A stretch of DNA of 64,000 nt, from assembly GCA_034440615.1 (NCBI GenBank), contig JAOTOM010003965.1, positions 124,001 through 188,000 on the forward strand. The letters run 5' to 3'. Of the stretch, positions 1 to 64,000 are shown in pieces. Each line of letters opens with the position of its first letter. The stretch's first letter is position 1. Origin of the DNA: Ashinkailepas kermadecensis (Eukaryota > Arthropoda > Thecostraca > Neolepadidae). Position numbers and translations under genes: made by a program. The notes beneath the pieces were generated by a model. That model ran no database searches. It was not told the origin of the DNA and saw nothing but the letters and a program-made list of their open reading frames with translations.

Positions 1-1544
1 TGCAGATCGTGTTAATCAGACCTCCCATCCGCCTTCGGGAACACGGAGGCACTTCTCGAAAATAAATCACTCCAATAACAGAAATAGGTTCCTTATTTAG
101 CAAAGCTTCAGAATATTGCACCAAAAGCGAAGAACTCCACGGTTATGCACTAGGCCATCATCATTCGTCATGTTGGCCGGTTGCCCAAACCACGTGTCGC
201 TCGCTTCGGTTACCCAAACCCCGTTTCTGCACCATCACACGACCTATGAGCTGAATGAGGCGATTTCGTCACACTATGTCAGCGGGACGAATTAATTAAT
301 AGTAAAAGTGAACAAGCTAAGAATAGCCCCCAGGTCGACCTGTTACATGGCTTTTTCCAGCCCCAGGAAAAGCGCTTCCGTGCCCCGGGAAAAACGCTTC
401 CCTGCTCCATAGACACCACTCATTGTTTTTCCCTGGTGGCATGGTTGTGCATCGAAGTTCCACGTGAATATTCGGGGTTGATTCCCAGCAATGGGTGTTT
501 TATTTTCTGGCGAATATGCGAGAAAAAAATTGTTAGTATTCTTATTCCTGACATTTGCCTGATTCTTTTCCTTCCCATGCACACGATCTCACCCCTGCAT
601 TACGCAAGCTAAAAATGGTCAGGCATTACCTTTAATCTCAGTATCACAACACAACATAGACCTCGTTGTCCCAAATTGTACCACAACGTTGCCTTTTATA
701 GCTGCCTTCACAACATTTCAGCCACGAGCTTAAAACATGTCTCATCTTCTTCACTCAATCCCAAGTATCATCACCTATTGAGACCATTTATGCTTCAATC
801 AAATAATTCATTTTCTATCCGGCAACCTTGCATATGTTAACAGTCTCCCAAACTAAGGACACATTATAAGGAACAATATAGCAGTAAAGAGACACATTCA
901 AAACGATCCTGATCCGAGGAGCAAACAGAAAACTGGACGTTTCTATTTATCCCACTGAAATCCGATGAAAACGACTTTCTGGTTCCGCCGGTAATCATTG
1001 TAGATTGGTACCACGCATTACCTTGTTAAACGTCCATGCATACATGCTGTGGTTTTCAAACTATAAACAACATTCAATAATTCTGGCATGTCCCGCTATT
1101 ATTTCTGAAAATATGCGTTGCAAAAAATACCAGAGGAGATACAAGACCCTTGCCGATGTATCACTCAAGCACATACCGAGTTGGTGTGTCGACGCCGCTG
1201 TAGCATCTGACATGACTGGCGTGCTTGCAGCTGGTAGCAGCTGCGACCAAAAACAGCCGGCGAATCGCTAACCCACCACACATGCTGGACTCCGGGATGG
1301 TCGCAACTCCGACCCCATGGAGCGGCTTCCCCGCGATTGTGGCAACCTCAAATGGGAAAAACGTTCTTCAAAATAGCTGGACTACTGCACGAATATAGCC
1401 ACGGCAGACTGGCGCCTTCGCGCCCAGTACGAAAACGTATTGGGATTCTTCAATGCGCGTGGAGACTGCGGGACTGCTACATGACCAGCAGCAATCGATG
1501 TGATCCTGAAACCGTCAACCAGTTGACTGAGAAACTGTCGTGTG

Positions 1545-2560
1545 ATGGTTAGCGGCACGACCGTGCAGATGGTGGCGCGTGCACACCTGACCGTCTTCCT
1601 GAACAACTATGAAGAGCAGCGGGTAGACGCATCTCGAGGTTCCCGGCTGGTTCAATTGAATGAGCGACGTGGGCGGAGAGATGCGAGGAGAGTGCCCGAG
1701 GGGATTTTCATCTAGAACAAGAATGTGAACAGGAAGGTTCAAACCAGGGCTGGGGGTCAACGTAACTATTGTGTAATGTCGCCGAGGGTAACTCACCCCA
1801 GGCTCTGCAGCTGGAACAAGAAGGTAGGTGGGAAGAGTGACCGCACCGGGGCTTCTGCGGTGACAACAGCCGCGTCGATAACTTGAAGCAACCTCTCTTT
1901 ATCTTGCACAGATGAACTTGCTAATTTTGCATCCGAAGCAGTATCTGTTAGCACCACACTGGATTTGCCAGCAATGTTTCGCACTTGCTTGGATTCAGCA
2001 GCAATTGATAGTACCATAGCTGAATCAACCTTCTTCGCCTTCCATCTAGCCCCGCGTGAGAAGTGATACCGGCGGAAGCAGTTAACTCAGATGGTCCTGT
2101 TTCTGCGTTCACAGCGCCGCGTCTCCAGCACCAGGTTGGTCAGAGGAAGGTAGCCGGCTACCTGGCGGAACATAGGGAGCATGCAGAGGTCAGTCGGCAG
2201 TCGAGAGGCTGGATAATGCTCGGAAAGCGGGATAGCGGCAACACTGCCACACTGACGGTGGGCCGAACTCCTCCGCTCTCCGCTTGGCTCGTATATAACG
2301 AACCAACGTGCCAGCTGGTGTGTAGTGTTGCGAAGGACGGCCCGGCATCTGAAGGACTGCAGATTAGGCCCACGGGCCGTCAGTGAACAGCGATTGTTAG
2401 AACAGCCAACGTCAACCAAGACGAGTTTTAAGCTATCCAAGCCAAGATGACCGCCACTATCCTGGAGGATAGGGCTGCCACGAATAGCACATTCGGGGTA
2501 AAAAAAACTCCGAAAACACAAAATTTTCGTGAGCAAGGATTTGGAAACCGCCAACCGGCG
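1545..2560. repeat. nested duplication, unit A
   Basis: Shares long stretches in the same order with 2575-3430: TGGTTAGCGGCACGA, AACTATGAAGAGCAGCGG, ACCGCACCGGGGCTTCTGCG, CACAGCGCCGCGTCTCCAGC. Unit A is longer by inserted or lost pieces. Confidence 0.75.
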
Positions 2561-2574
2561 GAGTACGAAGCTGT

Positions 2575-3430
2575 CGTGTGATGGTTAGCGGCACGAAAGT
2601 GCAGATGGTGGCGCGTGCACACCTGGCCATCTTCCTGAGCAACTATGAAGAGCAGCGGTTGGACGCATCTCGAGCTTCCCGACTGGTGACGACTGAATGA
2701 GCGATGTGGGCGGAGATGTGCGAGGAGAGTGCTGAAGGGCGGTCTTCATCTAAAACAGGAATGTGAACAGGAAGGTTCATACCAGTGCCGGGGCCAGGGC
2801 ATCCACTGTGTAATGTCGCCGCGGGCAACTCACCCCAGACCATGCAGCTGGAACAAGAAGGTAGGTGGAAAGAATGACCGCACCGGGGCTTCTGCGGTGA
2901 CATCAGCCGCGGCGACAACTTGAAGCGTCCTATCTCTGTCTTGCACAGATGCACTTGCTAATTCTGCACCTGGAGCAGCTCTTTGTAGCACCACACTGGA
3001 GTTGCCAGCAATTTGTCGCTCCTTAGCCTTCGCATTCCCTCCACCCCCACGTGAGAAGCGATACCGGCGGAAGCAGTTAACGCAGATGGTCCTGTTTCTG
3101 CGTTCACAGCGCCGCGTCTCCAGCACCAGGTTGGTCAGAGGAAGGTAGCCGGCTACCTGGCGGAACATAGAGAGCATGCAGAGGTCAGACGGCAGTCGAG
3201 AAGCCAGATATCGCTCGGAAAGCAGGCTAGCTGCAACCCTGTCACGATGACGGTGGGCCGAATAACTCCGCTCTCCGCTTGGCTCGTATGTAATGAACCG
3301 ATGTGCCAGCTGGTGTGGAGTGTCGCGCAGGACGGCCCGGCAGTTCCAAGCTAGTTCCAAGAGTTCCAAACTATCCAAGCCAAGATGACCGCCACTATCC
3401 CGGAGTACAGGGCTGCCACGAACAACACTC
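2575..3430. repeat. nested duplication, unit B
   Basis: Second copy of unit A. On the minus strand it keeps the longest open frame of the segment (3468-2830, 212 codons) with CERRNRTICVNCFRRYRF, a CX7CX2C pattern. No known domain was recognised. Confidence 0.75.
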
Positions 3431-3711
3431 GGGAAAAAACGCGGAAGGCACAAAATCAACGTGAACAAGGCAAAGTTCGTAGCATTCGAGAAAGCGTAAG
3501 TATTTATTTATACTGCAACATAAATGATAACCCATATGACCGATACCGGAATGGCGGGATATGTGATGAATACCTGGCGAAGAAATGTGATGCACTGTGA
3601 AGTTCAGCATCATCGAAGTATTTCTCAAGCATGCTCGTAACTTCTTGCACGTCCGTTCACGTAGCATGGCCAGGTCCTTCAACTTGATCTTTGATCGACC
3701 GGCATCACAAT

Positions 3712-6180
3712 ATCATACAGATCGTGTTAATCGGACCTCCCATCCGCCTTCGGGAGCACGGAGGGCACTTTACGAAAATATACCAATCCAATAACAGAAA
3801 TAAATTTGTTATTTAATAACAAAACTTCAAAATATTGCCCAAAAACGAAGAACTCGACATTTCTGCACTAGGCCATCATCACTCGTCATGATGACCGGTT
3901 GCCCTAACCTCGTGTCGCTCGCTTCGGTTGGCCAAACACCGCTTCTGCACCATCACACGAGCTATGAGCTAAATGGGGCGATTTCGTCACACTATGTCAA
4001 CAGGGCGAATTAATTAATATCACCATTAAATGTGCTAAGAATAGGTATCATATGATGGCCTTTCCTCGATGATCAGAAAATACAGTCGAAAGTTACTTTG
4101 CTCTTGGTGTATATTCCTGTACAACCCTTCGTCAAACCACAAAAAAGCAAATAAGCAATTGCTTGTTTTTTTTGCGGTTTGACGAAGGGTTGTACCCGAA
4201 TATACACCAAGAGCAAAGTAACCTTCGGCTGTATTTTCTAATCATCGAAGAAAGGTCATTGTATGATACTGATGAAATGATACGTTCCTCGCCAAAGAGC
4301 TAAATAATTTATATAAGCTAAGAATAGCTCCAAGTTCGACCTGGTAGGTGGATTTTACCTGCCACAGGAAAAAAAAACGCTTGCCTGTTCCATAGACGTC
4401 ACTTTTCATTGTTTTCTTCTGGTATCATAGTTGAACATCGAAGTTCTACGTGGAGATTCGGGGTCGACTCCCAGCACTGATAATTTATATTTCTGGCCAA
4501 TATGCTGAGTTTCCTTATGATAATTGTCGTTGCGTCTTATGCCTTAAAATCACCTTCACAAAAATTACCACAATTCTTATCCCTGGCATTTGCCTGATTC
4601 ATTTCCTTCCAATGCACACGATCTCACCCCTGCATTACGCAAGGTAATAATTGGTCAGACATTCCCTTTAATCTCAATATCACAACCCAACACAGACCTC
4701 GTTAGCCGAAATTGTACCACAGTGTTGGTTTTTATAGCTGCCTTCACAACATTTTATCCACGGGCTTAAAACATGTCTTCTCTTCTTCACTCAATCCCAA
4801 ATCTCATCACCCATTGAGACCATGTATGCTATAATCAAATGATTGATTTTGTATCTGGAACACTTGCACATATTAACAGTCTCTCAAACTATAGACACAT
4901 TGTAAAGAACAATATGGCAGTAAAGAGGCCCTTGCATTGAAAACGAACTGGATCCGAGGAGCAAACACAAAACTAAGCATTTTTATTTATTCCACCGAAA
5001 CCTGATGAAAACGTCCTTCCGTTTCCTCCCGTGATCACTGGAGATGGGTGCAACGCATGAGTGTGTTAGACGTTGATTCATACATTCTGGGGTTCTCAAA
5101 CTATAACAAAAATATTGAACTATTATGGCATGTCGTGCTAATATTTCTGAAAATACGCGGCACAAAAATACCAGAGGAGATAGAAGATATTGCCGATGTA
5201 TCGCTCAAGCACATACCGAGTTGGTGTGTCGACTCCGCTGTAGCATCTGACATGACTGGCATGCTTGCAGCTGGTAGCAGCTGCGACCAAAAACTGCCGG
5301 CGAATCGCTAACCCATCACACATGCTGCACTCCGGGACGGTCGCAACTCCGACCCGATGGAGCGGCTTTCCTGCGATTGTGGCAACCTCAAATGGGAAAA
5401 ACGTCCTCCGAAATGACTGGACTACTGCACGAATATAGCCACGGCAAACTGGCGCCTTCGCGCCCAGTACGAACACATATTGGGGTTCTTAAATGCACGT
5501 GGAAACTGCGGGACTGCTACATGACCAGCAGCAGTCGATGCGATCTTGAAACCAACAACTAGCGGACTACGAAGCTGTCGTGTGATGGTTAGCGGCACGA
5601 CCGTGCAGATGGTGGCGCGTGCACACCTCCTGGCCGTCTTCCTGAGCAACTATGAAGAGCATCGGGTAGACGCATCTCAAGCTTCCGACTGGTCTAACTG
5701 AATGAGCGACGTGGGCGGAGAAATGCGAGGAGAGTGTTGGATGGCTTACTCACCTAGAGCAGGATTGTGAACAGGAAGGTTCACACCAGGGCCGGGGGTC
5801 AGGGCATCCATTGTGTAATGTCGCCGCGGGCAACTCACCCCAGACCATGCAGCTGGAACAAGAATGTAGGTGGGAAGAATGACCGCACCGGGGCTTCCGT
5901 CGAGACCGGCTGTGGCGCCACAGGTGAGAAGTTGACAGACGCATCAAGCACGCCATCTAGTACGGCTGACGCAGGCGCAGCTTGTCCAATACCCGAGCGC
6001 GCATTTTGAATGACGTCTACCATCTGGTTCCGCCGTGCCCGACGCCGTAAATATCAGAAGCAGTCAACGCAGATGGTTCTGTTTCTACGTTCACAGCGCC
6101 GCGTCTCCAGCACCAGGTTGGTCAGAGGAAGGTAGCCGGACACCTGGAGGAACATAGGGAGCATGCAGAGGTCAGACGGC
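3712..6180. repeat. large duplicated segment, copy 2
   Basis: Direct copy of the segment at 1-3690, about 85-90 percent alike by eye. It lacks the nested duplication but carries a fold-back insertion at 4045-4316. The block with FLQVSGYLPLTNLVLETRRC (minus strand, about 6160-6075) differs from copy 1 by a few residues. Confidence 0.8.
4045..4316. mobile_element. fold-back (MITE-like) insertion
   Basis: Two long inverted arms, about 4046-4138 and 4175-4270, pair closely: GTTACTTTGCTCTTGGTGTA reappears as its reverse complement, and GGTATCATATGATG faces TGTATGATACT. GCTAAGAATAG stands on both sides (4034-4044 and 4317-4327), as for a target duplication. Copy 1 of the host segment has the site once and lacks the insert. 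There is no coding capacity, so it would depend on another element. Confidence 0.8.
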
Positions 6181-6189
6181 AGTCGGGAG

Positions 6190-7160
6190 GCTGCCGTCAG
6201 ATCGGATACCACTCATGACATGAACTCCCTCATATGGGCATATGAAAAGGTATCCAATCCTCACATATTCTGACGTAAATCGGCGTTTCGTGGGAAGAAA
6301 GGATTTGGAAACTGCGACGCCCATGCATTCCACAACGATCTTTCGTGGCGGATCCCTTGGCTGATGGGAGCGGCTGGCTGCCACCCTGACATTCGTGGGA
6401 TGTGATATCTCCTAAGGGATCGCATCGTGCCGGAGCGGAAGGAGTTCGCTGGTAAGCGGCTGCTGTACTATGTAGGTAGCAGGTGTAGCTAGAGTCCAGT
6501 GGTGCTGGAGCGGAGGGCAGTCCATCCCAAGCCGCCGCACAGTATTGAGATGGAACTGACTACTGTCGATACAGTTGCAGTGTGCCGCAGCTCAAACTGG
6601 TAACATCGGTCTGCGATTCATATACTATCACTTCGGTGCCATCTTTGACCTGTGTAGATCTGTCAATAGTTATCGGTTCCGAAAACTGATCTCTGCAAAT
6701 AGCTGTGAAGCATTGCAGTGTTTGGCGTAGCACAAATGATGACGTCACTGTTCGGGTTTAATATCACTGTAAATTCATCATTGTGAAAGAAAACATGCCT
6801 AGCTATCGTTATATGTCACACTTACATCGTTGTCTTCATTTCACTATCTCTTCGGTATGCGTCAAGTGTCGACTTCATTGTTGCGTACTTAGGTTGTCAG
6901 ATCACACGCCCAATGCAATCCAGATTGATAGTTTTTTCTACTATGTAAAAAAAATATCAAAATGGTCCAGATAATGCTTTATTGATGGAGACCTAAAACC
7001 GGTTGTCGCTGAGATTACCCACTAGATTTATCCGCAATAGCATCCTAGCCGTAATCGGTAGCGAACGGAAATTCCCAGTTTCTTGGCATGAACACCACAG
7101 ACACTCTGCTCAAAATCCCAGGATCAAGGCCAGCTTTGATCATGTGGCTATGACGTCACA
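6190..7160. other. no gene seen
   Basis: Unique-looking non-coding DNA within the last visible A2M intron. Only short random frames; no exon with splice sites and macroglobulin likeness was found. Confidence 0.6.
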
Positions 7161-7164
7161 AGCT

Positions 7165-7510
7165 ACATGATTGGTGTTAGTTATTTTGGCTTTCGGGTGC
7201 TTCGACTAGTCTTTGACCATTCGCGTCCATTTAAGTCGTACGTGAATATGGTCCATCTTACCCTGCCTTTCCTTCTCTTTTTCTTGCTGATATGCAATAT
7301 AATGAAACCACCATGACGTACACCTAATGGCGCTGCACGAGCGAATGCAAGTGTTAAAAGCGCCGGTGAAATCGAATCTCCGTGTGCACCAATCATAGCT
7401 TATGGGCGCATTGCCTGCTTATACAGCGACGTGCCTGCAAGCATATTTGCGGGGATAAATTGACTTCGCGTGCGATGCATTCACCAAGTTGCACCACTAA
7501 AAGCAGAATA
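7165..7510. repeat. dispersed repeat, copy at 7.2-7.5 kb
   Basis: Starts with a degraded version of the GGGCGC core (TTTTGGCTTTCGGGTGCTTC). From 7335 it is clearly alike to 38660-38850: shared words GACGAGCGA/CACGAGCGA, GCAAGTG.TAAAAGC, GCATTCAC.CAGTTGCA and AAGAGCAGAAA. Probably an old SINE or SINE composite. Confidence 0.55.
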
Positions 7511-8009
7511 AAGAGTGCACCCCTCCCTGGGTCAGCACTCAAGACTCTCGGATACAAACCAACGATGTACCACTGGGGACGGTTGGCGAGTGCCGGCTGT
7601 GGTGCGAGAGCCCTGGTTAGCTACCCGCGCGGGAATGTCGCCGCAAACGAGCTTCTTTCAACACAAATTGGGAGTACGTCAGCAGCAATATTGTGATGAA
7701 ACCTGGTAATTTTAAAAACGGAAAGAGAAGATCTGGTTCTGGATGAGAAAATCGGAACTTATAAATGGTGACTACGGTCTCAAAAGTGGGCCGGTCGGGT
7801 TCCACCGGTCAGGTGAACATTTTTTTCGGAGCATGCGGGAATAGACTCGATCGGGCTTCGCCATCTCTCGTAATGATATACACGAGGGTAGACTCGCTCA
7901 GCCTTCGACAATTCTAGTAAGCAGGTAATTGAGGTCTGCTTTTGATCTCGTGATCCAAATTTAGGTCATGGATGTTTATATACATAGCAAGTTTATCTTC
8001 TGCAAGTTT

Positions 8010-8960
8010 ATCGGGCTAACCCGAGCCGTCTCGGGTGGGCCTCCCCCCCCGCAAGGTTTTCCACGGATGGTGAAAAACGGCAGGCAGCAGCGCGCCGAAA
8101 TTTGGCACACCTCTTTCCCACATCAATTTGAAATGCTATGTACAGATTTTGAGGTCAGGTCATCCACGGTTACCGAGTTAGTCAAGGTCAAATGAAATCA
8201 CCTCTAAAAAGAAGTTCAATCAGTCTTCACGCTTTAACGGGTGAGGATATTTCAATGAAATTCAGCTTTGGTTAACTTTATGGATGGAACAAAACGCACC
8301 AGAGGAAGTTTTGAACTTTGGCGTTTTTCATGACATTTGTTTTGCATATCTGCCTATTATGGCTAAAATTAAAGATTCTGGCTAAGGTAAGCACGTTGTA
8401 TGAGCCAAAGTTTACTTAAAACAACGTTTATCGGTACGCTCTACCCATTAGATAACGAAAAATTGAACATCGAAAACTCAGTATTTTTCAAATTTCAAAA
8501 TAAGTATTTGTGGGTGAACAAACATTTTGGGACCGTGGTCCCAAAATGATTGCTTCGTGGGAAAAATGGGACCGTGGTCTTCGCCTTCCCTTTCTGATTC
8601 CAAATAAGTTTTGTTTGTAAAATATTCCCCAAAATAACTCCCCAGAGCAAAAAAAAACATGACGTCACTCATGATCTCATAATCCCATAGTGACGTCACT
8701 TTTTGAGGGAGCGACATTTTTAGATGGTTTCCGGCCATACTCGTCGAGCGCTTTCCGATGGCACCTCCTTCGTTTTCGTGCGACGCTTAGTTTGGATCTT
8801 AGAGGGGGTACATGATGACCCCCACCCCTCGAGACGGGGTGTGAGGATCTGACCGAATAGACTCCCACATACCTCTTTCTTTGAACACAGATTAGGGGGA
8901 GTTCGGAAGGAATATGGGGAAACGATTGATAAAAACGAAAATGGGTGAATGGTTTCATGT
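8010..8960. repeat. duplicated ~0.9 kb block, copy 1
   Basis: Shares with 9360-10190 the ordered words GCCGTCTCG, TTTCCCACATCAATTTG, GGTCAGGTCATCCAC, GAGTTAGTCAA, CACGCTTTAACG, AAAACAACGTTT, TACCCATTAGATAA and GTGACGTCACTTTTTGAGGG. Non-coding, probably a transposable element with degraded ends. Confidence 0.75.
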
Positions 8961-9359
8961 CAAAATGGGTTCATATAGACTATTTTATAGGGGATACAAG
9001 ACTTGGGCCCATTTTGATGCTTTAAAACATTTCTCTACCGACATTTTACACTATAATCAAGCATCACCTTGCCAAATGAACAAAAACGCGATTTTTCACC
9101 TGCAACTTTTTTCACATGGTCCAGTTAACGCTTGGAATCGACTGATCTCATGAAGTTATGAGATCATGCAATATGATCAAATGCATGTATTGGAACACAC
9201 TTGATAATTTTCGTTCCAATAATCTCCAATTGAATTGTCAAACATGCGTTCCGAAGTCAAGCTATTATCTGGCCTGACGTGCCACTTTGTCAGTGACTTC
9301 TAGCGCGGCACAATAATTTTCCTTGGATAATGAATCTTCTCGGGCTACCGACTACCTTC

Positions 9360-10190
9360 TACCTTAATCCGCGCCGTCTCGAGGGGTCTTTTTATGCCCC
9401 CCCCCTCCCCTAAGGTTTACCGTGGATAGCTAAAACACGGCGGCAGCGTGCCAACATTTGGCATACTTTTTCCCACATCAATTTGTCATGTTTGAAAATG
9501 ATATGGTCAGGTCATCCACTGAGTTAGTCAACGTGAATTGAGGTCACCTCCAAAAACGTTCAACCAGTCCTCACGCTTTAACGAGTAAAGATATTTGAAT
9601 GAAACTTCCAGCGATTACTTATCTTTAGAGACGTAACAAAATGCATCAGAGGAAGCTTTGAACTTTCCCATTTTTAATGACTGATTTGTTTTGCATATTT
9701 GACTATTGGAGCTAAAATCGAAGATTCTGGCTAAGATAAGCACTTTGTATTAGGCTAAGTTTACTTAAAACAACGTTTCTCGGTGCGCTCTACCCATTAG
9801 ATAAAGACAAATTCAAAAAGTCGAAAACTCAAAATTATTCAAATTTCAAAGATAAACTTTTTTTATTTTTGGGTGAGCAAACATTTTGAAACCATGGTCC
9901 AGTTCGCCTTCCTTTTCTGATGCCAAATAAGTTTTGTGTTCAAAATTTTCTCCAAAATTGACTCCCCAGAGCCAATAACATGACAGCAATGGTGACTACA
10001 TAACCCCCCCCCCCCCCCCTACCCCCTAGTGACGTCACTTTTTGAGGGGATATAATTTTGCTGGTGGTTTCTGACCATACATATCGAGCGCTTTCCGATG
10101 ACATCTCTATCGTTTCTGTGCGAGGCTTAGTTTGGAGATTAGAGTGGGGTTTGTAATACCACCCACCCCAGAAACGGGGTGGAAGATTTG
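9360..10190. repeat. duplicated ~0.9 kb block, copy 2
   Basis: Second copy of the block at 8010, same strand. It contains an 18-nt run of C near 10003. The pair probably arose by two insertions or by a local duplication of about 1.35 kb. Confidence 0.75.
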
Positions 10191-10511
10191 ACCGGAATGA
10201 TAGGGCGAGTTAACGAAATCGGTCAATTTGTTGTGAAGATACAGCAAAAAGACGGGGAGAGAGTGGAAGAATCGGCCAGCACCTCCTGACAGATTACGCT
10301 TCTGTGACTGCCGTGCAATGGGGCCTAGAAGAACAATGGGCATTGGCGCAGCTCTAAGTCTGGTATGTTTTGTGTAGCATTAACATTCGATGTCATGCAA
10401 TGATTGACATTAAAAGCAATGCGTTATATCACCAGCCCCGATAATATTTTTTCGAGAAACCATTTCTGGATCAGTAAAGCATAGCACCTACAATATCACA
10501 TTTCGACTTAC

Positions 10512-10617
10512 ATCATATGCTTTAATCGAGTCGTCTTCTTGAACCACATAGTAGTATGTCGTTCTCGTCCCTGACCTCGAAATCTGTACAGGTTTGACAG
10601 GCTGCCGTACAGGAAAT
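10512..10617 (-). CDS. A2M: A2M exon 16: putative bait-region exon
   Basis: Thirty-five codons after a split Lys: FPVRQPVKPVQISRSGTRTT then YYYVVQEDDSIKAYD. Strong acceptor (CTTTTTCAG) and donor (GTAAGT), and the phase matches exon 15. Bait regions are not conserved, so function is inferred from position. Several basic residues (VRQ, VKP, SRS, TRT) would offer trypsin-like cleavage sites. It is the last A2M exon I can find; none follows down to base 1. Confidence 0.7.
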
Positions 10618-13600
10618 CTGAAAAAGTAATGGTAGCCATGACAGGATGATCTGCACGCACAGGTTACAACGTTTGGGGTGCGCATACCGCACGTGTGCAA
10701 CTTACTAAGTACGGAACGTAATCAAATGGAAGTATCACATTTCAGGGAGCCACACAAGCTATAGTATTAAGTAGCAAGAGGGTTTATATATAATGCGATG
10801 AGTGGAAATACTGTGGGGATGCAACACAAGCACAGACGCACGAGACACATCCAGAGGATGGGCGGGGCAGGTGGCTGCGATGGGCTGGACAATGCGGTGT
10901 TGGGGTGAAGTGGGATGGGGTCAGAGACGCATGAGACACATCCAGAGGGTAGGTGGGGCAGGTGGCTGCGATGGGGTGGACAATGCGGTGTTGAAATGAA
11001 GTGGGATTGGGTCAGAGACGCATGAGATACATCCAGAGGATAGGCGGGGCAGGTGGTTGCGACGAGGTGGACAATGCGGTGTTGAAATGAAGTGGGATTG
11101 GGTCAGAGACGCATGAGATACATCCAGAGGATAGGCGGGGCAGGTGGTTGCGACGAGGTGGACAATGCGGTGTTGAAATGAAGTGAGATGGGGTCAGAGA
11201 CGCATGAGACACATCCAGAGGGTGGACGGGGAAGGTGGCTGCGATGAGGTGGACAATGCGGCGTTGAAATGAAGTGAGATGGGGTCAGAGACGCATGAGA
11301 CACATCCAGAGGGTGGACGGGGAAGGTGGCTGCGATGAGGTGGACAATGCGGTGTTGGGGTGAAGTGGGATGGGGTCAGAGTTCAGCCGAGTTAGGTTGT
11401 TCCATTTGATTCACTTACTCTAGCAACCATACATGCACAAGCTAAACGCCAATTACCATGGACTTCATTCATTCGTATAACGCGCGCTGTGCGGCCTGTG
11501 AGCAGAACGATGAACACAAGAAAACAAACTGAGAGCCTCTGCAATAGCGGCCATCATTCACCACATAAACACTGCTATGGAGCATATACACAATAAAACA
11601 GACACAACCCAGCAGTCTGGGGTGGATCGAGGAGCCTAGCTGGGGGAGGGGGGGGCGAGTGAACAATAGTCTCCGATTTCGGAAAGGTCATCAGATTTTA
11701 ATGGCTAACATTCCTCGGGTCTGTTTAGGATGATATTTATGTCATAAAATGTTCCTAAATTATGAGGAAGTGCAAAATATCGAGGGATAAAAATCGGCCT
11801 CTTGGGAAATGAGGCCGATTTGGCCCCCTGAATCCGATAATGACAGCAGAGACAGTTTGGATTCGTGGAGGATATCAAAGACCGGATATGGCCCTTAAAA
11901 GTGTGCTGGGTGCGGGGGATAAGAGGAAAAGGCATGATAACAAGTTGCTGATTCTGGAAGCAATATCACTAAAGCATCTGTTGTCCGGGTTTGTCGCAAT
12001 GCTATTCGAAGATGGAGGCTTCTGACTAGCAGGGGGCTCTCTATATTACCCCCTGGAATGTCGTGCAAAATAAAAGACCCGGGACTGGTCGTTGTTTAGA
12101 TCGTTTTGCACCTTTGCAGGCACTACATGGCTGGTGGCCGTGTTGCCCCTTTGCAGGCACTACATGGCTGGTGGCCGTTGGCCATGCCAATTATATCCCG
12201 CCAGGTTCCTACATACATAAAGTGCAAAAATTCATGCTCGACGCTCTTTGAGGCTAGCAGATGGATATCAGTCACCATGGACGAAACGGGAAAGAACATA
12301 TCTAAGATGAATCGGAACACCGGAACAGCAACGAAGCAACCTTCCGCTTTGGAACGTGAACGGGTTAGCTAAGTTGTGGTGTTTAAGCAACTTAGAGTAC
12401 GCAAAGCATGGCTAACACAGTCAAAGAGGGAAATCTGCCAAGCGGCATGGCTTAGCTCGGCCCACGTTTCTAACTTGGTTACTACCTACCAACCATGGGT
12501 GGGGCCAGGACGGAGGAAACGTCCCGACAAACTTCGTGAAATTAGCATCACACTTATGGTGTACGGATAACATAATCTAAAACTCTTTCGTCTCCCAATC
12601 ACAAATCTGTGGGAATGTCCATGCTATCAACCAACGAACATGCCGCCACAATAGACACATGTAAATGTCTGCTATTGCATGACTCCATCACGTACTGATT
12701 GCTCAGTCTCACTATGAGACTCTACAAATACATTAAACACGTGGTATTGGCTTCAGGAACCGTTTGAGCTCACAATTTTACATCTCGCATGCAAACGTTC
12801 TATCCCAGGTAGACGTGATGACTTAACAAGTGGAGGACACCGACCACCGAGCGAACATAGTGGCGGCATGGAATTGAAATAGTGGCGGCATTGAGGTTTA
12901 CCGACTTCATCGTCATTGCTGGTACAGATGACTGGTGATGAATCCCTTCCCTGTCTCCCATACAATGCACACCACTACATTCAAGTCCACCTACTTTGGA
13001 AGCTGGGGCTGAAGTAGGCGTTCAAAACCACCAACTACGTCCGATACACCCGGACCAGAGAAGATAGGTGACGTGAACTGAGGGAGTTGAGGCGCGGATA
13101 CGACCGGCCGGCGTTTGCAGTATTTGCTGGGACTCTCGATGAGGTATGGGTATGTGCCCTCGCCGATGATGTATCTGCGCAGTTTCTCGAACACCCTGGA
13201 CGCCGTCAGCTTGTTGGCCGAACTGAGCAGCTCCACGCTCCGGTCCACCGCCGCTGCGGCAGGTGGGGTTCAACCAGCGGGCCGGGACATAGTCGGCTGA
13301 CTAGAGTACAGTACGGCACCATAGCCTGGCTGAGACACAGTACGGTACCATAACCTGACTGGGGTACAGTTCACACGAATGTGTTACAGCCACTCGACCG
13401 GAGCATAGCACGGCACCATAACCTGATCGGGACACATTCACCTGACCAGGACATTGTACGGTACCATAACCCGATCGGGGCATATTCACCTGACCGGGGT
13501 ATAGCACGGTACCATAACCTGACCGAGGCACAGTCACCTGGCCAGGACACAACCACGTGGATGGGAGATAGTCGACGATCTGGTGCATTGCAGTCATCTG

Positions 13601-16600
13601 TCTGGCGTACAATAATCTGACTAAGGTCAGACTAAACAGCTCACTGGAGGAGGGGGGGATTGTGGAAAATCGAAAGTTTAACATGGACACATTCGACCGA
13701 AAAGAACGGGATGCACGGCATTCAACGACCTCTGGAACAGAATTAACGTCAATACAACAAAGTTAGAAGTGAACATGGACCACAAATAGACACGGAGACA
13801 GAGCGTGGCACGTGCTGGCGGCGTGGGTGTTTATACTGCGCCGCAGCAGCGCTCAAACGACTTGCTCGACCCACTTACAGATACCACAGAGCGAGTTGGG
13901 CGCTCCTTCGACGCTGAAGGTGGCACTCTCGCCCGGCTGCACCTGTTTCCGGTCCCACGACACGCTGACCTGAAGGCAGGCCACGTGGTCACCGACACTG
14001 CCAGTGTCACCGGGCCGGGAGACACAACGCGACTGACCGAGCGACAGGTAGATCGTGGGGGCAAGCTCTCGTGCGCCAACACCAAAGTCGGACAGAGCGC
14101 CAAGCTACCCCGCTCTAAGTGCATCAGACAGAGCGTCAAGCTGCCACACTCTATGTACGTCGGACCGAGCGTCAAGCTACCCCGCTCTATGTACGTCGGA
14201 CAGAGCATCAAGCTGCCTCAATCTAAGTACATCAGACAGAGCGCCAAGCTACCCCGCTCTAAGTACGTCGGACAGAGCATCAAGCTGCCCCAATCTAAGT
14301 ACATCAGACAGAGCATCAAGCTACCCCGCTCTATGTACGTCGGACAGAGCATCAAGCTGCCCCAATCTAAGTACATCAGATAGAGCGCTAATCTACCCCG
14401 CTCTAAGTAGCTGCACTGCTTCGCTGTCTGAATGCGTGAACACTTTTGCTTCATCGTGTGCATTTCGCACTGCCCCTCCCTTCTTCTGCAAGACAAAACC
14501 GTGGTTTCATTTGACGGGACCGAATTGACGTCAACTTGTGTAGCCTCACATTTCTCCGAGTGCGTCCTCGAGTGTGGCACGTACCGTGTTCTGAAAGCAC
14601 TCAGCCACTTCAAACGTCCTCGAGTCCGTCACCACCTCGCCAAGCCGGTTCACGTGGTAGATGAGCACCTTGAAGCGCGGCGACACCTCGAACCTCAACT
14701 TGACGTTGATCACCCCAGATGCGTAACCCTGTGTCACAATTTGTCCTCGAGCCATGACCTGAAATGGTAAGATGTCCGGTTTCTGAATTCGCCAGGTCTT
14801 GAATGTCGAAACGATAATGTTGGCCGGAAGAAATAATTCGATGAATCGAAATGTCATCCAGCCTACGAACCGCTTGCAGCTTGCAGCCCAACGTTTTGCA
14901 TCTAACGATTTGCAACGCTTCACGCAACGCTTAGGATCCTGCATCGCTTATAAATCTGCAACGCTTAGTATCTAAAGTGTTAATCGGTGCGATTTTCTGA
15001 ACATCATATCCGACCACGTGACATCCGGCAGCATATATACAGCCGTTACCAGTGTGAATATTTGAATCGAAAACAAAAAGCAGTCCTTTTAGTTAACCTT
15101 TACTGCTCGCTGCTAAACCATATTCATATGTTAAGGTGATCAGCGCGCTTCCCTGCGCTCGTGGCCACAGCATGTATGCATCCAGGATTCGACCACGAAC
15201 AGATAAATGATGCCATGTTAGAGCACCACTTGGTCTGACAACTTTATCACCGGATAAAGATAAGTCCAGTTAGACTGCCATTACCGGGGTCAATTGGAGG
15301 GCAAAAACACCATAGGTTCTGTCAGCTTCTCGAGAGTGCAATACTGACGAACGAAAGCTATTCCCAAGGGATGTAAGGCACATTTATTTTAATCGGAGGA
15401 TAAAGACAAAATATCTTTGCTCTGCTTGCCACGAACTTCTACTGTCCGAGGCTCACATCCCACAAATTGATAAATAGTGTACGGAACACCACAACACTGC
15501 AACTCCCACCGATTCATGGAGGTGAGGCAGCCCTCCGCCACTTTTTCCAGCCGGCTCCAAGTCGAGGAATTTATACGAAGTTTCTAACGGTTGTTTTGCA
15601 ATAGTTATACACTTCCTCTCAAACCATATAATTTCTTTCAAACCAGATAACAACGCTATAGATGAACTGTCAAAATCTTATCTGGATTTGACTGGCGCAA
15701 AATGAAATAATATGTTGGAAAAAATTGCATTTGTCGGTCCCTTGGGGATTTGGGTGGAATCAAATGACTGAACGTTATGGTGTGTCATTTGCTATATTGG
15801 AGAACGAAAATATAAAGATTGGGGAATTTGGATGATAAAATGACGTTGGTGAGGACAAAATCGATCAAGATCTCAACTTCCGTCATGCTATCAACGTTTT
15901 ATGATGGATCCCCAAACAGACGGTTCTATACATGGGTTGTGTTTGCTTTTATTTGTGCTTTGGCACGCGAAACTTCCCCGTGAAGTACTTTGCTTCAGGC
16001 GCCCGTAGCTGCGTGGTTAAGCTGAGCGTCTGGCACGCCAGTGGTGCGGGGTTCGATTCTGGCACGCCAGTGGTGCGGGGTTCGTCTGGCACGCCAGTGG
16101 TGCGGGGTTCGTCTGGCACGCCAGTGGTGCGGGGTTAGATTCCCCCCGGTCCCCCCTTTCCCCCCAGGGGGAGAGGAGGGGAGCGTCTGGCACGCCAGTG
16201 GTGTGGGGTTCGATTCCCCGCGGTACCCCCCCCCCCCTTCCTGCCAGGGCGAGAGGAAGGTGAGAGGCACCATACAATCAGCTGCTGAGTGCGTCGTAAA
16301 GCCACAATAAATCAAATACTTTTCTTCTGATTTTACGGGGACGTCACGTTATTTCACGTAGGTATCAAATTAGCATACTCTAGCTACTGAAGAGTTTACA
16401 CTACTCAGAGGCAGAGGGCTGCGGAGGACAGCCGGGGGCCCGCCTCCCCCAACAAAAGAAAATCGGAATCGGTGCCATGATTTCTTTGGGGAGGGGATCA
16501 GCCATCGTTAAGAAAATCTTGGCCACGCTCTTCTCCATAGGTGTACAAGACAGGGGCAGGAGCGCTGCTCCTCCCCACTCAGTTCGCGACCGAAAGATTG

Positions 16601-19600
16601 CATTGTTTTCGAACAAGCATCGTGAACTGGGATCACGTGTGTGATGACGCTATTTTATAAATTGCTTGGTCTGGCTAGTGGCTATGCGCCACCACTGCCG
16701 CAGCTGGCTGATATTGCTCCATATTGTGGCCTGCGTCGTTTTTCTTCCACATACTCACCAATGGGATAATTTTCCAGAACGTTTTCAACATGTGATGCAG
16801 CTTACAGCAATTCAAAGATATTCCCATTTTTGCTTCTTGAAACAATTCGTGTACTTAATATATATTTTTATCTTGGTTCAATGTATATTTTTCTGCAATT
16901 CAGCAATCCTTTGAAGCATCTCTAGCTATTTTGTTGGTAGCAGGGGCAGATACGGGTGGAATCTAGAGGCATGTGCCACCCCCCCCCCCATGGGAAGATG
17001 ACGCCCCTCCGGTCATGAAAAGACGCCACTCTGGGAAGGCTCTAGTGCATCCCCTCGAATTAAGTAGCCAGTGGCGCCATTTTGAGAGGAAAAGGCGTCC
17101 CTTAGAAGAAAAGGCGCCCCTCCGAGAAGTGTCGAGTGCAGCCATCCTCCTGGAACTTTTCAGCCGAAGACATCCTTCAGAATAGGCTCCAGTGCCTCCC
17201 CCTCCCCCATTCGCATATTTGTTCAGCCAGAGGCGCCCCTCAGAAGGTAAAGCCGCTCGGGGCCCCTCCGGACATGTGCCCCCATGACAATTATTGGATC
17301 CGCCCCTGGTTGGGAACTATTGCCAGCAATACGTTTGAACCAGCATGACATTCGTTTGCAGCTCTTTCAAGCTGTCGGCAACAACTCAACGTAAGACCAA
17401 ACTCAGACAAGATGGAAAATCGCGAGTACTGATCGTTGTCTGAAAAACCGGTCGTTTTTTCGCATCCCTCTAAAATATGAGTTCTTAAAATACTTTGAAG
17501 TTATCTTGAATATCTTTCAAAGAATGCACCTGCTTCAAGTGATTTGCTTTACCGGCCAACATCAGAAAGCAAACCAGCTACCGTCGTGTCCGAAGGAAAC
17601 AGAGCTACGTTAAATATTTATGTTTTCTCTGGCACCTGAGGCCTCGAAACCTACGTGTGTCACAATCCATACGCTCTGTGTCGTGGAAGGCGGAGAAGTG
17701 CCGAGTGCTGGAGGGAGACTGTGTGTGCACTTCTATCTCAGATATGATCAAGTTCTTTGCAGAATGTAAACCATAATACGCCGGCACATGGTTTGGACTG
17801 GCAGTGCGCGCGGGACAGTAATAGAACGCACGTGAACCAGATACTTACAAGATACGCAGTGTCATCGTTGCTTGAGCGGAAGTTTTTCTTGATGGACAAG
17901 CTGAGCGAGCCGGTGCATTTGAGGCCTGACGGGTCCACCAGCGGCTCGAGCACTATGTAGGAGTTGGTGGGTGAGAACCACACTCGGAGAGACTTGTACC
18001 CACGTGAGATGCCGACCGATCTGAACCGACTCGAACTGCTGGGTCGTGATGGAGTTGTCGGCCCCAGCTGAAGAGAACCGTCCAGTGTTCTTCAGTTTAC
18101 CATTCCAGGAGGCGATCCGCCCTGATCGCCTGATCAGGACGACACTGGTACACTGATCAGATCAGAGTGTGGTAAACAGTGATCAGATCAGAGTGTGGTA
18201 AATAGTGATCAGATCAGAGTGTGGTAAACAGTGATCAGATCAGTGTGGTAAACATCGGCCGCTCAACTGGATGCTCAGGTGGCTGGCCCAACTGCATCCC
18301 CATGAGTCTAATGGGTAACCCAAAGCATGGTTTGGATCTGAGTTAACCGATATCAGGACGACATCCGCTCGGACGGCTGGTGCACATGAGATAATAAGGA
18401 ATCAGCCATTAAGGATTCAGCCATACTTCTCCCCCTTCAACACACACGCGAACATGCCATAATAAATTCCACCTTGAAACATGGCTGCAAAGTTCGGACA
18501 GACAAATACAAATATTGTATCAATGGGAGAGCAAACCACATGGGCAAGCATGGACTGACAGAAAGACGGAAACATGTTTCAGCAAATAATGTGGATCATT
18601 TACCGATATCCTGACGCTGAGCAGGCCTGGGTCGAGGGCGGGGATGAAATATTTAACGCGTCCGTCCTCGTTCGTTCTGTATTCCCGGCACAGTCTGGAA
18701 CTCTGGGTGTTGCGCGGCGCCGGCACTGGCACAATGATGGGCAGGGAGTTGTAGCTTTGACGAGATAAGCTCACACTGCGGGCACGCCCACAAAGAGTCA
18801 GAGTCACGCGCTGAGAGACAGAGTCATATTCACACGTGAGACAGAGTCGGGCACACGTTGAGAGACGATGTCACATTCGCAATTTGGGATTCAGCGTCAC
18901 ACGTTGTGAGACAGAGTCGGAAAACACGTTGAGAGACGTTGTCTCAGTCACGCGTTGAGAGGCAGCGGCACATTTTGACAATGGAGAACCAAGTCCTGGA
19001 AGGATCCAAGACTTCAACGAGCCGTTGGCTCACTCCATTCTCTTTTTGCTATGCGATGTGCATTTTACTGCAAGCATTTGTGCCGCAACGTAAGCCGTGG
19101 TGCAATCTGAGTATTGAGCATGTGCAACATTTGAGCAAAAGGCCGTGTTCTATTGGCTGTACCGTGGTGGTAGAAGTGACCAACATCAGCCCTTTCCACT
19201 TTCCGTGACTTCGACCATAATTCGCAGCAGAACAGCTGCATCACACTGTGTACCGCATAATCGCATGGACGCATGTACGCATGTACGCGTATATATATAT
19301 ATACACATTCCTTGCATATTTCTCAACTTTGTCTTCAACAGCTTAGGAAATTTTAAAGGAAATACAATCACCAGAATAATATATTTATAATGTGGATGAC
19401 GGAAATATCATTCCATACGGCGTGTGCTGCTTCATTGTAGTGTTACCGGTGAGTGAGTTGAACGATTAGTTTACTTGCAAAGCCCATACAATTTTAGTGC
19501 TACACACACAACTGCAATACCGACTTCGGAACTCACATTATATTTTGAGAAACGGCCTGCTATTTGCACAACTTTCAGCCGCTAGTTACGACGGTGAGCG

Positions 19601-22600
19601 CATCCAAGGTGACACAGGTGCGTGACGGGCGGTATTGTACACGGCGTGTCCATGGATACCCTCAGCTGATTATTACACTTCGGGGTGCAGTCAGATGGTG
19701 AACAATAAAAAAAGAAGCCATTTACAGTTGTATCAGCCAAAGAAGTATATAATGTGACCTGCTATTCCGCTCTGCTTAGCGGGAACATGAAGACCGACTT
19801 TCTCTGGATGACATAAAGCCGAACCTGAAAACGGAGCGGAGGGTCGCAACGGTGCAACGACCAGGACAGCAGAGGAGAGGACGATGTCATTGCATTGGGG
19901 CCGGATTAACGGGGAGCCAGCTGTGGTGAAGCTCAAGATGAAGTTCACGAAGAGACCAGTTTTAATTAAAAATTCCAGAGCTCTTCCTTCAAATCCATTT
20001 ACTCACACACTTCCGTGAGAACAACCGGAAACAGCGCTCTCTGATGAATCCAATGCACACAGGTAGCAACTACACAAGACAGCTGCTTCCACCGTAGTAT
20101 ACCTGCGCTGTGCATCGATGTTCTCGCGTCCATCCCTGACACTGATATTTTCTGCTCTCTCAATTCGACATACAAAGATGCTTCACGCCAGTTTGATGGC
20201 AGAGTTGGAATATTGTAGAGCTGCTCGAACATTCCGCTTGATGATGTGCGTGCGCTTGTGTGGGTGCGATTTATTATTTTATTATATCACCGATCGTATT
20301 TAAGCTGGAATTGAAGAAATAATTATCGGCGGACAACGCTTCATTGCTGCCTCTTTTAAGAATTGACTTCGTCTGTAGCCACAACTATAATCCATTGACA
20401 ACAGGATCAACACATACAAACAATAATAAATATATAGTGTTTTGGAGCCGACGTGTCGGTCGTGGTTGGTCGAAGAGCACTGCAAAGAGCGTTGTGTCCA
20501 CGACTGAGCCACACGTGCGCGGGCGGACAAGGTGAGCGGCCGTGGTTGTAGTGCGTGCTGGGTGGTCCAGACTCCACTTACCCGGCCCCCGTGTGTTTCT
20601 TGATCGGGCCGCTGCCGCCGCCCCTGGAGGTAGCAGTGTAGCACATCTCCACCAGTTCGCCTTCCAACACCTGGCTGTCCTCGTCTCGGAGCGTGGCCTG
20701 CCCACAACAGAGTGGTACACAGGTGATCGCTAGAGTACACCCATATCCTATACCACACCAGCTGCTACCCTAGTCTCGGGGTGTGGCCTGCCCACAACGG
20801 GGTGGTACACCGGTGATCGCTAGAGCACACCCATATCCTATACCACACCAGCTGCTACCCTAGTCTCGGGGCGTGGCCTGCCCACGACAGAGTGGTGCAC
20901 CGGTGATCGCTAGAGCACACCCATATCCTATACCACACCAGCTGCTACCCTAGTCTCGGGGCGTGGCCTGCCCACGACAGAGTGGTGCACCGGTGATCGC
21001 TAGAGCACACCCATATCCTATACCACACCAGCTGCTACCCTAGTCTCGGGGCGTGGCCTGCCCACGACAGAGTGGTGCACCGGTGATCGCTAGAGCACAC
21101 CCATATCCTATACCACACCAGCTGCTACCCTAGTCTCGGGGCGTGGCCTGCCCACGACAGAGTGGTGCACCGGTGATCGCTAGAGCACACCCATATCCTA
21201 TACCACACCAGCTGCTACCCTAGTCCCGGAGCGTGGCCTGCCCACGACAGAGTGGTGCACCGGTGATCGCTAGAGCACACCCATATCCTATACCACACCA
21301 GCTGCTACCCTAGTCTCGGGGCGTGGCCTGCCCACGACAGAGTGGTACACCGGTGATCGCTAGAGCACACCCATATCCTATACCACACCAGCTGCTACCC
21401 TAGTCTCGGGGCGTGGCCTGCCCACGACAGAGTGGTGCACCGGTGATCGCTAGAGCACACCCATATCCTATACCACACCAGCTGCTACCCTAGTCCCGGA
21501 GCGTGGCCTGCCCACGACAGAGTGGTGCACCGGTGATCGCTAGAGCACACCCATATCCTATACCACACCAGCTGCTACCCTAGTCTCGGGGCGTGGCCTG
21601 CCCACGAGAGTGGTACATGAGAGCACCAGATCAAACTTGAGAGATACTTACATAGCCCGTGTACGACAGGCCGGGCTTGACAAAGTTGGAGTCGAACCTG
21701 TCGATAGTGATGGTGCGGCGGCGTCTCTTGACGGGCAGCGTCAAACTCTCTGTCTGCACCAGGCCCGTGCCGCTCTCGGTGACGTTGGTTGAGACGGACA
21801 CCTGCCGGCGTCACGACCCGGCACGCGACCCGTCACACGACCCACAACACCACCCACAACACCACCCATAACAGGACCCGTCGCACGACCCGTCACAGGA
21901 CTCACAGCACGACCCGTCACACGACCCATAACACCACCCATAACAGGACCCGTCACAGGACTCATAGCACGACCCGTCACACGACCCATAACACGACCCA
22001 TAACATGACCCGTCACACGACCCATAACACCACCCACAACACCACCCATAACAGGACCCGTCACACGACCCGTCACAGGACTCACAGCACGACCCGTCAC
22101 ACGACCCATAACACCACCCACAACACCACCCATAACATGACCCGTCACATGACTCATAGCACGACCCGTCACACGACCCACAACACCACCCATAACAGGA
22201 CCCGTCACACGACCCGTCACGGGACCATAACACGACCCGTCACACGACCCATAACACTACCCACAACACCACCCATAACAGGACCCGTCACAGGACTCAC
22301 AGCACGACCCGTCACACGACCCATAACACCACCCACAATACCACCCATAACAGGACCCGTCACACGACCCGTCACGGGACCCATAACACGACCCATAACA
22401 GGACCCGTCACACGACCCGTCACGGGACTCATAGCACGACCCGTCACACGACCCGCCACAGGACCCGTCACAGAAATTGTCCTCCGCCGCCACCACATGC
22501 AGTCGATCACAGCCCCAGCATCGGACAACACGTGGGATCATGTCCAGCGTCCGTCACTGAGACGTGTGGAGACCGACACATCCTCTTGAGAAGAGCCACC

Positions 22601-25600
22601 CCGGTGCGTGTGCTGGGGGGGGGGCTGACCCCCACAACCAGCAGCCGCAGGTGGCCCAAGGTCGGCGGTCAGTGCTCACCCGGTATGCGTTCAGCGACGA
22701 CTTCGAGCCCAGACCGATTTTGGAGAGGATGAAGTCGATCTCGACACAGCCGTCCGGTCCCGTCTGAAAGGTGTCGGCGGCGGCGTTAGGCGAGGCGGCG
22801 CGCCAGGTGTGGCCACCAGTGGCGCGCGTGACGCCCGATCACGGCCGTGTTCACTGACCAATCCCGGCAGGCGAGTACGGACACGCCCCCGCCAATCCCG
22901 ACAGCTGGAGGCCAGCGTACGTCCCCAGTGGGCGTGCCTGCATGTGAGAAGTGCAGCACGCAGCGCCAGCTAAAACGTTATCTCTGAATTCGAGGTCCAG
23001 ATCAGTCTAGATTTAGAATCCACGAGGAGTGGTGGGAAAATACAGAGACTGGTCGCTGCCCTACAACTCCTCCCTTACCATGACATGGTTCGATTGGGTA
23101 GCAGTGGTTTTGAAAGGTTGATGACCGAGAAACAGGCGATCTTTCTGCCATGCAACTCAATTTAATATAGCATATACCAATGCGGCTTTACTGTTTTCAA
23201 TACCAGTCGAATGGCTATAGGCGGCCACATTATGGTACGGCCAGCAATCCCTACCACAATCGACTTCTCAATGTCTGAGCATAGTATTTCACGAGGGGTA
23301 CTGTTGCGCCACTGCTTTGCCCAGACATTTAGTTCCTGATTAAGAACGAAATAAATAGTAAACATCGTGCCGCAGTGCCGATGCAATGTATAATGCCTCT
23401 ATTTCAAAGCTGTCCATATGGAGTTTGTAAATAGACCTGGGCTGGTATTAATTGATCACACGTGGAAAATCATCCATTGGTGACATTCAAGGTCGGCTCA
23501 ATGGTTGATACGCCATGAAGATCGGCTGGTGGTAATCGCATGTCACTCACCCTACGCAACGAACAGAAAATGGTGAAATGAATATCGCATTGTATGCAAT
23601 ATTTATTTTAATATATCCACACTATATCCAATCAGCAATCAGATGAGGCTCGCTCATCGAATGCAACCGCATACATTGATCAACTGCCAGGTGTCAAGTA
23701 AAGCCGCATATAGTGCCCGAAATAGACAGATGGGATTAGTAGCATTCCCAAGTATCCCAATTGGATTCCTGCAGGGTACCAACATTTGCGGAACGAAGTA
23801 CGACGTAGATTGGTAGGTGGATTAGATATGAAGGCGCGGCGGCCACCTGGTGGGCGTATCGACGCGCGCTGCACACGTCATCAGTCCGGGGAGCGGGCTG
23901 ATGGCTGTACCTTGCCAGTCTGAGAGGCGGTCTGCAGCTAGCTTCTCAGTCTGATAGATGTACCTTATCGGCCAGAGGAACGTACCTCATCAATCTATGG
24001 GGCATACAGCATCAGCCAGAGGAGCGTATCTCATCAGTCAGAGGACGTAGCTTCTCCATCTGATGGATGAACCTTATCATCCCGTGGGAGGTACTGTACT
24101 TCATCAGTCTATGGGACATACCTCGTCAGTCAGAGGGAATCATGTCATCGGTCGGAGAGATGTACCTCGTCAGTCAAAGTGACGTTTTGGCGAGCATTCC
24201 TACGGATGGTGGGCGGATGTCGTCGCAGTTCTCTGCTGATTTGGTAGTAGCTGAGCGAGGAGGTCACTCGAATCTTGACCAGCGCCGATGTTAGCGGCTT
24301 GCCAAAGGTGTAGCTGTGGCAGACTCACATCAGGTCAGACTAAGGGTTACATCAGGTCAGCTGCTCATCACATCAGGTCAGCTGCTCATCATATCAGGTC
24401 AGCGCCAGGTCACAGCAGGTCAGCTGCGTATTACATCAGTTGAGCTTCGAGGTCATCTCAGGTCGGCGTCAGGTCGCGCCGGATCGCTATCCAGATCAAT
24501 GCTAAACAGGGGTAGAGTTGGAGTATGATCAGATGGAGATAGCATGAGCATGGCCGATGTGAATGTAGCTGGTCGTACCACATTAAGTACATATACTTGA
24601 AACTACCAAAAATAGCAAAAGTGTGTCAATCAATATTTACTCCAATTGAAGCATGCAGGTTTCGATACTACGATGCTTTGCCATGAAACTGCACATCAAA
24701 TTGCCACCAATGGGGCATGAGCCTGTCCAACTGCTTCCTCAATAGCCAGCATCTAAGTCTCTCCAATAGCGTTGCAGTACAGCACGGTATCGTCGACAGC
24801 AGTAACCTCAGCCAGCTCCACTCACAGCGCGCAGACTTTAAAGGTGACCGTGTTGGCGCCGCGCACGATGAACTTGGGTCCCGTGACTGTGACCTCGAAC
24901 CGAGGCAGCACGAACTCGGCCACCTCGAAATTCTGGCGCACGATCCGGTCGCCACGCTTTACTTGGATGGTCCAGATACCCTAGGAGACGGAGGGACGGT
25001 CAGTGGAACGACAGCGGTACAGACCGCCACAGAAGGAGACGGCAGTTTCACGTGGATGGCCCAGATGTCCTACGAGTCGCCACAAAGGGAGACGGCGGCT
25101 TACTAGCAACCCCGGACCTTCGGCACATAAACCAATACATGGTCCCGCCTGGTAAAACACATTAAGTTTTATGTTCACAAGACCAGAACATGATGTCTAT
25201 ATACGATTGAACAAAATGAAAAACACGCGACATATTGCATCGTGTAAGAACAGCTGAAGTGCCTGGGCAATACTGAAGAAAACGGGAGGAAGCTGTAGTT
25301 TTTTTCCTTGGTAAGTATCAACGCATTTCATAGCGGGGTCTGTTTGTCGGCGTCCATTGGACGATCGCTACAATACCCATCACAGACGGGTCGTCCACCA
25401 TACAGTAGAGGGAACAGCCAACACATGCGGCTGGTCTATCGGACACCAGTGGCAACACCCGGCGGCAAAGGTGGCCGTCCATCGGACACCAGTGGCAGCA
25501 CCCGGCAAAGGTGGCCGTCCATCGGACACCAGTGGCAACACCCGGCAAAGGTGGCCGTCCATCGGACACCAGTGGCAACACCCGGCAAAGGTGCCCGTCC

Positions 25601-28600
25601 ATCGGACACCAGTGGCAACACCCGGCAAAGGTGACCGCCCATCGGACACCAGTGCCAACACCCGGCAAAGGTGACCGTCCATCGGACACCAGTGGCAACA
25701 CCCGGCAAAGGTGACCGCCCATCGGAGGCGTGCAGACACAACTCATCAGAAGCTGCGGCTCGCCCGCTGGATAACGGAGAGAATGCGCACGACGGGCAGG
25801 TCTTTCCTGCGACACTGCAGCGGTCACTCACTCACCAGAGGTGGCTCATCGGTCAGCTGGAACTTGAGCTGCACGATGCCCGACGTGGTGCGCACTTTGT
25901 CGAACTGCGCCAACCGCGTGTTGGCTGGTGTTGTGATAAAGATCTGGTCAATCTGTGGATCATGGTCAGACTGGTGTCAGCTGACGCAGCCGACGCTAGG
26001 TATGCCCAGATTCCCACAGTCGGCACGTCCCAATAGCGCCTATTCCAGAGTGAAAGAACAATGCAGGTACGACTGGGAGTGCGCGATGTTACGTTCGGAT
26101 GGCGACAGCGCGACCACTTCCAGCTCAGAGAAGACGCACCAGTCTTCTCATACTCAGCGCCTGTCCTAGCAGGTATCTGACCACCTCCTCTGCGAAAGCT
26201 CCACCGGACTCCTCACCGTCTCCTCCAAAACTGTGCCATTGGTCTCCTCACGGTCTCCTCGATAGCCGCACCATTGGTCTCTTCGCCGTCTCCTCTAAAG
26301 TTGTGCCATCGGACTGCCCAGTGCCCACGGTCTCCTCCATAGCTGTACCATTGGCCTCTTCACCGTCTCCTCTAGAGCTGTGCCATCGGACTGCCCATCG
26401 TCTCCTCCATAGCTGTACCATTGGCCTCCTCACCGTCTCCTCTAAAGCTGTAAGGTCTGACCGCAGAGTGACCACTCGGAAGTTCACCAGCTGACCGGCC
26501 TTGTACTTGAACTTGTCTGTTTGCACGAGCGTCACCAGCTCGAACGGCCGCACGCTGACCTGAGGACGGCATCACAAAGCGTCACCAGAGCCACCTGGAC
26601 GGCCACGTCACCGAGTGGCAAGCCACTTAGTCATTACATATAACTGAAACACCAGACACACAGCCATCATCGCAAAAGTACCGAAGGGCCCTACCATCCT
26701 CATCCCTACCAGCCCCATCAATAATTGCAATTATTGCAATAATTGGTGAGTGAACTCAGCCAGTCGGTAGAAGAAACATAGAACAAATGTTCTTTCTTCG
26801 ATTGAATAATGTATTAACAATCACTTGTCGGAGAAGAATAAAAAAGTATGGAAGCTCTAGACCGTGCTAGCTTTTCGGATGGATGTTCATGGGCAATCGC
26901 ATAAGATTAGTGGTGAATTTCGAACAAATGTACTCAGTACTTATAACCGACAAAGGGGAAGGGTCCGATAGTGGTGATCAGAAGTGTTGAGAAAATGCTG
27001 ACACGGAAGGTAATGTGAATGGTTGCGCAATATGGTGCAGCGTGACGAAACAAAACCACTGATCTCAGTGTATTGCTCATTTCGTTAATATTTCGGACTA
27101 TGCAGAATTAAAATGAACCATCTGACTACTTGGCGAGCACATGGCTTAACGCAATTCGGCATGGAGAACCAACCATCAACGATAATCAAAATCCCTTTTA
27201 AAATAACCGAAATAAAATCCTCAATCCCACACATAATGCGTCCACATGAGCTTTTCTTTCACATACATTTTCCCGTTGTGACAATGGTAAAGCGATGTAC
27301 ATATGCATTATGAATGAGCACGCAAACGCTGTTTTTCTCTTGCGGCCTTCATGTCACATCGTGCATGAGGTTCTCTTACTTTGTCCGGTGGGGTAAATAG
27401 TGAATGGTCAAAAGGCGCGTGTTGCCGCACACGCTTCAGTTCCTTGTCAATATCAGTTGTGCGGCGTGATCAGGACGTTCATGTGACACATACGCCCTTC
27501 TTCACTTGTCACGGGCACTAAATCACGCTGACTGTGACAAAAGCTGGCACATATGCTGCTCAAAATGCTTGATTTCCCACCGTGGTCCCATGGGTGTGGG
27601 TAGTGTGTTGCCCTTGGCATTGCAGGTAGTGCATGGACATACATTACTATGAAAACAAATTATAATTTAGTCTTGTGGATGAAAGGACATACCAGTGTTC
27701 CCCAAGCGCGTGCCTACGGAAAAGGGAAGCATCAAAATGTCTGGTTACAGCTACTTAATTCGATGATCTTTTTTCGATAGGAATACACTACAGGAACAGT
27801 GGGAAAACAACTTGAAAGGAAGTTCATTTTCAGGTATGCATAGGTAATATTTCATGAAAAAATAGCACGCTTAAATTCACCTTTGACAGGGTCGTCTTCT
27901 CCAAACATGTTATTGAACAAGATAACACAACAACATCGATAATGTTGCGGAGAGCTGTACTGAGCATTGTTAAATTAAAGATGATGATGAAAAGTAACTA
28001 AATGTTCATATTAATTGATAATATAACCACAAAATATGTCACACCATTGTGTGATCCTATTTTCAATCAATACAAGCATTTCGGTACTTTTCATAATAAT
28101 CTAAACAATATCGGGTGACATTTCCAGGTATTTTCATAGCCTCAATTCATGGAAGTAGGTATTAGATAAGCATCCATAAGAACACAGATGGTAAGAAGTG
28201 CATGTAAGCATTTTCGGCTTCCTTTTTGCAGCTATCTCGATCTTTCAGTATACTAATAGCAAAAGCATAGAGCCGTAATGCAACACAAGCGTCTTCTTGC
28301 CTCATACCATCGGTACCTAACCATAAAAAGAAAAATAAACACGGATGTGGCTGATGCTCGTTTCTAGACGACTCTTTAAGCTACATAATGGTATAGGCAA
28401 CCTGGCATATGAGGAAAGATTGAAGAAATTGAATATGTTTTCACTTAGATATAGAAGGCTGAGAGGAGATCTCATCGAGGTTTTTAAATTTGTTCATGGT
28501 CAGGAACAGGGATATCTCAGGGAAATGTTTGAATTTAACAGAAATGATGCAATTAGAGGTCATCAATTCAAAATTAAAGTTAATCACAGCAGGACAAGGT

Positions 28601-31600
28601 TAAGCAGTCTTTCTTCACCAACAGGGTAGTAGAACACTGGAACCAGCTGCCAGGAACCATTGTCAGTAACAACACACTGAACATCTTTAAAAACGGCATA
28701 AACAATCATTATAAGAATAGGGGGTTTGTTTTTCTGTATTCCAGGGAGGGTTGATCGACAGGGAGGAGTTGGGAGTTGAGAGGAGTTTGAAATTGTTGAG
28801 TGTGTTATGCAATAGCAAGTGAGTCTCTTATTAAGTCTAAACGCTTTATAACTTTATATAGGGTGTACCTAGCAGTGGATTCAGCACCTTCCTTCGGGAT
28901 GTGATACTGATGAGATTGTCTATGGTAGCACAATGGGTATGATGGGAGGAGTTTGTAATTGTTGAGTGTATTATGCAATAGCAAGTGAGTCTCTTATTAA
29001 GTCTGAACGCTTTATGAATTTGTGCGGGGTGTGCCTAGCAGTGGATTCGGCACCTTCCTTCGGGATGTGATGCTGATGAGATTGTCTATGGTGGCACGAT
29101 GGGTGTGATGGGAGGAGCTTGTGATTGTTGAGGGTGTTATGCGGTAGCAAGTGAGTGGTGCTAGATAGGCTGGGATATATAGCTTCCTAGGAACTTGGGA
29201 TAAAGGATTGATTGGGGTGGGAGTATGTACATTCCTAGTACCTTTTCTAGATAGGCTTAACCCAGATGGGCCCCTGTGGCTCTTATTAAGCCTTAATACT
29301 TTATGACTTTATGACTTTATAACAAAGGTGAAACGGAGCATGCGTCGCATACCATTTCTGCCACCTTCATAAGAACAAATACGCTTGTTTGCCTTGTGCA
29401 AATGCCGTATCCTCTATGGCTGCTGCAAAGGTTAAAAAAGCTATTTTGAAGATACTTGAAGATATTTGAATATATGGCAGCGGGATCCCCTGGGTGTGGC
29501 CCTGCAAGCACACGTTTCACCATTGGCCCATCAGTGATGGGGATAATGGGCAGCGCAATACCAGCCCGGAGAGCTACCCGCAGCGAACTAGCTGCCCGAG
29601 CTGTCAAAGAAGCACCAGTTAAGCGACCGGTAGCTACCGACTAGCGGGACTACTAGCGGAATGCTGCTTGACTAGCGACTGGTGGCTACCGACTAGCTGG
29701 ACTAATAGCGGGACGCTACTGGACTAGCGACTGGTAATTATCGACTAGAAGGACTATCGACTTGCGAGACTGCTAGCGGGACGCTACTTGAAGTTCGGCG
29801 GCATGCACCGTTAGTCATGTTTCAGCTGAAGTGACGGTTGGATTGTGGATCAGTAGTGTCAATGATGCCGATGAAGTTCTTTCACCGGAATTGGGGAGTG
29901 GGGAGAGTTCACAAGGTGTTCAGACCCAGAATAACAGGTGCAAACCGGAGACCTAATGTTACATTTGCTTCGAACGGGAGCATAGGATCCCTCCCCGAAA
30001 GTCATGGATTTAGCACATGAGAGTGGTGGGGACGGCCAGCTACGGACCGGTGTGTGGCTTATTGCTCCCAGTGCCAGACCCAGTACCAGACCCAGTACCA
30101 GACCCAGTACCAGACCCAGTACCAGACCCAGTACCATTGACCGGTAGGTGACCCACTGTCCCAGTACCACTGACCGGTAGGTGACCCATTGTCTCAGTAC
30201 CACTGACCGGTAGGTGACCCATTGTCCCCGTACCACTGACCAATATGTGACCCATTGTCCCAGTACCACTCACCGGTAGATGAACCATTGTCCCAGTACC
30301 ACTTACCGGTAGGTGACCCACTGTCCCAGTACCACTGACCGGTAGGTGACCCATTGTCCCAGTACCACTGACCAATATGTGACCCATTGTCCCAGTACCA
30401 CTCCCCGGTAGATGAACCATTGTCCCAGTACCACTGATCGGTAGGTGACCCACTGCCCCAGTACCACTGACCGGTAGGTGACCCATTGTCCCAGTACCAC
30501 TGACCGGTAGGTAACCCACTGTCCCAGTACCACTGACCGGTAGGTGACCCATTGTCCCAGTACCACTCACCGGTAGATGAACCATTGTCCCAGTACCACT
30601 AACTGGTAGGTGATCCACTGTCCCAGTACCACTGACCGGCAGGTGACCCATTGTCCCAGTACCACTGACCGGTAGGTGACCCACTGTCCCAGTACCACTG
30701 ACCGGTAGATGACTATTGTCCCAGTACCACTCACCGGTAGATGAACCATTGTCCCAGTACCACTGGCCGGTAGGTGACCCACTGCCCCAGTACCACTGAC
30801 CGGTAGGTGACCCATTGTCCCAGTACCACTGGCCGGTAGGTGACCCACTGCCCCAGTACCACTGACCGGTAGGTGACCCATTGTTCCAGTACCACTGACC
30901 GGTGACGTTTTTGTAGTACGGAAGTGACCGGAAGATACTGTAGCTCGTAGAAACATTCTGCGCTGGGTTACGCTCTTGGGCACGAAGAAATCGAAGCATC
31001 CGTTCGCCAAGGCTGAAACATATGGTCGACATCATCACAAGATGGCATAGAGGTGCCAAACACAACACACATACAAGCATGCACACATACACACACCTAC
31101 ACACACGTGCTGATATATACCCCAGAGCTTCAGCTGATGTGCATTTCCGCAATATACGAGGGTTTGACGAGGGCTGGATGTCAGGCTTTCAACGAACCGC
31201 ATTTTCATGATCGTGCCCACCACCAGAGCCCGCCACCAGAGCCCGCCCCAAGAGCCCGCCACCAAACCCACCACCGGATCCACCACCAGACCAACCACCA
31301 GAGCCCGCCACCAGACCCACCACCAGAGCCCGCCACCACAGCCCACCACCAGAGCCCGCCACCAGAGTCCGCCACCAGAGCCCACCACCGGACCAACCAC
31401 CAGAGCCAGCCACCAGAGCCCGACACCAGAGCCCGTCACCAGAGCCCGCCACCAGAGCCCGTCACCAGACCCACCACCAGAGCCGCCACCAGAGCCCGTC
31501 ACCAGACCCACCACCAGAGCCGCCACCAGAGCCCGTCACCAGACCCACCACCAGAGCCGCCACCAGAGCCCGTCACCAGACCCACCACCAGAGCCGCCAC

Positions 31601-34600
31601 CAGAGCCCGTCACCAGACCCACCACCGGACCAGTCACCAGAGCCCGCCACCAGAGCCCGTCACCAGACCCACCACCAGAGCCGCCACCAGAGCCCGTCAC
31701 CAGAGCCGCCACCAGAGCCGCCACCAGAGCCCGTCACCAGACCCACCACCAGAGCCGCCACCAGAGCCCGTCACCAGACCCACCACCAGAGCCGCCACCA
31801 GAGCCCGTCACCAGACCCACCACCAGAGCCGCCACCAGAGCCCGTCACCAGACCCACCACCAGAGCCGCCACCAGAGCCCGTCACCAGAGCCGCCACCAG
31901 AGCCGCCACCAGAGCCCGTCACCAGACCCACCACCAGAGCCGCCACCAGAGCCCGTCACCAGAGCCCGTCACCAGACCCACCACCAGAGCCGCCACCAGA
32001 GCCCGTCACCAGAGCCGCCACCAGAGCCCGTCACCAGACCCACCACCAGAGCCGCCACCAGAGCCGCCACCAGAGCCCGTCACCAGACCCACCACCAGAG
32101 CCGCCACCAGAGCCCGTCACCAGAGCCGCCACCAGAGCCGCCACCAGAGCCCGTCACCAGACCCACCACCAGAGCCGCCACCAGAGCCCGTCACCAGACC
32201 CACCACCAGACCCACCACCGGAGCCGCCACCAGAGCCCGTCACCAGAGCTGCCACCAGAGCCCGTCACCAGACCCACCACCAGACCCACCACCAGAGCCG
32301 CCACCAGAGCCCGTCACCAGAGCCGCCACCAGAGCCCGTCACCAGACCCACCACCAGAGCCGCCACCAGAGCCCGTCACCAGACCCACCACCAGACCCAC
32401 CACCAGAGCCGCCACCAGAGCCCGTCACCAGAGCTGCCACCAGAGCCGCCACCAGAGCCCGTCACCAGACCCGCCACCAGAGCCCGTCACCAGACCCACC
32501 ACCAGACCCACCACCAGAGCCGCCACCAGAGCCCGTCAGCAGACCCACCACCAGAGCCGCCACCAGAGCCTGTCACCAGACCCACCACCAGAGCCGCCAC
32601 CAGAGCCCGTCACCAGACCCACCACCAGAGCCGCCACCAGAGCCCGTCACCAGACCCACCACCAGAGCCGCCACCAGAGCCCGTCAGCAGACCCACCACC
32701 AGAGCCGCCACCAGAGCCCGTCAGCAGACCCACCACCAGAGCCGCCACCAGAGCCCGTCACCAGACCCACCACCAGAGCTGCCACCAGAGCCCGTCACCA
32801 GACCCACCACCAGACCCACCACCAGAGCCGCCACCAGAGCCCGTCACCAGACCCACCACCAGACCCACCACCAGAGCCGCCACCAGAGCCCGTCACCAGA
32901 CCCACCACCAGAGCCGCCATCGACAGCAGCCTGCTGCTGCACATGTGAGTTACACGTTGGCACCTACACGCTGTGCTGTCGTTGCCGGTAGCATTTGCGA
33001 CTGGTCTTGGTATACACGTGTGGCCTAGGGCTGCGGCTGGCCTTGGTATACACGTGTGGCCTAGGGCTGCGGCTGGTCTTGGTATACACGTGTGGCCCAG
33101 GGCTGCGGCTGGCCTTGGTATACACGTGTGGCCCAGGGCTGCGGCTGGCCTTGGTATACACGTGTGGCCCAGGGCTGCGGCTGGCCTTGGCATACACGGG
33201 TGGCCCAGGGCTGCGGCTGGCCTTGGCATACACGTGTGGCCTAGGGCTGCGGCTGGCCTTGGTATACACGTGTGGCCCAGGGCTACGGCTGGCCTTGGTA
33301 TACACGTGTGGCCCAGGGCTGCGGCTGGCCTTGGCATACACGTGTGGCCCAGGGCTGCGGCTGGCCTTGGCATACACGGGTGGCACAGGGCTGCGGCTGG
33401 CCTTGGTATACACGGGTGGCACAGGGCTGCGGCTGGCCTTGGCATACACGGGTGGCCCAGGGCTGCGGCTGGCCTTGGTATACACGTGTGGCCCAGGGCT
33501 GCGGCTGGCCTTGGCATACACGGGTGGCCCAGGGCTGCGGCTGGCCTTGGTATACACGTGTGGCCCAGGGCTGCGGCTGGCCTTGGCATACACGGGTGGC
33601 ACAGGGCTGCGGCTGGTCTTGGTATACACGTGTGGCCCAGGGCTGCGGCTGGTCTTGGTATACACGTGTGGCCCAGGGCTGCGGCTGGTCTTGGTATACA
33701 CGTGTGGCCCAGGGCTGCGGCTGGCCTTGGTATACACGTGTGGCCCAGGGCTGCGGCTGGCCTTGGCATACACGTGTGGCCCAGGGCTGCGGCTGGCCTT
33801 GGTATACACGTGTGGCCCAGGGCTGCGGCTGGCCTTGGCATACACGGGTGGCCCAGGGCTGCGGCTGGCCTTGGTATACACGTGTGGCCCAGGGCTGCGG
33901 CTGGCCTTGGCATACACGGGTGGCCCAGGGCTGCGGCTGGCCTTGGTATACACGTGTGGCCCAGGGCTGCGGCTGGCCTTGGTATACACGGGTGGCCCAG
34001 GGCTGCGGCTGGCCTTGGCATACACGGGTGGCACAGGGCTGCGGCTGGCCTTGGCATACACGGGTGGCCCAGGGCTGCGGCTGGCCTTGGTATACACGTG
34101 TGGCCCAGGGCTGCGGCTGGCCTTGGTATACACGGGTGGCCCAGGGCTGCGGCTGGCCTTGGCATACACGTGTGGCCCAGGGCTGCGGCTGGCCTTGGTA
34201 TACACGTGTGGCCCAGGGCTGCGGCTGGCCTTGGCATACACGGGTGGCCCAGGGCTGCGGCTGGCCTTGGTATACACGTGTGGCCCAGGGCTGCGGCTGG
34301 CCTTGGTATACACGGGTGGCCCAGGGCTGCGGCTGGCCTTGGCATACACGGGTGGCACAGGGCTGCGGCTCTCATGATGTGAGTTTGCTGATGTCAGTGA
34401 CACAAGCGCGGGAAGGTTGCCATTAGTGGACCTCTGCCCAGTGGTGTCACCAGGGGTCTGGTGTCGAACAATGAGTTGGGGGGGGGGGCTAAAATGCACA
34501 AACTAGATTATGATGTAAAATTGGTAGGGAAAGGGTAGGTGAATTTTGCTTAAGCTATGCATGCCATTGTATTCCTTTCTCGCTACTTTTAAAATATACA

Positions 34601-37600
34601 TACAGGAGTCATCACATTTTTTAAACATAAGTGTTTTCCTCACCATTTTCACACGCCACCGTGACATAGCATGCATGCATTGAAAATAATGCAATATCGA
34701 AATACGCCAACATAAACTATCCAAGAACTGTTTAAAGCTACGGAGAGAGACTGGGAATTGGTGGGGAGGGGGAATTCTGTAGTTAGAGACAACCAACCGG
34801 ACTAGATGGGCTTTTTCGCACTTGTGTATGACAATGTCGAACCCTGCTGCACTCACCGCTGAACGGTGACTTCTTGGCAGTTGAATGTCCGCCGGTGGCC
34901 ACCGCCTGGAAATCTGAGCTGTTGATCTTTGGTAGCAGGAACAACTCCAACGTCACCGAATGTCCCAGGTTGTAATAGGACACGCAGATTCGCTCGGATG
35001 TTCCCGCAAGTAGCACCTTGGGGGCCGACAACAGGAAACCCCTGTCAAGTGAGATCTGAGTCAGAGTCGGAGTCACTTCCGGCGAGGTGCCGGCAGCTAG
35101 CGAGCATTGGGCGAAGGCGCCAGCAGCACACGCAAGAAGCGTCACGAAGGCTCGTGACATCCAAACTCTCGTCCTGGAAATCGGCCCTCGCACCGCACCG
35201 TTGATTGTCAGACAAAGGAAATAGCAGCCCTTTGCGGAGAACACTGCATGGCAAGGAGGCAGGGACGCGTCTCAAGATGTTAGCTATGCGGGCTCGGCCC
35301 CCACAGTCACAGCCCTGACCCCAGCACTTACACCAACATTATCATTGCCTGTGGGGGCCGGAGTCAGCTGGGCGGTGACGATGGCTCCCGCAGTAGTCAA
35401 TGGACACGGCCCCCGGACCAAAAATATCAAAGACGAGTCCCTGCAAGGCGGTGCTGAGGTGCAAAATGAGTTGGAGAAGTAAATATTTTGGGTGAAGTTG
35501 ATTGCAGCATTAAGTTCGGGTTGGAAATGCAAACTTAGTGATGCACATATGATAATGTTTAGTTAATGTCCTTTTAACAATACATTTACGATATTTTCGT
35601 TCTATAAGGTAGTATATGTACATACCACGTCGTGGGATGACCAGGAATATTTGCATATATACATTCACAAAATGCTAAGTGTAACACTAAAATACAGTAA
35701 CCGGGGCGGCATCATCAGGGGGGGGGGGGCACCTCCCCTGCCGTTAGCCATAGGGGTGTGGGACATATGGTTTGGCCCCCTGAAATCTGGAGAGGCTCTT
35801 TCCACAAGGAGCTAAGCAGGCTCAGGAGGCCCCAATACAGGCACGGAGGCTCCTGCACAGGGAACGAGGCGAAGCACGTACTTCAGTGCACGAGGCCCCA
35901 TGGTTTCATAGAGGATGTTCCCACGATGTAAGAGGACCGAAAATGGATTGGAAGGCAGAAGGAAATTATATGAGGCCTATAAGGCCGCACAGGCAGCCCC
36001 TAATATGAAAGAGGAGGTCCCGAAGCTGGTGGATAGGCCGCCAATGAATGAGATGAGGCCCCAAGACCCCAAGACCCACGGAGGCCCCAAGCTTCTAGTA
36101 CGGCATAGGAGGCCTCGGGAAGGCTAGGGAAGGCCTCAAAATCAAATAGAGAGATCTCAGGAAATGAGACGAGGTTCCCAAGGCGGTACAGGATAGGAGA
36201 TAGGAGATAGGGGATCGGTAAGGAGGCACATACATGGCATATGAGATATCCGGGAAACAAGGGGAGCAGCCACCCACACGGACAGAAAGGACCCAGTAGG
36301 GAAGACGAGGTCCCTATGATGGTACAGGAGGCCCTAATATGAACGAGTAGGTCCCGAACCAAAGGGGAGGCCACAAAACCGTCAGGGAAACATCAGGAAA
36401 TGAGACTAGGTCCCTGCCACTCCATAAGACTGTACAGGAGATATTTAGAATGACATAGGAAAACCCTGGTACTCAAGGGGAGGACGCCATGAAATAAAAC
36501 CAGGCCCCTAAGACGGAACGGGAGGCCCCAAATATGAATCGGATAGCCCTGGAACGCAAGGTAAGACCCCAAAGTTGGAAGGAAAGCCCCAAGAAATAAG
36601 ACGATAACTCTCAGACGGTACAGGAGGCTCCTGATATAAAAGAAGAGGCCCCCAGGACTCAAGGGGAGGCCCACAGGACGTAAGAGAGGCCTCCAAGATG
36701 AGGCCGCAGGAAACGAGACGGGACATTTACAAGATGCAGAATGCCCCTAATTTGAAAGAGGACGCCCAAGATGCAATAAGTGTCTATCCTTCCCCCCCCA
36801 GAAAGTGAGAGCTCTTTAAGATCGCATAAGAGGCCCCAATGTGTAAGAGGAGGCACCCAAGGTCGGCAGAGGCCCCAGGAAATCGGACGAGGCGCCTGAT
36901 TCAAGACCCTGAAAAGGAGGCCCACATTAATGCCGACTGTCAATGCAGTCAGCATTTGCAGTTCCGGTGCGCGCGGTAATTCTCTTTTCAGCAACGAATA
37001 GGTACAGTTCTATGAAAGCATGTAGCGCCCTTCAGTAAACGCTCCTCCTGAAACCCACCGGACAATGTGCCAGCCACACCAGAAATACACTCTCTGCACT
37101 CTGTCACACTCCATCACGAGGAAATTGGACCATGTTGCTCAGGTAGCTGCGGTGGTCTGCGTATTTTCACGGCTATCAACAACATTCCGCCATGCTACCA
37201 TGCCACTTCGACACTGCGTACAGTGGCCAAAAAATGTCCACTCATTTTTCATGCAGAGCAGTTTTCGCTAAAGTTGAGTTTGAGAAGTTGAAGTTCTCAT
37301 TACGCTGACCAGCAGTGACGGACCTTTCCATACCTTTGGGGACACTTGTGCCCCCCCCCAGTGTTGCTGAAGCTTAACATGGGATCCATGTGCGTTGACT
37401 GGATGCAATGACATGCAAAAAAAACATTTCTCTCGAATCATTTTGGAAAAGTTCCACCTGTGCTGGCCAGCTTTGGAGAAATCTTCCAACTTCTCTATAG
37501 GCCTCAGAATAATTGGAGGTGAGGTATTATTAACAGGATTAAAAATTCTGCTTTCGCAGCAGTGTAATGTGCATGTAAGGAGGTCAGAAATAACAAATGC

Positions 37601-40600
37601 ATGTGGTCATTATCGACAGACACGATACATGGATGATGATTCATTGCAGTCTCAATAGCAACTTTGGGCCACGTCTTGCAAGGTGAACGAGAAGTGTTCG
37701 ATACCTCCTGAAGAATCACCAGACCCTCACCTAATCCGGTATCCTTTTTTTGTTTACTATCTTCCCTGAGGTGTTTTCCTGGATGTCGCCGGGGAACATA
37801 AGCCTGTTTGTGCCCCTGAAAATTATCAGAGCGCACACAAAATGCGGCATGTCTCACGCACTATACAGCACCCACATACGCACAATCGATGCTGAATGGC
37901 GAGTTCCGTCGCGACGGCTGACGGAGCCAGCAGAAGTGTTACAAAATGGTGACGAGTCAACAAGTGCCCATCACTGGGTACTAGCCCATCACACCTAGCG
38001 CACGTCGAATGACGACGATTACGCGCACGCTTGTGGCGCACACAGATCCTCGGTCTCAGGTCAGGTCAGCGCACCATCCATGGTGCGGTCAGGTCAGGTC
38101 AGGTCAACTCAGGTCAGGTCAACTCAGGTCAGGTCAGGTCACACAGATCCTCGGTCTCAGGTCAGGTCAGCGCACCATCCATCAACTGTGTAATCCCATC
38201 ATGCACATTAGTAGGTCCCTCTCCCATTGTTTGCTGTGATTGCAATGTTTTAAAATGATCACAATTTCAGGACCATATTCTGTCAGGTGTATCCACGTAA
38301 GCAGGAAAATCAATTGGATGTCAGATCGCGTTGCCAAGCGTGACCTCCGTGACCATGAATGCACTTTTATATTCTGCCATGTTGTTCTTTGAATTGTTTG
38401 CTTTTCATTGCATCTGAAGTTTTCCACCTTCCGCAAGAGATACCTACATAACCTCCATTTTTAGGTCAGGTCACATTATTCCAAATGACCTCTTCAGACT
38501 GTGACGCAGATTACTGTACCACGATCGTGGTCCATATCTGAATAAAACTGCAGGAACACCATACTTTATAACAGCATGATGCTGCAGGAACAGATTTAGA
38601 CATCGTGCTTGCAAGTGGTAGGCCCTAAATGATTGTGTATCGGCATAAGACGCCTCAGGCGGCTGGACGAGCGACGGCAAGTGCTAAAAGCACAGCGTAG
38701 TCGAACCGCCGTGCATATTAGTCATAGGCGCAATTCCTCGAGTGTGGATACAGTCACGCGCCTTCAGGCATGTATGCGGGGCCAATGATTCCGGATGCGA
38801 AGCATTCACCCAGTTGCATTACCAAGAGCAGAAACAAAGAGCGGTCACCCAACTACAACTACCCAACTACAACACCCAACTACAACTACCCAACTACAAC
38901 ACCCAACTACAACTACCCAACTACAACACCCAACTACAACACCCAACTACAACACCCAACTACAACACCCAACTACAACTACCCAACTACAACACCCAAC
39001 TACAACACCCAACTACAACACCCAACTACAACACCCAACTACAACTACCCAACTACAACACCCAACTACAACACCCAACTACAACTACCCAACTATAACA
39101 CCCAACTACAACTACCCAACTACAACACCCAACTACAACACCCAACTACAACACCCAACTACAACACCCAACTACAACTACCCAACTACAACACCCAACT
39201 ACAACACCCAACTACAACACCCAACTACAACTACCCAACTACAACACCCAACTACAACTACCCAACTACAACACCCAACTTTCCAGCCGGCTAAGCAGCC
39301 AGACTGTGCCCAGATATAGTGATAGCGAACGGAAACAGCCGTGCCGTTCCATGTTTAGCGACGTCGGATACACCGCTGCACATGGCGGCTGGGGTGAAGC
39401 CGGCACTCTGGCTTCTGCTCGATGCCACCATCTCCTCTCCTGAAGCGATGTGCACGAGGTGACCTGAATGACGACATGTGGTCTATGACACACTGACGCC
39501 ACTCTGGCCGCCTGTGACCTTTGGTAGCCGCCTGTGCTGGTGGGCGTCAGCGGTAACCACCATATCCTGTTGGACCTGTCACATTGGCAGCAGCATCGCC
39601 ACCGTCATAGACCACCAGTGACAGCAGCACCAACTGCTCTGTCGAACATCTGATGCACGTGCGGGGTTAGGATCTCGTCTAGTCAGAGTATTGAGGAGGG
39701 GGGGGGGACAAAAGTTTTGTTGGGTTGCCAGCTGAACAAAATGTGAACCCCCACTGCTTTTGCGTCACATTGAAATCAAGCAATTCCATATTGCTAAATT
39801 CAGCATCGCTGGGGCAGGGGAAGATGGATCGAAATGGGGGTTGTGGTTTGTTATGTGGCTTCAAGGGCGCTTCAATCAGCTTTATGATCATTAGTGCCTG
39901 TAGCGTATATTTTAGTAGATCACGTCCGATGGAAACCATTGTCTTGGTGTGTACGTAGCCTGAAATCAAATGTTGGACAGGTTACGGAACAAGCGTCCGG
40001 AATATACCAGTTTTAACTTGTTCCCCAGGATGTCTATATATGTCAAACAGGCCATGTGGCCTCCACAAACAGGCCACGTGGCCTCCACAAAACAACCTGC
40101 GCTCTCGTGCGTTGCTCCCACGTGCATAACAAGTGGCTCATTGTGAGATCCCCAAACAGCGGACGAAACTGGCGGCGGCGAGTTAACGTTAGACCAGGCC
40201 CTATGTGACATCGTCACTCCAATGTGTGATCTGGGTCGGGGGAGCTGGACAGGACCACAAATTACAATCGCAACACAAATTACCGTCACCGTGATAACAG
40301 CACAGCTATAGACCGTCACCGTAATAGCAGTACAGCTATGGACTGTCACCGTGACAGCCGTACAACTATAGACCGTCACCGTGACAGCCGTACAGCTATA
40401 GACCGTCACCGTGACAGCCGTACAGCTATAGACCGTCACCGTGACAGCCGTACGACTATAGACCGTCACCGTGACAGCCGTACAACTATAGACGATCACC
40501 GTGACAGCCGTACAACTATAGACCGTCACCATGACAGCCGTACTGCTATAGACCGTCACCGTGACAGCCGTACAGCTATAGACCGTCACCGTGACAGCCG

Positions 40601-42458
40601 TACAGCTATAGACGGTCACTACGATAATAGTACAACTATGGACGGTCACCGTGACAGCCGTACGACTATAGACCGTCACCATGACAGCCGTACGACTATA
40701 GACGGTCACTACGATAATAGTACAACTATAGACTGTCACCGTGACAGCCGTACGACTATAGACCGTCACCGTGACAGCCGTACGACTATAGACGGTCACT
40801 ACGATAATAGTACAACTATAGACCGTCACCGTGACAGCCGTACGACTATAGACCGTCACCGTGACAGCCGTACAACTATAGACCGTCAACGTGACAGCAA
40901 GGGGATACACCGAATTGCAGTCACCATTGGCTTGGCGGGAACCACAAAAAGACAAAAACTTGAAATTTTCTTGCTTGTTTTGCTTTCAAACCGCTACCAA
41001 TTTCATGCGAATGATGGCTTGTGAGTTTACCGAGGACCCGAAGTTGTCCCAGAAGAGCGACGGAAACTTGATCGAGATGGTGCCAAAATTTAGTGGAAGA
41101 ATACCCGAACACTGCTCCTTATCCATTTTGTCGTGTAGTTACTACGGTGGGAAAATGCGCATCCAATAAGTGAAGATCGGTCGGAAGACTAAGCCGAGGG
41201 CTTTATACCGAAGGTCATCAAAGCCCGCTCCCGATGTCTGTCTGAGCCATGGCAAACCGGCAACACAAACGTCACCTGAACGTTAGAACCGACATGCAAC
41301 CAACAACTGTGCAAAGGTGTCTTCACCACATTACAGTGCGTGGGTGAGGGTGGCAGATCGCCCCTTCCCTGAGGTCTCCTTTTATTAATTTCCGAATCTT
41401 TTGACCTACATCACCAACCTTGGTAAGTTCTCTGAACTATGTTTTAATACGTCCTGTGAAATGTTTTCAGTTCTAGCTTTACCCAAAACAAATACTAGGA
41501 GATAATCAGGAAGGTGAATCTTGTAAATTGTACGGCTTTTGTCAGTGACACGTTGCACATCGACACATTCGGCATTGTGCTGTACAGAACGGTGATATAC
41601 GATATGCGGTTGTTTATTTCGTTCATAGCGTATTTAGGATGCTTCTGAAGGATGTGAACTGGTATCTCAGTTGTGATCAGTGGAGGATATTGGAAGCAAA
41701 ATGGCGAGGTTGAAGGTTAAATACATACCTAATACATCAATACTCGAGCCACCAAAAGTATTCATACCCTTTTCCTAAGATTTCTCCCTAATTTTCGAGC
41801 CCGACTCATGATTGGAACAAATATTTCATGCTTCCTGGCATATTTGCATCAGAAGCAGGAATCCTGCCCATCTATTTTATAGATGTATTCAGAAGCAAAA
41901 TCTCGGGCACGAGTTACTCGTGCCTATAACAGTTCCCTCCAATACGTACACGAGGGTGAAACAAGCGTTTTCATGTGAAAATTGCGTAGCCCATACACGG
42001 TAAACTTATTTCCTAATGCAAAATGAAAAATCTTAAATCCATGGTTATCCCGTGCCCAAATATACCCTTGCTGTTGCCCCTTGTCCCTCGTTACACTACT
42101 GTGCAAATCATATCTACAATCTACACTCAGTTGCATGTTCGGTATATCTGTTGTGTACGAGGGGCTCCTGCAAATTACGTAGTACCTCAAAATTGAGGTT
42201 CTTCCAATACTTAACCGCGAAAACGTGTGACGAATTTTGTGCTGCTTCACTAACGCGAACAAACACTCCCGACAAGAGAATTTCGCATCACAAGTGCATG
42301 CCGATTTAATCACAAAAGCACATTCTGCCATAATACAGCAGTAAACAGCCACAGGCAGCAGGTTGGAGCTCCCGTCACCTGTTGACGTAGGCGGAGCACA
42401 GTGGCGCCGCTAGCAGCGCCAGCATAGGAAGCCACATTCTGTACGGCAGGCCGGCCAT
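10512..42458 (-). CDS. A2M: alpha-2-macroglobulin, 5' half of gene (16 exons)
   Basis: Secreted broad-range protease trap of the thioester protein family. I joined 16 exons by homology and phase: 42379-42458, 34857-35041, 30900-31012, 26434-26559, 25836-25952, 24826-24980, 24166-24313, 22680-22763, 21652-21801, 20582-20697, 18604-18775, 17849-18067, 14585-14758, 13879-13969, 12995-13253, 10512-10617. Most have GT donors and AG acceptors close to consensus, and every phase closes, giving about 765 residues. The order is signal peptide, MG1, MG2 (QTDKFKYKAGQ), MG3 (VAEFVLPRFEV, YTFGKPL), MG4, MG5, MG6 (ISAVDRSVELL) and the start of the bait region. Cysteines in LKCTG, AECFQN and NSLCGI fall where vertebrate A2M has them, favouring A2M over C3 or CD109. 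MG7, CUB, thioester and receptor-binding domains are not in the window and should lie left of base 1. Products and splicing are inferred; no transcript was seen. Confidence 0.93.
10812..11385. repeat. 91-bp minisatellite, about 6 copies
   Basis: TCAGAGACGCATGAGA recurs at 10921, 11012, 11103, 11194, 11285 and, truncated, 11376, an exact 91-bp period. It lies about 200 bp upstream of A2M exon 16 in transcript direction. Confidence 0.95.
11386..12990. other. intronic, no gene seen
   Basis: A2M intron 15. It contains a two-copy direct repeat of about 36 bp at 12113-12182 (TTGCAGGCACTACATGGCTG) and otherwise nothing recognised. Confidence 0.6.
12995..13253 (-). CDS. A2M: A2M exon 15: MG6 and start of bait region
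   Basis: Eighty-five codons, AVDRSVELLSSANKLTASRV to LQPQLP. 'AVD.SV.LL......L....V...L' is diagnostic of MG6. YCKRR sits where A2M has a Cys after the short loop, and SDVVGGFERL fits the helix before the bait region. Acceptor CTGCCGCAG, donor GTAGGTGG. The second half is poorly conserved, as usual for this part of the family. Confidence 0.93.
13275..13556. repeat. degenerate ~30-bp array
   Basis: Units with CACGGTACCATAACCTGAC and variants, about 9 copies. It starts some 25 bp upstream of the A2M exon 15 acceptor. Confidence 0.85.
13879..13969 (-). CDS. A2M: A2M exon 14: MG5/MG6 junction
   Basis: Thirty codons plus one base: VSVSWDRKQVQPGESATFSV to NSLCGI. It matches 'V.LSFSPSQ..P.S...L.V...P.S.C.L' of A2M. 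The 91-nt exon ends in T before GTAAGTGG, and with CG of exon 15 gives the Ser of GISAVDRSV. Confidence 0.95.
14090..14408. repeat. 36-bp minisatellite, about 9 copies
   Basis: Alternating versions of a 36-bp unit (CAGAGCATCAAGCTGCCCCA and CAGAGCGTCAAGCTACCCCG). Twelve codons long, hence long open frames on both strands that are not genes. It lies in the A2M intron between exons 13 and 14. Confidence 0.93.
14585..14758 (-). CDS. A2M: A2M exon 13: MG5
   Basis: Fifty-eight codons, VMARGQIVTQGYASG to VAECFQNT. It matches the A2M run '..MAKG.IV..G', 'P...LLIY.V...G.V..DS...V..C..N'. Acceptor ACCATTTCAG, donor GTACGT. VAECFQNT carries the conserved Cys that in vertebrate A2M pairs with the one in LKCTG (exon 12). 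Confidence 0.96.
14960..15980. other. intronic, no gene seen
   Basis: Non-coding stretch of the A2M intron between exons 12 and 13; A/T-rich from 15600 on. No repeat was recognised before the SINE. Confidence 0.6.
15999..16313 (+). mobile_element. tRNA-derived SINE with amplified B box
   Basis: Begins GCCCGTAGCTGCGTGGTTAA (A box) and carries GGTTCGATTC (B box). The anticodon-to-T-arm part (CTGGCACGCCAGTGGTGCGG) is repeated about five times, giving five B-box-like words between 16046 and 16217. The ends are flanked by 16-bp direct repeats with three differences (15983-15998 and 16314-16329), probably an old target duplication. It lies in the A2M intron between exons 12 and 13. Confidence 0.75.
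16330..17840. other. intronic, no gene seen
   Basis: Same intron. 16390-16600 and 16960-17320 hold C/G-rich degraded repeats, including GGCGCCCCTC-type words repeated four to five times near 16995-17250. No coding signal. Confidence 0.5.
17849..18067 (-). CDS. A2M: A2M exon 12: MG4/MG5
   Basis: Seventy-three codons. WFSPTNSYIVLEPL and GLKCTGSLSLSI match human A2M 'YSPSQSF...EP' and 'LPCG.......'. It opens with a low-complexity Pro/Ser stretch (LGPTTPSRPSSSSR), so the exact acceptor (TTCTCTTCAG) rests on phase 0 with exon 11. Donor GTAAGT. Confidence 0.9.
18150..18256. repeat. 26-bp array, 4 copies
   Basis: GATCAGATCAGAGTGTGGTA repeated with AAACAGT or AAATAGT. It lies about 85 bp upstream of the A2M exon 12 acceptor. 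Confidence 0.9.
18604..18775 (-). CDS. A2M: A2M exon 11: MG4 end
   Basis: Fifty-seven codons after a split Gly codon: VSLSRQSYNSLPIIVPVPAP to LDPGLLSVRIS. The '...EYRTNEDGRVKYFIP' part fits the 'T...G...F.IP' strand of MG4. Acceptor GCCCGCAG, donor GTAAAT. Phase fits exons 10 and 12. Confidence 0.88.
18780..18965. repeat. degenerate array beside exon 11 acceptor
   Basis: GAGACAGAGTC and ACACGTTGAGAGAC words recur five to six times at irregular 25-40 bp spacing, starting about 10 bp from the exon 11 acceptor. Confidence 0.7.
18966..20570. other. intronic, no gene seen
   Basis: A2M intron 10. It contains a short (TA)n run near 19292; otherwise unique-looking. Confidence 0.6.
20582..20697 (-). 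CDS. A2M: A2M exon 10: MG4
   Basis: Thirty-eight codons plus two bases, ATLRDEDSQVLEGELVEMCY to KKHTGA. It resembles the MG4 stretch 'G...L.D.DG..L.GE.V...'. Acceptor GTGGGCAG at 20698, donor GTAAGTGG. The acceptor and the first 15 nt of the exon are repeated ten times upstream at exactly 90-bp spacing. Confidence 0.85.
20698..21614. repeat. 90-bp minisatellite copying exon 10 acceptor
   Basis: GTGGCCTGCCCAC recurs at 20782, 20872, 20962, 21052, 21142, 21232, 21322, 21412, 21502 and 21592, exactly 90 bp apart, after the true site at 20692. On the minus strand each unit reads GTGGGCAG|GCCACGC(C/T)CCG, that is, the exon 10 acceptor and first 15 exon bases (last ones GAC). In all ten, the exon frame then meets TAG directly after that Asp codon. 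Units are 95 percent or more alike, so the array is young. Confidence 0.97.
21652..21801 (-). CDS. A2M: A2M exon 9: MG3/MG4 boundary
   Basis: Fifty codons, VSVSTNVTESGTGLVQT to FVKPGLSYTGY. The pattern 'V.E..TG........I.....  F.DS.F.PGL.Y.G' is the typical entry to MG4. It has a basic KRRRRT run. Acceptor CCGGCAG, donor GTAAGT. The acceptor is only a dozen bases from the end of a large array (21815-22475). Confidence 0.93.
21815..22475. repeat. ~15/30-bp array (CCCGTCACACGA/CCCATAACACCA)
   Basis: Two related 15-bp words, ACCCGTCACACG and ACCCATAACACC, alternate some 44 times. It fills nearly all of the intron between A2M exons 8 and 9 and ends about a dozen bases from the exon 9 acceptor. 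Open frames through it are an effect of the 3n unit. Confidence 0.95.
22680..22763 (-). CDS. A2M: A2M exon 8: MG3 end
   Basis: Twenty-eight codons, TGPDGCVEIDFILSKIGL to LNAYR, phase 0 at both ends, acceptor TTTCAG, donor GTGAGC. 'GC......' followed by a short strand is the usual end of MG3. The fit comes mainly from phase and position, with moderate sequence likeness. Confidence 0.88.
22770..23890. other. intronic, no gene seen
   Basis: A2M intron 7, non-repeat part. No coding signal. Confidence 0.6.
23895..24165. repeat. array copying exon 7 end and donor
   Basis: On the minus strand the exon ends CTGACGAG|GTACATC. Within 270 bp downstream CTGACGAG|GTATGTC, CTGATGAAGTACAGT, TTGATGAGGTACGTT, CCGATAAGGTACATC and similar words recur about ten times at 20-30 bp spacing. 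Several keep GTA[CT].. as a possible donor. More diverged than the exon 10 array, so older. Confidence 0.85.
24166..24313 (-). CDS. A2M: A2M exon 7: MG3
   Basis: Forty-nine codons after a split Leu codon: YTFGKPLTSALVKIRV... to NVTLTDE. 'YT(Y/F)GKPV.G...' directly follows 'VC.L' in A2M, as here. The acceptor is CTGCCACAG and the donor GACGAG|GTACATC. The donor and the end of the exon are echoed about ten times in the following intron. Confidence 0.93.
24325..24480. repeat. ACATCAGGTCAGCTG array
   Basis: About seven degenerate copies of a 20-23 bp unit with CATCAGGTCAG, starting some 15 bp upstream of the exon 7 acceptor. Exon 7 is thus bracketed by arrays on both sides. Confidence 0.85.
24826..24980 (-). 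CDS. A2M: A2M exon 6: MG2/MG3 link, VEEFVLPKFEV motif
   Basis: Starts GIWTIQVKRGDRIVRQNFEV and contains VAEFVLPRFEVTVTGPKF, the strongly conserved macroglobulin linker into MG3. It ends in FKVCA plus two bases. The acceptor is GTCTCCTAG and the donor GTGAGTGG. A partial second copy of the acceptor region lies about 90 nt upstream (25040-25100). Confidence 0.96.
24941..25100. repeat. partial duplication of exon 6 acceptor
   Basis: TGGATGGTCCAGATACCCTA with GGAGACGG (true acceptor side, 24964-24993) is copied as TGGATGGCCCAGATGTCCTA (from 25053) followed by GGGAGACGG. The copy still offers TAG before GACATCTGGGC on the minus strand. A two-unit array, perhaps an early stage. Confidence 0.7.
25437..25735. 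repeat. 40-bp minisatellite, about 7 copies
   Basis: GGCCGTCCATCGGACACCAG then TGGCAACACCCGGCAAAGGT. It lies in the A2M intron between exons 5 and 6. A unit of 40 is not a multiple of three, so all frames are visited. Confidence 0.95.
25836..25952 (-). CDS. A2M: A2M exon 5: MG2 end
   Basis: Thirty-nine codons, IDQIFITTPANTRLAQF to FQLTDEPPL. It matches the family pattern 'I.I..P.GNR.AQ...... G..QL.F.L.DEP.LG'. Phase 0 at both ends, donor GTGAGTGAG. Joining to exon 6 restores DEPPL-GIWTIQV. Confidence 0.95.
26190..26433. repeat. array copying exon 4 end and donor
   Basis: On the minus strand exon 4 ends ACAGCTTTAGAGGAGACG|GT and the following 240 nt repeat this as ACAGCTCTAGAGGAGACG|GT, ACAGCTATGGAGGAGACC|GT, ACAACTTTAGAGGAGACG|GC and so on, about seven units of 29-37 bp. 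Most retain a donor-like GTGAGG or GTGAAG. The frame stays open for about 60 codons. Confidence 0.93.
26434..26559 (-). CDS. A2M: A2M exon 4: MG2 start
   Basis: Forty-two codons, VSVRPFELVTLVQTDKFKYK through FRVVTLRSDLTALEET. The QTDK.KYKAGQ...FRVV block is the clearest signature of MG2 in the macroglobulin family. The acceptor is CCGTCCTCAG and the donor GAGACG|GTGAGG. The tail of the exon and its donor are copied repeatedly in the adjoining intron. Confidence 0.95.
26580..28340. other. intronic, no gene seen
   Basis: A2M intron 3, A/T-rich. No exon, transposon or array recognised apart from scattered short microsatellites. Confidence 0.6.
28345..28740 (+). mobile_element. LINE fragment (CR1/L2-like ORF2 C-terminus)
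   Basis: ERLKKLNMFSLRYRRLRGDL and IEVFKFVHGQEQGYL are the signature of the C-terminal end of CR1/L2-type ORF2 ('L.L..LE.RR.RGDLIE.FK...G'). After a frame change near 28620 it continues as TNRVVEHWNQLPGTIV, the usual last motif. It is truncated at the 5' side and belongs to a different subfamily from the LINE at 58 kb. Confidence 0.85.
28775..29320 (+). repeat. 166-bp tandem repeat made from a LINE 3' end
   Basis: Directly after the LINE fragment a block containing GGAGTTTG, AAGTGAGTCTCTTATTAAG and CAGTGGATTC repeats with a period of 166 bp (CAGTGGATTC at 28873 and 29039), about 2.5 copies. It ends in an A/T-rich tail with repeated TTTATGAC. Probably LINE 3' UTR amplified in place. Confidence 0.7.
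29330..30050. other. intronic, no gene seen
   Basis: Includes a degenerate GGACTAGCGACTGGTAGC-type repeat at about 29620-29790 (three to four copies). No coding signal. Confidence 0.55.
30064..30135. repeat. 12-bp array (ACCCAGTACCAG)
   Basis: Five copies of CCAGACCCAGTA at the far end of the 33-bp array, sharing CCCAGTACCA with it, hence probably derived from it. Confidence 0.9.
30121..30899. repeat. 33-bp minisatellite copying exon 3 donor
   Basis: On the minus strand the array starts exactly at the exon 3 donor, CACCG|GTCAGTGGTACTGG. The same words return every 33 bp as CACCTACCG|GTCAGTGG, some 23 units. Three units (near 30268, 30569 and 30736) carry GTGAGTGG, a better donor than the true site. 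The exon 3 frame stays open through the array as far as 30567, adding VSGTGTMGHLP repeats if splicing is delayed. One unit is 32 bp and shifts the frame near 30712. Confidence 0.95.
30900..31012 (-). CDS. A2M: A2M exon 3: MG1, last part
   Basis: Thirty-seven codons after a split Ala codon. It includes CFDFFVPKSV and MFLRATVSSG, matching the 'F.VP...  L.ATV.G' end of MG1. The acceptor is TATGTTTCAG. The donor is CACCG|GTCAGTGG at 30899/30900, chosen because it gives phase 0 into exon 4. The next 780 nt are a 33-bp array that repeats this same donor, so the exact exon end is less sure than elsewhere. Confidence 0.8.
31210..32920. repeat. 1.7-kb CACCAGAGCC array
   Basis: Built from CCACCAGAGCC, CGTCACCAGA and CCCACCACCAGA words in units of 12-39 bp, with higher-order blocks. 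Lies in A2M intron 2. Long open frames on both strands (631 and 594 codons on the plus strand) follow from the 3n units and lack any start or promoter context. Confidence 0.97.
32990..34372. repeat. 36-bp minisatellite, about 38 copies
   Basis: Unit with TTGGTATACACGTGTGGCCC and AGGGCTGCGGCTGGCC. Variants swap TATACACGTG for CATACACGGG. Many units hold the E-box CACGTG. Frames of over 450 codons are open on both strands by repetition only. Confidence 0.97.
34380..34856. other. intronic, no gene seen
   Basis: A2M intron 2 next to exon 2; no repeat or coding signal. Confidence 0.6.
34857..35041 (-). CDS. A2M: A2M exon 2: MG1, first part
   Basis: Encodes GFLLSAPKVLLAGTSERICV and on to KKSPFS, the first strands of MG1 (compare 'APKVLRAG...V.V' in the family). 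The acceptor is CACTTGACAG and the donor GTGAGTGC. An alternative model starts at an ATG at 35160 that adds its own signal-like stretch (MSRAFVTLLACAAGAFA) without splicing. It is less likely because 17-20 extra residues would then precede MG1, but an alternative first exon is possible. Confidence 0.88.
35050..35750. other. intron 1 near exon 2; exon-like piece only
   Basis: Contains an ORF start at 35160 (see exon 2) and an exon-like piece at 35332-35440 with good splice signals but no fitting phase. Confidence 0.5.
35780..36930. repeat. degenerate purine-skewed GAGGCCC array
   Basis: About 1.1 kb in which GGAGGCCCC, GAAATGAGACGAGG and ATAGGAGG recur at roughly 25-35 bp with many changes. 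The plus strand is strongly G/A rich. An old array, inside A2M intron 1. Confidence 0.75.
36935..38040. other. no gene seen
   Basis: Intron 1. Non-repeat DNA with only short frames. Confidence 0.6.
38052..38175. repeat. AGGTC pentamer array with duplicated flank
   Basis: (AGGTC)n with ACAGATCCTCGGTCTCAGGT copied on both sides (38041 and 38141), so one 100-bp unit was duplicated around the pentamers. Similar GGTCA runs occur at 57010-57030 and 57770-57790. It is not the arthropod telomere repeat TTAGG. Confidence 0.85.
38180..38640. other. no gene seen
   Basis: Intron 1 DNA without recognised features. Confidence 0.55.
38640..38850. repeat. dispersed repeat, second copy
   Basis: Homologous to 7335-7510 at roughly 70 percent by eye. 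It runs straight into the ACTACAACACCC array at 38848, which may have grown from its end. Confidence 0.55.
38848..39285. repeat. CCCAACTACAACA array
   Basis: Alternating 13-bp (ACCCAACTACAAC) and 16-bp variants, about 31 copies over 440 bp. Grows out of the dispersed repeat at 38640. Confidence 0.96.
39300..40270. other. no gene seen
   Basis: Intron 1. A 20-bp direct repeat (CAGGCCATGTGGCCTCCACA and CAGGCCACGTGGCCTCCACA) lies at 40048-40090. Confidence 0.55.
40275..40905. repeat. 30-bp minisatellite, about 21 copies
   Basis: Unit with TAGACCGTCACCGTGACAGC and CGTACAACTA. Each contains the near-palindrome GTCACCGTGAC. Ten codons long, so a 228-codon frame (TIDRHRDSR repeats) is open but not credible as a gene. 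Confidence 0.97.
40910..42370. other. no gene seen
   Basis: Start of A2M intron 1; A/T-rich, no recognised repeat or exon. Confidence 0.6.
42379..42458 (-). CDS. A2M: A2M exon 1: signal peptide
   Basis: Encodes 26 residues, MAGLPYRMWLPMLALLAAP then LCSAYVN, a good secretory signal: a basic residue, a Leu/Ala core and a small-residue cleavage site near CSA. It ends in AG before a GTGACG donor (phase 2). Joining to 35041 restores an Arg codon and reads SAYVNRGFLLSAPKVL, the usual start of macroglobulins, where the signal peptide runs straight into MG1. Reading is open upstream into the 42.6-43.1 kb array, so this ATG was chosen for the signal peptide and the promoter spacing. Confidence 0.8.
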
Positions 42459-42477
42459 CTCGCAGCGCCACGTCGCA

Positions 42478-42516
42478 CTCACTGGGGGCAGCAGCAGCCC
42501 GGCCAGCCTTATAGGT
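42478..42516 (-). promoter_or_regulatory. putative TATA/initiator core promoter of A2M
   Basis: On the minus strand CCTATAAGG places TATAAG at 42513-42508, and CAGT, the core of the arthropod initiator, lies at 42484-42481. The spacing of about 31 nt is that expected of a TATA-Inr promoter. A start near 42483 would leave a 5' leader of about 25 nt before the ATG at 42458. The motif match and spacing are seen; promoter activity is inferred. Confidence 0.5.
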
Positions 42517-42607
42517 CGTGTCGGTGATGTGATGGACAGGTGACGTTCCCCGGGGCGACACACGACAGCGACGGCGGCCGACGCCGGCCCGGTCGGCTGC
42601 ACCGGAG

Positions 42608-43090
42608 GTGCCACACACGGACAACGCGACGGAGCACGGACAGCACAGGAGGGGGCACGGACAACACAGGAGGGGACACGGACAACGCGACGGAGCACGG
42701 ACAGCACAGAAGAGGACACGGACAACACAGGAGGGAACACGGACAACGCGACGGAGCACGGACAGCACAGAAGAGGACACGGACAACACAGGAGGGGGCA
42801 CGGACAACGCGACGGAGCACGGACAGCACAGAAGAGGACACGGACAACACAGGAGGGGACACGGACAACGCGACGGAGCACGGACAGCACAGAAGAGGAC
42901 ACGGACAACACAGGAGGGAACACGGACAACGCGACGGAGCACGGACAGCACAGGAGGGGACACGGACAACGCGACGGAGCACGGACAGCACAGAAGAGGA
43001 CACGGACAACACAGGAGGGGACACGGACAACGCGACGGAGCACGGACAGGGCCCGGGAGGGGACTCGGACACGTGGAGCGCGGACAACAC
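42608..43090. repeat. array upstream of the A2M promoter
   Basis: Blocks of CGACGGAGCACGGACAGCAC, AGAAGAGGACACGGACAAC and ACAGGAGGGGACACGGACAA in higher-order units of about 60-80 bp. It starts about 95 bp upstream of the TATA box. The sense strand of A2M is C/T rich here. Confidence 0.93.
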
Positions 43091-43099
43091 AGGGGAGCA

Positions 43100-44550
43100 T
43101 GGACAACGTGCGAAACACTGAAGCACAAGGAACACAAGCAAAACAGAACTCGGACAAAACGGGGAGCATTGACAACAAGGAAAACACGAGAGCACGGGCG
43201 GCACAGGGACGCTTCGCTTCATATTACACACTTACTAAACTCGAACTTTGAATAAACATCACCGAGCCAACCAACTTTTAGGATTTAGAAAGAAACGTGC
43301 ATTCCCACCACGGAAGTGAGCATTCTGAGTGGCTGAAGATGTTGACCTGCAGACTCCTGGGCGATCAAATTCCCTACCACTCCCGCCTCCACAGACAGCA
43401 CCAATATTTTGAAACCATCACAAATTCTTGCATATATATGGATACACGTATATCTGAGGACAGAAGCAAGAGTCATGAACTTAGTGCGACGCACGTCACC
43501 AGAGATTCCGCCGTGACCCAGATATACTTTGTCAGCTGAATTCGCTTATACTTTATCACCTTTCAATTCCGCTTTATTTTACTTTCGTACCCAATTTCTT
43601 ATTCTACACGACAAAGTAATGAAAAGTAATTGCAGCCGCACGATACAAATTAATTCATTGCATGCAAGCCAAGCGTTAATGACAGGCTTCTTGGGAGTGG
43701 AACCACAATCGAACTTCACCTGCAGACCGAAGCAACCACTACCATTAATATTCAAGTGTTGTATGCGAGTGTTCGCATGTAATGATCACACGTGAGCACA
43801 TTCAGTCTGAACGTGGCAGCATTAAACACGAATACCGACTGTAAAGTAATATGCTGAAGAACTACTGTCAAGTAGTATACTGATAAGAACGACTGTCGAG
43901 TATCATAATGACAAGAGCAACGGTCGAGGAATATACCGACGAGCATGTATGGAATGGTTGCAATATCATATTCAGAGTGACCAAGAGCACGACCGTAACA
44001 ATGACGTGGACAATGCCTGCAAGCCATTACACTTCGATTGCCAAAGGTTCAGGTGGACTCCAGACCATACATATGCTAGCTCTGTACGAGATAAACATGG
44101 CTAGCAGGTTCATAAAGTATGTTGGAATAGGTCCATATGACAGCGCTGCACTGTGATAACTCGAGGGGAAAATTGACCAGAAATAATTGCGGATAAAGTA
44201 TATTAGTTACAGGGGCGATTTTGGTCTTAATCGAAAGAGCTTCAAATTTGGAACATATGGAGGAGCTTTATTATCTTAAAGATTGCTTAGCCCAGGAATG
44301 TCAGAGGTCATATCTGCTGGAGGGAAGGGAACATTCCGCTCCCTTCATTTTGCTTGCACGAAATATATCGGGAACCAATTGAGGTAGACAGCTCAAATTG
44401 TGCACACACCTACATGAGTACTTAGTGTATATTGTTTTAAAAGATCGACGTCCGGTCATGCATGGTGACATCATAATGACGCCCTAAGCGAAGTCCATGG
44501 GCGCTCATATATTGGATAATTATTAGTTAGCGTTTGCTATGCGAGCATTC
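43100..44550. other. intergenic, no gene seen
   Basis: Between A2M and the Transib-like remnant. Only short frames. Confidence 0.6.
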
Positions 44551-44559
44551 TGCACTGTA

Positions 44560-45245
44560 AATGTGACATAATAATTGTTACGTATAATAGATTCAAGATC
44601 TTGTCCAAAGTGGCTGAAATTAGGCCACAATATATCCCAAGATATGACACACAGGTAGAATATGTGTCTCTGAAGGCACGTCAAGCTGTGTTCCCGTCGT
44701 TAGACGTACCTGAACCACCCGCACGTGGCTGATCCACGACAAGACCCAGTCTCTCCCGGAACTGCTGTTGTAATTTCTTCCTTCTTTCTTTCTTTCACAC
44801 GCATCTTGTTTTCTTCGCCAGACACCGCCCACACTTTGACCTCCAGGCGGTAATAAATGTGGAGAAGGCACTCGAAACATCGAATCCAGACATGCATAGT
44901 TGAGAGACCGAGCGGGCATGTACCCTCGCGGACAGGTCGAGCCGCGGCAGCAGACAGGTTATTTATCTGACGAGGTGTGCACTCACAGATGGTGCATGTC
45001 ATGCTGCTGCCGGTGTTGGTCAGAGCGTTCGTCACCTTGCCGTCAATCATGGTGAGTTGAATATTGTACGCTACTCTGAGACTGGTGCCGTCTGTTGCGG
45101 CGACGTAGGTCGGCCTCAGTAGACGTATATCGGATTCAACACTGTCTCGTTCTTTCCGGGACGCCTCTGCTGTCTCGCGTTTGTATGGGATCCGCAACGG
45201 CCGACAGAAGCGGGCTGAAGACGACGTGGATTGGTCCAGACGCAA
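44560..45245 (-). pseudogene. Transib/RAG1-like transposase remnant
   Basis: Reads SSSARFCRPLRIPYKRETAE, NIQLTMIDGKVTNALTNT, CTICECTPRQINNL, HVWIRCFECLLHIYYRLEVK, then in another frame NDGNTA-stop-RAFRD. This matches a transposase-like family common in arthropod and cnidarian genomes ('MIDGKVCNALT.T.S...C.ICG..PK..NN', 'NDGNTARRFF'). I associate that family with Transib, the relative of RAG1. The Arg codon after NDGNTA has become TGA, and one frame change lies near 44705. Family recognition is firm, the Transib label less so. Confidence 0.6.
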
Positions 45246-45346
45246 GTGCCACCCACCGTCAGTTGCAAAGGCACCCGAGTGGTACAGAACAGATTTTGTT
45301 CTGCAGCTTTATCGCCGTCTCCAATCTATTTGTTTACAGATATACC

Positions 45347-45415
45347 TGTGGCCCAGCGCCCTGGGCCACAGGGCCCAGCGCCCTAACGGTTCCCAGCGCG
45401 CTGGGAACCGTTAGG
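45347..45415. repeat. hairpin plus perfect 34-bp palindrome
   Basis: 45347-45370 has 10-bp arms TGTGGCCCAG / CTGGGCCACA. 45382-45415 is a perfect palindrome with 17-nt arm CCTAACGGTTCCCAGCG and no spacer. GGCCCAGCGCCCT-like words recur between them. The pair lies about 100 bp outside the 5' end of the Transib-like remnant. Confidence 0.9.
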
Positions 45416-45419
45416 TACT

Positions 45420-46000
45420 TTGGCTGAAAGCTATGAAAAAAGCACACTCACAGAGACTGCTTATCGTGAAGATTCGCTTGAACACAGGCTGGATTGGGAG
45501 GCGGTGTGTCTGAGGAAATATCTCGATCAGAACTATCAGGCGTTCTGGGAAAGTACAAATGCTATTCGGACAGTGACGTATGTGACAAGATTATGTGACA
45601 TAAAGCTGTGAATGTAAGTATGAGGAGGAAAGAATGCCATGGACTATTTTTCAACACGCACCAGCAGATTCCGACTGCGAGCACACGGGACCGATGGGTC
45701 CGCTCCATAAATACCTTCAGCAGAGTCGGGAGTCATTTTGTTGTGTCCAGTGTAAGTAGTGATAACGAGCGAGGCCGAAGGTCGCGGATCGTCTTTCAAC
45801 AATTACGCTGGTCTGCGTGACTTTAAAGGTCAAGTATATGCTTGCTGTTCTTGGGTCAGTTTCTCACGTTGATTCCGAAAATCGCATTCATTTTCTCAAT
45901 CAGGTCAAATTTGCGAAATAAATGCTTTATAGAACTGCTCATTTCCCATTACATTGGTAGGCGAATGATTCTTCTAGTAGCATAACTCAACTGCCATCTA
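45420..46000. other. intergenic, no gene seen
   Basis: Between the palindrome and the next array; no coding likeness. Confidence 0.55.
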
Positions 46001-46005
46001 CGTAC

Positions 46006-46060
46006 AGGCGGTTTACAGACGGTTTACAGACGGTTCACAGACGGTTTACAGGCGGTTAAT
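46006..46060. repeat. 14-bp array (GGTTTACAGAC)
   Basis: Four copies of GCGGTTTACAGAC / ACGGTTCACAGAC, at the 3' end of the MSFG-family remnant. Confidence 0.9.
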
Positions 46061-47554
46061 AGATCGCAAGAATGGTACAGCACGATATACTAGACTAATC
46101 AGGGTGAATGCCCTCTTCAGAGACTTCCGGTTATGCTGGGCAGACACCACATCTCTCTTCAGGCACCAACAGTAGTCAACCAGAAAGTTGACGTCCCACC
46201 GGCCTTGAAAGCGTTCCTTCATCACTCGGAATGTCCTTGTGGAAACGCTCCCCCTGCTCTTTACCGAAGTCTCCACAATTTTCTGGGAAATAGTCCAGGT
46301 GAGATATGTGGGAGTGCATGTTCACCGACATGTGCGCAGCTTGTCGACGGTAAATCCCCAGCTCATCGACAGCCTTTTCGTCCTCTGGACTCCGGTGGTT
46401 GTCCAGGAAGTCCTCGATGATCGACTTCAGAGCCAGTCAAGCAGAGTTCAAAGGAATTCAATGATTCATCGAAGCGAGTATCCTTGATGAGCTTCTCTTA
46501 TCTGAGGACCATCGAATATCCCCGCTTTCAGTTTCTCCCTACGTACGCGTGGAAACCTCTGTCGCAGAAAGATGAATCATCCATCTTGCTTCTTTGTCCA
46601 GCGCCTTCATGAAGTTCCTCATGAGACCGAGTTTGATGTTCAGTGGTGAGAGAAGAATCTTGTGTGGCTCGACCAGATGTTGGGACAAAACATTGTGTGA
46701 GCCGGGTTGTAATTCTTGCCCAGACGGCCGCTCTCGCTGGACATTATGCTGGTTGTCTGCCCGGCTGTGCCACAGGCACATGAAGCATGGGTCCTTTTTG
46801 TACCCACTTTGAAGTCCTAGGACAAGACCAACCACCTTGAGATCTCCACAGATCAACCAACGATGGTCCTTGTAGTTGAGAGCGGACAACAGGTGATCCA
46901 TGCTGTTGTGGGTTTCTCCTATTTCAACTGAGTGTGCGACAGGGATCGAACCGAACTTGTTGCCGTCGTTCAGAAGAACCGCCTTGAGACTCCTACCCGA
47001 TAGTCGATGAAGTCTCCATTCTGTTGCGTTATACTTCAATGCCACCGCTTCGATCAGGTGGGCGATATTGTTGCAGAAAACCAGAGAAGATTCCTCTTCA
47101 AACGACAGGTATTTCCGGAACTCTTTCTCGCGGTTTCGATACCTAAAGAACGCAGTCTCCGGTGCTCGCAGATGTTTCTCACGAAGACGCGGACTCATCA
47201 GCTGAGCAGAATCCTTGGACAGGTTCAAGTCCCGCGTCAGATCGTTGAGCTCAGCTTGGCTCAGTGGCACCGGTCTGTCTTCCTCTGTTGACTCGAATGT
47301 ACCAGACTCGTCTGCACCGGTCGGATCTCCAGACTATGAGTCTGACGACGGTACGACGATACGATGTTGACGTCAGGTTTTGGAACGGGAACACCTGGGC
47401 CGTGGGCGACTGGCTTTTTGGCTGATGGAACTTCAAGATATTGAACATGATGTTTGTTCCTGCGATCGATGCCCTGCAGCTTCGTCATGAAGAAATAGCA
47501 GTCCGTGGTGTGATCTTTACCTTCCCTCCACAACATTGGATCACCGAACGACAC
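46046..47554 (-). pseudogene. remnant of MSFG/WRE-family repeat gene
   Basis: Starts MSFGDPMLWREGKDHTTDCY, continues LSQAELNDLTRDLNLSKDSA, FRYRNREKEFRKYL, LICGDLKVVGLVLGLQSGY, CFMCLWHSRAD and HKILLSPLNIKLGLMRNFM. Further on come GIFDGPQIRE and MKERFQGRWDVNFLVDYCW. This is a family found in many copies across arthropod genomes, presumably transposon-borne. No function is established that I know of. At least two frame changes (near 47265 and 46530) and stops between 46280 and 46530 mark it as dead. Confidence 0.75.
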
Positions 47555-47559
47555 GCTTT

Positions 47560-48450
47560 TCTTCGTTTTGTTCCTCCAATATCATAGGTTTTCAACACGT
47601 TTTGCAACCGATATGAGGAGCGAACGGCTTATCTTGGTCGCCTATATTTGACTCCAAAGTAAACGTGATATGACATCTTCACAAAATCTGTAATTCTCCC
47701 TTGACGGTTTGAAAGGGTCACCTTTCCACAGATAGCAGAACCTGACAGGGTGGTTATTGCACATTCGATTCTTTGAAATAACAATAGATTAGAAATGATG
47801 CGAGTGAGTTTATTTTAAGGGCACGAGTGACAATTTAGGACAATACAATTCTTGGACACAGTTCAGCAACATCATTTGAGCCATATTTGTGTTTTTTATA
47901 TCTAGCATATCTTAAAACCCTGACCTGAATGAGGAAAATGGATTGCATTTCTGAATTCAGCACGCGAAACTGATCCTAAATCAGATCAAAACCTCTGACC
48001 TTTTAAAAAATGTTTTGAAACGCAGGCCAGTGTTATGAATTAAATATTTTGGTCGGCCCGGCCAGGCTATAACGCTTTGCAATGCCTTACAACTTCTAAG
48101 TCTATCGCAGTTATAACCATGGAACAAGTACGGGCGTGTAGCTGCATCCTTTGAACGTTGTGTATTTTAATCTACGACGCTACAGCCGGCCTACTTTTCT
48201 ACCACGCCATCTTATACGAAATCACGATTTCGGGTTTCGATATTGTTATCCAGCGAGTTTTTAACAGCATAGTATTTGCAGTGGAGAATGAGAGTCGCGC
48301 AAGGTACCCATTCCTTTGGGGATAAGGTATGATAGAATACGAGGGCTTTATTAGTGGACCTGCTGATAATAACAACAGACAGCTTCGGACATAGCAAATT
48401 CAAATAGTCTATTACGGCACCAGCTGAAATATTGAATCATCCGGCGGGCA
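47560..48450. other. intergenic, no gene seen
   Basis: Possibly 5' flank of the MSFG-family element; nothing else recognised. Confidence 0.5.
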
Positions 48451-48454
48451 CGAG

Positions 48455-49090
48455 ATGCGGTGGCAAACGGATACAAGTCGGATACGATGTCGGTACAGAT
48501 TGGATACGGTGGCAAACGGATACAAGTCGGATACGATGTCTGTACAGATTGGATACGGTAGCAAACGCGTACGGGTGTGATACGGTGTCGGTGCAGATGG
48601 GATACGGTAGCAGGCGCGTGCGGGTGGGATACGGTGGCAGATGGTGCATATGGGACACGGTGGCAGATGAGTACAGACAGGATACCATGGTAGAAGGGTA
48701 TAGATAAGATACGGTGGCAAACGGATACAAGTCGGATACGATGTCTGTACAGATGGGATACGGTAGCAAACGCGTACGGGTGGGATACGGTGTCGGTGCA
48801 GATGGGATACGGTAGCAGGCGCGTGCGGGTGGGATACGGTGGTAGATGGTGCAGATGGGACACGGTGGCAGATGAGTACAGACAGGATACCATGGTAGAA
48901 GGGTATAGATAAGATACGGTGGCAGAAGCGTACATGTGGGATATGTCGGCACAAATGGGATACGGTAGCAGACGCGTACGGGTGGGATCCGGTAGCAGAC
49001 GCGTACGGGTGGGATACGATGGCAGATGGGTACAGGTGGGATACAATGGTAGAAGGGTATAGATGAGATACGGTAGCAGGGCATACATGA
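48455..49090. repeat. degenerate GGGATACGGTGGCAG array
   Basis: About 21 units of 28-30 bp (GGATACGGTAGCAGACGCGT and variants), with a 240-bp higher-order duplication (48465-48705 resembles 48705-48920). Related in motif to the neighbouring 27-bp array, from which a SINE separates it. Confidence 0.93.
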
Positions 49091-49149
49091 GATGCGGTGG
49101 CAGACGTGGACGGATCCGATACGGTAGTATAAGGGAACAGATAAGATTT

Positions 49150-49438
49150 GCCGCCTGGTTAGCTCAGTGGATAGAGCTTTGGCCTGCAAAAGCTTCCCCG
49201 TCTCAACGCAACGTGTTCGAATCCCCTCACTCGCTCGCTATTCACGCATCCGGCTGGGATGGCCAGTTGGCAACTGGCATGGCAAGGTCGGAGGCGTAGG
49301 CACCAGGTTGCCTTGTCCATTATATGGGTACGCTAAACTGTCGCCCGAAATTGTGTTATGGAACTGGAATTTCTCCACCGGGAGGTGGGTTCAGGGTCAA
49401 TGCAACAAGCTTGCGCTTAGCACAGACTTTTATTTTTA
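49150..49438 (+). mobile_element. tRNA-derived SINE
   Basis: A box TTAGCTCAGTGG at 49159-49170 and B box GTTCGAATCCC at 49215-49225, spaced as in a tRNA gene, head an unrelated body with an A/T-rich end (TTTTATTTTTAAAA). The 3' half does not complete a tRNA fold, so this is a SINE and not a tRNA gene. No clear target duplication was seen. Confidence 0.75.
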
Positions 49439-49517
49439 AAAGCCTCTCCAGCAACTATTCGAACTAAATTCATTTAAAATATGAGATATAAAAAGGGAGC
49501 CGGCGAGACAGGGCGAC

Positions 49518-50096
49518 AGAATGGTACAGGTGGGACACGACGGCAGACGGGTACAGGTGGGACACGACGGCAGACGGGTACAGGTGGGACACGGCGGCAG
49601 ACGGGTACAGGTGGGACACGACGGCAGACGGGTACAGGTGGGACACGGCGGCAGACGGGTACAGGTGGGACACGACGGCAGACGGGTACAGGTGGGACAC
49701 GGCGGCAGACGGGTACAGGTGGGACACGGCGGTAGACGGGTACAGGTGGGACACGACGGCAGACGGGTACAGGTGGGACACGGCGGCAGACGGGTACAGG
49801 TGGGACACGGCGGCAGACGGGTACAGGTGGGACACGACGGCAGACGGGTACAGGTGGGACACGGCGGCAGACGGGTACAGGTGGGACACGGCGGCAGACG
49901 GGTACAGGTGGGACACGGCGGCAGACGGGTACAGGTGGGACACGACGGCAGACGGGTACAGGTGGGACACGACGGCAGACGGGTACAGGTGGGACACGGC
50001 GGCAGACGGGTACAGGTGGGACACGACGGCAGACGGGTACAGGTGGGACACGGCGGCAGACGGGTACAGGTGGGACACGACGGCAGACGGGTACAG
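49518..50096. repeat. 27-bp minisatellite, about 21 copies
   Basis: GGGACACG(A/G)CGGCAGACGGGTACAGGT. The only common change is A/G at one site, whose order forms a mosaic along the array. It shares GGCAGACGGGTACAGGTGGGA with the array at 48455-49090. Confidence 0.97.
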
Positions 50097-50144
50097 TTCC
50101 CCAGGTGAACTACCTGGCCATTTCTACCACAGCCTCAGAAGTGT

Positions 50145-50212
50145 TTGTTTTGTTTGTTTATTGGGGTTTAGGGGCGCATCGACTGCAGTGGTCATGCGGC
50201 GCCCATAACTTA
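50145..50212 (+). repeat. dispersed GGGCGC...GCGCCC element, copy 2
   Basis: Core TTAGGGGCGCATCGACTGCA then GTGGTCATGCGGCGCCCATA. GGGCGC and GCGCCC form an inverted pair around a fixed spacer. Related cores occur at 7180-7235, 51345-51408 and 54290-54345. Such short palindromic repeats are common in arthropod genomes; the family is not one I can name. Confidence 0.65.
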
Positions 50213-50219
50213 GTTAGTC

Positions 50220-51330
50220 AAAAAGAGTTATTCAAGCAATAACTAGTCGAGACGGCCTATTGTACAATAAATCATCGAACCCATTACGATGAAGATTCAC
50301 GGTAGAACCATAACGATTTCACCATCTACCAAACGTGATATTAGTGAGGCGCATATATTACAGCAAATTTGATTTCTGAGAGGAAGCGGAATAGCTGTCC
50401 TGATTGGACGTGACTCGTACAGTGACTCGTCACCCAGTAGTTCCCGTAACGATACTGAAGTGCGTCCAAAGTGACGTCTTCGCTCATAGGCAAGTCGGGG
50501 ACACGCAACCAATGTGTTGAACCGAGAGTGCTGCGTGGCACCTTTGGCACAGTGACCTTTGGTCGCCACTCAAGAGGTATCTATAAGTGCTGTATGTGTG
50601 GCCTATACGCAGGCGGCATAGTACCACCTCATGGCGTCTAATTATATGTGACGATGATGGCCACTCACCAAGATGGTGTTTGATTCTCCTCAACTTGTTA
50701 TCCGAGTCTCAGAAGTGAAGATGACAGACAATGCTCGGTTCACCGTAATGGGAACGGTCAGCTCTAGACCTCTCACTGGTCTGTGAGAATCCGCAAAATC
50801 TCATCGGCGAAAATGCCAAACGTTATTCTACGGCATAATCTGAACATACTAGACCAGGTTCCACTTAGTATGCTGAGTTCATTGCAGCCAGAATCCCACC
50901 TTCACATTAAAATCGCAACTACTTTTTGATACCTGACCAAAGATAAGTGACGTTGCAAATCAGTGCGCACTGCGACGCTGTGCACTATTCGAAGCAAGAC
51001 TTCCCTCTGGAGTTCTATCTCCGTCAGTGAGCTGAGATGTGACAAGTCCACAAAGGTCACCACGTCCACAGTATCGGGTCAACAGTCCATTATGATGGGT
51101 CAACAGCCCACCACGTACACCTGCCACTCGTCGAGGATACACCGACGCTGCGCAACACGTGTATTCCTGGGAGCAGCGAGTGTGCACTGCTCTTTCAAGT
51201 GGCTGTAGGACACTCGGCACGTGTTCGACAGCGCCACCGGCCCATTCCACCACTGTCTCGCACACGTTGCACGCCAATCAAAAGCTCATTCATCGTCACC
51301 GTAAGAAAATGTTTCGCCTCACACGGCGGC
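50220..51330. other. downstream of metaxin, no gene seen
   Basis: Non-coding. A possible minus-strand polyadenylation signal AATAAA (50161-50156) lies just to the left, but it falls in a dispersed repeat and is weak evidence for the metaxin 3' end. Confidence 0.45.
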
Positions 51331-51334
51331 AGCT

Positions 51335-51408
51335 GGAATAGGTGGTGGTGGTGGTGGATTTGTGCTTTAGGGCGCGTCGACTGCATTGGTCATTTTGCGC
51401 CCATGGCA
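51335..51408 (+). repeat. dispersed GGGCGC...GCGCCC element, copy 3
   Basis: TTTAGGGCGCGTCGACTGCA then TTGGTCATTTTGCGCCCAT, preceded by a (GGT)n run. About 85 percent like the copy at 50145. Confidence 0.65.
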
Positions 51409-51724
51409 GCTGGCATAGGAAGTTTAGCTGGATCTCTTGAAGCAAAGCCAACAGCTCCAGCCGCGACCAATGCCTATACTCACAATGACCAAGGACACTA
51501 TGTCTATGCTCACTCGCATATGATCACAGTACGGTCAACACGCAAATACACAGAGAATCAACGCGCTACGGCGGTAGCCACCTGTTGCGAACACACGGCC
51601 GTCGGTCGCCATCGTCGCCTGAGCCCAAGCCGTGTCACGACGCCACTAGAGGTCAGGCGATCGGGCGCCGCCGACATACAGCACGAGCCGCGCGACCTTT
51701 TACCGTGCTGCCGCCGGCCACGTC

Positions 51725-52525
51725 CCAGCGTCGGCCAGACAGTGTGACGTCAGCGTCGGCCACAGTATGACGTCAGTGGCGGCCAGACGGTATGACGTCA
51801 GTGGCGGTCAGACAGTGTGACGTCAGCGTCGGCCACAGTATGACGTCAGTGGCGGTGGCCAGACGATATGACGTCAGTGGCGGTCAGACAGTGTGACGTC
51901 AGCGTCGGCCAGACATTGTGACGCCAGCGGCGGCCAGACAGTGTGACGTCAGTGGCGGTCAGACAGTGTGACGTCAGCGGCGGCCAGACACTGTGACGTC
52001 AGCGGCGGCCAGACAGTGTGACGTCAGTGGCGGTCAGACAGTGTGACGTCAGCGGCGGCCACAGTATGACGTCAGTCGGCGGTGGCCAGACGATATGACG
52101 TCAGTGGCGGTCAGACGGCGTGATGTCAGCGTCGGCCAGACGGCGTGACGTCAGCGGCGGCCAGACAGTGTGACGTCAGTGGCGGTCAGACAGTGTGACG
52201 TCAGCGGCGGCCAGACAGTGTGACGTCAGTGGCGGTCAGACAGTGTGATGTCAGCGGCGGCCAGACACTGTGCTACGTCAGCGGCGGTCAGACGGCGTGA
52301 CGTCAGCGGCGGTCAGACGGCGTGACGTCAGCGGCGGCCAGACGGCGTGACGTCAGCGGCGGCCAGACGGCGTGATGTCAGCGGCGCATGGCGGCCGCCG
52401 TCGGCCACGTCCCAGTGGCGGCCAGACAGTGTGACGTCAGCGGCGGCCAGATAGTGTGACGTCAGTGCGGCCAGATAGTGTGACGTCAGCGGCGGCCAGA
52501 CAGCGTGATGTCAGCGGCGCAGGGG
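51725..52525. repeat. ~25-bp array with TGACGTCA in each unit
   Basis: About thirty units of GTGTGACGTCAGCGGCGGCC followed by AGACA, or AGTGGCGGTC variants. Nearly all hold the perfect palindrome TGACGTCA, the CREB/ATF site. It begins about 30 bp beyond the metaxin stop codon. Confidence 0.96.
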
Positions 52526-52551
52526 GCCGCCGCCGTCCGACGCACGTGCCA

Positions 52552-52605
52552 TCAGTCGGCGTCAAGGTCGACCAGGTCGTACGCGTCTGGCTCCAGGTGC
52601 TCGAT
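52552..52605 (-). CDS. MTX1: MTX1 terminal exon with stop
   Basis: Seventeen codons, IEHLEPDAYDLVDLDAD, then TGA. Acceptor CCTCCTCAG. The acidic tail after the anchor would face the cytosol or intermembrane side, as in other metaxins. An array rich in TGACGTCA starts within about 30 nt of the stop, so the 3' UTR must run through it or end almost at once. Confidence 0.85.
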   Translation of the reverse strand: MEHLEPDAYDLVDLDAD

Positions 52606-55600
52606 CTGAGGAGGGCTCGCCGGTCAGCACAGCCGCCGCGACGCGCAGGTCATGGCATCCGTTCTGGTCGAGCCACAGACACGGATGCACCACAGTTCAG
52701 TCGGCTCAGACTATCACGTGACCAACCAGAACCGCGGCCTGCCACGGGAGCTGATAACTGTGTGGCGTGGGCTGGTGTTTGGCCTAGCGGCGGTGTCCAA
52801 TCTAACCCATCTATAAATGCATAATCCAAACGAATAATCGCTTGGAAGTGCCATTCGACGGAAATGTGGCGATGAGGAACATCGTTGAAGCTGGTTCCAG
52901 TGTCACACTTGCAATATTATATCTGAACAACATACTTTCCAATTTCAGTGAGGTATATGAAGTAGTGGCATGACCTGAACTTGTTGTATTTGGGCAACTG
53001 GTTGGTTATTGGTTTTACGACACGTCGACCGTTGAGTGTCATGTAGCGTCGCCAATCTCTCACGCCGATTGGTCGCGGGCGAAGAGTAGCGACAGGTGAG
53101 ACTCGAACCCACAACCTTTCGATTGTGAGACGAGCATCTTGCCCCTAGACCACTCGTCCCCATATTTGGGCAACGGGTACGTTTTGTCAGACAACGCATG
53201 CTGTTGGTGTGAGGAGGCATTCCCCTGTCGTTGGTTGGTTGCCCACATCACCAGCGATATAGAAGAGAATGCTGTAACTACCGGCCAGGAGAGCGTCAGC
53301 GTCAGGACGGTTGGATGTCTGACGGCCACGACTGCCGGAACTGTGTGCCGACAGTGAGCCTTGGCCTTCTGTGTGTCCACCACAGCCGGGACAGACGGCG
53401 GCCATGACGTCACAACTGCGTACCGAGCAACCGCGCCGGCCTGGTGTCACCTCCCAACACACTGCCCACCCCGTTCATTGTGAGATGAGACACTATCACG
53501 GCCCAGAGACATACACCCGACCATCGGATCAGGTTCCGTCACCTCCCAACACACTGCCCACCCCGTCCATTGTGAGATGAGACACTACCACGGTCCAGAG
53601 ACATACACCCGACCATCGGATCAGGTGCCGTCACCTCCCTACACAATTTCCACCCGGCCGGGATACGCTACCTCCGCCATCCAGACCCGGCCAGGACATA
53701 TTACACCTGCCCTCCAGACCAGGCCGGGATACGCTACCCCCGCCCTCCAGACCCGGTCAGGACACGCTACCCCCGCCCTCCAGACCCGGTCAGGACACGA
53801 TACCCCGCCCAAGAGACGACGTGAGCGCGCCACGTCGTGTCGTTGACGACAGCAGGCCTGGGGTTAGGTCGGCGGTCACGGGACGGGCCGACACCTGGGG
53901 CACCATTTGCGTCACCGGTCGGCCGCCGGGCCATCCCCTGTCCACCCCCGCAGCTCTCTTGCCAGTCACCGCTCGCCCGCGACCCCCCCCCCACCGCAGC
54001 CCGCGCTGCGCCACCACTCGCCGCGCTGCGCCATCACCCGCCACTCCACGTATCAAGAGGCGACGCCGCCACCCGGCATAACATAGCTCGCACGTCACCA
54101 TAGTGAGAATAAGTTGGCACGAACAATCAGCATGATTGGACAGGTACCTGGCTCGACTGATCAGTTATTCGGTGGCGGTTAGGATACTCGCTAATGGTGG
54201 GCAATAACCTGATATGCCTTTTTGAAGGCTTCAGATGATCTCAATGTTGCGATGGGATGGCACATGGGTTGGGTTAGTTAATTACTTAGTCAGTTATTTT
54301 GGCTTTCGGGCGCACCGACTTGCATGGTCATGCAACACAGGGTGGGATCAGAGGGAAAGTTGAGTGGGGCCCCATGATTGTCAATCCCTCAAACATCCAA
54401 AGGGTGCTCTAGCCCAACAGGGGCCGACGGATTGCCAAACCCACTTCAGCCAAAGTCGATCCCCCTCCCAGGCGGTAGGGGATTAAGTTTCATGGTCATC
54501 ACATATCGGGACACGGTCCCCCACCCTCACCTTCCCATCAAGCACAGCCTGTCCGCCGGATACAGTCCCTGTTCCCCGGGCACAGTCCCCCCTCCAAGGA
54601 CACAGTTTCAGCTCCAAGGGCCCAGCCCCCCCCCCCCTCCAAGGACCCAGTCCCCCTCCAAGGATACGGTCCCCCCTCCCAGGACGCAGTTCCTCCTCTC
54701 GGAGCATAGTTGGGACCATATCTTCCTACCTTGACGATGCCGTTGGCCAGTGCAAACACCAGCATGGTAGTGGCGGCGACACCGAAGGCGATCAGCTGAT
54801 TTCTCCGTTTATTGGGGAACTCTGCATCATCATCGGCGGCCTTCCCGGCGGCGGAACCGTTCGTGTTGGTCTCTGACGACCGCCCAGTGCTGTGACGCCT
54901 CTGCTCCGCCTCGTACTCTGTCGGTGCCGCCAGCCACACAGGTCACACACATCACAGAGGCCACACAGGTGGCAGGGGTCACAAGGTGGCAGGGATCACA
55001 CAGGCCACAGAGGTCACATAGGCCACAGGGGTCACAGAGGCCACAGGGGTCACGCAGGTCACAGAGGCCACAGGGGTCACACAGGTGGCAGGGGTCACAC
55101 AGGCCACAGAGGTCACATAGGCCACAGGGGTCACGCAGGTCACAGAGGCCACATGGGTCAAACAGATCACAGGGGTCACACAAGCCACAGGGTCACATAT
55201 CACAGAGGTCACACAGGTTACAGGGGTCAAATGTGCAGCAAGTGTCATCATGAGTCTAATAGGTTACAGGGGTAGCGTTGGTTACGTGAATTTGAAAATA
55301 GGGGCTTCGATGCTTTAAACGCACGTACACTACGAATAAGAGCACATTTATTTTGTGTTGCTACAAGCGGCTTAGGAGCTGTGCCTTAAAGGAGTCTGAT
55401 CCCAAGCGGACATGTTCACTTTTTACTCGTATTGATCGGGTTTTTAAGTACATAATGAAGTTATGGTACTAAGCCTAATTCAAACCTCGTTCTGCACACG
55501 TAGCTGACAACGTACGCTTGCATGCAGTGAATGCACGATATACATGGCACTACCATAGTCTGAGGTCACCATGGCAGCTGTAGCTGTGATCGTCAAGGTA

Positions 55601-58600
55601 TGTGAGCAGTTCACAGCAGTTAAATGTCATCGTTCACAATTCACCAGTGGAGATAACATTTCATGACGCTTCAGACCAAACGACACGTTGATGTGCCAGC
55701 CTGGCACGAACTCTTCCAATCCACAATGAAGAGCTGACCTTATTGAAAAGCCATACGCTCGGAAACAGTATTCGATATAATTAGTATTCAAGTTTTTAGT
55801 AATGTGACCACGAAAAAACATGCATGCTGTCCTAAATATCCGAGATGCCACGTTCAGAATGCAACAATGCATTTAATTTCTCGAGATGGAAAATATTGTA
55901 CTAATGGAATCCGTTTTGATTATATTTCATATGGACGAATTGGACGGCCGATTTGGACAAAGTTGTTGAAACACGACAAATATGGAATAGGACGGGAATA
56001 GGATCGTCTAAACCTAGTTTCGAAAGCCAAATACTTGCCGTGAGACATTCACAATCATATGAGTTGATTTGAGCACTACTAAGCAAGAGCCGGTACAAAT
56101 TTAATGTATAAAGCTTGCACAGTGTAAGGTTAGATTACGTACTAAAATGTTTGTATTTATTTATTTTTGTATTTATTTATGTATTTGCATTTATTTGTTC
56201 AATCATCGACGGGCAATCCCATTAATAGTTGATGCCATGAATGCACCCATGCATACCCTCGATTTCCATACACTAAATCGCAGACATCAATAGACTACAG
56301 AGTACGCACATATTCATTCACACTTGCTCAGAATGCACAAAGGTCATGCAGAACACAAGGACCCGAGCATGTTCTGAGATATTAATTTACTGCCCGAGGC
56401 AATCCCACAAGTAGGCCATCCCTTCGGCACACACCCATAGTGCATAGGACACGTGGAAGAGGAACAGCTACCCAACGATTCGCACAGACGTAAACAATGG
56501 AAATGAAGTTATCAAGAATGACAAGTCAATCCTATCACAGCACACAAGCATTCCCACCAAACAGCCACAACCAGCTATAACTATTTGCATGGGAGGGGGG
56601 GGGGGGGGCTGTCAAGCGAGGAGGGGATTTCCAAATTCTGAAGAAGTGCGCCGCCAGCACGGGTTGTCGACCCTGTCAGAGTTGTCGCTCTGCAGTCACC
56701 CCCACCGACACGGGTTGTCGACCCTGCCAGAGTTGTCGCTCTGCAGTCACCCCCACCGATCCTGTGTCGGCGGTCACATTGACCTGTCGGGTCTGGCGCA
56801 GCGTCAACGCCACCGCCTGTCTCGCCACGGCGCCAGTGATTGACAGCCGCGCCAGAGTTTGGCCCCGCGCCTGGTGACGTCACCACCGTTTCACCGCGCC
56901 ACACAAAAAAGTGACGAAACTGCTGCTGTGACTGCGCCGGGGCCACGCGCCGACGGAAGTGACAGCTGCAGGCTTGTCCCGTCCTACTAACAGTGACGTG
57001 GTGATGGCCAGGTCAGGTCAGGTCACATCAGATCAGACCAACAGGACCTCAGCAGCATCCAATCAGGCCCGCCTTCTCAGCTGATTACGCACACACCAAG
57101 TGCTCGAAATGTCTCATATCGAGTCAAATCCAAATCATTCTGGACATCTTTTTCGACTTCCTTCCATAAAAGTGTTATAATCCCCTGAACTGATGTCCAT
57201 GAACTGTAGTAGCATGCTACAGTCGCAGCCGTCGTCGGCTTTGCCACGTCCCCAATATCTGACGCACCGGGTGCAACTACTGGTATATTAACTGGGGACA
57301 CCACCGAGGGAGTTCAACACTCGCCGGTCTGGTACCCCCTCCCCCTCACGACACCTACGAGTCTAACGGTCAGGGGGTCGAGACCCATCTGTCTGGTGGC
57401 GGAGGGGATCATCACGCACCCGTATGTTGACGGGAAGAGAGGATCAACACCTGCCGATCCAGCGGCTAGGGGACCGCAGCCCGGCCGTCCGACAGTGAGG
57501 ACACTCCGACTCTCACCGGTGTACTGGTCGGGGAAGAAGCGCTGCTGCAGTCTGGTGACGAAGCTGACTAGGTTGGGGTGTGCCCTCAGCAGGGTGGGCA
57601 GTCGGCTGCTGGGTAGAGGCGCTCGCAGCAGTGGGGCCAGCACGCCAAACACACGCGCGTCCAGCGAGCACGGGTTGCCGAAGAACCATTGCCGCTCGCC
57701 CAGGTGGTGTGACAACGACGAGAAACACTCGTCAGCACGCCGACACACCTGCCGCCAGATCAGGGCAGATGAGGCCAGATCAGGTCAGAGCAAGAGAGAT
57801 AACCCAGCACGGTGATGGTCACATGGCAGGGGAGGACGGAGAATGGCAAGATACGTCATCCCACAGTGAAGCACGACACGAGGGTATCTAAAGGCCGCCA
57901 CAAGGCAGGGGGGTCAGGGAAGTACGGTCAGACTAGACACCAGGAGTGGGTGCACCCGCGTGGTTCTGGTCGGCTAAAATCGCGTCAAAATAGACGCATA
58001 TATATACATTCATTATCCTTACTCTAACATACACTGTAGGCGTCTCCCCATGATTTATAAGCAGTAGCACCAGTCGCTCGCGCGCCGCTCCCGGGGTCGG
58101 GTCGCGGCGCCGGCGCTCCTCGCCCGATCCGTGCCTCTAGTGCCAGTCCTTGTGTGTTTGGGGGTGTGACGTGTGAACGTGAGCGAGTTCGAGTGGCGTT
58201 CGGTCCGGCTCTGCTGGAGGCGATCAGCGATCTACCAGCTGGCGGACGACGACGGACATCATCGTCTTTAGTCGCATCATGGGACTGATGTGTTATCCCA
58301 GCCATCGTGACTTGCTGCGGCTTGTTGTGCTGCTGGCTGTGGTGCGTGCAATCGTGCTGGTCGCGGCCCCTGCTGTTCGCCTGCCCCCGCCTTGTGTCCG
58401 GCACTCGATTCCCACCGGTCCCTGTGACCTTGGAAGCGGCGGCACATCGCCAAGTGACCGCGTGCCCGCCGGCACCGGGTCAGCGATGCCGGGCGGCCTA
58501 ACAGCGAGCTCCGGCGGCCACCCTCGCCGGCGCAGGCGCGGCAGGCGCGCGCCTGGTGCCAAGAAGCGGGGGAGCAAAGGCGCCCAACGCCGAAAGAGGA

Positions 58601-61600
58601 ACCTATGGCCAGCTCCCGGTTCAAGACTCAACATTTGCGTGCTGAACATCCAAAGCATTAAGCCCAAATTACTGGAAATATCTTAAATACTACATCGCTA
58701 CAAGTATGACATCATATGCCTGGCCGAAACCTGGCTGAAGCCCGCGACGCCCAACAGACGCCTGGGTACCAGTTGTACCGGGCCGATCGCCCCGACGGGC
58801 GAGGGTACGGCGGAGTGGCGCTGGCCGCCAGGGAAGGCATCAACGCGTCTCCCCTGAAAATAACAACGGCTGTCAACCATCCCAACAGCAAGCTGGAGAC
58901 GTTGTGGATGCTGGTTAGACCAGACAGTAAGCGCCAATTCATCATCTGCACCGCATATCGTCCACCGAGACGGAATGTGACCGACGTGAAAGCGGACTTT
59001 GTAGACCTAGAAGCACAATTCCAACGTGTGGTTGTTGACTATCCCAAGTCCAAACTTTTTATTTGCGGATATTTAAATTGTGACTTGCGGAAACCAGACT
59101 CGGACCAAGGTAGGTGTGCGCTGTCTAATTGTATTTTTGATTACTCGTTATTTCAGTGTGTGACCTCGCCCACCTATTCAACTGGCTCTCTCCTCGACGT
59201 GGTTATCACCAATTGTCGTGACATTGTGCAGCACTGCCGTACACAATTTTGTCACTTTAGTCCGCATAGATTTGTTCGTGTTTCTGTCGATGTGCCCAGA
59301 TCTAGACCGAGCGGCGCCACTGTTCGCTCCCGTTGCTTTCGCCGTATTGATCCGAATGTTTTGCTTTATGATCTTTGTTTGGCTGACTGGAGTTCTGTTT
59401 TTAATTCTCCCTCCGTCACGCTCAAGTGGGACTGTTTTCTGGCCATCTTTTTACCCATCATTGACATCCATGCTCTCATCAGGACTGTTAAAATCCGGAA
59501 CCTTAGCGCCCCAGTCGTATCGGATGGAACCAAAGCTTTAATGTGTCGCCGCCGTGGTGCGCTGGCTGTCCATGGGCACCAGTCTACGGAGTACAGGGAC
59601 GCCAACCGAGCTGTACGATCGGCGATTAGGTGTGATAGCCGGGACTATGTTGAGCGGCGCATCCGTGAGGATTGGCGGAGGTCAATGTGGCGCCATGTCA
59701 GGTCATTTGTCGGCGGCAAGCAGGCCATTCGTAAGCTGCCCGACGCGACAGCTGATGACCTTAACCAATTTTTTGTCCGCGTGGGCCCGTGCATGGCTGA
59801 CGAGGTTAGGAGTATGGGAGCGACGCCGAGTATCTCCTGCCGTTTGCCGCGTGTCTGTGCCTGTGCGCTTACCCTGGTGCCGTTGTCGCTACCTGAGCTG
59901 CGAGCCGTCGTCTTCGGGATGAACGGCTCGTCAGCCTGGGCGAGGACGGCATCAGCATCCACATGTTCAGGGTGTGCTTCGATTCGATAGGTGGGGTGCT
60001 CCTGCATTTGGTCAATTCCAGCATTACCCAATCCGATGTTCCTGATTCTTGGAAGCACTCCCTCGTCCATCCCATCTTCAAGTCCGGTGATCCCTGTAAC
60101 CCTTCCAATTTCCGTCCTATCTCCATCGTCCCAGTCATTGCGAAAATTGTAGAGCGTGCCGTCTACTAGCAACTCTACAATTATCTGTCCGATAACCACC
60201 TCCTCTCCCAAACTCAGCACGGCTTCCGTCCTCGTCACTCGACGGAAACCTCCATATCTGACCAGATCCTATCCGCATGTGACCATGGAGAGGTGTCCCT
60301 TCTCTGCCTGCTGAATTTGAGCAAATGCTTTGATGTGATAGATCACTCAAAACTCCTGTCAAAAGTAAGTCTCCACAGCATCGATACTTCCTGGTTTTCG
60401 GCTTATCTTCAGAACCACACCCAGAGTGTCAGCCTTACTGACAGTCTGGGTGTCGTCCAAAAATCTGCCTCGTTGCCCAACAGCATCGGCGTTTTTCAAG
60501 GATCATCTCTCGGACCTCTCCTCTACTGTGTCTTCGCCAACGACCTCAGCCTGTTCGCCGAAGGCGCAGTGGTTATTCAATACGCCGACGACACCCAAAT
60601 TTTGGTCAGTGGTAAGAAATCTGAAATTCAAAATGTCGTCACTCATATGGAAACAGTTCTGGCCTGCCCGGACATCTGGTTTCGAGCAAATGGACTGAAA
60701 ATTAACGTAACTAAGACACAACTGATGATGTTGGGCAGCCCACAAAATCTGCGTGCCTTACCGGATATCACAGTGAAATTTCGCGATCACGATCTACCCA
60801 CCATTTCGGAATGCAAAAATATCGGTCTTATTTTCGATCGCTCGCTCAGCTGGGACTCACACGTCTCAGAATTGACTCGGCGTTGTTTTGGAGTTCTGGG
60901 TGGTCTATCGCATCTGAGAGGGCACCTTCCACCTGCCGTCATCTCCGCGCTGGTCAATGCTCTGGTCTTCTCGCAGATCCGCTACTGTATTTCTGTGTAT
61001 GGTAACGGAGCCAAAAAGAACCTATCTCGCATTCAACAAATTATAAACTACTCGGCAAAGGTAATTTTCAGCCGCAAAAAGTTTGACCATGTTTCGGATC
61101 TGCTGAGGAGGCTGGGCTGGCTCAGCGCGGAGAACCTGGCCAGATATCACACCCTTTGCCTCACACACAAGGCGCGTCGTCATGGTGAGCCAGAGTCACT
61201 GGCTCACGATCTCACCACCATGGCGGAGATTCGTGACCGGACCACCCGTCAAGACCATAACTTGCATGTCCCCCGGTCCCGCACCGAGATGGGGAAGAGA
61301 CGTTTTAGCTCCAGAGCGCCACTTATGTATAACTCACTGCCACCTGAGCTGACGCGACTTCCCGTGTCGATCTTTGGTCGCCACCTACGGCGGTACCTGT
61401 TTGACGTGCCGCCCGTGCCGGACTGATTTACTGCTCGACTTGCTGACGTTTATGACCACTGGTTTGATTGTTCTGTGAGTTTGGCCTTTTGTGCTGTGTT
61501 GTTTTATCCATTTGACGCGATGTCATAATAGCCACGAGTCAATTGTGGATGACCTCAATAAAAAGCCTGTCTGTCCGTCAGTCTGTCTGTCTATGGGAAC

Positions 61601-63814
61601 CAAACACATATTATCACATTTTAGAACCAGCTGATTTGTGGAGGTAGCAACACGCAGAACACCTATTTCAAATGCTTCATGGATATCTTGTATGTCCATT
61701 TATGTGCTGTGAGAATGCAATGATAATGAATTTCGTGAAAATGCATTAAACCTAACTCCACAAATAGCATTAGACTGCGGCCGGTTTCTGCCCGTTTACG
61801 TCGGCCTCAACAGCCGTTCGTCAGCAGCGCTGCACACCGGCGCAGCGGCCGTGGAAACTGATGCTTCGGCTGGTCAAAATGACCCGACCGACCGGCAGGT
61901 GGAGCTCCTTACGTATGCCTCGATCGCCGAGGGCGAGGCATCGAAGTCGCAGACGGCGGCCAACTTCCGCTTAGCGGCCTCCTCCCACGCGCCAGGGAAG
62001 TAGAAGTTGAGCGGGAACCTCAGTCGCGAGGCGTACCACTTGCGAGTCAGCTCGGCGCTGTTCTGCGAGTCCGCCCACCTGCCGGACGGACGGCTCTGAG
62101 GGTCGGCTCACAGGGCGGGTCGCGACACGACTGGGTCACGTGAGGGCCGGCTCACAGGGCGGGTCGCGACACGACTGGGTCACGTGAGGGCCGGCTCACA
62201 GGGCGGGTCGCGACACGACTGGGTCACGTGAGGGCCGGCTCACAGGGCGGGTCGCGACACGACTGGGTCACGTGAGGGTCGGCTCACAGGGCGGGTCGCG
62301 ACACGACTGGGTCACGTGAGGGTCGGCTCACAGGGCGGGTCGCGACACGACTGGGTCACGTGAGGGCCGGCTCACAGGGCGGGTCGCGACACGACTGGGT
62401 CACATGAGGGTCGGCTCACAGGGCGGGTCGCGACACGACTGGGTCACGTGAGGGCCGGCTCACAGGGCGGGTCGCGACACGACTGGGTCACGTGAGGGCC
62501 GGCTCACAGGGCGGGTCGCGACACCACTGGGTCACGTGAGGGCCGGCTCACAGGGCGGGTCGCGACACCACTGGGTCACATGAGGGCCGGCTCACAGGGC
62601 GGGTCGCGACACCACTGGGTCACGTGAGGGCCGGCTCACAGGGCGGGTCGCGACACCACTGGGTCACATGAGGGTCGGCTCACAGGGCGGGTCGCGACAC
62701 GACTGGGTCACGTGAGGGTCGGCTCACAGGGCGGGTCGCGACACGACTGGGTCACGTGAGGGCCGGCTCACAGGGCGGGTCGCGACACGACTGGGTCACG
62801 TGAGGGCCGGCTCACAGGGCGGGTCGCGACACGACTGGGTCACGGCCTAACGGCCAGGACCAGGTCGCAGCTGGATAATGGCTGTGGCGGCGGCAGGGTC
62901 ATTGATGGGGTTAACAGGTAAAAACAGATGAGTTCATTTCACACAAATTCGATTATCAGGCTAATAATCGCTGCATAAAGAGATCGCAATTTATCCAGTT
63001 CAATTCTGCACACTGTGGGATCACAACTTTGTCCAAAGAATCCAGGGTAGCGCATGGCTACTAGCTACCGGAGCCTTGTGGGTATCAACGGGACTGGACC
63101 ACCGGCTCTGGCGCTAAATGATCTACCATGGTCGGTGCGCCCTAAAACCCACGCGGACCACCGGCTCTGGCGCTAAATGATCTACCATGGTCGGTGCGCC
63201 CTAAAACCCAAATCACACGGACCACCGGCTCTGGCGCTAAATGATCTACCATGGTCGGTGCGCCCTAAAACCCAAATCACGCGGACCACCGGCTCCGGCG
63301 CTAAATGGTCTACCATGGTCGGTGCGCCCTAAAACCCAAATCACACGGACCACCGGCTCATAAACATCGACACAGAGTCATAGGCAAGACGGCTCTGTTA
63401 CTAGCCAAACAGACCTGTAACACCTGCTCTTCCAGGCACACCTGTTGACCGAAATGTACGGATCAGTACATTTTGATGTAACTTAGAGCGACTATAAGTC
63501 CCCTTTGCCATGTACTACCCGTACCGCAGTTAAACTATTATACTGAAAACCTTAGCTTGGTGTGGGGAGCACCACTGCACCGGCGATCTGGCGGGACGGC
63601 ACTGAAATACTAGTGGCCTGACGTCCGCCCAGCAGAGTCCGGTGCGAGGCCACACTCACCAGCAGAGGAAGCTGTCCAGCGCATCAACAACAGAGCCGGG
63701 TGTGACTCACCAACAGAGCCAGAGGGCTGGCAGCAGGCGATCGTGCAGCAGGCTCGTGAAGGCCAGAACGTCCGCACACTGACGCGCTGATAACTCAAAA
63801 TCAGGGTTGAAATT
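52552..63814 (-). CDS. MTX1: metaxin, 3' part of gene (5 exons)
   Basis: Metaxins are mitochondrial outer-membrane proteins with a thioredoxin-like N-domain and a GST C-domain. They work with the SAM complex in beta-barrel protein insertion. Exons 63711-63814, 61913-62078, 57517-57748, 54730-54917 and 52552-52605 join with closing phases into about 247 residues plus a stop. Signatures are DFELSARQCADVLAFTSLL, ELTRKWYASRLRFPLNFYFP, RRADECFSSLSHHLGER and SLDARVFGVLAPLL. Near the C-terminus a basic KRRNQ precedes a hydrophobic LIAFGVAATTMLVFALA segment, the tail anchor seen in MTX1/MTX3 and absent from MTX2. The tail ends in acidic DLVDLDAD. The N-terminal exons lie beyond base 64000. The intron between exons at 57.7 and 61.9 kb holds a LINE, and arrays sit in or beside most introns. 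Confidence 0.94.
52610..52985. other. intronic, nothing else seen
   Basis: Last metaxin intron between the terminal exon and the SINE. No repeat recognised. Confidence 0.55.
52999..53162 (-). mobile_element. tRNA-derived SINE with intact 12-bp target duplication
   Basis: On the minus strand TGGTCTAGGGG (A box, 53152-53142) and GGTTCGAGTC (B box, 53109-53100) form a tRNA-like head. It is followed by a short body ending AAACCAATAACCAACC. TATTTGGGCAAC flanks both sides (52987-52998 and 53163-53174), a perfect 12-bp target-site duplication, so insertion is recent. It lies in a metaxin intron in the sense direction. Confidence 0.88.
53446..53640. repeat. 92-bp tandem duplication
   Basis: GTCACCTCCCAACACACTGC recurs at 53446 and 53538, with a truncated third start at 53630. 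The period is 92 bp and the copies differ at few sites. Metaxin last intron. Confidence 0.92.
53650..53812. repeat. ~32-bp array (CTCCAGACCCGG)
   Basis: Five units of GCCCTCCAGACC(C/A)GG(C/T)C then AGGACACGCTACCCCC or a variant, next to the 92-bp repeat. Confidence 0.9.
53820..54590. other. intronic, no gene seen
   Basis: Metaxin last intron; G/C-rich to 54090, then ordinary DNA with a dispersed element at 54285. Confidence 0.55.
54285..54345 (+). repeat. dispersed GGGCGC element, copy 4 (degraded)
   Basis: TTTTGGCTTTCGGGCGCACC then GACTTGCATGGTCATGCAAC. The left half agrees with the other copies; the closing GCGCCC is lost. Confidence 0.5.
54575..54705. repeat. CAGTCCCCCCTCCAAGGA array
   Basis: Six degenerate 18-22 bp units ending about 25 bp from the donor of the metaxin anchor exon. 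Confidence 0.85.
54730..54917 (-). CDS. MTX1: MTX1 exon: acidic linker and membrane anchor
   Basis: Sixty-two codons after a split Glu. A polar linker (YEAEQRRHSTGRSSETNTNG, ADDDAEF) leads into PNKRRNQ and a 20-residue hydrophobic segment ending ANGIVK. The same architecture (RRRNQ then the tail anchor) ends vertebrate MTX1. Acceptor CACCGACAG, donor GTAGGAAG. An array of CACAG/GGTCA units abuts the acceptor side. Confidence 0.94.
54935..55240. repeat. CACAGAGGCCACAGGGGT array
   Basis: About 18 units of 15-18 bp (GGTCACAGAGGCCACAGG, GGTCACACAGGTGGCAGG) with a higher-order 120-bp repeat. It starts some 20 bp from the acceptor of the metaxin anchor exon, so that exon is flanked by arrays on both sides. 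Confidence 0.93.
55260..56640. other. intronic, no gene seen
   Basis: Metaxin intron, A/T-rich, with TATTTATTTATT-type microsatellite at 56150-56200. No coding signal. Confidence 0.6.
56658..56759. repeat. 51-bp tandem duplication
   Basis: CACGGGTTGTCGACCCTG at 56658 and 56709 with the rest of the 51-bp unit nearly identical. Confidence 0.92.
56770..57510. other. intronic, no gene seen
   Basis: Metaxin intron next to the exon at 57517. A short AGGTC run at 57010-57030. Confidence 0.55.
57517..57748 (-). CDS. MTX1: MTX1 exon: GST C-terminal helices
   Basis: Seventy-seven codons plus one base. RRADECFSSLSHHLGERQWF, CSLDARVFGVLAPLL and LRAHPNLVSFVTRL give the metaxin block 'A.ECL..LS..LG...FFFG..P.SLDA.VF..LA.LL...LP...L...L....NL'. 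Ends FFPDQYT. Acceptor TGGCGGCAG, donor GTGAGAG. Confidence 0.97.
58279..58683 (+). pseudogene. LINE ORF2 N-terminus (interrupted)
   Basis: Open from 58279 to a TAA at 58684. It carries the basic RRRRRGRRAP stretch and, at its end, NICVLNIQSIKPKLLEIS, the start of the endonuclease domain. The same frame resumes after the stop as YKYDIICLAETWLKP before a frame change near 58765. Confidence 0.8.
58716..59990 (+). pseudogene. LINE ORF2 endonuclease and linker
   Basis: The part from about 58765 is the true continuation (GYQLYRADRPDGRGYGGVAL, FIICTAYRPPRR, FICGYLNCDLRKPD) of an APE-type endonuclease, with SLLDVVITNC near its end. The normally conserved Asp of 'G.FN.D' in the family appears here as GYLNCD. 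A frame change near 59935 splits it from the reverse transcriptase. Confidence 0.85.
59963..61426 (+). pseudogene. LINE reverse transcriptase, one internal stop
   Basis: One frame with a single TAG at 60167. It contains PDSWKHSLVHPIFKSGDP, NFRPISIVPVIAKIVERAV, QHGFRPRHSTETSI, LCLLNLSKCFDVIDHSKLL, the YADD catalytic box and the typical C-terminal region (KFDHVSDLLRRLGWLSA). The catalytic Asp pair is intact. The FDVIDHS block also looks intact. Confidence 0.9.
61600..61905. other. intronic, no gene seen
   Basis: Between the LINE tail and the metaxin exon at 61913. Confidence 0.6.
61913..62078 (-). CDS. MTX1: MTX1 exon: TRKWYA...PFPLNF motif
   Basis: Fifty-five codons. WADSQNSAELTRKWYASRLR and FPLNFYFPGAWEEAAKRKL match metaxin 'FW.D..NY.E.TRKWYA....FPLNF..P'. 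Acceptor GTCCGGCAG, donor GTAAGG. A 44-bp array begins about 20 nt upstream of the acceptor. Confidence 0.96.
62095..62848. repeat. 44-bp minisatellite with CACGTG, about 17 copies
   Basis: Unit GAGGGCCGGCTCACAGGGCG then GGTCGCGACACGACTGGGTC then ACGT. GGTCACGTGAGGG spans the unit junction in most copies (CACATG in three), a perfect E-box. TCGCGA palindrome in each unit. It starts about 20 bp upstream of the metaxin exon 61913-62078. Confidence 0.97.
62850..63085. other. intronic, no gene seen
   Basis: Short non-repeat stretch of the metaxin intron. Confidence 0.55.
63096..63360. repeat. 64-bp minisatellite, about 4.5 copies
   Basis: GGACCACCGGCTC(T/C)GGCG recurs at 63096, 63155, 63219, 63283 and, truncated, 63347. 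The unit contains TACCATGGT and GCGCCCTAAAACCC. Confidence 0.94.
63361..63705. other. intronic, no gene seen
   Basis: Metaxin intron between the 64-bp array and the exon at 63711. Confidence 0.55.
63711..63814 (-). CDS. MTX1: MTX1 exon: GST core start
   Basis: Encodes NFNPDFELSARQCADVLAFT then SLLHDRLLPALWLC. It matches the metaxin run 'YN.D..LSA.QGADTLAF.SLLEEKLLP.L'. Acceptor GCTGCTGCAG, donor GTGAGTC. It ends in TG, completed by G of the next exon to Trp. Confidence 0.92.
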
Positions 63815-64000
63815 CTGCAGCAGCGGGACACCAGTTACCAATACCTTCTGCCGTGAGGGCCGTGAGGACTGTACCGGCAGGCCGTCAGGCTCGTTATGTG
63901 CTACTCGTTACTGCTAAGCCCGGGCTATGTTTTCTATTCTAACTTCTAGTCCTGAGATATAAAATTCTGGCAAAGCTAATAGACTAAGATACAAGCTTTT

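Follow-up and report, generated by a model that had tools for sequence, protein, structure and literature searches.

Why should several minisatellites of a single gene, with repeat units unrelated to one another, each contain a copy of one of the gene's own splice junctions? The question is raised by a window of 64,000 nucleotides (the whole stretch of DNA that was analysed) from the barnacle Ashinkailepas kermadecensis, in which a first-pass annotation, made from the letters alone, reported four arrays copying exon-intron edges of the same gene and suggested that such edges are either prone to breakage or slippage or keep their copies by selection. Our data concern this one gene, picked for its pattern and with no second gene as control, and all array data come from one haplotype.

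The host gene of the arrays is an alpha-2-macroglobulin (A2M) gene on the minus strand (10512..35160), the 5' part of which was mapped as exons X1-X15 (exon n of the first-pass annotation is X(n-1) here). Fourteen of these exons are bounded by GT-AG and agree in phase (X1 being mapped from its ATG only), a fifteenth was then added, and the joined frame of 15 exons is stop-free. Its assignment to the A2M family is based on the MG2 (PF01835, 3e-14), MG3 (PF17791, 2.7e-11) and bait-region (PF07703, 4e-28) domains that Pfam recognises in this frame; the closest named relatives, among 10 matches from 7997 candidates scored, are the "adult cement protein 5" of Chelonibia testudinaria and an A2M-like protein of Amphibalanus amphitrite, each with 49% identity (91% of the query covered). 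Inspection of the window by eye did not reveal the 3' part of the gene, and additional exon copies are present at 1.8-6.2 kb. The range of interest, 20582-31012, runs from the donor edge of X9 to the acceptor edge of X2.

At each of the 28 splice junctions, 25 exon plus 25 intron bases were compared with up to 1500 bases of the adjacent intron, at a score threshold of 26 and with 30 block shuffles per junction. Copies spanning the junction were found in the adjacent intron at 5 of the 28, namely at the donors of X2, X3 and X6 and at the acceptors of X5 and X9, and the exon bases copied number 4 (X2), up to 18 (X3), 17-20 (X6), 19 (X9) and 23 (X5). The alignments of the units do, then, include exon bases, and the four arrays described earlier (donors of exons 3, 4 and 7, acceptor of exon 10 in the former numbering) all have spanning copies, at coordinates and with unit lengths that proved correct on TRF and on our exon map. 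At the remaining 23 junctions, the adjacent intron contains no spanning copy at score 26 (the X6 acceptor gave one match, which does not span, and the other 22 gave none). Shuffles reached or exceeded 26 at three junctions (X3 donor 27, X5 acceptor 27, X12 acceptor 32), so that a lone weak match such as that of X5 is not certain. The unit consensuses of the four arrays are no more alike than shuffles in 6/6 pairs, which agrees with the view that the units are unrelated; the spreading of one repeat family was dropped as an explanation on this ground.

Exon X2 (30900..31012, minus strand), defined like the other exons below by GT-AG edges and phase, and also aligned to barnacle proteins, has at its left edge the donor CCG/GTCAGT (the slash marks the junction), which lies in the exon-side unit of a 33-bp minisatellite called by TRF (30127..30903, minus strand; 21 spanning matches). 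Just 4 exon bases lie inside this array; by motif, it contains 22 copies besides the authentic one, with the GT kept in 18 and lost in 4. The X3 donor (GAGACG/GTGAGG; exon at 26434..26559, minus strand) is copied by a minisatellite of about 35 bp (26206..26452, minus strand; TRF period 35 or 70), with 4 spanning matches, the best of them 41/43, and with 7 copies by motif besides the authentic one, of which 4 have kept the GT and 3 have lost it. At the X6 donor (GACGAG/GTACAT; exon at 24166..24313, minus strand), the array is degenerate, with units of 20-30 bp (23910..24183, minus strand): TRF calls only 24113-24183 (3.2 copies), the 2 spanning matches (29/38 and 28/38) have 17 and 20 exon bases, respectively, and related motifs extend to about 23916, with the GT lost in about 4/10 of the matches to a motif list picked by eye.

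On the acceptor side, the edge of X9 (GGGCAG/GCCACG; exon at 20582..20697, minus strand) is copied by a 90-bp minisatellite called by TRF (20679..21614, minus strand), which takes up nearly all of the 954-bp intron I8 and contains 10 copies besides the authentic one. The AG is kept in 10/10 of these upstream copies, in an array that is near uniform (0.984 elsewhere); since 11 motifs fill the 10.4 units, no copy was missed, even though the search motif holds the AG. The site at the X5 acceptor (exon at 24826..24980, minus strand), formerly described as a two-copy start, was recovered as a lone diverged copy at about 25043..25075 (minus strand; 10 intron plus 23 exon bases, 26/33), with a score of 31, where 30 shuffles gave no more than 27, and is our weakest call. 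Two more arrays called by TRF on the minus strand begin close to acceptors, a 12-bp array 10 bp from that of X8 (21812..22472) and a 21-63 bp array 11 bp from that of X6 (24325..24475); no junction-spanning copy was found in them.

Repeats of this kind have been seen before. In amphioxus, tandem repeats that span exon-intron boundaries were described from the Adh3 and globin genes and named mirages; in the extracts of that paper at hand, they occur on either side of exons, apparently leave splicing undisturbed and are given a possible role in intron gain (PMC3087553). PGBD5 and troponin C are further mirage genes, again from extracts (PMC3902484). The shared features, as far as these extracts go, are tandem copies over donor or acceptor junctions, many of them, not all, with AG/GT signals, in units of 10-160 bp (PMC3087553, PMC3902484). 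The A2M arrays also have units that span an exon-intron boundary, on the donor or the acceptor side, X2 and X5 being the weakest cases. A human example is the 31-bp VNTR of CBS, c.1444_1467+7(16_21), with 16-21 copies (PMC2630376, in extract); by this notation, as we read it, the unit has 24 exon and 7 intron bases, which is the layout of the A2M arrays, although what that extract describes is a single array in a single gene. PMC2812944, likewise seen in extract, also deals with human repeats at such boundaries between exon and intron. The amphioxus mirages and the human CBS repeat thus make this an already known kind of repeat, and the earlier impression of an undescribed phenomenon has to be given up. 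What is new here is the barnacle host, and the presence of five sites (four arrays and one two-copy case) within one gene. Titles and opening lines of abstracts in the open-access literature gave no junction-spanning repeats of barnacles or other crustaceans, and the words "splice" and "exon-intron" are absent from the available part of a Daphnia tandem-repeat survey. A repeat type of lancelets, with a human example, is here extended to a crustacean.

Did the exon edge give rise to the array, or the array to the exon edge? In the second case, an intronic array would have grown into the exon and the splice site would have moved inside it, leaving exon ends made from repeat units, and the fact that the outermost array unit holds exon bases can be read in this way. 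The protein alignments argue otherwise, because the residues in question are common to Chelonibia and Amphibalanus. Indeed, the proteins of these two barnacles (P0040, P0041) align without gaps at the X2/X3, X3/X4, X6/X7 and X8/X9 junctions; the end of X3 reads TALEET against TAQEEV and TAQEET, the end of X2 reads TSPVS against TSEIR and TSPVN, and the start of X9 reads GYAT against GYAT and GFVT, the residues at X6/X7 being less similar. The solved A2M chain 7s62 is also gapless across all four array junctions. A more distant barnacle paralogue (P0042) has a gap of five residues close to the end of X2, and a scallop protein (P0045) has one-residue gaps near two of the four array junctions. 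The absence of gaps in the barnacle proteins at the junctions implies that the protein gained no repeat unit and that the exon ends are the ancestral state, the copies having spread from them into the introns. This largely refutes an origin of the exon ends from repeats, which we regard as extremely improbable, with the exception of X2, where the array could have stopped at the exon. Judged from these alignments, the exon edge is the source of the copies, in agreement with the former idea that the edge seeded the arrays; X2 is doubtful, and its array, with four exon bases, may merely end at the exon.

This leaves the question of whether junctions are special places for arrays. The introns of this gene are rich in them: 8409 of their 22336 bases (37.6%) lie in TRF arrays, against 60 of 2313 exon bases. 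When the same test was applied on one side, a spanning copy was found at 987 of 2823 intronic positions (35%, from 6% to 94% per intron, the positions being mutually dependent) and any copy at all in 1 of 322 exon-internal tests. The order is thus intronic positions, then junctions (5/28), then exon interiors, which is what one expects if coding constraint is what matters.

We think, with a probability of about 0.74, that these minisatellites ("mirages" in the amphioxus sense) arose from ordinary tandem duplications that by chance took in a splice junction and were then tolerated. After a duplication spanning a junction, the exon would still be flanked by an undamaged edge and splice site and the extra copies would land in the intron, so that such a duplication should do little more harm than one confined to the intron, splicing presumably continuing at the exon-proximal site, as the open frame of the 15 exons indirectly suggests. 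A duplication inside an exon would be eliminated by selection. Unequal exchange or slippage would later enlarge the arrays, and their copies would drift, probably as neutral sequence; some copies have in fact decayed. This gene illustrates the effect of coding constraint on array placement, with arrays common in introns, intermediate at junctions and nearly absent within exons.

The main rival is that tandem duplication has mutational hot spots at exon edges, where mirages would be born more often than elsewhere in introns, by way of breaks or R-loops at exon-intron transitions, or of repair by AGGT-like short homologies. If a junction is treated as an ordinary intron base, weighted by intron, 10.0 junctions with copies are expected against the 5 seen, so that junctions would be poorer in copies than intronic positions. 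This naive null is too permissive, because a spanning array must contain exon bases and coding constraint is ignored; the nulls used instead, by placement and by seed, allow arrays a limited overhang into exons. After merging two touching TRF arrays (30067-30136 and 30127-30903), 22 arrays were placed, 4 of which span a junction. With arrays kept in their own intron, 2.7 are expected for an overhang of one unit (p 0.24) and 1.8 for 19 bp (p 0.07), the trials without a fit (1008, 1069 and 1153 of 4000) having been removed before computing p-values. With arrays free to fall in any intron, 1.8 are expected for one unit (p 0.09) and 0.8 for at most 19 bp (p 0.0055).

Counting junctions with an array spanning them or lying within 11 bp, a cut-off set after the distances had been seen, 6 are observed (the acceptors of X6 and X8 being added), against 2.9 expected for the own intron (p 0.03) and 1.4 for any intron (p 0.001). 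Finally, seed nulls, in which each array stems from one duplicated seed, give 1.08-1.36 expected and p 0.019-0.040 for the four arrays, against p 0.089-0.148 for three when X2 is left out for its 4 exon bases. The outcome varies from null to null, in a gene selected for its pattern, so that a special preference of arrays for splice junctions in the A2M gene is possible rather than shown; of the bias proposed earlier, what stands is a nominal excess in some nulls, which the other nulls do not reproduce. This excess counts against tolerated chance duplication, as do the gaps in P0042 and in the scallop protein. The recurrence of mirages in amphioxus genes, as related in the extracts, speaks in the same direction as the excess. 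Weighing these points against the lower frequency of copies at junctions than at intronic positions, the placement p-values of 0.07-0.24, the three-array seed nulls, the post hoc cut-off and the choice of a single gene, we consider a hot spot unlikely.

The second earlier proposal, that selection keeps the copies, found no sign in its favour. Applied to this gene, it would mean that the copies serve as alternative splice sites and that array length tunes the protein or its amount. Because 33 bp is divisible by three and the X2 unit stays open over several copies, splicing at an intronic donor would insert blocks of 11 residues between MG1 and MG2; the frame from X2 is indeed open through five 33-bp units, after which a 32-bp unit shifts it, and X2 could thus in principle give longer proteins. 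Moreover, 4 of the 22 copies at X2 have GTGAGT or GTAAGT, which by the donor consensus are better donors than the authentic GTCAGT. At X3, the unit length is not divisible by three, though one GT copy 105 bp into the intron would be in frame and open. Against such a use, the three free donor columns of the X2 array are less conserved (0.857) than the other free columns (0.929) over 21 of the 22 units (free columns being those not fixed by the search motif, and the out-of-register 32-bp unit being left out), and copies at X2 and X3 have lost their GT as stated above. Continued past X6, the frame runs for seven codons before a stop; at X9, 10/10 copies have TAG in place of the GAG of the exon, which terminates the reading (ATPRD*, as translated in the first three units). 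P0040 and P0041 have no inserted block at the array junctions. A role as alternative sites is, in our opinion, very improbable.

Whether junction-spanning duplications are tolerated or favoured matters for models of how introns are gained and grow. The origin of introns through tandem genomic duplication of segments containing AGGT is reviewed in PMC3443670, and the A2M arrays resemble this model, as presented in the extract available, in that a tandem duplication copies splice-site-like sequence; in the model a new intron arises from exon sequence, whereas in A2M existing introns hold the copies and the coding sequence at the junctions is unchanged. A wider view would be that tandem arrays arise preferentially at exon edges in barnacles and amphioxus alike, mirage formation being a general mutational process at splice junctions wherever animal genomes are rich in repeats, and one that continually supplies alternative splice sites and variants in protein length; we hold this generalisation to be rather improbable. 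As to the surroundings of the gene, mobile-element-like frames alone were recognised by eye among the open frames of at least 75 codons at 35-64 kb, and the window also contains a LINE frame with 38 relatives, of which all 5 named ones are from Amphibalanus.

Tandem-array coverage, as called by TRF, is strongly uneven along the 64-kb window: it amounts to 37.6% in introns 1-14 of the alpha-2-macroglobulin (A2M) gene, that is, the introns between its mapped exons, as against 0.5% in positions 1-10511 and 20% in 35161-64000. Most of A2M intron 1 is taken up by two large TRF arrays, one of 37-bp units (31216-32919) and the other of 36-bp units (32996-34370), and the copy density of this intron (the share of its test positions that have a local copy) is 0.80.

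At 1643-6212, one A2M-gene exon is present in three tandem copies lying inside direct repeats with spacings of about 1.0, 3.0 and 4.0 kb. This exon encodes VAGYLPLTNLVLE ... FFPPTFLFQL, which falls after the bait region (PF07703) in the protein. According to the open-frame listing, one of the three (about 3156-2833) has an uninterrupted frame and the remaining two carry an in-frame stop; the copies may be alternative exons or decayed duplicates.

A LINE, its frames in pieces, occupies 58710-61423 on the plus strand, with an endonuclease frame, whose named relatives are from Amphibalanus amphitrite (5 of 38 matches), and a reverse-transcriptase frame judged by eye. A tRNA-derived, SINE-like stretch, also recognised by eye, lies at 16000-16280 and contains a 27-bp tandem array (16027-16136, TRF), and the tRNA-Val (cac) that ARAGORN reports at 53086-53161 (minus strand) perhaps belongs to a SINE. 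The open-frame listing also gives a 264-codon frame at 46542-47333, minus strand, whose product has the look of a protein from a mobile element or of an arthropod orphan.
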